Part shown: in pieces, positions 1 through 28,229 of the stretch
Layout: each line of letters begins with the position of its first letter
Position numbering within the stretch: the stretch's first letter is position 1
Source of the DNA: a virus
Virus record (IMG/VR): IMGVR_UViG_3300009418_000084
Coordinates: 1 to 28,229 of that record
Reading direction: 5' to 3' (one strand)
DNA length: 28,229 bases
Program-made: the position numbers and the translations under genes
Notes under the pieces: generated by a model
Seen by the model: the letters and a program-made list of their open reading frames with translations, nothing else
What the model was told of the DNA's origin: nothing
Database searches by the model: none

Positions 1-999
1 GGCAGCAGCAATCACAGAGGATCTTATAGTATCAATCATATGTTGCACATAGAGAAGTTGACCACGCGACTTAGAGTCTATTTTACCTTTCAACACTTGT
101 TGAGATTTAGAATACGGAGGATTAGGTTGTGGAACCTCCCCCTCTGAATATGAATCCAAAGATGACAAAGCTTCGATCCATCTAGATTCGAATTCTTGTG
201 AGTACGTTCTATTATCTGCATACGTTAGTCGTTTTTCTGGATAGTCTTCTAGCATTCCACCAGGTTGAAAAATTACTCCTGTACCAATTACCACGTCTCC
301 CAGCAGGGTATCCCAAAACGAATCATAAACACTCCTTTTCTCTGCTGATCTAACCATATTCACCATGGAGAATGTCATTATGTGTGGAAGCGTCATTCTG
401 AAAGATAGTCTAACTTGCCTTGGCTGCGCTCCAGTAAACAAACGGTAAGGCTCATTACGATTCATTATTTCATTTACCGCATACCTTGCTTGTCTTGTTT
501 CTTGTATTTTTGGGTTCTCAAAGAAAGGTATCACAAATTCAGATTTACTAGCATTGAAGAATTTGAATTTTAAATATCCACGTTCTTCAAGTGCCTGATT
601 ATACCTATCCTGAACAAAGGCCACAGTCTCTGGACGGAACAAAGCTCCGAATATCGCATTTCTAAACAAGTTTTCAGCAGTTCGTTTTGCTTGACCAAAT
701 ATATCACTTGGGCTTCCAAACCCTAATGACGTGCCCCCAAAGAAAGGGATAGAAGGAATTATAGCACCAATACCAGCCATCTGGCTCAAGTTGTTTAACT
801 GATTAAACAAACTCTCGTCTCCATCTTCCTTATACTTTGCGTTTCGTTTTGAGTCCCCCTTGTGCTGCTTAACAAAGTCTATTACTTGCTGTAGGTAACC
901 TGTAAGTAGTGGTCCACCACCATCAGCAGCTCTATGAGCTTCTATACTGGCTCCAACAGAACGTTGGTAATCAGTGAGAGGGTCTTGAATTAAACTCAT
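1..999 (-). CDS. Probable tail-tube/baseplate junction protein (gp48/gp54- or LysM-tail-protein-like), 3' end beyond window
   Basis: The frame is open for 333 codons from an ATG at 999 to the left edge, so the C-terminus is missing. Its ATG overlaps the tape-measure stop as ATGA, implying translational coupling. Around residues 160-205 there is a pattern ENPKIQE, then ARYAVNEI, then FTGAQPRQVRLSFRMTL, which resembles the core of baseplate or tube-cap proteins that bind the end of the tail tube. A glycine/proline-rich hydrophobic stretch lies at about residues 74-98. In T4, gene 29 (tape measure) is followed by 48 and 54, both tube-initiation baseplate proteins, so the position also fits. The family assignment is by pattern and order only; another baseplate protein is possible. 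Confidence 0.6.
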   Translation of the reverse strand, partial: MSLIQDPLTDYQRSVGASIEAHRAADGGGPLLTGYLQQVIDFVKQHKGDSKRNAKYKEDGDESLFNQLNNLSQMAGIGAIIPSIPFFGGTSLGFGSPSDIFGQAKRTAENLFRNAIFGALFRPETVAFVQDRYNQALEERGYLKFKFFNASKSEFVIPFFENPKIQETRQARYAVNEIMNRNEPYRLFTGAQPRQVRLSFRMTLPHIMTFSMVNMVRSAEKRSVYDSFWDTLLGDVVIGTGVIFQPGGMLEDYPEKRLTYADNRTYSQEFESRWIEALSSLDSYSEGEVPQPNPPYSKSQQVLKGKIDSKSRGQLLYVQHMIDTIRSSVIAAA

Positions 1000-2723
1000 G
1001 GTCTAGCTGCCGGTCCTCCCTCTTCTACATACCCGGTTCTGGTTTGAAGAGTTGTTGGGGGTACTACAGTGTCAAATACTTCTCTTCTAAGGTTGAGAGC
1101 ACCAGCAGTATTTTCAGCGATAGCACGTAGCGCAGGATTTGTATCCGCCATTGACTCCAACTGGTTCTCGTTCAACAAAGTAAGAAGAGAAACTGCTTTA
1201 CTGACTTCATCGGTCACCTTACTGTATAGTTGCTCTTTCTCTCCCATCATAAGGTCAGTTTGTTTCTTTTGTTCATCTAATATATCTCCTTCAGTACTGG
1301 AAATTGCCTTTAGGATCATAGGGATTACGAAGAAAGCACTAATTAATGCGAGACCCACGGGTCCACCAAGAAAAGCAAGGCGACCTGCGCCAGCTGCAAC
1401 TCCTGCAGCTCCTGCACCGGCGGCGCGGCCGCTAAACCCGCCTCCAGCCATCAAGTATGATGCCGGGGCTGCCTTTATCGCCGTGCCTGCTTTGATAGCT
1501 AGCAAAGTGGTCGAGATCTTTTTCATCATCCTGGGAAGACTTTTATAAGTCCATGCCAATATTATAGCATTTAATATTCTACCTAACAAAGTCCCCAAAG
1601 TAGTACCAAATGCTTCGAACACGAGATTCAAAACTCCTAATATCTGAGCTATGAAAGTCAAAGGTGGCAGCAATATGTTAGTCATAGTTCGTTTCATGTC
1701 ATTGAAAGTAGCAGCTAAAGTCTTTCTCCGAACGTCAGCAACCGCATCTGTAAAAGCCTTTTCTCGTGCTATTTGCCTATCCTGGACTGACATTTCACTA
1801 AGACGTTGTCCAAGCAACGCTAACTCTGGCACATTGCCAAATGCCCGTATCATGGCATCAATAGAAAATTCTGACCCTGGCTGTCCTCTTAAAGGAGAAA
1901 TTAAACCCTCCATACGAGTTACTGCCCGCATTACTAGACTTACAACCCTCTCTGAGCTTCTTGCACCTTGCAGGTCGCTTAGAGGTATACCAAGCTTTGC
2001 GGCGAGTTCAGCCTGTCTGGGACCTCCTTTAAGCAGGGCTGATATGACTCTGTTTATTTCAGTACCTGCTTCCTGACCAAACATGCCCATTAAGTGAGGC
2101 ATAGACAGTTGTATAGCCTCGCTAACTGCTGACCCGTAGGTTACAGAAGCCCCCTTCAAAGTATCCTTCAAGGCGAGTATTGCATCAATAACTGCTGTAG
2201 TGGATATCTTGTATTGCTGAGAAGTTGTAAAAAGATTTTTTGCGAGATCTTCACTTTCTTTTACACTCAACCCCAAAACGTGCCGATTGAGAGTTAAGAC
2301 AGCAGCAGTTTTTCTGAGATCAACTCCTAGTAATTGAAATTGTCCCAACAATTTAAGAGTTGTTTTATCACTCTTATTCAAGCCAGCCATAAAAGTTGCA
2401 CCGAGGACATCGGATGCTTCTTTGAAAGATATACCATGCATGTTGAGGCTATCCATCAACCTAATATTTCCAAAAAGGTAATCCCTACCAGTTCTCCCGA
2501 CAACTGCAGTTAGGTTCTTTTGCTCCTTTATTGCATCGTTAAAGGAATCAGCGAACGTTAAAATTACAGCCCCTAAACTTCTCAGGTTCTTATTGTTTCC
2601 AATAATAGCGCCTGTGAGAGATCTTCCAATACTGTACCCTCTAGCTAATCTTGCTCCAAAATTACCTAGCTGCTCTTCTAATGAGGCAAGATCATTACCA
2701 AGATCTTCGTCGTAAGATACCAT
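996..2723 (-). CDS. Tail tape measure protein
   Basis: This 575-residue protein has the usual build of a tape measure: a helical Lys/Leu-rich N-terminal half, long hydrophobic segments (roughly residues 355-400 and 445-480) and an Ala/Gly-rich stretch (AAGAGAAGVAAGAG) near 440. In the virion it would fill the tail tube and set its length; by the usual rule of about 0.15 nm per residue the tail would be near 85 nm (inference). The start at 2723 has AGGAG at 2733-2737, inside the end of the preceding gene. The stop overlaps the next start as ATGA. It sits downstream of the gp26-like hub/chaperone-like gene, although primase and nuclease genes intervene. Confidence 0.85.
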   Translation of the reverse strand: MVSYDEDLGNDLASLEEQLGNFGARLARGYSIGRSLTGAIIGNNKNLRSLGAVILTFADSFNDAIKEQKNLTAVVGRTGRDYLFGNIRLMDSLNMHGISFKEASDVLGATFMAGLNKSDKTTLKLLGQFQLLGVDLRKTAAVLTLNRHVLGLSVKESEDLAKNLFTTSQQYKISTTAVIDAILALKDTLKGASVTYGSAVSEAIQLSMPHLMGMFGQEAGTEINRVISALLKGGPRQAELAAKLGIPLSDLQGARSSERVVSLVMRAVTRMEGLISPLRGQPGSEFSIDAMIRAFGNVPELALLGQRLSEMSVQDRQIAREKAFTDAVADVRRKTLAATFNDMKRTMTNILLPPLTFIAQILGVLNLVFEAFGTTLGTLLGRILNAIILAWTYKSLPRMMKKISTTLLAIKAGTAIKAAPASYLMAGGGFSGRAAGAGAAGVAAGAGRLAFLGGPVGLALISAFFVIPMILKAISSTEGDILDEQKKQTDLMMGEKEQLYSKVTDEVSKAVSLLTLLNENQLESMADTNPALRAIAENTAGALNLRREVFDTVVPPTTLQTRTGYVEEGGPAARP

Positions 2724-2724
2724 T

Positions 2725-3204
2725 CTATATTTCTCCTAGCTGATTTCTGACAAACTGTAATGCATTTACTACTTTCATCTCTTTTATATACCTATCGTTA
2801 TAAACTCTGAAATTTGACTTGGTTAGCTTATTTACTATAAATAGTTCATGATAAGTTATAAAACCTCTTTTAGAGAATTTCCTTATCATAAATGCCTTCC
2901 AAAAATCACTAATATTATTTAGTAGAAGACCCTGTATGTACGTGTTCTGACGAACATCGGAACCCTTAAATTTAAACCATTTCCCGTTCCGTCCTTTTCT
3001 TATAGTAATAAGAACCAAAGGATCTGGCAGAGTTGCTGTAGGGCTAATATAATTAAAAGACACTAAATTACCTACAACGGAGTCGAATTTCTTGTTTCTT
3101 CCTAATGGGTTAGCTTTCATACCCTCCGGAAGCTCTCCTATCTTATTCCTGCCTCGTCTAAAGTTGAGGAAGGATGAAAAATATTTTAAGAATCGTCTAA
3201 GCAT
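2725..3204 (-). CDS. Small phage protein of unknown function upstream of tape measure
   Basis: I do not recognise a named family with certainty. The 159-residue product has a basic N-terminus (MLRRFLKYFSSFLNFRRGR) and then a stretch VGNLVSFNYISP, a short proline loop and PLVLITI, followed by QGLLLNNI. This pattern of a small beta-rich fold recurs in small proteins of T4-like environmental phages from general experience. It ends one base before the tape measure start, so it probably belongs to the same tail transcript. No Shine-Dalgarno is visible before the ATG, but a T4-late-type box TATAAATA lies 28 bases upstream on the same strand (3233-3240). A tail assembly role is inferred only from its place. 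Confidence 0.65.
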   Translation of the reverse strand: MLRRFLKYFSSFLNFRRGRNKIGELPEGMKANPLGRNKKFDSVVGNLVSFNYISPTATLPDPLVLITIRKGRNGKWFKFKGSDVRQNTYIQGLLLNNISDFWKAFMIRKFSKRGFITYHELFIVNKLTKSNFRVYNDRYIKEMKVVNALQFVRNQLGEI

Positions 3205-3232
3205 ATAAAATACAAGATACTATAATACAATG

Positions 3233-3240
3233 TATTTATA
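3233..3240 (-). promoter_or_regulatory. Late-promoter-like box TATAAATA
   Basis: Reading the minus strand gives TATAAATA, the T4 late promoter consensus, 28 bases before the start of the 159-residue gene and at the head of the tail block. It overlaps an oppositely directed TATATAAAAT box at 3237-3246. The surrounding 84-base spacer is extremely AT-rich, so chance occurrence is possible. Confidence 0.4.
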
Positions 3241-3246
3241 TAAAAT
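3237..3246 (+). promoter_or_regulatory. TATATAAAAT box upstream of the 94-residue gene
   Basis: This is one of four copies of a TATATAAAAT core lying just before genes in this window (the others are at 6333-6343, 10731-10741 and 15223-15233). It is 42 bases before the ATG at 3289. The flank is A/T-rich throughout, so this is the weakest of the four. Confidence 0.3.
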
Positions 3247-3288
3247 ATAAAAAAAATAGAAAGATATAAAGTAAATAGAATACTTTAT

Positions 3289-3573
3289 ATGAGTATTTCG
3301 GATACAGAGTCAGAACTGAAGGAGTTATTAGAACAAGTAAACTATGCTCTATCAGATGAGTTCAAAGAAAAATGGAGACATAGATTTTCCACTAACTTTG
3401 TATCTATATTCCAAGACAGGTTATTAAAAGCTCTGAAGACAAGAAAGCCAGTTACAAGATCTAGTATTAGATCTTTATACACCAAACAGCATAAATACTC
3501 TATTTTAGAAGTTAATGCTTTCTTTAAAGAAATTGATTTATCTTTATATTATCCCTTGATAATCTTAGACTGA
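3289..3573 (+). CDS. Unknown small protein, 94 residues
   Basis: The product is charged and helical in its first half (SELKELLEQVNYAL) and ends with the hydrophobic PLIILD. I recognise no family with confidence; a small transcription or replication accessory protein would fit the size and the neighbouring replication genes, but that is a guess. The ATG at 3289 has no clear Shine-Dalgarno; a TATATAAAAT box lies upstream. Its 3' end overlaps the convergent nuclease gene by 25 bases. Codon use is AT-rich like its neighbours, supporting a real gene. Confidence 0.6.
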   Translation: MSISDTESELKELLEQVNYALSDEFKEKWRHRFSTNFVSIFQDRLLKALKTRKPVTRSSIRSLYTKQHKYSILEVNAFFKEIDLSLYYPLIILD

Positions 3574-4346
3574 TCTCGAGATTCTTTCTCTTTCCTTATT
3601 GCTTCTTCCAGAATTTGTGTAGTTCCTCCAAACTCTGGGCATAAATCTTTATACTGACACCAGTTACAAAACATGTTCTGTGTTGGTGGAAACTCAGTCT
3701 TCTTCTTTTTTCTTATCTCCCAAATCTTATTCTGTAGAACAGATAAAAACTGCCCTATTTGAGTTTTTCCATATTTCAAGGAGATAAGTTTATCCATATG
3801 AGGATAATAATGAGCTACCGTAATCTCATCTAAGGGAACTTTGTACATTTTCGATACAGCATAGGCATACATCATAAGCTGTGGATCCTTATACAGGTCT
3901 GTTGAAGTAGCTGCTCTTTTACTTGTTTTGTAGTCGATTACTAGATATTTCCCTGTTTTTCCTTTAACAATCCTATCAATAATGCCATTCATCTTATAGT
4001 CATCCTTCATCTCCACTTCAAATGCTAGCTCACTGCTTACATGTTCATGAAGCTGTGAATTAAACCTAAGGAAGTTAGTTAGGATTTTATCAACTCCCTT
4101 ATCTCTTGACTTAGGGAATTTATAGGTAGACCTGCATTCCTTTGCAATAGTTCTCAACTCTTCTAGAGAAGAAGAGTTGTATCCAAGTTCTAACACTTTA
4201 TGGATATAGGATCCAAACTGCAGTGCATCAGTGTTGGAGTTAGCGTTGTAAGTATTTCTCAAATAATCTATATATTTGAATTTATACTTCTTTTTGCACT
4301 CATAGTACGCTTTAATCTTAGAAGGAGAGACTTTATTTATAAACAT
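3549..4346 (-). CDS. PD-(D/E)XK nuclease with Fe-S cluster, RecB/Cas4-like
   Basis: The 265-residue protein shows the order typical of RecB/Cas4-type nucleases: FGSYIHKVLE with His49, IIDRI with Asp124, VIDYKTSK with Asp138 and Lys140, then DPQLMMYAYA with Gln156 and Tyr160. Cys17 plus Cys227, Cys230 and Cys236 near the C-terminus (FCNWCQYKDLCPEF) match the four-cysteine 4Fe-4S arrangement of Cas4 and AddB. Expected activity is metal-dependent DNA cleavage, probably exonuclease, in recombination or replication. It is not next to any CRISPR array, so a phage recombination role is more likely than spacer acquisition. Its ATG directly abuts the primase ATG on the other strand. Confidence 0.88.
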   Translation of the reverse strand: MFINKVSPSKIKAYYECKKKYKFKYIDYLRNTYNANSNTDALQFGSYIHKVLELGYNSSSLEELRTIAKECRSTYKFPKSRDKGVDKILTNFLRFNSQLHEHVSSELAFEVEMKDDYKMNGIIDRIVKGKTGKYLVIDYKTSKRAATSTDLYKDPQLMMYAYAVSKMYKVPLDEITVAHYYPHMDKLISLKYGKTQIGQFLSVLQNKIWEIRKKKKTEFPPTQNMFCNWCQYKDLCPEFGGTTQILEEAIRKEKESRDQSKIIKG

Positions 4347-5342
4347 ATGAAAATATCCACTACACTTATTAAAGAGTATTTATTAGAAAAGTTCACAGAT
4401 TATAGGATATCTGAGACTGAATTTATAACGAATTCAATATTTTATGATGATCATGGGAAACACATGTCCGTAAACCTAGAGACAGGGTTATGGCAATGTT
4501 TTAGAACTAAAGAGGCTGGGGATTTCATACAACTGATATCTTTTAGGGATTCGATCAGCTATGATGAAGCCTTTAAATCAATCGGTAAAAAACTAATTTC
4601 CGATCCTGGTTCTCTTCTCTATCGTGCCCCCGCAAAGCAAAAAGAGCTTGAAAGTGCAGGTACGTTAGGTGATGAGATGAAAAACTTTAAACCGCTAGTG
4701 GAAATAGACGGAAAATCTGGGAGCGTGTCTGAACTGCTAGCCAAGAGATTTGTAAGGAATAGAAGACTGCCAGAAAGCAAATTTTACTTTGCCTCATCCG
4801 GAAGATACGCCAACAGATTAATCATACCATACGAAGATGAAAAAGGGATATTTTACTTTCAAGCTCGGCACCTAGTAAAGATTGGAATGAAATATTTAAA
4901 TCCAACACATAGGGATCACGGAGTGCGGTCTTCAGAGATTCTTTATCCGTGTAGCTCAAACACATCTTACGTAGTTCTAACAGAAGGACCTATAGACGCT
5001 ATGACGCTTCAATGCGCTGGTGTAAATGCAACCAGTATACAAGGAAGCTCTCTCTCCAGGCACCAATTATTAGAGCTAAAAAATTCCTTTACAGATATAG
5101 TTTTATCTTTTGATAACGATGACGCTGGTATGTTCGGGATGAGAAAATCATTAAACCTAACCAAGTGCTTGAATATGCCAACCCCTTATATTGTACAACC
5201 ACCTAAAAGATTCAAAGATTGGAATGATTTCTATCTCTCCACTACCAAGAGCGGGATTAGGAACTACATCAACGGAAATGTAAGAAAGCTTGATTACAAG
5301 TATACTGTTATCGAAGGATTACGTGAAATGGGTCACTCATAA
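4347..5342 (+). CDS. DNA primase with TOPRIM domain, DnaG/T4 gp61-like
   Basis: From ATG 4347 the product is 331 residues. The TOPRIM catalytic motifs are clear: LTEGPIDAMTL with Glu213, and LSFDNDDAG with Asp256 and Asp258. The preceding segment (residues about 155-180, RLIIPYEDEKG then FQAR) matches the N-terminal RNA polymerase part of DnaG primases. The N-terminal region (MSVNLETGLWQCF, then GDFIQLI) lines up with the DnaG zinc ribbon but keeps only one of its cysteines. It would make RNA primers for lagging strand synthesis. An upstream extension in frame to 4200 exists, but it lies wholly in the opposing nuclease gene, so 4347 is preferred. The 3' end overlaps the next gene by 35 bases. 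Confidence 0.85.
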   Translation: MKISTTLIKEYLLEKFTDYRISETEFITNSIFYDDHGKHMSVNLETGLWQCFRTKEAGDFIQLISFRDSISYDEAFKSIGKKLISDPGSLLYRAPAKQKELESAGTLGDEMKNFKPLVEIDGKSGSVSELLAKRFVRNRRLPESKFYFASSGRYANRLIIPYEDEKGIFYFQARHLVKIGMKYLNPTHRDHGVRSSEILYPCSSNTSYVVLTEGPIDAMTLQCAGVNATSIQGSSLSRHQLLELKNSFTDIVLSFDNDDAGMFGMRKSLNLTKCLNMPTPYIVQPPKRFKDWNDFYLSTTKSGIRNYINGNVRKLDYKYTVIEGLREMGHS

Positions 5343-6324
5343 TCCTGTTGTCCAAGACAGTACTGCTAACCTGCACCTGATAAGTTCCTGTATCTAATCC
5401 GCTTGTCTCCCAGTTGTACAGAATAGTATCAGCTGAGTCAGTCAGTATAGCGGGTTTCGTATCTGCCCAATCTTTAATTAACTCGAATGGGAGACCTGTA
5501 GAAACTCTGTCGGATAATTTTATAATCCGAATCGCCGCACCTTCCAATATTCCGTCCTTAAATATATTTTTTATGTCTTGCCCTATGTTCCTGTTTATAA
5601 CAACATAGTCTGTTTTAATCTGTAACTTTTCTAGACTACCTCTATTAACGTATTTTTGAACTAGAGTATGTCTAGTATTAACTATTATAGGTTCTGTTAG
5701 AGATACGATATTAGAGAATCCAGCACCATACAGCGTAAAGCTGTGAATTATTGTTCTCGGTTTGTCATCTTGAGCATCTTGTACCGTCCATACGTCAAAA
5801 TATGAAGTTACAGAACTTGCAGTATTGGAAGAAACAGCCGTTATATCGATAGTGTTACCTGTTTCGTCTGTTTTAGGTATCTGGTCAAAGTTCCAAAAAT
5901 TTGTGCTTGGTCTGAGAACCACCCCATAGTGTCCTTCACTAATTCTAAATATTCCACTTGCGCTATTTGTTTCTGTAGACTCTTTGAAATTAGTTGTATC
6001 AAACTCAGGTTGATTAGGATCAGTCACCTGAAGGACAGACCTAGTGGTTTTATCCCAGTCAACCAATTGCAAGTTATTAAAGACCATCTCGGCGTCTTTG
6101 TACTTCGTAGACTCTACTGTCCCAAAGTGCGGAGAAGTTCCCGTTGAATTAAGCCAGACTGATGAGTCTCCGTTTGTTGTGTCGTGGAAGACGTATACAC
6201 TGCTGAGGGCAAAGACATCAGTCATTGCCCCTGATTTCATGTAGTACATCTCAAGATATACGTCATCGGCGGCAGACGGCCTTTCCCACCTAGGGACTAC
6301 AGTTATGTTATTTAATTGTGCCAT
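5308..6324 (-). CDS. Probable virion structural protein, beta-rich
   Basis: This 338-residue protein is rich in Thr, Ser, Asn and aromatic residues with alternating beta-strand patterns, starting MAQLNNITVVPRWERPS and ending with GTYQVQVSSTVLDNR, an immunoglobulin/fibronectin-like strand pattern. No cysteine-based or enzymatic motif is seen. Composition and its place after the gp26-like hub gene on the same strand suggest a tail or baseplate component. A GTATATAAAAT box sits just upstream at 6333-6343, followed by GAG as a weak ribosome site. The 3' end overlaps primase by 35 bases. The exact family is not recognised. Confidence 0.65.
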   Translation of the reverse strand: MAQLNNITVVPRWERPSAADDVYLEMYYMKSGAMTDVFALSSVYVFHDTTNGDSSVWLNSTGTSPHFGTVESTKYKDAEMVFNNLQLVDWDKTTRSVLQVTDPNQPEFDTTNFKESTETNSASGIFRISEGHYGVVLRPSTNFWNFDQIPKTDETGNTIDITAVSSNTASSVTSYFDVWTVQDAQDDKPRTIIHSFTLYGAGFSNIVSLTEPIIVNTRHTLVQKYVNRGSLEKLQIKTDYVVINRNIGQDIKNIFKDGILEGAAIRIIKLSDRVSTGLPFELIKDWADTKPAILTDSADTILYNWETSGLDTGTYQVQVSSTVLDNRIMSDPFHVILR

Positions 6325-6332
6325 AGTAACTC

Positions 6333-6343
6333 ATTTTATATAC
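6333..6343 (-). promoter_or_regulatory. GTATATAAAAT box before the 338-residue structural gene
   Basis: On the minus strand the sequence GTATATAAAAT is followed by GAGTTACT and the ATG at 6324. The same 11-base string precedes two other genes (10731-10741 and 15223-15233). The box overlaps nothing but the end of the frameshift extension stop region (6345-6347). Candidate phage promoter; untested. Confidence 0.45.
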
Positions 6344-6344
6344 C

Positions 6345-6539
6345 CTACTTCTTTGAGCTTTTCATGGCTTCTTCCTCTCTTTGAGCTTCCTCAACACGCA
6401 TGTCTATAAATTTTTTCCGCTCGATCAAAGTCATAGCCATGACATCATGAAAAGTGAAGCCACAGTTGTGAGCTAGAATATATGCTTCGTGTTCCCCTGC
6501 GTCAGCTTTATGACGCTCTTCTAGCTCACGGAAAAAAAA
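6345..6539 (-). CDS. -1 frame extension of the gp26-like hub gene (GT-like tail assembly chaperone tail)
   Basis: After the slippery run at 6532-6539 the -1 frame stays open for 62 codons to TAG at 6345-6347. It has no usable start: a TGA lies just before the run and the first ATG is about half way in. The peptide reads FRELEERHKADAGEHEAYIL, then AHNCGFTFHDVMAMT, then ERKKFIDM and a charged tail. The pattern (aromatic, small residues, Gly, then MT..E+ ..F) resembles the short T domain of G/GT-type chaperones in other tailed phages. A slip would yield a 339-residue fusion (277 hub residues plus 62). A miscounted T run would instead make one continuous gene. It fills an otherwise empty gap. Confidence 0.65.
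   Translation of the reverse strand, partial: FFFRELEERHKADAGEHEAYILAHNCGFTFHDVMAMTLIERKKFIDMRVEEAQREEEAMKSSKK
6499..6516 (-). other. Hairpin downstream of the slippery site
   Basis: On the minus strand GCGTCA is followed by the loop TAAAGC and then TGACGC, a perfect 6-bp stem. It begins 16 bases after the slippery heptamer, somewhat farther than the usual spacer of 5-9. The loop also contains AGC that could pair with AGCT upstream, so a pseudoknot is possible. It may stimulate frameshifting. Confidence 0.45.
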
Positions 6540-7363
6540 CTTTCATTTATGGGAAGTGTCATAATCTCGTCCGCACTACAATGTTTGCAAATAAATCTAA
6601 CTTCCGTCTTAAGACCTATCTTGTTCGAAAATATTGTTTGTCGCAAGACAGTTATATCTTTCGCTGTTGTTTTTTTCAAAAATCCTTGGATAATTCCTCT
6701 ATCGGAATGTGATTCAAGCTTATCAATAAATTTCCACAAACTATCGGTTAAGGCAGACGGGTTATTCAAAATTCCTTCATCTTTTGCTCTAGGACACCTC
6801 ACATAGGCTGTAATCTCCGAATCAGGCAAAACAACAGGAATAGGATACTCCATCTCTTCATCTGCATAATCTACACCTAGTTTGTCTAATTCAATTGATA
6901 GAGAATTTTCCTCTCCGCATTGCTGACATTCAATACCTACAGGGTACTCGTTGCCATACGAAATCTCTCTGAGTTTGAAGAGTAGGTAATGCTTATCATA
7001 CAGTGACAAGTCCTTATACGGAATTCCTTCTATACACCTCTCCATGAGAGTGCCTACAGCTTTTACGCCTTGATTAAGTTTGGTAACTGATCTCAGGATT
7101 CTTTCATCTTCATAAGTGAAAGGTCTAATCTTAACTTCTTTAATGCCTTCATTGAATACGCCTCTTGAGGGGAGACTAATAGTTATCCACGCCTTTTTAC
7201 TTTCAACATTCCTAAGTAATTCTGAAATAGCGTCTTTAATGTTAGAAGCTTCTTTATTCTCATCTCGCATCATTTGTGGACGTTTTTCAACTTCTGGCTC
7301 TTCCTTTGGGGCTCCCGCAGGCCCTCTCGCTAGATCTATAATGGATTTTTCTCGTTCAGACAT
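6521..7363 (-). CDS. T4 gp26-like baseplate hub protein (zinc-binding)
   Basis: The 280-residue product carries the T4_baseplate (gp26) signature: SLPSRGVFNEG at about 63-73, PFTYEDERIL at 81-90, ERCIEG, and LREISYGNEYP near 131-141. Two CxxC pairs, Cys146/Cys149 (CQQC) and Cys259/Cys262 (CKHC), look like one zinc site. In T4, gp26 is part of the central baseplate hub; in other phages gp26-like proteins may act as tail assembly factors. The ORF ends shortly after TTT TTT codons in a run of eight T, and a second frame continues, so part of the product may be a longer fusion. It starts 46 bases from the divergent uvsW. Confidence 0.8.
   Translation of the reverse strand: MSEREKSIIDLARGPAGAPKEEPEVEKRPQMMRDENKEASNIKDAISELLRNVESKKAWITISLPSRGVFNEGIKEVKIRPFTYEDERILRSVTKLNQGVKAVGTLMERCIEGIPYKDLSLYDKHYLLFKLREISYGNEYPVGIECQQCGEENSLSIELDKLGVDYADEEMEYPIPVVLPDSEITAYVRCPRAKDEGILNNPSALTDSLWKFIDKLESHSDRGIIQGFLKKTTAKDITVLRQTIFSNKIGLKTEVRFICKHCSADEIMTLPINESFFSVS
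6533..6539 (-). other. Slippery heptamer T TTT TTT for -1 frameshift
   Basis: In the reading frame of the hub gene the bases are AG|T TTT TTT|T CC, so the heptamer fits X XXY YYZ exactly. The zero frame then stops after three codons (Ser-Val-Ser). A -1 shift joins the 62-codon extension. The run is eight T in total (6532-6539). Confidence 0.6.
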
Positions 7364-7409
7364 AGTAAAAAAATAGGTTTACTACTATAATAGTGTAGAT
7401 CATTAGGAT

Positions 7410-8795
7410 ATGAAAATATTTGTTTCAAATATTTACTCGGTTTTAAAGACTGAAAACATAAAACTGAGAAAAATTCTGGAAAAGAGATATCGTGCACGAA
7501 ATCCTGGGTACGAGTTTACTTCTGCGTACAAAAATGGATACTGGGATGGTTACAAAAAATTCTTTGATTCTAAGACAGGAAAATTTGGAACGGGTCTACT
7601 ATCTTCAGTAATAGAAGATTTGGACTATCTAGGACTAAAATATTCTATATTAGACAAGAGGACAAAAGTATCGTATGGCTCTTCTTCCATAGAGAATATA
7701 GAACTGCGTGACTACCAGGAATCACTCATAAAACAAGCTCTGGACTTGAAATCCTGCGTTATAAAAGCTCCCACTGGGTCTGGTAAGACTATCATCCTGG
7801 CGTCTATTCTGAATTCCCTTAAAGGCTATACTGGTCTTGTTTTCTTTAATAAGAAACAACTACTACACCAGACTTATAAATTCTTAACTGAACATGGTAT
7901 AGAGTGTGGAGTAGCTTTTGGTGAGGGAGTTGATATCAAACCACTCACACTTTGTACTATTCAGTCAATAGACAAAGTTATAGATTCCCACCTAAAATCT
8001 TCAGAATTCATAGTTTTTGATGAAATACATGAGTTTTCAAAAGGGAAAGTAGCTTCAAAAGTCTTGAAGTCATTTCCTAATGCTTGTATTCGTATAGGAA
8101 TGTCTGCAACCCCTCCTACAGATAAATTCTCTAAACTATCTTTGGGTTCTTTCCTGGGGAAACAGATAGAGTATGTTACTGCTGAGGATTTAGTGGCGGA
8201 GGGATATTTAACCCCTCCCTCTATTGAAATTATAGAGCTGCCAGACGAGGATCCTATTGAGTATTCCAAATTATCTTATCCAGAAATTTATCAAGCCTAT
8301 ATTATTAATAACAATACGAGAAACGATTTTGTAACAAAAATTTGTAAAAATATTACTTCAAAGCACGCTAAGATCCTTGTGCTCACTAAAAACCTAGAAC
8401 ACGCTAAAACTCTCCAGTCAATGATACCAAATTCTTACAAACTAGAAGGTAAAGATGGTTTATTAGAACGTGAAGAGATTCTAGAGAAATTTGTAAAAGA
8501 GGAGGGCCCTTCTGTCATAATAGGAACTATTATATTTCAGACAGGTATAGACATACCAGAGCTTACCCATCTTATCAATGCTCGAGGATTAAAGAGCGAA
8601 ATAGCAACTATACAAGCTTTAGGTAGAACACTCCGAAAGCACCAGAATAAAAACAAAGTATATATTTATGATTTCTTAGACAATGTGTCCTATTTGGACA
8701 ACCACTCATTATCAAGAATAAAAGCTTATAAATCCCTTAATTTTGATGTAACGATACATGGAAACAAAAAAAGACAAAGAAGAAAAGATAAATAG
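7410..8795 (+). CDS. uvsW: UvsW-type SF2 DNA/RNA helicase
   Basis: The 461-residue protein has the helicase motifs in order: Walker A APTGSGKT (120-127), DEIH box (204-207), MSATPP with SAT at 232-234, TGIDIPEL (motif V) and QALGRTLRK (motif VI). The N-terminal 95 residues (YKNGYWDGYKKFF) match the small DNA-binding region of T4 UvsW. UvsW unwinds R-loops and branched recombination intermediates and helps switch from origin- to recombination-dependent replication. Length is a little below T4 UvsW. The ATG at 7410 has AGGA close upstream, and a TATAAT string lies at 7386-7391 in the 46-base divergent spacer. The end overlaps the next gene by 38 bases. Confidence 0.92.
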   Translation: MKIFVSNIYSVLKTENIKLRKILEKRYRARNPGYEFTSAYKNGYWDGYKKFFDSKTGKFGTGLLSSVIEDLDYLGLKYSILDKRTKVSYGSSSIENIELRDYQESLIKQALDLKSCVIKAPTGSGKTIILASILNSLKGYTGLVFFNKKQLLHQTYKFLTEHGIECGVAFGEGVDIKPLTLCTIQSIDKVIDSHLKSSEFIVFDEIHEFSKGKVASKVLKSFPNACIRIGMSATPPTDKFSKLSLGSFLGKQIEYVTAEDLVAEGYLTPPSIEIIELPDEDPIEYSKLSYPEIYQAYIINNNTRNDFVTKICKNITSKHAKILVLTKNLEHAKTLQSMIPNSYKLEGKDGLLEREEILEKFVKEEGPSVIIGTIIFQTGIDIPELTHLINARGLKSEIATIQALGRTLRKHQNKNKVYIYDFLDNVSYLDNHSLSRIKAYKSLNFDVTIHGNKKRQRRKDK

Positions 8796-8985
8796 TTTAT
8801 CTGACTCCGATAAAGAAAGCCTAAAAATACTATCTGATAGGCTCTCCAATCTAAAATCTAAAGACGTGATTACGGAAGAATCAGTCTTGGAAATGGAGAT
8901 CATACTAATGGAGATATTGGTAATGAAAGACAGGCACCAAAAACACCTACTTCGCTGGGTCAAGCAAGGATATATCTTAGATTAG
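8758..8985 (+). CDS. Small protein following uvsW (UvsW.1-like by position)
   Basis: The 75-residue product is highly charged and probably helical throughout, ending RHQKHLLRWVKQGYILD. T4 has a 76-residue gene uvsW.1 directly after uvsW; size and place match here, but I cannot show sequence homology. The ATG at 8758 lies inside the last 38 bases of uvsW in another frame, which suggests coupling. Its stop overlaps the convergent 578-residue gene by 4 bases. A chance frame is possible but the composition looks like a real small protein. Confidence 0.6.
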   Translation: METKKDKEEKINSLSDSDKESLKILSDRLSNLKSKDVITEESVLEMEIILMEILVMKDRHQKHLLRWVKQGYILD

Positions 8986-10718
8986 GCGCCGTACTGCTCT
9001 TCGTCTTCCACGTCTTCTTGTTGGCCGCCGTTTACGCCCATACCTTTCACAAGAGCTTCTAGGTCATCAAGGAGTTTAGCAGCATCTGCGTGGTTCTTGT
9101 CTGTTCCAGTCCCTCCAGACTCAACCGAATCATCTCCTACAGGAAACCTATTACCGTTTGCCTCTTCCTCTCCAACTCCTTCTTCAGCTTCTGCCCCCTC
9201 TCCATTCTCACCCTCAAAAGGCTCTTCGTCTTTTACCTCGGCCTCTCCTGCTTCGCCAGGTCCAGCTTGAGGATCCTGGTCAGTTACAGCAAATTTCTCT
9301 TCGTCGCTAGGGACATCTTCTCCATTCTGTTGGATGTCTTCCTCTCCTTCTACCCCTAAGGGGGATGGTTCAGCATCGTAGTCCATTTCCGTGCCTTCAA
9401 TACCAGCTTCAATCGCATTTCCTTGTGGGTCACCCCCAAGAAGAGTTCTGAGAGCGGCTAGGTCCTTAGTTAGTTTTGGAACATTGATATAATTAGACAA
9501 TAGGTTTTCACCTACGATGTCAATGCCAGCTTCAGTTAAGCAGCTATGAATATAGTCATTAACTTCCAAAGTCTCAACGCCACCTTTCTTAGAGATGACT
9601 CTTGCGAATTCTTTAGAAACGTCATGTACTACACCCTCATCCTTACTCAACAACGACAAGACCTCAAAGAATACTGACTGAGTTTTCGCCAGGTTGCTAA
9701 AGGTTGGTACAAACTTGAGATTGGTTACATTAATCCCATAATTCTCATTCAAAACTTCTGTAATAGACTCCTTTGCGGGTTTTTTTGCTTCGAATAGAAG
9801 GCTTGTGAATTCTTTAATGTCTTTTTTAGAGATGAGATCGTTGGAATTAACTTCGTAAATGGATGTCAAAATTTCCTGGATTTCATTCTTAGGAGCAAAA
9901 GCAAAATAGGGGACATCTTCAATAACCTCAGAAAGTGTTTCTATTATAGCTTCTTCTTTTGCGTAAATCATGGATGCGAGATTTTGAATCTTTTCATTAG
10001 AGATCCAAACAGTAGAAAACGATCTTTTGGCATCCAAAAGCTCCTGGCTAATCAATTCTTGGTGACAAACCATTTCATAAAGGGATTGTCCATCACAGAG
10101 GTCAACTACAAACAAATCAGCATCCCTAAGGGAATCATAATCACAACGGTTAATAGTAAATGCCTTATTAATCGCGTTACTTATCTTTGCGCTGTTTATC
10201 ATGTCAGAGTTTTCCAAGACAGCTTTCTGATTTTCTCGAAGGAAATTAGTTACCAATGGTTTTATTTCCTCCAGCTTTTGAAATTCCTTGGACTCCGTAA
10301 TTTCAGTTTTTCCTGTCATAGGATCCAAAGACTTCTCAATTTTAGTCTCCAACCCTTTCATAGTGTTTCTGGATTCAAAAAGACCTATTAGGTCGTCGAA
10401 TGAAACATCTGCTTTGTCGTATCTGTTTTCCCTTAGGGAGTCAACAAAAGAATCTATTGCCTCTTTGATGGTACCCTCCACTTTATCCGCAGATACAAAT
10501 TCATCTACAGATTGTATTGAAAAATCTCTAAGCAAAAGCTTAGAATCTTTGACCTCGTAAGCACACGAGATTACAGAATTTTTCTCAGAAAGAAACTCTG
10601 CAGTTTTATTTACAGAATCAACTGAGAAAACTCTCAAATTTTCTCTCAGAGACCGACTAAGATAGTCGGCAGCCTTGTGCAAATTGGTAAGATCCTTATT
10701 TCGTTTCTCTAATAACAT
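8982..10718 (-). CDS. Probable head-associated protein with highly acidic C-terminal tail
   Basis: The 578-residue protein has a helical, Leu/Glu/Lys-rich body (1 to about 425) and a long acidic, Gly/Pro-rich tail (about 428-578) with runs such as GVGEEEANGN and EDVEDEEQYGA. I recognise no enzyme motif. It lies directly after the portal gene on the same strand, where T4-like phages place prohead core and scaffold genes; helical body plus acidic low-complexity tail fits a core, scaffold or inner head protein (inference). A GTATATAAAAT box followed by AGGA lies 12-23 bases before the ATG, suggesting its own promoter. The 3' end overlaps the small gene after uvsW by 4 bases. Confidence 0.7.
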   Translation of the reverse strand: MLLEKRNKDLTNLHKAADYLSRSLRENLRVFSVDSVNKTAEFLSEKNSVISCAYEVKDSKLLLRDFSIQSVDEFVSADKVEGTIKEAIDSFVDSLRENRYDKADVSFDDLIGLFESRNTMKGLETKIEKSLDPMTGKTEITESKEFQKLEEIKPLVTNFLRENQKAVLENSDMINSAKISNAINKAFTINRCDYDSLRDADLFVVDLCDGQSLYEMVCHQELISQELLDAKRSFSTVWISNEKIQNLASMIYAKEEAIIETLSEVIEDVPYFAFAPKNEIQEILTSIYEVNSNDLISKKDIKEFTSLLFEAKKPAKESITEVLNENYGINVTNLKFVPTFSNLAKTQSVFFEVLSLLSKDEGVVHDVSKEFARVISKKGGVETLEVNDYIHSCLTEAGIDIVGENLLSNYINVPKLTKDLAALRTLLGGDPQGNAIEAGIEGTEMDYDAEPSPLGVEGEEDIQQNGEDVPSDEEKFAVTDQDPQAGPGEAGEAEVKDEEPFEGENGEGAEAEEGVGEEEANGNRFPVGDDSVESGGTGTDKNHADAAKLLDDLEALVKGMGVNGGQQEDVEDEEQYGA

Positions 10719-10730
10719 AACGTCAATCCT

Positions 10731-10741
10731 ATTTTATATAC
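10731..10741 (-). promoter_or_regulatory. GTATATAAAAT box with AGGA before the acidic-tail protein gene
   Basis: The minus strand reads GTATATAAAATAGGA, which is identical over 15 bases to the string before the plus-strand gene at 15248. AGGA could be the ribosome site, 8 bases from the ATG. Identity between two unrelated intergenic sites argues for function, either promoter or leader. Confidence 0.5.
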
Positions 10742-10776
10742 TCTAGTGTATTTGTTTTCTTTTATAAAAGTTTGCA

Positions 10777-12465
10777 TTAAACCTTCGCCTGCGCCTTGGG
10801 AGCTTCTGCTGCTATAGTTTCATCTCCAGCCGCTTCTGTAGCACCAGGAGGTGCATCTTCTTCTGCTGCAGTAGGTGGTCCCATCGGCTCACCTCCCTGC
10901 ATTGGAGGAGCCCCAATGGCTCCAGGGTCTTGCTGCATCATTTCCTGCTCTTCATCGAGCATTTCTTTAACCTGAGACTTCATCTCCTCTATTTCATTCT
11001 CACTCATTTGGTAGTAATTTTTATAGAGATGGTCATCAGAGAATAGTTGAAGCCCTTTAACAGCTTGGACAACCCGTGTCTTTTGTTCGTCTAGTTCTAG
11101 ACGTCTCTTCTCAAACATATCAGAAGGTGGGCACAGCGCAATATCGATACTCTTGATGACATGTTCCGGGAAATTCTTTAACTTCAGATGTCTACGTGTG
11201 AGATTATTCAGACCAATTTCTACTTCTCTCTGTATTCTAGTTACGGCTCTGGCGAACTTAACATCTAGCTGAGACAGGTTAGCCTTCCTCTCTGGAGTAT
11301 TGTCCTTCTCTACAATGTAGTCTTTTGGAACCTTCAGAGCAGCTAATAGTTTGTCTCTAAAGTACTTAACATCATCTGTTTCCCCCAGGTTTTGGGCTCC
11401 GGGCAATGTTTCAATCTTAGTTTTACTGTTTGACCTAATAGGGACAAAGAAATCCTCTTCAGGCGCCATTGGGTTATAACGTTCATTGATAGTGCCAGTT
11501 GTGTTGTCCCAAAACTTTTCTTTTCTAAATTTAGCCTTTAGGCGCTCCATATACGTTTCTGCCTTCGAGGTAGGCATACTTCCGATGTCAACATAAAATA
11601 CGCGTCTCTCCGGTGCCCGCGCTAGCCTGTAGATTAGCATGGCATCTTCCATGATAACCAAGGATTTCCAAGCTCTTACACCTGGCTGTAAGATAGACTT
11701 CCCATAGGGATAAAAATTAGGATCAGAGGTGTGAATTCTGAAATGAACAATTTGTTCTTTATCGAGTTTTAAAAATTTCCCTGTCCCTCCCCCACCTTCC
11801 AATTGAGCGGAGTCAAAAGACGCATTAGAATCAGGGATTTCCTGTAAAAATTCTTTTAAATAACCATATTTATTTTCAATTCTAAAAATGAAATTTGGAT
11901 TTAAAACTTTTATCCTCTGAATACCAGCTTTGGTATTATTGAGATCTACAATATTCTCTATAAAACAATCTCCGTACTTGCAGACATTTCTGACAATATC
12001 CCAAATAAACTCCCGCATTCTCACATGTTCAAGGAATCTCTGGACTTCTTCTTTTACTGTCCTATTATCAGTTTCTATTTCAAATATTTTACCAGTTATA
12101 TTTTTTTGTGTCGAATCATCGGAATAGATGTCCAGAGCAGCTGCTATTTCTGGGTAGTCATCCATCTTCTCGTATTCCTTATACCGACGCTTTCTGTCGT
12201 ATTCTACTGCCGGTATCTTTGCTACACCCCTAGAGATACCAAAGCCAGGAACTCCACCAAATGTGTCATCCGTTTTTAGGGTGTCTCCAGCGAGCCTCCC
12301 ACCCTTCTCTTCAGGACGTCCTTTAAAACCTCCTCTAGAACCTCCAAAAAACTTATTAAACCACGCCGATAGACGAGACATCGGCTGACCCGCTACATTA
12401 CCTCTTGGGTTCGAAAAATTGGTGTAGGATTCGTCTAGGTTAGTTTTGTCTATTTCATCAGCCAT
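10777..12465 (-). CDS. 20: Portal vertex protein, T4 gp20-like
   Basis: The 562-residue protein has the T4-type portal pattern: DYPEIAAALDIYSDD near residue 100, then EFIWDIVRNVCKYGDCFIE, PNFIFRIEN, RAPERRVFYVDIG, and KLLAALKVPKDYIVE in the second half. The portal forms the dodecameric ring through which DNA enters and leaves the head. T4 gp20 has 524 residues; the excess here is a low-complexity tail of Met, Pro, Glu and Ala after about residue 505. AGAGGA at 12472-12477 lies 6 bases before the ATG. The start is nested 16 bases inside the end of the terminase gene, so the two are probably co-transcribed. Confidence 0.93.
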   Translation of the reverse strand: MADEIDKTNLDESYTNFSNPRGNVAGQPMSRLSAWFNKFFGGSRGGFKGRPEEKGGRLAGDTLKTDDTFGGVPGFGISRGVAKIPAVEYDRKRRYKEYEKMDDYPEIAAALDIYSDDSTQKNITGKIFEIETDNRTVKEEVQRFLEHVRMREFIWDIVRNVCKYGDCFIENIVDLNNTKAGIQRIKVLNPNFIFRIENKYGYLKEFLQEIPDSNASFDSAQLEGGGGTGKFLKLDKEQIVHFRIHTSDPNFYPYGKSILQPGVRAWKSLVIMEDAMLIYRLARAPERRVFYVDIGSMPTSKAETYMERLKAKFRKEKFWDNTTGTINERYNPMAPEEDFFVPIRSNSKTKIETLPGAQNLGETDDVKYFRDKLLAALKVPKDYIVEKDNTPERKANLSQLDVKFARAVTRIQREVEIGLNNLTRRHLKLKNFPEHVIKSIDIALCPPSDMFEKRRLELDEQKTRVVQAVKGLQLFSDDHLYKNYYQMSENEIEEMKSQVKEMLDEEQEMMQQDPGAIGAPPMQGGEPMGPPTAAEEDAPPGATEAAGDETIAAEAPKAQAKV

Positions 12466-13943
12466 GAGATGTCCTCTTTATATTTATCTCCGCTCTTTGA
12501 GATATGAATGGGAACTTTGAGTTTATCTTCGTATGATTGATCTTTTTTACCATATTTCTTGCTATCTATATCAATTACAGGGGCAGAACTTACTATCTCA
12601 TCTGCGCAATGGCAAGCCAATGCCAGACTCATAACTAGATCATCGTTATAACCTTCGTCAGCTTCTACTTTTCCTGTCTCAGTGATAATAAAAGTAAGAA
12701 GCTCATTTACAGTTCTAACCGAATTTACTTTAATCCTGGAAGATCTCAAAAATTCCTCTAGGGACGCTAGAACTCCTTCTCTTATTTTCTGGGTAATTTG
12801 AAGTCCAAATTCTCCTTTTTCGTCGATCCATAAATTCTCGTATTCGAGGCGCTCAAACAATTCTTGAATCAGAGGGATCCCGAGTCCATTTCTTTCTACA
12901 ACCACATGTGCAACATTGTACTTGTTCCCCTCCGTTGATATTATCTTAGCGAACTCACTCAAAGGGGTTCTATTTGAATAAAATTCTGCCACCTGCTCTC
13001 CCGTGTACGTATTAATTATATGAAAGGCTGAATAGTCTCTGTCCCTTCCATAGGATGCATCTACGCCCATTACGTACGTGTAATACGGATCTGGTTCTTC
13101 AAATATTCTCATTCTGTTGGAATACGCCAGATGATATTCATCAGTGTAATTTTCATTAAGTTTGGATAGTGTGTGTCTATCAATAAAAGTGTCACCAGTT
13201 CCGAGGAACTCACACTCATATTCTTGAAGCCACATTCGCTCACCAATGATAGGTCTATGCTCTTCTGACCACTTCTTAGTGTATTCTGGATGCTCTCTCC
13301 AATTGAGGTCTACTACGTTGAAAGAGTTTTTTCCTAGCTCTGCATCTTTATAGATCTCATAATATAGATTGGACATTCCATTTACAGTTGAAATTAGAGT
13401 CGCCTTTCCACCCGTGGAAATCGTTGGATAAATTGCAGCCCAAAATTCTCTCATCTTGTCAATAAAAGCTGCCTCGTCTACCATCAAATGGGAAACTGCT
13501 TCGCCTCGGCCCGCTCCGGCGGGTTGAGATTTTACTCGACTCTCTGTGCTCAGGTGTAAAGTATGTTTATTTCGTTCTTTTATTGCCGGTCTAAGCCAAT
13601 TCGGCAAATCTTCATACATCAACATAACTCGTCGTAAAAATGAAGTAGATTCCCTGTCTCCAATTGACACCACCATCACATAGTGGTTCTTCTTAAAAAT
13701 TATCGACCACAAAGAATAAGCAGCACAAATAGTTGTTATGCCTGCTTGCCTAAATTTCCTTATGATATTAAACCTACTGTTTAGAACTTCGTTTACAATT
13801 CTTTCTTGAAATCTGTATAAATCAAAGGGAATTATACCTTTAATAGGGTGCTCAATGTTAATGTAAGTTCTAATGAAGTAAACGGGGTCCTCAGAACACT
13901 TCCGTATCTCTTCAGTCATCTGTTTTTTTGTTAGATTCGTCAA
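12450..13943 (-). CDS. terL: Terminase large subunit, T4 gp17-like
   Basis: The packaging ATPase/nuclease shows an ATPase domain with FRQAGITT (64-71) in the Walker A place, Walker B HLMVDEAAF (Asp156, Glu157), STVNG (coupling motif, 185-189) and a RNase H-like nuclease with GVDASYGRDRD (Asp295), VVVERNG (Glu350) and YNDDLVMSLALA (Asp434/Asp435). The P-loop lacks the usual GK(S/T); an upstream Arg or Lys may serve, as in several phage terminases. The listed start at 13943 is a TTG with no Shine-Dalgarno; an in-frame ATG at residue 9 (13919) is the alternative. At 497 residues it is shorter than T4 gp17 (610). It lies directly upstream of portal. Confidence 0.94.
   Translation of the reverse strand: MTNLTKKQMTEEIRKCSEDPVYFIRTYINIEHPIKGIIPFDLYRFQERIVNEVLNSRFNIIRKFRQAGITTICAAYSLWSIIFKKNHYVMVVSIGDRESTSFLRRVMLMYEDLPNWLRPAIKERNKHTLHLSTESRVKSQPAGAGRGEAVSHLMVDEAAFIDKMREFWAAIYPTISTGGKATLISTVNGMSNLYYEIYKDAELGKNSFNVVDLNWREHPEYTKKWSEEHRPIIGERMWLQEYECEFLGTGDTFIDRHTLSKLNENYTDEYHLAYSNRMRIFEEPDPYYTYVMGVDASYGRDRDYSAFHIINTYTGEQVAEFYSNRTPLSEFAKIISTEGNKYNVAHVVVERNGLGIPLIQELFERLEYENLWIDEKGEFGLQITQKIREGVLASLEEFLRSSRIKVNSVRTVNELLTFIITETGKVEADEGYNDDLVMSLALACHCADEIVSSAPVIDIDSKKYGKKDQSYEDKLKVPIHISKSGDKYKEDISWLMK
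12481..12488 (-). promoter_or_regulatory. Late-promoter-like box GATAAATA before portal
   Basis: On the minus strand GATAAATA differs at one base from the T4 late consensus TATAAATA and lies 15 bases before the portal ATG, followed by the AGAGGA ribosome site. It is inside the terminase coding sequence. Single-base mismatch and AT-rich context keep confidence low. Confidence 0.3.
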
Positions 13944-13976
13944 TATTTAATTATAGCCCTATAAAGTATATAGAAA

Positions 13977-14684
13977 ATGAAAAAAGTCGCATTTATTCCT
14001 ACTCGAGAAATATCAAAACCACAACCCATCACACAGTTCCTCGAATCCGCCGGATGGGAAGTTAGTATACTAAGTAATTACAAATCCATATTTGAAGCTT
14101 TGTGTACAGGAATGAAGAACGCTAATATACTAGCTGACGACTATGTCATATTATGTCATGACGATATTGAGATATTAACCAACGCAAAAGATTTCAACTT
14201 ATTCATACACAGTAACCTTGAGAAGCAAGACGTGGGGTTTTTAGGAGTTGCTGGTACTAGAATGTTAAAGAATTCGTGCGTGTGGTGGGAAGACTTGAAT
14301 AAAAATACAGAGTACATGAATCCCTTATCTGGCTTTGTTCTTCATGGGAAAAAGGAGGGTGCCATGTATGGAAGCTGGTATGGCCCCTACGGTCATGTCG
14401 CAGTCTTAGATGGCTTATTCTTGTGTGCGAAAGGTTCTACTTTAAATAGTATAAATTTGAAAAAACCTAAATTTTTTGAAGGTGACTGGGATTTTTATGA
14501 TATCTATTACACTACACAGGCCACTTTAAAAGGAAAGAAAAATTACACAATACCTATTCAAGTCATACACGAATCAATTGGTGACTTAGTCGGGAGAGAG
14601 TCTTGGCATAAAAATAGGCTCTCGTTTTCCAACACATTTTCTGAACACCTTCCTCTAGTCGCCGGGATAGTCAACAAAGTTTAA
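13977..14684 (+). CDS. Glycosyltransferase-like protein (GT-A type)
   Basis: The 235-residue protein starts with a Rossmann-type strand (KKVAFIPTR), has DDYVILCHDDIEIL at about residues 54-67 giving a DD/DxD-like metal and nucleotide-sugar site, then FLGVAGTRML, and a late FFEGDWDFYDIYYT region where catalytic acidic residues sit in GT2-like enzymes. This order matches the small glycosyltransferase-like family seen in bacteria and phages. It could modify phage DNA, virion proteins or host surface sugars; the substrate is not visible. It starts 33 bases from the divergent terminase gene and overlaps the convergent gene by 30 bases. Confidence 0.75.
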   Translation: MKKVAFIPTREISKPQPITQFLESAGWEVSILSNYKSIFEALCTGMKNANILADDYVILCHDDIEILTNAKDFNLFIHSNLEKQDVGFLGVAGTRMLKNSCVWWEDLNKNTEYMNPLSGFVLHGKKEGAMYGSWYGPYGHVAVLDGLFLCAKGSTLNSINLKKPKFFEGDWDFYDIYYTTQATLKGKKNYTIPIQVIHESIGDLVGRESWHKNRLSFSNTFSEHLPLVAGIVNKV

Positions 14685-15185
14685 AACAATTATCTTGTCG
14701 TCTGATTTAAAATTTTTCTGTATTCGTTTTAAAGTATCACTAGGTTCTGGACCTGTTACACAAATAACAACATCAGAGTTTTCATAAATAAAATCCAAAC
14801 TCTCTTTGTAAGACTTTTCATGTTCTAATATATTTTTAGGACGCTTTGCAATGGTAACAACTGATTTGCTGTTTTCCAGAGCAACTAAAAGTTTAACTTT
14901 AGACTCTACAGAACACCCATCAAAATACCCCTTATAAGGGTTCACGATAACATAGGGTACATCCAGGAATGACAATAATGGAATTACTAGTTCCTCTAAT
15001 CCTCTGTTAGGAGTTATATAAATCTTATTTGGCTTTATCTGGACCAACAATTTCTTTATATGAGAAAGTGCTTCCTTTCTAGCCATAGACGACTTAGGTC
15101 CAGACTTGAAAGGAAATTTCTTATCCCCAAATAGCCCCAGAGTTTTGGTTTTACCAAAAAATTCTAATTCGTCTTTTCCAAGCAT
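14655..15185 (-). CDS. Rossmann-like protein, possibly SLOG family
   Basis: The 176-residue product shows alternating strands and helices: NKIYITPNRGLEELVIPLL, DVPYVIVNPYKGYFD, KSVVTIAKRPK, SDVVICVTGPEP and DDKIIVLNFVDYP. A glycine-containing turn after the first strand and the next strand leading into a possible ligand pocket resemble SLOG (LOG/DprA/YspA) proteins, which bind nucleotides or NAD-like ligands. No catalytic residue can be named with certainty. It is convergent with the glycosyltransferase gene (30-base overlap) and divergent from the basic-protein operon. A metabolic or signalling role is only inferred. Confidence 0.65.
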   Translation of the reverse strand: MLGKDELEFFGKTKTLGLFGDKKFPFKSGPKSSMARKEALSHIKKLLVQIKPNKIYITPNRGLEELVIPLLSFLDVPYVIVNPYKGYFDGCSVESKVKLLVALENSKSVVTIAKRPKNILEHEKSYKESLDFIYENSDVVICVTGPEPSDTLKRIQKNFKSDDKIIVLNFVDYPGD

Positions 15186-15188
15186 TGT

Positions 15189-15196
15189 TATAAATA
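15189..15196 (+). promoter_or_regulatory. Late-promoter-like box TATAAATA
   Basis: A full match to the T4 late consensus on the plus strand, 51 bases before the ATG at 15248. It is in the 62-base spacer between divergent genes. A second candidate, GTATATAAAAT, lies closer at 15223-15233, so the region may hold two start sites. Confidence 0.4.
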
Positions 15197-15222
15197 TCTA
15201 ATGCTAAAACTTTACTTCTTGT

Positions 15223-15233
15223 GTATATAAAAT
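15223..15233 (+). promoter_or_regulatory. GTATATAAAAT box with AGGA before the 222-residue basic protein gene
   Basis: The string GTATATAAAATAGGA (15223-15237) is identical to the minus-strand string before the 578-residue protein gene. The AGGA lies 10 bases from the ATG at 15248. Confidence 0.5.
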
Positions 15234-15247
15234 AGGAAATATTCATA

Positions 15248-15916
15248 ATGAAAGAAATCCCCACCAAATTTGTACAAGATATTAACGAAAATATTTTTAA
15301 AGGCTATGGAAATAAAAACAACCTAGGGTTTAACCCAGCAGAAAATGAAAAGCAATCTAGAGAGCTGGCGTCCGCTACCAAAGGTAAATTCACTGCTGCA
15401 CCCCCTGCTGGCAATGCACAGGAACCCAAAGTTACCGGTAATCAAGAGAATGCTGCCGCAGCCTCTAATGCAGGTCCTCACAACGACACATTCAGTCATG
15501 AAGCCGTAAAGGATGAAGGTGATGGAGTATCTCCTGCTGCCAATGTTGGTATTCCTCCTAATATTGCTAATAAATGGTCTATGCCAAAAACATTGTCTGA
15601 TTCCCAAATGGTTACAACTCCTGAAACCTCCCTTAATGAAAACCCTCTCCAAGACAGGGTTGACAAGCTAGAGGAAGCTTTGGCTACTATCGTTGCCGCA
15701 CTTAAGAAACAGCTTCACGAAGCCCGTTCTCCTAGCGCCGGTCTTTCGAAGAAGGAGAAGAAAACTACGGCAAAGAAAGCTGCAGCCGGAAAAGACATAG
15801 GGAAACCAGGTAAAAACTTTGCTAAAGTAGCCGCTAAAGCTGCCGGTAAATACGGAAGTGCTGCAGCGGGCAAGAGAGTTGCCGCAGCTGCCATGTGGAA
15901 AAACATCAAAAGGTGA
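15248..15916 (+). CDS. Lys/Ala-rich basic protein, possible head-internal or DNA-associated protein
   Basis: The 222-residue product starts MKEIPTKFVQDINENIF, continues with a disordered Ala/Asn/Pro-rich middle, a short probable coiled coil (DRVDKLEEALATIVAALKKQ, about residues 138-157) and a C-terminal tail full of Lys and Ala (KKTTAKKAAAGKD, KVAAKAAGKYGSAAAGK) like histone or histone-like tails. The N-terminal INE|N and an internal LNE|N resemble, but do not exactly match, T4 prohead protease sites ((L/I)-x-E before a small residue). It heads the plus-strand operon ending with dCMP deaminase. Function unknown; DNA binding inside the head is an inference from charge. Confidence 0.65.
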   Translation: MKEIPTKFVQDINENIFKGYGNKNNLGFNPAENEKQSRELASATKGKFTAAPPAGNAQEPKVTGNQENAAAASNAGPHNDTFSHEAVKDEGDGVSPAANVGIPPNIANKWSMPKTLSDSQMVTTPETSLNENPLQDRVDKLEEALATIVAALKKQLHEARSPSAGLSKKEKKTTAKKAAAGKDIGKPGKNFAKVAAKAAGKYGSAAAGKRVAAAAMWKNIKR

Positions 15917-15966
15917 TACTAACTGCTCTACTACTATCCCTCCCACAAACATGCCTCGAACACCAA

Positions 15967-16887
15967 ATGCCTGCTAAAACCGAAAAACAAGCAAACTTCA
16001 TGAGAGCAGTAGCACACGGATGGAAACCTAAAGGCCGAAAAGCCCCATCCCCCTCTGTTGCTCGTCATTTCATGCATGTCAAAGAACAAGCACCCACAAA
16101 AAGATTTGGTGGACGCGAAGATAGGTTACGATCTATAGGTGCACAACTTGGAACTACGGCTGGAAAAGATGTAGCCAGGAGAACCGGTTTCGTCGGTACC
16201 CAAAGTAAAGATGAAGCAAGGAGAGGTGGTTTCCAAGGAACTCAACGACTAGATGTTGCTCGCAAAGAAGGGAGATTCGGCAAAATGAATCCTGATAAAG
16301 ATAGAGCATTTACACAAAGGACATCAAGACCTTCCACTCCAACCCTTAGTAGAAGGTCAGGGGAACTCCGTTTGGCAGCAAACAAAGAACACGGAGGATC
16401 CCCTCTAAGAGACAATAAAATGAACAACTTTATACACAATCCATATCAAATAACTCCAGAAACTATGGTTAATAAATCTTGGAGATCCACGGTCTTAGAA
16501 GATAGCGAAGTAGAAGCTGCTGAAGTAGAATCAAAAACTAAACAAGCAGCTTTAGATAGAGCACGTTCGCGCTTAAAGCGCTCTCGTGAGGCCGCTAAAT
16601 CTGCTACTAAAAGATTACTAAGTCTTCAAGCCCAATCTAGCAGAACGGGACACGTTAGACCTCCAGAGCGTCTAGCTGCTAACCAAGAATACGAAGGTGA
16701 ACTTCAAAACGAAGTAACCAAGAAGAGGAAAAAGGCTCAAGAAGAATTGGAACAGGCTGCAAAAGAAAATAAGCCTACTAACCGGAAAATAAGAAGAATG
16801 TTTCGTAAGTCTGGAAAGCAAAGGCAATTAGACATTACAACTACTCATGGCGGAAGAATGCCTGGTGAGTCTTATAATAAAAATTAG
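15967..16887 (+). CDS. Basic protein with 'KQANFMRAVAH' N-terminus and tandem repeats
   Basis: From ATG 15967 the product has 306 residues. The start MPAKTEKQANFMRAVAHGW followed by SVARHFM is a widespread short N-terminal motif of small phage proteins of unknown function, which is why this start is preferred over the in-frame GTG at 15895; no Shine-Dalgarno is visible for either. Residues 62-104 hold three related units of 14-15 residues (GT...DxARRxGF). The segment RLAAN(K/Q)E occurs twice (135, 235). The C-terminus holds EGELQNE (243-249) and RKIRRMFRKSG (273-283), a module shared with the convergent 310-residue protein. Very basic; possibly packaged with DNA (inference). Confidence 0.65.
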   Translation: MPAKTEKQANFMRAVAHGWKPKGRKAPSPSVARHFMHVKEQAPTKRFGGREDRLRSIGAQLGTTAGKDVARRTGFVGTQSKDEARRGGFQGTQRLDVARKEGRFGKMNPDKDRAFTQRTSRPSTPTLSRRSGELRLAANKEHGGSPLRDNKMNNFIHNPYQITPETMVNKSWRSTVLEDSEVEAAEVESKTKQAALDRARSRLKRSREAAKSATKRLLSLQAQSSRTGHVRPPERLAANQEYEGELQNEVTKKRKKAQEELEQAAKENKPTNRKIRRMFRKSGKQRQLDITTTHGGRMPGESYNKN

Positions 16888-16937
16888 TTGCAGGTGTAAG
16901 CGACATAATAGACACTCTCGTAGAGATAGCAGAGTTG

Positions 16938-17018
16938 ATGTCTAAGTCACTCACAGACCTAGTAGATATTATAAAATCTATTCGCTTTTGTGATCCTGGT
17001 GAAAGCTGGTACTCATGA
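16938..17018 (+). CDS. Possible 26-residue micro-ORF
   Basis: The frame encodes MSKSLTDLVDIIKSIRF then CDPGESWYS, amphipathic in its first part. Its TGA overlaps the ATG of the next small gene as ATGA, the same coupling seen at certain gene junctions here. The open frame extends upstream (DIIDTLVEIAEL) but without an ATG; GAG lies just before the chosen ATG. Size alone keeps this tentative. Confidence 0.3.
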   Translation: MSKSLTDLVDIIKSIRFCDPGESWYS

Positions 17019-17176
17019 GAAAACTAAGAAAAATCAACGAACAAGCTAATACCGTAGACCCTAATGCTTGGAAGCCAGAGAAGTGGACTGTATATCATCA
17101 GAAGAAACCAAAAGCCGGTTACGAAAACCCTAAATTTGCAAATAGGACTTCATTTAACAAGAAACACTGGCTTTGA
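17015..17176 (+). CDS. Small basic protein, 53 residues
   Basis: The product starts MRKLRKINEQANTVDPNAW, has KPEKWTVYHQKKPKAGY in the middle and ends FNKKHWL. It is rich in Lys, Asn and Trp and has no membrane segment. It fills the gap between the 306-residue gene and dCMP deaminase, ending 6 bases before the deaminase ATG, so it probably sits in the same operon. No family is recognised. The start is chosen from the ATGA overlap with the preceding micro-ORF. Confidence 0.5.
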   Translation: MRKLRKINEQANTVDPNAWKPEKWTVYHQKKPKAGYENPKFANRTSFNKKHWL

Positions 17177-17182
17177 TATCGT

Positions 17183-17593
17183 ATGACAATTACCAGGTTT
17201 GATCTGGCTTATATGAAGATGGCAGAGGAATGGAGTAACCTGTCCGTAGCCAATAGAAAGAAAGTTGGATGCCTTATAGTAAAACGTGGTCAAATCATCT
17301 CAGATGGCTTCAACGGCTCTCCTAGAGGATTTCCTAATGAATGTGAAGGGGAAGACGGAAAAACCCTTGAACACGTCCTGCACGCCGAGAGCAACGCTGT
17401 GACGAAGCTGGCAAAGAGTACTAACTCTTCTGAGGGAGCTTTTCTGTATGTTACTCTCTCCCCTTGTTTTGAATGTGCTAAACTTATTATTCAGGCAGAG
17501 ATTTCCCGCGTTGTATGCGGAGAAAAGTACAGAGTTAGAGACGGAATTAAACTGCTAAGAAAAGCTGGTATTGTAGTCGAGTTTATTGACTAA
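17183..17593 (+). CDS. cd: dCMP deaminase
   Basis: The 136-residue enzyme has the zinc-dependent deaminase signature: HAESN with His67 and catalytic Glu69, and TLSPCFECAK with Cys95 and Cys98 as zinc ligands. The FNGSPRGFPNECE segment (43-55) is typical of the dCMP deaminase branch (ComEB/T4 Cd). It converts dCMP to dUMP, feeding thymidylate synthesis for phage DNA. Length is below T4 Cd (193) but near bacterial ComEB-type enzymes. It is last in the plus-strand operon and its stop overlaps the convergent basic protein gene by 4 bases. Confidence 0.92.
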   Translation: MTITRFDLAYMKMAEEWSNLSVANRKKVGCLIVKRGQIISDGFNGSPRGFPNECEGEDGKTLEHVLHAESNAVTKLAKSTNSSEGAFLYVTLSPCFECAKLIIQAEISRVVCGEKYRVRDGIKLLRKAGIVVEFID

Positions 17594-18522
17594 GGATAGT
17601 TTGGCAAGTCGCCATACATCTGATCGTCTGCTTCCTGTTTAGCTGATTGATGCAAGGCGCCACCTCTTCTGAAGGCCACTCTTAGCTTTCTGTATGGTCG
17701 GCTTCCTTTTACCTTCTCAGCGGCTTTCTTAGCTAAATCACGAACGCCTGCTTCATTTTGAAGTTCGCCTTCCAATCTTCTGCTTTCCCTAGGACCACCA
17801 GCCTTAAATGCCTTCGTAGCTTTTCTTACCCTCATCCACCTCTTGAAACGACCCAAAGGTCTTACAGCCTTTCTTGCGCGAGCCGCTCTTTGCCTTGGAG
17901 ACATTGGAAGAAATCCGGCATCCTTGACTCCAGTCCCGGGACCCTCTGCGCCCATCGAGCGGCTGGTGTCTGCCCTTAAATTCCTTATGGAGCGAGCTGT
18001 TTGATTCCGTAGCAGTCTTACTTCCTTCCCTGGTGAGGTCCGTCGGGGGCTTATCCCCTCCGGAGATCCAGCGGCGACATTTTGTGCCTGTGTGTCTGAT
18101 CCAACTCCAGCCATAAACCGGTCATGCTCGTCTGGAACTTTCATTTTCTGTGCCCCAGTCCTTCCACCGGTAGTTTGGACGTAGCGGTTCGCGGCGCTCT
18201 CGGCCTCTCCTCCCCGCTTGTGCAGCCCTGCCACTTTTCGTTCTCGCGAGCGAGTAGCTCTAGCTGCAAAACTTGTAGGGTCGCTAACAGGTTTAAGTTC
18301 GTTAATCCCGTCACCTTCGTGTTCTTGGTGATCACCCTGCATTTCTTGGCGTTCCCTCTTGCCTGCTCCCTCTTCATCGGAATAGTCATAGTCTCTAATC
18401 TTGGATTTTTTAGCCTTGGATTTTTTAGCCTTCTTTTTGGCTTCCATCATAGTCTTAGTCTTCATGGACTCGTTAATGAAGCGGTTAACAGTCTCTTCTG
18501 AAATTTGAGTAGGGTGTTTCAT
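17590..18522 (-). CDS. Basic Arg/Lys-rich protein with capsid-targeting-like N-terminus
   Basis: The 310-residue protein starts MKHPTQISEETVNRFINE|SM, where INE|S (16-19) fits the T4 prohead protease rule (L/I-x-E before Ala/Gly/Ser); T4 internal proteins use similar short N-terminal targeting peptides. Next come a Lys run made of a duplicated AKKSK unit (residues 32-41), an acidic patch (DYDYSDEEG), and a long Arg-rich region. The C-terminus carries EGELQNEA (251-258) and RKLRVAFRRGG (278-288), shared with the 306-residue protein encoded on the other strand. Likely disordered and nucleic-acid binding; a packaged internal head protein is inferred. It follows the hydrolase gene by 10 bases. 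Confidence 0.65.
   Translation of the reverse strand: MKHPTQISEETVNRFINESMKTKTMMEAKKKAKKSKAKKSKIRDYDYSDEEGAGKRERQEMQGDHQEHEGDGINELKPVSDPTSFAARATRSRERKVAGLHKRGGEAESAANRYVQTTGGRTGAQKMKVPDEHDRFMAGVGSDTQAQNVAAGSPEGISPRRTSPGKEVRLLRNQTARSIRNLRADTSRSMGAEGPGTGVKDAGFLPMSPRQRAARARKAVRPLGRFKRWMRVRKATKAFKAGGPRESRRLEGELQNEAGVRDLAKKAAEKVKGSRPYRKLRVAFRRGGALHQSAKQEADDQMYGDLPNYP
18401..18430. repeat. Perfect 15-bp tandem duplication
   Basis: CTTGGATTTTTTAGC occurs twice head to tail (18401-18415 and 18416-18430). On the minus strand it encodes two copies of AKKSK in the basic protein, so it changes the length of a Lys run without breaking the frame. Confidence 0.9.
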
Positions 18523-18532
18523 TCTATTATAT

Positions 18533-21500
18533 TTAGAGAGGGGACTTCAGTATTGTATTGTTTATTGGTAATAATAAGAAGGAATTACCCCCAATTCTAA
18601 TTCTTAACTCAAATTCTTCGAAACTAGGTAACCCAGTAAATACCCCACCTGCGATAGGATATTTAGAGCCTGGAATTCCTTCAACCTTACTTCCCTCCTC
18701 ATACGGGGGCTGTTGTATAGACATATTCCACAGTTTAACTCTTATTCTGTTTCCTGAGGAGAATTTATAGTAATACGGATTTAAGGGGAATTTTGCTCTA
18801 TAGAAATTAGAAGTACTTGTAGTCTGTTGATCAACTTGAGAATACAACGCTCCTACCACATACTTTTCATTTTCTGCTGGATCTACTTCATACAGCGCGG
18901 CAAAGATTTGAAAAGACCCTGTGTTTGAGCTTACATCAATAACCGCGCTAGGAGAGCCAAGAAGAGTTTTTGGTTTGTTCAATACAGGTCCATCCCATGA
19001 AATATTAGTGCTGGATACCATAGGGACCTCTCCATAATGTCCCGGGTAGCCCTTGTATTGTGAGTAGCTATCTTTATTGATGTCTATAGCGCTCGGAACT
19101 AGCATCCTGTGTTGGTATACATCATTTTTATAGTAACCTTCAACATTACTCCTGTACCAATTACGAAAAATTACTCCTGGTGCTGGTTCGGGAGGGTCTA
19201 TAAGATCCCTATCCCCTACCCCACCAACAGAAAGAGGTATATCATGTGTTGGGACGAAAGGAAATATCCCTTCACCCCACGATTCAACGAGATTCTCGAA
19301 ATCTCCAGAGGAAAACATTAACCTGTGGTTTATAGAAAATCTATGATAGTCAGTTGTTGATAACGGATCATCTAAGTCAATTCTCAACAACGAGTCATAC
19401 GGAGGAGGCCAATGATCGAATTGTGATACAAATTTTTCAGAGTCTGGGTTATTATACTCTTCACCTTCAGGGACAGTAATCATTCCAGCTGCGGGTAAAT
19501 AGTCTACAAATCCTTGTGGTGCTGTGTTGACTGCCGACAATAAATAATTTTTGTTGTCTATAGGAATTGGAACCCCTCTAGCCCAGTAGCTAATCCAATC
19601 TTTTTCTCTTTTATCTATCAAAGCGAATTCTTTGTTACTGCGTGCGGTTCCGTGAGCCACCCCGTGTGTACATAAAAATGTCGTTTTTGCGTTTTTGTTT
19701 TGTTCAGCTCTTTTTATAAAATACTGTATGTTGTTAACAGGTGACATAATGATGTCATCATACCCCATATGGAATGCTATGTTAGTATCGGATGAGTACC
19801 ACCTACTAAACCATACTTTATCCCCGTCAAATTCTCCGGAAATATAAGGGAGAATTGCCGTGCCAAAATTTTCGTAATTAGGTTGATATCCTTCCTCTGT
19901 ATCCTCACTAGAATACATCCTCCCTAATTTAAAAGATGCCCCCCCATAACCCTTGGAACACACTTTAATGATTTCCCCCGCTTCCAAACTTACAAGGCCC
20001 TCAGGCATGCACCTATACCAGCCATATCTTTCAATTACAGGCGAATTGGAAGATGAAGTGTAGCTATCCCACGTCGATCCGGACTTTGTATATGCTTTAG
20101 GCCATACCCACGATGCAAATGGTAGTTCAACGCCTGCATCCGTAGATCTGGGATCAAAATGAAGCATTCCGGAAGGCGCATAAGGTACGTTTCCAATTGC
20201 TCCATATTCGCTGAAATTCAACTCCGTCTCACTGTGATTAACTTTTCCTGTTCGAAAGAAAGTCTTTAAGCTGTCCCAATCCCACTTTTCCCACCAATAC
20301 TCCACAGGAAAAATACACACAGGATTAGACCAAATCCCTAAGTCTTGTAGGTCCCAACCCTTAAACTGATCGGGATTATAATACTCTAAGGAATCAGACC
20401 ATTGAGTTTTTCCTTTTTTGGCATATAGAAAAAAACTAAAATGTTGTTTGATTCCTCCATCCCATTCTCCTTCAGTAACATGACCCCATGCATCAATCAG
20501 GGCACCTCCAGCATGGATTGATTTTATAGTCCTGAATCCCTGCAAAGGAAATTGGTTATCTATTGGATTGTATGGATCAGTAGCGCTATACTTCCGAAAT
20601 CCATTTTCCGGATCTTCTGCTCCTGATCTTGGATTCATGTAAGATTTTCCAAACTCCAAAGTAGAAGTATTATAATTATATCTTACAAGCTTATCGATTG
20701 ACATGTTTTGAGTATATTTGAGACCCGAGTCTACAGACATATAAAGTGGTACGGCTCCAGCCAGAGAAAAACCAGCGGCGTGCATATTATCCAAATCCAT
20801 CAAGAGTTTAAACTCATTTCTCGATGGGTGGGGAACCATTATAGTTTTTTCGTTCTCCTCTCCTTTATTCTCATTTTGAATAAGACTTCCATCTCTATCA
20901 AATATTTGAGAAGTTATTTTAGTCGGCTCAAATACTAATGGTGTTTGACCACCTTGTCCTACATCGTATGCTGTTCCTTGGTAGAGACACTCTATAACTT
21001 CCCAAGTATCCAACCTGTGTCTAATCGAAGTCTCATAACTCCTACCACGGAATCGTGGATCATTTCTAGCTACGGATTCGCCACGACCCCTAATATCAGG
21101 TAGAATGACAAAAAACCCTCTCTCTGTCCATTTTAGTGCTTCTTGACCTACAAGAGTTCTGTTAGAAGGCCCAGTATGGGATACGATCATTACAGGAAGT
21201 TTGTCTCCTCCAGCAAGGGCTACTTCAGAACTCTCGATTGAGTAGCGAAAATCTACTAGCATATAATATCCATCAGACAGGATAATACCTCCAGTGCTCT
21301 CTATAATAGCCTGAGGGGGGAATTCTGGGTGCTGCTGACGAATCTTGTAGATATAATCCCCATCCCTCCATATCCTAGCCTGAGCTGTTAGAGTGTAAAC
21401 TCCGTAAGATTCAAAGCTATCTTCCTGGACTTCGTACACTGCATAGAAAAAATTCTGAAACGCAGGACGGATAACGTCTCCAGCCCGAAGATTTCTACCA

Positions 21501-21865
21501 AGAAGTTTTCTTATCTCTTCTCTGTTAAAAGTAAAAGACAACTCACTAGTCAATTCTAATCCAAATTCAGATAAATTCTCCTGGATAGGAACCGGATCGA
21601 AATGAGCGTAAGTCCCTACTGGAACTGGGGATAGAGCTTTTATACGATCTTCGTCGTATAAATCATCAAAGTTTTCTGTAGATAAAAACTTATAAACAGT
21701 GACTTCGGATCCCCCCAATTTAATTAGTTCATTATTGACCATATTAAAAAGAGCTCTGTCAGCCCCGAAATCTTCGAAAACTGACAGAGTCCCTTCATTA
21801 AAAATATCTTCAATTTCTAATCCATTCTCAAGATTAGGTGCATTAAATTGGTCTTTATCCGACAT
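18533..21865 (-). CDS. Neck-domain / alpha-beta hydrolase fusion: gp14-like N-terminus, S15/CocE-type hydrolase, PepX_C-like jelly roll
   Basis: This 1110-residue protein has three parts. Residues about 25-175 follow T4 neck protein gp14 (NNELIKLGGSEVTVYKF, then SEFGLELTSELSFTFNREE, then RAGDVI, then FYAVYEV). Residues about 195-750 form an alpha/beta hydrolase of the S15 peptidase/CocE-NonD esterase group: MLVDFRYS, LPVMIVSH, LPDIRGRGES (255-264), nucleophile GFSLAG (Ser367), acid in GYDDIIMSP (Asp704) and His738 in THGVAHG, with a long insertion between Ser and Asp. Residues about 945-1095 look like the jelly-roll of X-Pro dipeptidyl peptidases (LLGSPSAVIDVSS, GNRIRVKLWNMS). It is probably a virion-bound hydrolase; the substrate is unknown. 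The ATG at 21865 has no clear ribosome site and may be coupled to the gene 15 bases upstream. Confidence 0.85.
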   Translation of the reverse strand: MSDKDQFNAPNLENGLEIEDIFNEGTLSVFEDFGADRALFNMVNNELIKLGGSEVTVYKFLSTENFDDLYDEDRIKALSPVPVGTYAHFDPVPIQENLSEFGLELTSELSFTFNREEIRKLLGRNLRAGDVIRPAFQNFFYAVYEVQEDSFESYGVYTLTAQARIWRDGDYIYKIRQQHPEFPPQAIIESTGGIILSDGYYMLVDFRYSIESSEVALAGGDKLPVMIVSHTGPSNRTLVGQEALKWTERGFFVILPDIRGRGESVARNDPRFRGRSYETSIRHRLDTWEVIECLYQGTAYDVGQGGQTPLVFEPTKITSQIFDRDGSLIQNENKGEENEKTIMVPHPSRNEFKLLMDLDNMHAAGFSLAGAVPLYMSVDSGLKYTQNMSIDKLVRYNYNTSTLEFGKSYMNPRSGAEDPENGFRKYSATDPYNPIDNQFPLQGFRTIKSIHAGGALIDAWGHVTEGEWDGGIKQHFSFFLYAKKGKTQWSDSLEYYNPDQFKGWDLQDLGIWSNPVCIFPVEYWWEKWDWDSLKTFFRTGKVNHSETELNFSEYGAIGNVPYAPSGMLHFDPRSTDAGVELPFASWVWPKAYTKSGSTWDSYTSSSNSPVIERYGWYRCMPEGLVSLEAGEIIKVCSKGYGGASFKLGRMYSSEDTEEGYQPNYENFGTAILPYISGEFDGDKVWFSRWYSSDTNIAFHMGYDDIIMSPVNNIQYFIKRAEQNKNAKTTFLCTHGVAHGTARSNKEFALIDKREKDWISYWARGVPIPIDNKNYLLSAVNTAPQGFVDYLPAAGMITVPEGEEYNNPDSEKFVSQFDHWPPPYDSLLRIDLDDPLSTTDYHRFSINHRLMFSSGDFENLVESWGEGIFPFVPTHDIPLSVGGVGDRDLIDPPEPAPGVIFRNWYRSNVEGYYKNDVYQHRMLVPSAIDINKDSYSQYKGYPGHYGEVPMVSSTNISWDGPVLNKPKTLLGSPSAVIDVSSNTGSFQIFAALYEVDPAENEKYVVGALYSQVDQQTTSTSNFYRAKFPLNPYYYKFSSGNRIRVKLWNMSIQQPPYEEGSKVEGIPGSKYPIAGGVFTGLPSFEEFELRIRIGGNSFLLLPINNTILKSPL

Positions 21866-21879
21866 GCTATCATGCGGCT

Positions 21880-22062
21880 TTACTTAACGACATCTAAAAG
21901 TTGAGTCATAAGATCTCCAACCGCTAATTTATATAATAGAACAAAATACATCAATCTTATACCAGTTTTTGCTAAAGACTCAGCAAGGTCGATAATTGAT
22001 TGGTATGTCCTATCAGCAGCTGTATTGAGATAATTAAAAACTTCTCTTACTTTTTTCATCAT
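21880..22062 (-). CDS. Small membrane-like protein, 60 residues
   Basis: The product starts MMKKVREVFNYLNTAADR and contains one hydrophobic segment (IRLMYFVLLYKLAVGDLM, about residues 35-52) preceded by an amphipathic helix. It has the best ribosome site in the window, AAGGAGG at 22069-22075 with 6 bases to the ATG, implying strong expression. A 5-bp hairpin (22082-22095) lies just before that. A holin-like, membrane-anchoring or assembly role is possible, but no family is recognised. It lies directly upstream of the hydrolase fusion gene. Confidence 0.6.
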   Translation of the reverse strand: MMKKVREVFNYLNTAADRTYQSIIDLAESLAKTGIRLMYFVLLYKLAVGDLMTQLLDVVK

Positions 22063-22068
22063 AATAAA

Positions 22069-22075
22069 CCTCCTT
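22069..22075 (-). promoter_or_regulatory. Strong Shine-Dalgarno AAGGAGG
   Basis: Full match to the anti-SD, 6 bases before ATG 22062. Most other genes in this block have weak or no SD, so this small gene is probably translated far more efficiently. Confidence 0.75.
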
Positions 22076-22081
22076 ATTATT

Positions 22082-22095
22082 CGCCCTATCGGGCG
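22082..22095 (-). other. Hairpin across the stop codon of the 118-residue gene
   Basis: The minus strand reads CGCCC-GATA-GGGCG, a perfect 5-bp GC stem with a 4-base loop. The TAG stop (22086-22088) of the upstream gene is formed by the loop end and the first stem base. No T-run follows, so it is not a typical terminator; an mRNA processing or stability element is possible. Confidence 0.5.
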
Positions 22096-22442
22096 TCCGG
22101 GTTGTAATTGGGATCGGACGCGGCGGCCTCGCTTCCCGGGCTGTATGTTGGTTTCAAATGTGCACCTCTAGCGGCTGTATCTATCTGTGTCCACCGCTTG
22201 GGGTCTGCCATCTCTTTCCCCATCTGTCGCTGTTTCATGATTCTTGGGGTGGACTTCTGTATTGATGCGGCGTGTACAGGAGAGGGTTCGGCTTCTACAG
22301 AAGTGGCTGCTTCTTTTGCAGCTCTGTCACGTGCTTTTTGGTTTTCTCTTCTTTTCTTTGCTGTAATCCTTTCCTGCAAGAATCCGCCCACTGGTTTCCA
22401 TTTAGGTTTTTGAGGGTCGATATAACGAAGAAAGGATTCCAT
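22086..22442 (-). CDS. Small basic protein of unknown function, 118 residues
   Basis: The product starts MESFLRYIDPQKPKWKPVGG, has a Lys/Arg/Ala helix (TAKKRRENQKARDRAAKEAA) and an Ala/Ser/Pro-rich second half ending SDPNYNPDAR. It is basic and probably largely disordered, similar in style to the other basic proteins of this phage but without a shared motif that I can see. It lies between two small membrane-type genes in a tight block; the gap to the next gene upstream is 19 bases. No function can be assigned. Confidence 0.55.
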   Translation of the reverse strand: MESFLRYIDPQKPKWKPVGGFLQERITAKKRRENQKARDRAAKEAATSVEAEPSPVHAASIQKSTPRIMKQRQMGKEMADPKRWTQIDTAARGAHLKPTYSPGSEAAASDPNYNPDAR

Positions 22443-22461
22443 TGTAATTGTCTATTACTAT

Positions 22462-22611
22462 TTACCAGAGATAGAAATGCCCGAAGAATGAAATCACCCC
22501 TACAATGATCAAAGTACCAACAGTTAGCACTGCAATAGCTAGAAGAATCGCGTTCCTCCACTCCTTTCTTTGTCGGGCTCGTTCGTTGAGTTTTTTTAGC
22601 GTGTTTAGCAT
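22462..22611 (-). CDS. Single-pass membrane protein, 49 residues
   Basis: The frame starts MLNTLKKLNERARQRKEWR and continues with a single strong hydrophobic helix, AILLAIAVLTVGTLIIVGVI (residues 21-40), ending SFFGHFYLW. The basic N-terminus before the helix predicts N-in orientation. Such small one-helix proteins occur as phage holin partners or membrane anchors, but no family is recognised. It is preceded by a 2-base gap after the stop of the 154-residue gene, implying coupled translation in the same transcript. It is short, but composition and position make it credible. Confidence 0.6.
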   Translation of the reverse strand: MLNTLKKLNERARQRKEWRNAILLAIAVLTVGTLIIVGVISFFGHFYLW

Positions 22612-22613
22612 AG

Positions 22614-23078
22614 CTACGCAGGAGATATGACTCGGCTTGCATGTATATTTATTAAAGCTTCAGATCCACCACTAAATACTAACTTGTCTACGCCTACCCC
22701 ATATCCCGGTGTTATTTTTATTCCTTGCGGGAATCTAATCGTTTCTGCCTTCTTGGCCTTTGTAGTAAGAACAAGAAAAACGGCGTCATCTATAGTTTGA
22801 TCAGAGTGGGCAATTGCGGGATCATAGAAAGACCCTCCCCATAGTACTCCTGCAGTGGCTATTGTGATAGACCAGACAACCCAGTAGTCTGAACTTTTTC
22901 CCTCTGGAAAATAACTTGTATTGGAAGGTGCGGGAAGGAACACGTATGGAGTCCCATAGGTTTTGAGATTGATAGAAGATGCAGTAGTTACAGCTGAGTC
23001 CTTGAGACCTTCCACAGAAGCTCCTTCTTGCCTCTTCCATCCTGGGGTATATGCTATTCCACTATTAGTTGCAGCCAT
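22614..23078 (-). CDS. Virion-like beta protein, paralogue A of a tandem pair
   Basis: The 154-residue protein begins MAATNSGIAYTPGWKRQEG, almost the same as the next upstream gene, followed by a Ser/Thr/Tyr-rich beta pattern, a central SDYWVVWSITIATAGVLWGG, and FLVLTTKAKKAETIRFP then GYGVGVDKLVFSGG. The second half looks like a small beta-sandwich of a decoration, head-fibre or tail-fibre type. The first 16 codons are nearly identical in the two genes, while the rest is strongly diverged. A structural role is inferred from composition and the block of virion genes. Confidence 0.65.
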   Translation of the reverse strand: MAATNSGIAYTPGWKRQEGASVEGLKDSAVTTASSINLKTYGTPYVFLPAPSNTSYFPEGKSSDYWVVWSITIATAGVLWGGSFYDPAIAHSDQTIDDAVFLVLTTKAKKAETIRFPQGIKITPGYGVGVDKLVFSGGSEALINIHASRVISPA

Positions 23079-23084
23079 AGTCTG

Positions 23085-23531
23085 TTACCCGTCTGTTTGT
23101 TCGGTATAGTATATCGTAAGCCACCTATTTCCGGTTCCAGTATTTTGATTTATCCTGACTCCGTGTCCACTAGCTATCTCAATTGGGTTATTGAACATTT
23201 CTTTGTTAGGCACGTTTTGTGTAGCTCCAAAGAGTACGAAATCTTCTCCTTCTATAAGAGAAGCAGGTCTCGTAGCGTCATATTGGGAAGAGTAAAGAGT
23301 TCCTGTATAATCAGTTGAGTTATCAGTAGCAATGGCATACCCCCAGATATAGTAGAAATTAGTCGATGTTGTAGGTTTTGGCAACAGCATAATACCACTT
23401 GTATTTGTGCTACCAGATTGACCAAAAGAAGAAAAGGAGTAGGTTGAACCTCCTTTTACAAGCCCTACAGATTTCTTACCGGTACGTTTCCATCCGGGAG
23501 TATACGCGATTCCACTATTAGTTGCACCCAT
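23085..23531 (-). CDS. Virion-like beta protein, paralogue B of a tandem pair
   Basis: The 148-residue protein begins MGATNSGIAYTPGWKRTGK and shares the layout of the neighbouring 154-residue protein: Ser-rich first third, a YYIWGYAIATDNSTDYTGTLY stretch split by aromatic residues in the same place as the WVVWSITIATAG segment, then DFVLFGATQNVPNKE and GHGVRINQ. The two genes are 6 bases apart, consistent with tandem duplication. It is likely a small beta-sandwich virion protein; decoration protein or fibre is possible. No enzymatic motif is visible. Confidence 0.65.
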   Translation of the reverse strand: MGATNSGIAYTPGWKRTGKKSVGLVKGGSTYSFSSFGQSGSTNTSGIMLLPKPTTSTNFYYIWGYAIATDNSTDYTGTLYSSQYDATRPASLIEGEDFVLFGATQNVPNKEMFNNPIEIASGHGVRINQNTGTGNRWLTIYYTEQTDG

Positions 23532-23572
23532 GATAAATTATCTAGTATTCGTGTGTTTTATGTTGTGCAGCA

Positions 23573-23773
23573 TTATTTCAATACTCCTAGGTCTTTCCAG
23601 AATTCTTCTCTGTACAGAATATCACAGTAGTAACATTGTATTTCTTTTATACCAAGCTCAAGATGAAAGGCGTGCCGGTGAATCCTCACTAACTGACGTT
23701 CTGCGTGTTTTGGCATAAGTATGCTACAAGATGGAAGAAAAATCAGCGGTAGAAGGACTAACAGTGATTTCAT
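23573..23773 (-). CDS. Small lipoprotein, 66 residues
   Basis: The N-terminus MKSLLVLLPLIFLPSC is a lipoprotein signal with lipobox LPSC, giving a mature N-terminal Cys16. The remaining 50 residues contain His and Arg (AERQLVRIHRHAFHLELG) and a CYYC pair. It would be anchored to the inner or outer membrane of a Gram-negative-type host. Small phage lipoproteins include Rz1-type outer spanins and superinfection-exclusion proteins; either could fit, though no proline-rich Rz1-like stretch is present. Its ATG overlaps the stop of the 608-residue gene as ATGA. Confidence 0.7.
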   Translation of the reverse strand: MKSLLVLLPLIFLPSCSILMPKHAERQLVRIHRHAFHLELGIKEIQCYYCDILYREEFWKDLGVLK

Positions 23774-25596
23774 TTTTTCTTTTTAAGGCTCCTACGGTGG
23801 CGAGCAAGTCTACTTAATCTACGTTCGTCTCCCTTATGCCCAGGCTTCTTCTTAGGTCGTCTAGAACCGCCTGAGCCATATATAGGGGGTTGGTAACTTC
23901 CAACCTTAATATCCCTAGCAACATAGGGTCCTCCATCACTTGAAGCAACCTCATCTTCGTGCTTTTGCCTTATCTCTGTTCTTTCTTCGGTATCTCTAGC
24001 GTGTTCTTCACCTTTCGGAGTTCCAGGCTTACCTCGTCGTCTTTCCGATAGTATGTCACCTAAGGTTCTTTTGTGGGAAAAATCAATTTCTCCCTCTTCC
24101 TTTGCAGTTGCCCTTGTTTTTGGTCCGCGACCAAAACGACCTTTCTTCTTCCTATCGGCATCAGGTATGTCACCTTTGTTTCCACCGTACTTTTGGCGTT
24201 TCTTCCCTTTCTTTTTACCACGAAGGTTCTTAAGATCTTTGGCGTCGATGTCACCGTCTTTGTCGGTATCCATTACGTCTTCTTGTTTTCCGCTTAAACC
24301 GTTACCGTTTTTGAAGTCAATTTCACCTTCTTCTTTAGCGGTTTCTCTAGTCTTAGGACCTCTTCCAAAATGACCCTTCTTCTCTCGATCAGCGTCGGGA
24401 ATGTCTCCTTTATTGCCTCCGTACTTCTGGCGTTCGGTTACGGGTCCGGGAGCGCTTTGTAGTTGCTCCAAGTCGCTGAGCGTTAGAGAAGCGCTTTCCG
24501 CTAAAATTTTATCGTGATTGTATTTCATACTGGAGTCTTCTCTTTTAGCGCCAGTCTTGTCTTTCTTAATGAGTTCTTTCGAGGTTTCCATACGTTTAGG
24601 ACCACCTTGTATTATTTTGCCCATTCGCTGGTTTAAATTCGAAACTCCCTGCAGTGCGTCTTCATGTCGTTTCCGTTCTGCGTTACGACTCTTCACACCC
24701 GCCACACGCCTCTTTATATCTGCTTCATGAGCCGGAGACAGAATTTTCGGTTCTCCTCGCGCAGGCTGTGCCGAGTGCTTCATAGGACCAACGGTTTGGC
24801 AACCGGGTGTGCCGGGTGCGCATGCAGTTGTTGAGGCAGCTGCCAAAGCAGCGGGAATTGCCACTTTTCTCCCCACTCTCTTCGCAATATCGCCTATCTT
24901 TCCTTCCACTCTTACCAATTTTCTTTGTGGGTTATTATCGTGACTGTATTTCATATTTGAATTTTCCATAGCTTCATTATTTTTTCCCTTTTTCCATTCT
25001 TCACCCTCATCATCGGCATCCATAAATCCCTTCAACTTATCCATAGCAATATCCTTATCCCTATACGACCACTCTGGAGGATTTCTCCTGCTTCTCCTAT
25101 TCATACTGAATCGAATTTTTTTTCCTAAGTCTCCCGTGCTAATATCTCCGGCTCCAACTCTGTCTGGGATATAATCTTTACCTCCAGGACCTTCTCCCGT
25201 CTCAATAGATCCCCTACTTTGGCTATAGTTGTGTCTTGCGTCCTCGACACCTTTATCGTAATCCCTCCTAGTTTCCCACCCTTGGATGTGGCGCGTCACA
25301 GGGCCACGACGAGGATTTTGAGTGTGTCTTTGATAACGATCTACTGTTCTATCTCTAATCCTGTCAATTGCTTTATAACCTGCCATGGCACGATGTATGG
25401 GCGCAGGTGGTGGCTTTCCTGGGCTTTTACCCGTATACCTTTCTTCTTGCCTAGCCTTGTTATATTGATCTGACCGCCGAGAAGCTCGCATGTTCCGGGC
25501 AGAGAATGCTCTACCGACTCTATAGCCTGTCTCGTATGGATTATCTCCTGTTGTACGTCCTTCCGAGAATGGTATTAATTTTCTTTTGGTAGCCAT
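23770..25596 (-). CDS. Large basic repeat protein with EF-hand-like loop, 608 residues
   Basis: The protein is very rich in Lys, Arg and Gly. Residues 389-428 and 467-506 are two copies of a 40-residue module (RQKYGGNKGDIPDADR then KKG(H/R)FGRGPKTR then TAKEEGEIDF), 37/40 identical. Between them, DTDKDGDIDAKD at 443-454 is a perfect EF-hand/dockerin-type calcium loop. A nonapeptide-like element (E(N/D)S(N/S)MKY(S/N)HD) occurs near 211 and 353; the second is followed by ILAE|S, a T4 prohead-protease-like site. An internal hydrophobic patch ends in STTAC (254-259). The C-terminus is SRLARHRRSLKKKK. Likely a disordered nucleic-acid-binding or head-internal protein (inference). No known family recognised. 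Confidence 0.65.
   Translation of the reverse strand: MATKRKLIPFSEGRTTGDNPYETGYRVGRAFSARNMRASRRSDQYNKARQEERYTGKSPGKPPPAPIHRAMAGYKAIDRIRDRTVDRYQRHTQNPRRGPVTRHIQGWETRRDYDKGVEDARHNYSQSRGSIETGEGPGGKDYIPDRVGAGDISTGDLGKKIRFSMNRRSRRNPPEWSYRDKDIAMDKLKGFMDADDEGEEWKKGKNNEAMENSNMKYSHDNNPQRKLVRVEGKIGDIAKRVGRKVAIPAALAAASTTACAPGTPGCQTVGPMKHSAQPARGEPKILSPAHEADIKRRVAGVKSRNAERKRHEDALQGVSNLNQRMGKIIQGGPKRMETSKELIKKDKTGAKREDSSMKYNHDKILAESASLTLSDLEQLQSAPGPVTERQKYGGNKGDIPDADREKKGHFGRGPKTRETAKEEGEIDFKNGNGLSGKQEDVMDTDKDGDIDAKDLKNLRGKKKGKKRQKYGGNKGDIPDADRKKKGRFGRGPKTRATAKEEGEIDFSHKRTLGDILSERRRGKPGTPKGEEHARDTEERTEIRQKHEDEVASSDGGPYVARDIKVGSYQPPIYGSGGSRRPKKKPGHKGDERRLSRLARHRRSLKKKK
24079..24198 (-). repeat. 40-codon protein module, copy 2
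   Basis: Encodes residues 467-506 of the 608-residue protein. 37 of 40 residues match copy 1 (24313-24432), but 25 of those 37 are encoded by a different codon, so the DNA similarity is much lower than the protein similarity. Confidence 0.9.
24313..24432 (-). repeat. 40-codon protein module, copy 1
   Basis: Encodes residues 389-428. Substitutions relative to copy 2 are Glu/Lys (405), His/Arg (410-equivalent in the FGRG segment) and Glu/Ala (before KEEGEIDF). The copies are 78 codons apart with the EF-hand loop between. Confidence 0.9.
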
Positions 25597-25636
25597 CTCT
25601 ATTATTTAGACTAGAAAGTTAAAGTTATTAATCCTT

Positions 25637-26191
25637 TTATTTAAGTACAATTTCCCAGGGTGGATAATTAACATAGTCATTTTCATCTACTTTAACAGTA
25701 AAAGTCTCATCTCCGTGAGTTATAGTAGCTTCTCCATGCATCAACCTAACAATCTCACAAGGTCCCCATACCCTCATGTGCGTATCTGCATTAGGAACTC
25801 CCCTACCATTCTTCTCGTTGTAATGAATGACATAGGTCCATTTAGGTTCCAAACCCCATAAAATTATTGGAGGCTCTCCAAATTCAGCTTTGTATGAGCT
25901 CCACGGGGATACATAGTAGTCTCTTACATATAAAGAGACTTTTTTCCACATAACGAACCCTTGTAAGTCTATGGTACCATATTTAAGATATGGTTTCCAC
26001 GCTCTAAACCCAACCCCTCTTTCGCGTTGAGGGTGTAATTTTATTTTACCTTGTAGCCCATATACAAGCCAATTGCAATCGGTATCGAATTCTACGTATA
26101 TTTGGTCTTTCTTAGCCTGAGCAGGTTCTTGTATGTAAAAAGAGGGTAAAAATAACCCCACTGACAATAACGAAATCAACAAGTATTTCAC
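25637..26191 (-). CDS. Exported protein with signal peptide, unknown function
   Basis: The 184-residue product begins MKYLLISLLSVGLFLPSF with a typical h-region and a likely signal peptidase I site after AQA (PAQA|KKD). The mature part is aromatic and beta-rich (YGLQGKIKLHP, YVRDYYVSPW, WKKVSL, THGDETFTVKVD) and has no catalytic motif I recognise. The start is a GTG at 26191; an overlapping ATG at 26196 is in a different frame and stops after two codons. A phage-coded periplasmic protein could act in lysis, superinfection exclusion or host modification; nothing in the sequence decides this. A 40-base gap separates it from the 608-residue gene. Confidence 0.65.
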   Translation of the reverse strand: MKYLLISLLSVGLFLPSFYIQEPAQAKKDQIYVEFDTDCNWLVYGLQGKIKLHPQRERGVGFRAWKPYLKYGTIDLQGFVMWKKVSLYVRDYYVSPWSSYKAEFGEPPIILWGLEPKWTYVIHYNEKNGRGVPNADTHMRVWGPCEIVRLMHGEATITHGDETFTVKVDENDYVNYPPWEIVLK

Positions 26192-26202
26192 TTCATTGTT
26201 AT

Positions 26203-26292
26203 TTAGTTTTTTGTTTTATGTTGCTCCCAAATATGTCTTGCTAGACTTCCGAGTGCTACACAAAGCAAACAAATGCTTAAGTGATGTAACAC
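26203..26292 (-). CDS. Possible 29-residue membrane micro-ORF
   Basis: A GTG frame encodes MLHHLSICLLCVALGSLAR then HIWEQHKTKN, with one short hydrophobic stretch. It sits in the 169-base spacer 26192-26360 between two genes, preceded by a TATAAATC string on the same strand. No Shine-Dalgarno is seen, so it may be chance. The rest of the spacer is AT-rich and shows nothing else that I can support. Confidence 0.25.
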   Translation of the reverse strand: MLHHLSICLLCVALGSLARHIWEQHKTKN

Positions 26293-26360
26293 ATTAGTAT
26301 ATAGTGATTTATATTTTTTTACTTAAATTAAAACCATATAAAGGAACTACTTTTGCAAAA

Positions 26361-27689
26361 TTAGGAAAAGCATACCCCATAACACCCCCCGAAGACGGAC
26401 ACAGTCTCACACTGGGGATAAAGAATACCATGATATTTAGAAGCATGAGGAATCATAAGAGAGTCAGGTATCAGATAGTTCTTCTGTATTACTATCCCTC
26501 CAGGTTGACGCGTAAAAGGTGTTGTAATCCCACCTCCAATTCCGTAAATATATTTCCTTACATCATCCAAAGATGTTTTTTCTTCCCCTGCAAGCCAGCT
26601 GGTAGTAAAATTCACCATCCTTGTGTAAAGAATATAATTGATGTTTGACCAACCGCTAGCAGCATAACAAGTTTTAAAAAAGTTATTATTCGCATTTTTG
26701 TACCAGTCAGTAACTTGTTCATTAGTCAAGTCATAATCATAAGGGTCTATTGTGAACAGAATATCTTTTAATGGCTCATACTCAGATTCAGAAATCTCAA
26801 CTGACATTTCATCACTAGCGTATGTCGTCCAATAGAGAGGATCAAAAGTGCTCCCGTAATTAGGTGGAGTATACCCATCAGGCAAAGTATTAGGAATAGC
26901 AATATCTGGAGGAATTGCCATGTAAAAATTAACATATTCTTGATTTACTCTAAAACCTGGTTCCAAGAAATAATCCTTCATGTTAAGAGGGTCATAGGGG
27001 TAGGAACTAATTTTATTAATAGAAGGGACAGAAGACTGTTTCTTCCAAGCTGGATGACTAGGGGTAGGGATAAGACTCGGATGTATCATCACTTGATTAA
27101 TATTCATCATTAACCCAACTCCCGGGTAGCTAGGCCATCCGGGAAAGTTAAACGCCTTCATGAACTGGAATCTAGCTCCTGCGCTCTTTTTTTGTAAATC
27201 AGGGTCAGTTCCGTCATTCGGGTTATATTCAATGTCGAGAGACTCAGTAGGCCCAGGGTTAGGCGTTCCCACTGCAGCAGCCAGTCCTGTTTGAATATCG
27301 AACCCCATACTGCAATACATAAGATATTCGTTAACAGAGCCATTCGCGTAAACCGGATTCGATGGACTATTGTCTCTAAGTACCGCGATTCCAGTTCTAG
27401 TATAATCTGTCTTAGCATCCTTAATTTCATACAGGAACCATCTAAATGCTAGGAAGAAAAACGTATTCATTGCAATAGTAACTTTTCTTGCTGGTTGTGG
27501 TTTGGAACTTCTAGAAGAGTTAGATGCCTTTATATGATTCTTTATAAGTGACTCTATTTTTTTGTAAGCTGGGAGGAAGCTACAATTGTTGTAAAGGGGA
27601 AGAGCCCTAGCAACCCCATCCATGTCAACATGTTCGGACTTCAGAGTCTTGAATGCAAATCTCTGAAAAGCTTCGTAGGATTGTGCCAT
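26361..27689 (-). CDS. Unknown protein, probably virion-associated, 442 residues
   Basis: From ATG 27689 the product is 442 residues starting MAQSYEAFQRFAFKTLKSE; this start has AGGGA at 27695-27699 and follows the upstream stop by one base, so it is preferred over the in-frame ATG at 27752. The protein has a short N-terminal helical region, then a long Pro/Tyr/Asn/Ser-rich part (PGWPSYPGVGLMMN, DGYTPPNYGSTFDPLYW) and ends GGCYGVCFS with two cysteines. Composition fits a virion protein, but I recognise no family or motif. It is in the same block as the other minus-strand structural genes. Confidence 0.65.
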   Translation of the reverse strand: MAQSYEAFQRFAFKTLKSEHVDMDGVARALPLYNNCSFLPAYKKIESLIKNHIKASNSSRSSKPQPARKVTIAMNTFFFLAFRWFLYEIKDAKTDYTRTGIAVLRDNSPSNPVYANGSVNEYLMYCSMGFDIQTGLAAAVGTPNPGPTESLDIEYNPNDGTDPDLQKKSAGARFQFMKAFNFPGWPSYPGVGLMMNINQVMIHPSLIPTPSHPAWKKQSSVPSINKISSYPYDPLNMKDYFLEPGFRVNQEYVNFYMAIPPDIAIPNTLPDGYTPPNYGSTFDPLYWTTYASDEMSVEISESEYEPLKDILFTIDPYDYDLTNEQVTDWYKNANNNFFKTCYAASGWSNINYILYTRMVNFTTSWLAGEEKTSLDDVRKYIYGIGGGITTPFTRQPGGIVIQKNYLIPDSLMIPHASKYHGILYPQCETVSVFGGCYGVCFS

Positions 27690-27690
27690 T

Positions 27691-28229
27691 TTAGTCCCTT
27701 TTAGCTTTCTTTCCAGCAGGGGATGCCTGCCATCTACCAAAAATTTTACCAAATCTATCTGCTTTTTCCTTTGCTATTTCCGATTCAGCTTGTCGGCTTG
27801 AAGACAGAGGACTTCCTTTTGCTTGTTGGGCGGACCTTTTAGCTAAGGATTGTTGCGCTGCTCTTGCAGCTCCAACATTTTGAACGGTTCCCCACTTAAG
27901 CTCCACTAAAGATCTATTTGTTTTTATGGAATCGTCCACTCCGTCAGATTCTAAATTTCCTAGTCTAGCTCGTATGTCAGCTACTGTTGGTCTACCCCTT
28001 GTTATATGAGCAGCATTTCTAGCTTGAAAATCATTAAAATCACTTTTCCATTTTTCTCTTTCTTCTCTAGGAGCGCTGGGGTTGGGTCGTCTTTGGTGAA
28101 GCTTTGAACCCTCTTTAGCCAATTTTTCACCTTCGGTTTCGTTTTGATCAGCTAAGTACTGTTTAAATGAAATTTGTTGGTTGTCGCCAACAAGGGCTAA
28201 ATCATGGACTTTTAAATATTTTTTCGCAC
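27691..28229 (-). CDS. Basic protein of unknown function, 5' end beyond window
   Basis: The frame is open from the stop at 27691 to the right edge with no stop, so the true start lies outside. Visible sequence runs KYLKVHDLALVGDNQQISF, then a charged, Arg/Gln/Ala-rich helical region (REEREKWKSDFNDFQARNAA, IRARLGNLE, GAARAAQQSLAKRSAQQAKG) and ends KIFGRWQASPAGKKAKRD. A TTG at 28122 could be read as a start but lacks a ribosome site and lies in the middle of a continuous frame. The composition is like the other basic proteins of this phage. Coupled to the 442-residue gene by a one-base gap. Confidence 0.6.
   Translation of the reverse strand, partial: AKKYLKVHDLALVGDNQQISFKQYLADQNETEGEKLAKEGSKLHQRRPNPSAPREEREKWKSDFNDFQARNAAHITRGRPTVADIRARLGNLESDGVDDSIKTNRSLVELKWGTVQNVGAARAAQQSLAKRSAQQAKGSPLSSSRQAESEIAKEKADRFGKIFGRWQASPAGKKAKRD

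Follow-up and report, generated by a model that had tools for sequence, protein, structure and literature searches.

The stretch of DNA analysed, hereafter called the window, is the IMG/VR virus record IMGVR_UViG_3300009418_000084 (28,229 bases). Encoded on its minus strand are a T4-like terminase (phrog_2, E 1.5e-47), a portal protein (PF07230, E 3.7e-87) and a gp26-like protein. The latter was matched by the T4_baseplate profile of the gp26/gp51 family (PF12322; E 8.3e-23, 81.6 bits against a curated cut-off of 24.5) over residues 73 to 277 (profile positions 12 to 218 of 219) and, among the PHROGs families, by phrog_150, baseplate hub (E 5.5e-26). The features considered here are the following:

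7363-6521, minus strand: gp26-like gene, 280 aa, proposed short tail assembly chaperone (TAC-N)
6542-6348, minus strand: -1 frame of 65 open codons with the stop TAG at 6347-6345; T-like domain, predicted helical
6539-6532, minus strand: run of eight T (T8)
6539-6533, minus strand: slippery heptamer T TTT TTT, in phase with gp26 (AGT TTT TTT TCC)
6529-6519, minus strand: 5' arm of an 11-bp outer stem, GUGAGCUAGAA, 3 nt past the heptamer
6523-6521, minus strand: zero-frame stop TAG, fourth codon past the heptamer, within the 5' arm of the outer stem
6516-6499, minus strand: inner 6-bp hairpin (6516-6511 with 6504-6499), nested in the outer stem
6478-6468, minus strand: 3' arm of the 11-bp outer stem, UUCUAGCUCAC
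6324-5308, minus strand: next gene, encoding a 338-aa protein and beginning 20 nt past the stop of the extension
2723-996, minus strand: tape-measure-like gene, the presumed client (matched by two families of tail length tape measure protein, phrog_2335 at E 4.7e-7 and phrog_28 at E 7.8e-7)

The 338-aa protein was not matched by any PHROGs or Pfam family at E 0.001, and the profiles of these two collections recognised no tail tube gene beside gp26. Between gp26 and the tape-measure-like gene lie three ORFs on the same strand. The structural genes of the minus strand are interrupted by two genes on the plus strand, a primase-like (4200-5342) and a helicase-like one (7410-8795), of which the former overlaps the end of the ORF at 6324-5308 by 35 bases.

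The 3' end of the gp26-like gene reads ATA AAT GAA AGT TTT TTT TCC GTG AGC TAG on the minus strand. A preliminary description of this DNA had pointed to an in-phase T TTT TTT, to a zero-frame stop four codons further on and to a start-less -1 frame of 62 codons behind a TGA, and all three were found again. The TGA (6545-6543) closes the -1 frame directly upstream of the T run, and the frame is open through the run. Its first ATG, GTG or TTG lies at 6440, inside the core of the conserved domain described below, with none before codon 35. After a slip on the heptamer, 62 residues would be added to the first 277 of gp26, giving a long product of 339 aa. As in chaperone pairs of the G/GT type, the second ORF is out of frame with the first, overlaps its 3' end and lacks a usable start of its own.

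Two relatives (L002 and L003) are identical to the window in this region, with the same T8, stop and extension. The three elements are also present in L004 (81% amino acid identity; same contig as L031) and in L027 and L028 (73-75%; same contigs as L032 and L033). A comparison of the junction among relatives, called for in the preliminary description, yielded eight T, not nine, in every lineage member examined (the window and these five). The T8 and both stem arms are kept in the lineage relatives, while neighbouring bases vary. Among residues that are identical between the window and a relative, the codon is identical as well in nine out of ten cases over the slip site and the 5' arm, against a baseline within gp26 of 111/218 (L031) and 85/195 (L032).

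The 6-bp hairpin named in the preliminary description is present, but the main element, the 11-bp stem enclosing it, had been missed. The structure downstream of the heptamer has a predicted energy of -23.8 kcal/mol (z -2.49), with three of 200 shuffles being as good. The 5' arm is invariant in the six lineage sequences except for its last base, and pairing in the outer stem amounts to 93.9% of 66 cells (six members), versus 29-39% with the arms slid. Six of the 11 pairs never vary, two change from G-C to G-U and three depart only by unpaired cells; a compensatory double change was found in none of the 11 pairs in the six sequences. In L027 and L028 a shifted inner hairpin forms despite sequence change. 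At -1 sites the spacer usually measures 5-9 nt; here it has only 3 nt.

Folding over the 75 bases past the heptamer was pronounced in the window-like class, with a mean z of -1.99 (19 of 20 clusters) versus -0.10 for controls (76 segments). It was somewhat stronger than in shuffles in cyanophage-like loci (mean z -1.26, n = 60, control -0.48; fold statistics for class 3 cover the first 60 clusters). Folding was weak in class 2, a -1 group (e.g. LR756511) in which the zero-frame tail continues for about 9-21 codons past the slip site (mean z -0.64, n = 16, control -0.07), as well as in the +1 class introduced below (-0.79, n = 16, control -0.41). The claim of a hairpin is accordingly limited to the window-like class, and in the lineage of the window the stem is a well-defined candidate stimulator.

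The extension as a T-like domain

Two T-domain profiles were made from sequences outside the window family. With 18 sequences, the -1 ORF ranked first among the 561 stop-to-stop ORFs of the window (E 8.7e-7, next 0.25), and with 142 sequences it did so again (E 2.2e-14, next 1.3). The PHROGs family phrog_634 (baseplate hub assembly catalyst) matched the window extension weakly (E 0.037) and extensions of the cyanophage type at about 1e-30. The structural model of the extension has a pLDDT of 85.6 and predicts three helices. As judged from the profile matches, the extension is a real conserved domain.

A resemblance to the T domain of G/GT tail assembly chaperones had been suggested earlier. 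This stands as far as a T-like conserved domain is concerned. Similarity to lambda G/T was not detectable (profile E 0.03-0.7, hhalign probability 0.2%), and in shuffle comparisons with lambda T the window extension gave p 0.21. Two of 17 T domains fell below 0.05 in such comparisons (L038, 0.004; L046, 0.04). Known G/GT members are also very diverged.

Used alone as a query against phage records, the extension found nothing (E up to 1), so that profile searches were needed. A sequence search of solved structures retrieved two matches (E 0.026 and 0.065), both unrelated by name, and a fold search with the T domain alone gave three rows with E 4.8-9, none of them meaningful. No Pfam family was matched by more than three of 31 T domains, the weak matches being spread over ten families. 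One of these, DUF6760, was weakly matched by three of the 31 (best E 0.011) and may link to other contractile systems.

In three relatives the domain is annotated from a late start as a 'baseplate hub assembly catalyst' of 31-45 residues (L010:4747-4851, L013:2001-2096 and L014:1962-2099), and in L020 and L021 it carries no annotation.

Frame of the T domain and type of slip site

A profile scan of 254 sequences, run with a T profile of 21 sequences picked by eye (the window included), found a gp26 ORF in 250 and a T domain (E<1e-3) in 243. The domain lies in the -1 frame in 222 of these and in the +1 frame in 21, and in none in frame 0. The four without a complete gp26 ORF are L203, L049, L060 and L096. 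Of those without a T domain at this threshold, L127 and L198 end too soon, while L093, L087, L089, L084 and L104 do not; a separate analysis listed a +1 match for L093, L089 and L104, weak in the case of L089. The ends of the gp26-like ORFs of L084 and L087 have no Phe-Phe, and no T domain in any downstream frame.

Twelve loci (L001-L004, L023-L028, L030 and L035), duplicates of others or T4 itself, were left out of the survey. From one set, 70 of 77 loci were analysed, with coordinates entered by hand. Relatives were sampled as the best 80 of 598 and the best 80 of 280, and the sample therefore leans to cyanophage-like loci. A search of cellular genomes with the gp26 of phage SP-15 returned no relative, and nothing is therefore claimed on prophages or injection systems. 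Grouped at 90% amino acid identity, the gp26 proteins form 168 clusters, with the T domain in the -1 frame in 146, in the +1 frame in 16 and absent in six.

An in-phase T TTT TTY with an open -1 frame was found in 133 of the 146 -1 clusters. Twelve further clusters have T TTT TTA/G and hence Leu in place of Phe, so that it is the heptamer and not the protein that is kept. Counted together, T TTT TTN is in phase in 145/146 -1 clusters versus 1/16 +1 clusters (Fisher p 4.7e-19, which, the clusters being related, is not an independent-sample probability). The background of in-phase T TTT TTN in the same -1 genes is 13 in 32,246 codons, and codon use elsewhere is TTT 1020 to TTC 480 and NNT 4475 to NNC 1561. 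The sequence elements and their conservation are direct observations, as is the fit, across the family, between the frame of the T domain and the type of slip site.

In the reading we favour, with a probability of about 0.9, gp26 is the TAC-N, and a slip at U UUU UUU, aided by the stem, gives a minor long form, TAC-NC. The 11-bp stem-loop would hold a fraction of the ribosomes just past the heptamer. These would slip back by one base on U UUU UUU, bypass the UAG four codons on and add the 62-residue helical T domain, yielding TAC-NC of about 339 aa. We infer that the shift occurs, and likewise its efficiency and the chaperone role.

The same fusion would arise if RNA polymerase slipped on the T8, adding one U or dropping two, and so produced a mixed mRNA. 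A run of eight T, as present in the window, L004 and L027/L028, is long enough for this, but six T are too short for efficient polymerase slippage, and 113 of the 133 T TTT TTY sites are T TTT TTC with just six T in a row. The constrained phase of the heptamer and the structured element downstream also argue against transcriptional slippage, which appears unlikely.

Quite improbable is a second account, by which the extension is a separate small gp51-like gene with a start of its own or is reached by re-initiation after gp26. It is so annotated in databases for several phages, and Vibrio phage D495 (L022) also speaks for it. This is the sole -1 cluster without a heptamer; it has no Phe-Phe, and TAATG stands at the gp26 stop (about position 1786), so its T domain looks like a separate gene. 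Four more relatives (L015, L017, L018 and L019) combine the heptamer with an ATG that overlaps the stop of gp26; here, frameshift and re-initiation might both operate. Outside the window lineage, 106 of 145 relatives have an ATG within the first 22 codons of the extension, and in only 17 of the 145 is a start, whatever its codon, preceded by a ribosome-site-like motif. In the window, a start before codon 35 is absent and a later one would cut the core of the domain, which speaks against a separate gene, as does the in-phase heptamer in all -1 clusters except D495. The search for relatives with a start of their own, named in the preliminary description as evidence against its proposal, thus turned up the heptamer nearly throughout, with an overlapping own start in D495.

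Very improbable is a relic, with the frameshift at background level and the T domain decaying: the domain is free of stops in the 146 -1 and 16 +1 clusters, and the codons of the slip site are more conserved than gp26 overall. An artefact, in which the run would really have nine T and gp26 would form one gene with the extension, is hardly credible; homopolymers are error-prone and the window is a metagenome contig, but eight T recur in separate contigs of three diverged lineage members, the same split occurs at the six-T runs, and the split has the opposite direction in the +1 class. A programmed -1 frameshift adding a T-like domain to a chaperone, as first proposed in the preliminary description, is the best-supported reading.

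The +1 class comprises 16 clusters (L006, L007, L008, L009, L076, L079, L082, L085, L088, L090, L092, L094, L097, L102, L103 and L105), among them SP-15, Streptococcus phage GXN1 and many uncultured phages. In 12 of the 16 a CGN codon comes right after the TTT of the site, a context shared by none of the 113 other TTT codons of the same genes. The remaining four have CAC (SP-15), CTA (LR756508) or TAT (L094), or use the first TTT (LIS04). C or T follows a TTT at or next to the site in all 16, so the Phe tRNA in the P site could re-pair in the +1 frame. Phe-Phe is found in both classes; what varies with the direction of the shift is whether a T precedes it and which codon comes next. This class (TTT CGN) is less well known than the rest of the system. 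A literature search found no report of the +1 class in gp26 genes; a 2022 paper on TAC genes of T4-like phages may hold one.

Relation to lambda G/GT and to T4 genes 26 and 51

The model of the gp26-like protein (pLDDT 85.3) was compared with 556 solved chains. The best two, both aligned within residues 57-138, were 3klu (YqbN, which we take to be a chaperone homologue), with Z 4.6 over 80 residues at 3.4 A, and the HK97 tail assembly chaperone 2ob9, with Z 4.3 over 74 residues at 2.8 A. Both scores are low, below Z 8, and the third match had Z 2.4. A Foldseek search with the same model gave E 1.1, which is not significant.

In relatives, gene order points in the same direction, being tube, gp26, extension and tape measure in SP-15, LIS04 and phiM12, as V, G, T and H in lambda. 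As with lambda G/GT, a late -1 shift at the locus of the window would let a single start yield two products, a short one and a long one with a helical C-terminal domain. The locus differs in the slip region, which is GCG GGA AAG TGT in lambda and T TTT TTT in the window, and in the gp26-like protein, which is twice the length of lambda G and has paired CxxC motifs.

The gp26-like protein of the window is thus best read, in the manner of lambda G/GT, as the putative short form of a tail assembly chaperone whose long form would come from the shift. Many tailed phages rely on such slippage to obtain both forms of this kind of chaperone. By this analogy, coating of the tape measure would fall to the G-like part and recruitment of tail tube subunits to the T domain, and both would leave before completion of the tail. 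For gp26, 'chaperone' is the better label, 'hub' being a historical name.

A 2022 paper on T4-like phages, cited in PMC12846349 for poly-T slippery sequences in TAC-N genes, concerns, as far as its title and that citation go, the same system. The part of PMC12846349 available describes a similar TAC locus in Vandenendeviridae/Andersonviridae (phage Adele), where a conserved GTTTTT is the site of the -1 shift. Behind it come a C-terminal domain that lacks annotation and then the tape measure gene; this locus is likened to the window by description only.

In T4 itself, PF12322 matches both gp26 (E 8.8e-64) and gp51 (E 3.9e-52). In gp51 (249 residues) the match covers residues 1-201 and the remainder is the T domain, and phrog_634 matches residues 147-246 at 1e-23. 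As judged from these matches, gp51 is a paralogue of gp26 to which this T domain has been fused. T4 thus resembles the window in that both proteins belong to PF12322 and gp51 shares its C-terminal T domain with the extension, and differs in having two divergent genes where the window has a frameshift.

The preliminary description had stated that T4 gp26 is not known to frameshift. This held in six T4-type phages, in which gp26 has neither the heptamer nor a T domain behind it, but left out that the fusion is carried there as gene 51. The accessible part of PMC5009743 states G-T frameshifting to be conserved except in T4. As far as the portion available goes, PMC3004832 counts T4 gp26 and gp51 among the hub assembly chaperones, gp51 being required but absent from the particle. 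Phage RB43 (L266, 1501-2794) departs from the divergent arrangement of T4: its fused gp51-type gene is directly followed, in tandem, by a gp26-type gene that overlaps it.

A tree built from 92 proteins places the gp26 and gp51 proteins from seven T-even-type phages in one clade (99/94) among the -1 loci, adjoining phages of Vibrio, Cronobacter and Aeromonas that have the -1 layout. Some branches are long, the root is arbitrary, the 26 class-3 clusters had been selected, and gp51 entered without its last 45 residues. The simplest reading of the tree, not a proof, is that genes 26 and 51 arose by duplication from a frameshifting ancestor, and the T-evens appear to make the same two products from these genes.

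For the chaperone locus of T4-like phages as a whole, we consider it more likely than not that the decoding route changed while the products were kept. The routes would be a -1 shift at U UUU UUN in most lineages, a +1 shift at UUU, mostly before CGN, an own start in D495 and the 26/51 duplication in the T-evens, with Phe-Phe kept in most lineages and its codon context tuned to the direction of the slip.

The general idea was published in 2022 for T4-like phages, to judge from the title of that work and a passage citing it, so that the window is a further case of a described kind and the gain for the window alone is modest. In the family, the frameshifting relatives of T4 carry by recoding the fusion that the T-evens carry as gene 51. 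The ORFs of 31-57 residues annotated as 'baseplate hub assembly catalyst' beside gp26 look like tails of frameshifted proteins, which amounts to a correction of annotation. With its pairing of a -1 and a +1 class, the family is a natural experiment in what sends a site forward or back.

Follow-up and report, generated by a model that had tools for sequence, protein, structure and literature searches.

The DNA analysed here (the window, a 28,229-base virus record) is a fragment of a T4-like uncultured phage. It carries one intact ORF of 1110 aa on the minus strand (18533-21865), with zero internal stops, in which a neck protein appears to be fused to an enzyme. Profile comparison and predicted structure identify residues ~25-175 of the product as a neck domain of the T4 gp14 type (head-closure Hc2). 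The sequence of the remaining ~920 aa points to a hydrolase of the CocE/NonD (S15-like) kind, divergent and bearing a PepX_C jelly roll, the catalytic core being the weaker part of this assignment. We consider it probable that the product is a neck protein in which a gp14-like N-terminus carries a CocE/S15-type serine hydrolase with PepX_C, six copies of which face outward at the neck and cut polymers. We infer the presence in virions, the six copies, the outward orientation, catalysis and the substrate.

Viral and genome scans returned just two further copies of the hydrolase, in contigs L002 and L019, which gives two lineages (window/L002 and L019). L002 holds a second copy of the fused ORF, with a single, non-synonymous difference in 3330 bases. 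L019, with a terminase 83% identical to that of the window, carries its hydrolase in the same neighbourhood, at 45-48% identity to residues 267-1104. The features of the fused gene are listed below.

18533-21865, minus strand: whole fused gene, 1110 aa; intact ORF, the same in contig L002 with one nucleotide difference
21341-21793, minus strand: predicted gp14/head-closure Hc2 neck domain, residues ~25-175 (homologues, PDB profile match, Foldseek)
21296-21340, minus strand: junction, residues 176-190 (alignment and ORF ends; stand-alone relatives stop shortly beyond this point)
19556-21295, minus strand: residues ~191-770, a putative alpha/beta-hydrolase domain, divergent and with enlarged insertions (TIGR00976 stretch, shuffles, identity to L019)
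21074-21097, minus strand: DIRGRGES motif, residues 257-264 (motif and weak profile alignment)
20756-20773, minus strand: GFSLAG, residues 365-370, with candidate nucleophile Ser367 (GFSLGG in L019)
19748-19765, minus strand: GYDDII, residues 701-706, with candidate acid Asp704 (GYDDIF in L019; by eye the GWaD of CocE relatives)
19649-19669, minus strand: THGVAHG, residues 733-739, with candidate His738 and His734 as the alternative (THGGAHG in L019)
19400-19414, minus strand: HWPPP, resembling the xxWPPP that lies between the core and the jelly roll in CocE proteins (motif likeness)
18731-18982, minus strand: PepX_C jelly-roll match, residues 962-1045 (PF08530 E=9e-4, L019, hhalign)

The ORF and all motifs quoted in the sequence-only reading are present in the sequence; the strand, which that reading did not give, is minus. 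The architecture it proposed, a gp14 neck domain followed by a CocE/S15-type hydrolase and PepX_C, was recovered by independent tests, apart from the Peptidase_S15 profile (PF02129), which gave no match to the window protein even at E<=10.

When the whole protein was compared by tblastn with 50,697 phage records, a single match was found (residues 25-129, 31% identity, E=6e-8), to a neck-locus protein of a 595-kb uncultured phage (L003:14938-15561). This protein matches phrog_679 (head closure Hc2) at E=1.6e-4, and its gene adjoins that of the gp15 sheath stabilizer, with a gp13-type adaptor close by. As a single sequence, the N-terminal domain of the fused protein matches phrog_679 weakly (E=0.12) and has no Pfam match. 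A family profile built from 13 members aligns to a set of eight gp14 proteins in hhalign (E=6.2e-7, probability 92), covering the T4 gp14 core, and when this profile is compared with the whole PDB, T4 gp14 is the sole match at E<=1 (E=1.7e-4). These searches bear out the gp14 pattern originally read from the letters. An AlphaFold model of residues 1-190 has a pLDDT of 63, with the core blocks mostly at 60-84. Foldseek comparison of this model with the PDB, a structural check that had been set beforehand, ranked four T4 gp14 chains highest (E from 2.8e-6) instead of giving no gp14-type match; the TM-score to 9mkb is 0.52, and many neck proteins are among the best matches to viral models.

T4 gp14 (head closure Hc2; PDB 9mkb, 9lu4-9lu7) and the window protein share a domain of ~150 residues with matching fold and motif order and a recognizable stopper-loop segment (FG...DE). 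The neighbourhood resembles that of T4 gp14 in part: the window encodes a T4-type portal (PF07230, E=3.7e-87) and a terminase near the fused gene, as well as the gp26 baseplate protein, but gp13 and gp15 were not recognized within its 28 kb. In contrast to the fused protein, T4 gp14 has 256 aa, ends in a short flexible C-terminus and carries no enzyme.

The C-terminal part resembles the CocE/NonD family (TIGR00976), which includes cocaine esterase (1ju3) and alpha-amino acid ester hydrolase (1mpx), in having DxRGxGxS, GxSxG, an acid and a His in order, as well as a WPPP segment and a PepX_C jelly roll. It differs in its large insertions (337 residues from Ser to Asp), its fused neck domain, its lack of an S15 Pfam match and the oxyanion Tyr, which was not seen. 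Against the TIGR00976 profile, the window protein reaches E=1.6e-8 (34.1 bits, below the curated cut-off of 66.3). In the L002 copy, residues 222-265 align to profile positions 21-68 (E=2.3e-4) and residues 959-1057 to positions 415-511 (E=2.1e-8), two stretches that are colinear and in the correct order. The assignment to CocE made from sequence alone is upheld by this match, although below the curated threshold.

The jelly roll, which the sequence-only reading had proposed for the C-terminus, is the firmer portion: PF08530 (PepX_C) matches the window copy at E=9e-4 (19.6 bits) and L019 at E=1.5e-9 (38.5 bits), under and over the Pfam cut-off of 22.5, respectively, and hhalign against a profile of six CocE proteins aligns it at E=1.8e-7 and the DIRGRGES region weakly. 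Against the CocE profile the catalytic half by itself reaches 3.9 bits, compared with 3.0 for the highest-scoring of 1000 residue shuffles, and is therefore barely above chance. AlphaFold modelling of the hydrolase part from two sequences gave a pLDDT of 27. When the L019 hydrolase was used in tblastn, 119 plasmid records matched; of the matches listed, those that carry an annotation are CocE/NonD hydrolases, a peptidase or an X-Pro dipeptidyl-peptidase. As a search query, a Tsukamurella hydrolase is spoiled by a fused ABC domain.

The CocE profile alignment stops short of the putative triad motifs, which are present in order. DIRGRGES, GFSLAG, GYDDII and GVAHG, all quoted in the sequence-only reading, are present, and the latter three are kept in L019; in the form GxSxG, GYDD and HGxAH they are common to two proteins with 48% overall identity. 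Local identity to L019 around Ser367 lies in the 94th percentile, and that around Asp704 and His738 is just moderately above average. The Asp and His assignments are candidates that follow motif likeness and order. The L019 segment equivalent to HWPPP aligns at the matching place in the profile with a non-significant score. By eye, the oxyanion-Tyr strand reads PVLLVRNPY in CocE proteins and PVMIVSHTG here, with no tyrosine seen at the expected S15 oxyanion position.

This missing tyrosine, together with the weak hydrolase-profile matches of the core, leaves some room for our main rival explanation, a binding module: the C-terminal part would have a hydrolase fold but serve to bind host or environmental polymers, as an adhesin or a decoration of the neck, and would not cut them. 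Other neck proteins do carry non-enzymatic additions. Cyanophage gp14 (phrog_460, 374-390 aa) likewise consists of a gp14 core with a C-terminal addition, but the latter is a beta-repeat that is not hydrolase-like, a beta-rich tail common to fibre and baseplate proteins. The neck ORF of Tenacibaculum phage PTm1 (619 aa) has the same plan, with a lectin-like addition (a weak Laminin_G_3 match) in place of a hydrolase. The motifs retained in L019, however, count against a binding module, because a dead enzyme could freely lose them, and we regard this explanation as unlikely, though deserving of serious consideration.

Relatives of the virus were sought by a terminase scan, which gave 17 loci. 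The 84-kb contig L026 follows the gene order of the window for a dozen genes, among them TerL, portal, helicase, gp26 and primase; at the place of the fused gene it encodes a stand-alone gp14 of 182 aa with no further domain, 49.7% identical to residues 27-168 of the fused protein. The other relatives found outside the window's own virus also have a stand-alone gp14, of ~180-215 aa from a conserved start, and a CocE-type gene is absent from L026 and from the eight other non-fused records searched. In the simplest history, the hydrolase would have been joined to gp14 in one sub-lineage. The hydrolase part has the same GC content as the neighbouring genes and is therefore not obviously a recent foreign insert.

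The comparison with L026 also bears on whether the fused protein forms the neck ring at all. The fused copy could be a duplicate that brings an enzyme into the virion or acts in the cell, with the working gp14 encoded elsewhere; since the record is a 28-kb fragment, a second gp14 is conceivable. Yet the fused gene occupies the exact place of the sole matched gp14 in colinear L026, and no second match to the fused protein was found in the window, so a duplicate seems quite improbable.

That the enzyme is an X-prolyl or related PepX-like peptidase, carried likewise at the neck and acting on proteins instead of esters, is less probable again. PepX_C is common to both groups, but for L019 the match to CocE_NonD has E=5.9e-5 and that to the PepX equivalog E=0.18, far under its cut-off, and the window protein matches CocE_NonD and not the PepX equivalog. 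Because the L019 contig ends inside the hydrolase, ahead of any gp14 part, the junction is known from the window and the near-identical L002 alone; even so, we rejected as very improbable that two genes had been joined artificially, by the assembly or a frame error, given that one open frame, with a single difference in 3330 bases, is shared by two contigs that diverge elsewhere, and that L019 has a homologue in the same neighbourhood.

Other genes of the window showed several further features. The alignment to L002 breaks off at 17655-18311, between flanks that are >99.7% identical; this stretch lies inside a basic, low-complexity ORF of 310 aa (17590-18522), which thus varies between close strains. 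The ORFs at 15895-16887 and 17590-18522, on opposite strands, are both basic and Lys/Arg-rich, share the peptide EGELQNE and are perhaps internal head proteins. At 22614-23531, two adjacent minus-strand ORFs of 154 and 148 aa with near-identical starts (ATNSGIAYTPGWKR) resemble a tandem duplication; Pfam gave no match for either. A basic ORF of 608 aa (23770-25596) contains an internal repeat (RQKYGGNKGDIPDADR) and an EF-hand/dockerin-like stretch, DTDKDGDIDAKDL; 31 residues around the latter recur at 81% identity in an L026 protein (10610-12334) that is otherwise different. A Cas4-like nuclease (3549-4346; TIGR00372, E=2e-12, under cut-off) is conserved and colinear in L026, and a plus-strand glycosyltransferase-like gene (13977-14684; PF13712) adjoins the terminase, a position kept in L019 and L026.

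In T4, gp14 forms a hexamer below the gp13 dodecamer, and its C-terminus, the last ~80 residues from residue 178, is flexible and touches gp15 in the virion (PMC12270204). By homology, the first ~175 residues of the fused protein would assemble as a ring of six, with the gp13 ring on one side and the tail on the other. The enzyme would begin about where the T4 gp14 core ends (near residue 177) and the flexible arm starts. Because it follows the gp14 core directly and, at ~100 kDa, would not fit the ring lumen, it is predicted to project outward. As gp14 and the enzyme are joined in one gene, each virion probably carries around six hydrolases where head and tail meet, six if the ring matches that of T4. 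These would hydrolyse ester bonds (peptide bonds being less likely) in polymers met by the virion, for which acylated polysaccharide, lipopolysaccharide or slime, from the host or its surroundings, are candidates. We hold it to be an even chance that the neck of this T4-like phage bears an active ring of six CocE-type serine hydrolases, a cellular-type hydrolase fused directly to gp14.

The earlier statement that no phage neck protein of such architecture had been described agrees with our searches of phage records and of the open-access literature, in which a neck-CocE protein was not found. The hydrolase part has zero tblastn matches in the 50,697 phage records. CocE matches in unannotated phage records (Listeria, Staphylococcus, faecal) were set aside as they resemble host DNA. 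Two known systems offer partial parallels. In Pseudomonas phage DEV, the N-terminal barrel collar of gp53 shows an esterase-like domain outward; gp53 is, however, a podophage long tail fibre with a carbohydrate-esterase-like domain and not a head-closure protein, and LPS hydrolase activity was not detected in DEV virions (PMC10925440). The lactococcal neck passage structure is also an accessory structure at the neck (PMC4759559) but is a separate siphophage protein, with no enzyme fused to the head-closure protein. The combination of gp14 with a CocE-type hydrolase was thus not encountered in any further phage record searched, whereas gp14 with other additions and an esterase-like collar were already known.

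The usual known sites of phage enzymes attacking host surfaces are fibres, spikes and baseplates. If our reading is true, surface polymers would be processed along the shaft of the tail, or by diffusing virions, and not only at the tail tip. The fusion would be a natural example of a neck ring tolerating ~100 kDa of cargo per subunit, and it offers a clear testable construct in a single residue, Ser367. It would show the small, essential head-closure ring to be a display scaffold and would widen the places in which to seek virion enzymes.

Follow-up and report, generated by a model that had tools for sequence, protein, structure and literature searches.

In phage T4, processing of the head core by the protease gp21 and the use of capsid targeting sequences are already known, as the accessible portions of PMC9026906 and PMC9958956 describe. 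According to the former, gp21 cuts at the motif L/I-X-E, with cleavage after the E, and the capsid targeting sequence (CTS) is an N-terminal stretch of about 10 residues that is cleaved after and adjoins the gp21 site. Domain mosaicism of phage proteins is known as well (Smug et al. 2023, PMC10684548); by that study's own account, the domain database on which it drew strongly under-represents head scaffolding. The open-licence PMC literature, so far as its text is accessible, yielded neither a cassette common to unrelated scaffolds nor the string 'GGNKGD'.

The stretch of DNA analysed here (the window), 28,229 bases long, makes up an entire IMG/VR virus record; its genes include those for a T4-type portal, a large terminase and a baseplate hub. 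One of its proteins, P0001, carries a 40-residue module twice; we refer to this module as T1.

23770-25596, minus strand: P0001, 608 amino acids, basic (net +50) and low-hydrophobic, an apparent mosaic of modules that holds the repeat
24313-24432, minus strand: T1 cassette copy 1, P0001 residues 389-428, profile match
24079-24198, minus strand: T1 cassette copy 2, P0001 residues 467-506, profile match
24235-24270, minus strand: EF-hand-like loop DTDKDGDIDAKD, residues 443-454, between the T1 copies

Like the CTS, T1 is short, is a candidate for recruiting unrelated proteins to the core, and stands next to a gp21-like site. Unlike the CTS as set out in the available part of PMC9026906, it is internal (in P0001 and in the complete carriers), about 40 residues long and has the site before it, and so is not a CTS in that sense. 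It resembles the domain mosaicism of PMC10684548, to the extent of that paper's accessible text, in being a homologous fragment in otherwise unrelated phage proteins, and departs from it in being a short, probably disordered cassette in proteins of the head-assembly type.

The two T1 copies in P0001

The initial annotation of positions 24079-24432 described a duplicated 40-residue module with 37 of 40 residues identical, 25 of the 37 shared residues being encoded by different codons. Recomputation returned exactly these figures, with 90 of 120 nucleotides identical. The repeat is not a product of chance: in 40 shuffles of P0001 the best 40-residue self-match was at most 13/40. Synonymous sites between the copies are saturated (NG86 pS ~1.0, pN 0.04), which rules out recent copying within the P0001 gene.

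Two explanations had been offered for the recoding, the second being selection against DNA identity, that is, a plain tandem-type duplication whose copies are kept apart in DNA by selection against recombination. The 25 recoded residues do exceed the mean expectation of 21.5 of 37, and when 120 pairs of distinct long copies, taken from all carriers, are ranked by degree of recoding, this pair comes 13th. However, with independent codon draws at window usage P(>=25) is 0.15, and with P0001's own codon usage (21.4 expected) it is 0.14; copy 2 also shows high recoding in comparisons with almost all other T1 copies. Moreover, DNA identity between T1 copies is not generally avoided, because the L088 carrier holds two copies identical at 63/63 bases (the second is cut by the contig end), the outcome of either a recent duplication or an assembly error. 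The recoding in P0001 is plain saturation, as for two copies without residual DNA similarity, and not significantly more. Since 25/37 is not above independence, selection against DNA identity is not needed, and we consider it very improbable. Amino-acid changes between the copies are few (3/40).

The other explanation, an old duplication under strong selection on the protein, stands as regards selection. Unrelated proteins of other phages have retained T1, and a 14-row alignment that spans them has 12 invariant columns; these positions, together with 37/40 identity at saturated synonymous sites, call for selection on the peptide. The age it assigned to the duplication is possible without being established. 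Of 16 distinct long copies, only the two in P0001 have F at T1 position 22, and residues rare elsewhere but common to both copies suggest one lineage. The DNA of copy 1 is nevertheless closer to T1 in unrelated proteins of other phages, L109 (12/34 shared residues recoded, P(<=12) = 0.007, uncorrected for 120 pairs) and L085 (14/35 recoded), than to copy 2. The two copies may thus stem from an old duplication or, because copy 1 is nearer in DNA to the L109 copy than to copy 2, from two separate acquisitions.

P0001 also has a second, short repeat, MKYNHD (residue 357) and MKYSHD (residue 215); the DNA segments that encode it, 24509-24540 and 24935-24966, are 84% identical over 32 nt, and the motif was found in none of the other proteins of the loci.

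T1 in other phages

The T1 consensus is RQKYGGNKGDIPDADRKKKGHxGRGPKxKETAxEEGEEDF. IMG/VR searches with alignments of the module gave 25 loci and then the best 80 of 93 loci. The 89 loci examined contained 88 carrier frames, which we clustered with the module masked (blastp, no joins at E<=1e-6). Among the loci listed, the clusters comprise 65, 10, 7 and 6 frames, and P0001 stands apart as a fifth group. The same fragment is found in otherwise unrelated proteins, four clusters plus P0001, which is the pattern of phage domain mosaicism. By sequence comparison, T1 is a portable peptide cassette present in five non-homologous protein groups, P0001 included.

Most carriers are strongly acidic. In cluster 1 the carrier is acidic, and in 6/10 cases a gene for a ClpP-like head maturation protease lies in its vicinity; in cluster 2, the cluster nearest to P0001, the carrier is the post-portal protein. 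Cluster 3 is a coiled-coil protein of ~530-570 residues with a long predicted helix. Its N-terminal half might be a protease, to judge by conserved His and Ser positions, but its structure model is of poor quality (mean pLDDT 47). The cluster-3 phages have a tubulin/FtsZ-like gene near capsid-type genes in 5/6 contigs (L084:1226-2401 matches Pfam Tubulin, E 6e-12). Predicted genes of the head-assembly type carry T1 in cluster 0, and clusters 1 and 2 are so placed by their neighbourhood.

Exactly one T1 match was found in every one of 30 whole records, the largest of 297 kb, and T1 as a general tag on several proteins per genome is ruled out by this count. Several copies within one carrier were seen in P0001, L088, L083 (one long and three short copies), and L070 and L047 (short copies). 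Across protein groups, T1 pairs show on average 0.90 of the expected recoding, with P<=0.05 in 21/95 pairs that are not independent of one another; slight shared DNA ancestry seems to be left between copies of different groups.

Among 84,980 bacterial and archaeal species genomes, 125 stretches fit the T1 pattern and none was confirmed. INPHARED gave no tblastn match even at E 10, although the BLAST low-complexity filter may hide T1, and a direct profile search of five INPHARED regions gave no significant match (best E 0.74, in one region). By sequence, the PDB holds no T1.

Cluster-0 carriers and gp22-type scaffolds

Cluster-0 carriers occupy the position of the T4 scaffold gene gp22, between gp21 and gp23. 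In both L098 and L094 a Pfam Peptidase_S77 gene (gp21, the prohead core protease) precedes the carrier, and the gene for the major head protein follows it (Pfam Gp23 in L098, PHROG 138 in both). A gp23-like frame lies within 300 nt downstream of 59/65 cluster-0 carriers and overlaps four more; a gp21-like frame lies upstream in 59/65, of which 49 have it at <=700 nt and 10 at 0.9-1.9 kb. In the L105 carrier, the C-terminal 109 residues are 57% identical to a protein of Flavobacterium phage immuto whose gene is placed between those for the protease and Gp23. In this location between Peptidase_S77 and Gp23 genes, as in their acidity and coiled-coil C-terminal part, the carriers resemble T4 gp22. 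They differ from it in that T1 is an exchangeable insert: it is missing from gp22 of cyanophage S-WAM1 and from two proteins at the gp22 position in other named phages.

A T1-blind scan with the C-terminal part of gp22 homologues found at least 430 relatives among at least 600 stretches, of which the best 80 were kept. T1 is optional in gp22-type scaffolds, because it is rare there: among these best 80 of at least 430 relatives it occurs in 4/74 with enough upstream sequence. Another internal repeat (18/25 or better) is found in 18/70 of the T1-less proteins from the same best 80. A different cassette, ARTDAEEEGY / ARTDAEEEGYKDG, is present in 23 copies in 12 of the best 80, up to three in each (L186, L200, L207, L222, L228, L255 and six others). 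The immuto gp22-position protein (L172:12790-14031), annotated in its record as a 'DNA polymerase phi-like protein', has a duplicated insert of its own, GFEQWLDSVSAQMDKF..., before the coiled coil, and a near-identical pair is found in L192. The predicted scaffold region before the coiled coil is one that holds exchangeable, often duplicated cassettes, T1 among them.

These observations bear on the reading of T1 as mainly a disordered, charge-patterned spacer. On that reading scaffolds and tails tolerate the shuffling and duplication of low-complexity inserts, and the similarity is a trace of insert DNA that has spread while having hardly any specific function. T1 is optional; unrelated inserts fill the same region, and 18/70 of the T1-less proteins have another internal repeat; and there is the residual DNA similarity across unrelated proteins noted above. 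In the cluster-0 structure model (mean pLDDT 63.8) the first half of T1 falls in a low-confidence stretch before the long C-terminal helix. However, the 12 positions that are invariant across unrelated proteins call for selection on the peptide, as does the near-identity of the P0001 copies at saturated synonymous sites, and one copy per record in 30/30 is unlike free spread. We regard the spacer as an unlikely explanation.

Candidate protease sites at the T1 boundary

In cluster 0, the motif [LI]xE ends 2-6 residues before the GG of T1 in 34/44 distinct contexts, against a background of 17.6% in the same proteins; with V and M allowed, the motif precedes T1 in 41/44. After removal of similar contexts the count is 14/23 (P 3.9e-6, or 0.0016 against E-holding windows only). 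These sites equal the gp21 motif published in PMC9026906, as given in its available text, with cleavage predicted from sequence. [LI]xE also precedes ARTDAEEEGY in 18/23 copies (background 15.5%), and both GFEEWLD copies in L192 likewise follow it. Elsewhere it stands before T1 in 4/6 contexts of cluster 1, 1/6 of cluster 3 and 0/9 of cluster 2. Two points weigh against T1 as a head-core cassette freed at this motif: clusters 2 and 3 rarely have it, and cluster 2 is the one nearest to P0001; and the ClpP-like protease of cluster 1 has no known L/I-x-E preference, yet the motif is found there in 4/6.

P0001 has only three [LIVM]xE motifs in its 608 residues.

24433-24441, minus strand: VTE, candidate protease site, residues 386-388, directly before copy 1; V rather than L/I
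24043-24051, minus strand: LSE, candidate protease site, residues 516-518, nine residues after copy 2
24496-24504, minus strand: LAE, residues 365-367, the sole other [LIVM]xE in P0001

VTE and LSE thus flank the whole T1-EF-T1 block, and copy 2 is without a site before it.

P0001 and its window

P0001 was not placed in a known family: PHROGs and NCBIfam gave no match and Pfam none above cut-off. INPHARED gave no match by tblastn, and IMG/VR yielded no relative over its whole length. Related phages were fetched with the portal protein, using the best 80 of 597 relatives.

10777-12465, minus strand: portal protein (PHROG 213, E 4e-89), the query for related phages
8982-10718, minus strand: the window's post-portal protein, whose acidic tail lacks T1 and the EF-hand-like loop, both carried by relatives elsewhere
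23839-24051, minus strand: C-terminal tail of P0001, residues 516-586, common to the relative of ORF 15248-15916 in L017

In these contigs a unit of T1 plus an EF-hand-like loop occurs in the tail of the post-portal protein, the relative of ORF 8982-10718. Among 50 complete post-portal proteins in the portal loci, including the window's own and its 100% twin in L004, T1 is present in 5/50, a short form (GGNKGDKSKTH or similar) in 3/50, the EF-hand-like loop in 8/50 and any of these in 11/50. The loop pattern is found in 2/629 other frames of at least 150 amino acids, namely P0001 and the L026 frame 5824-6699, and by its N-terminal part the latter looks, by eye, like a relative of ORF 15248-15916. 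The tail of P0001 is 53.5% identical to the L017 relative of that ORF over 71 residues (E 5e-13), and a scan of loci with this tail returned only the contig already known, that of L017. P0001 looks like a mosaic of tails that are borne on other proteins in sister phages, because both the T1-EF unit and the C-terminal tail occur on other proteins in the portal-fetched contigs.

The loop follows the D-x-D-x-D-G-x-I-x-x-x-D pattern of EF-hand calcium-binding loops, between the P0001 copies as in the related tails. It differs from a regular EF-hand in being a single loop in P0001, with Pfam EF-hand scores of 11.8-13.4, below cut-offs near 25; Ca2+ binding is putative.

P0001 shares only T1 with cluster 0 and has no gp22-like C-terminal part. 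Its neighbours in the window are not gp21- or gp23-like, so that it does not lie in a gp22-type gene position, and no gp21- or gp23-like frame was found in the window or in the 80 portal loci (best 80 of 597).

The window encodes five more basic proteins (pI 9.7-10.8, 19-20% hydrophobic), at 15248-15916, 15895-16887, 17590-18522, 22086-22442 and 27691-28227; the phrase GELQNE, found by eye, is in both 15895-16887 and 17590-18522. The adjacent proteins at 22614-23078 and 23085-23531 are paralogous (32% identity, E 1e-12) with the common start M[AG]ATNSGIAYTPGWKR, and no family was found for them. ORF 18533-21865 encodes a protein of 1110 residues with a weak PepX_C match below cut-off, residues 25-174 of which are like parts of four other loci (45-51%). 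A related-loci scan with ORF 26361-27752 returned nothing.

P0001 could, then, belong not to the head core but to another part of the virion, as a nucleic-acid-binding or injected basic protein in which acquired T1-EF modules act as a metal- or nucleic-acid-binding unit. It is basic and has few hydrophobic residues, as do the products of ORFs 15895-16887, 17590-18522 and 27691-28227, it has the EF-hand-like loop between its copies, and it shares its tail with the relative of a basic ORF. However, most T1 carriers are strongly acidic, and the EF-hand-like match is below the Pfam cut-off. We hold this explanation to be unlikely.

Discussion

We tentatively favour, with a little less than even confidence, the reading of T1 as a head-core cassette that is swapped between unrelated core proteins, P0001 included, and is possibly freed by the maturation protease. 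We infer the molecular role of T1 in the head core as follows. The carriers, P0001 among them, would be built into the prohead core, where T1 would serve as a conserved contact motif. At maturation, a gp21-like protease may cut before T1 and free a peptide that starts with it. With its T1-EF-T1 block lying between VTE and LSE, P0001 would supply the head with two T1 units and a possible metal site; its two copies, old or separately acquired, would be kept by selection on the peptide.

P0001 is the weakest step in placing T1 in the head core. Its own head location would follow from its modules, its clade (the window and the best 80 portal loci) yielded no head protease or capsid gene, VTE is not a strict site, and copy 2 has no site before it. 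Also against the favoured reading, T1 is optional in gp22-type scaffolds and, though well conserved in cluster 0 (mean 0.82), is no better conserved there than the coiled coil (0.84).

A wider and rather doubtful extension makes T1 one member of a common stock of short cassettes in tailed phages, together with its short form, EF-hand-like loops, ARTDAEEEGY and GFEEWLD. Such cassettes would begin at protease sites, would often be duplicated, and would pass from one unrelated head-core protein to another and across phage lineages whose head proteases differ. Scaffolds would then be polyproteins that release functional peptides at head maturation.

Scaffold proteins change fast and are hard to recognise, and T1 may serve as a marker for head-core genes in uncultured phages. 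It also offers a definite candidate among the prohead's internal contacts and peptides, which are poorly understood. Were such cassettes excised at maturation, there would be an explanation for the way in which fast-changing scaffolds retain, swap and duplicate short peptides, and the question becomes testable.
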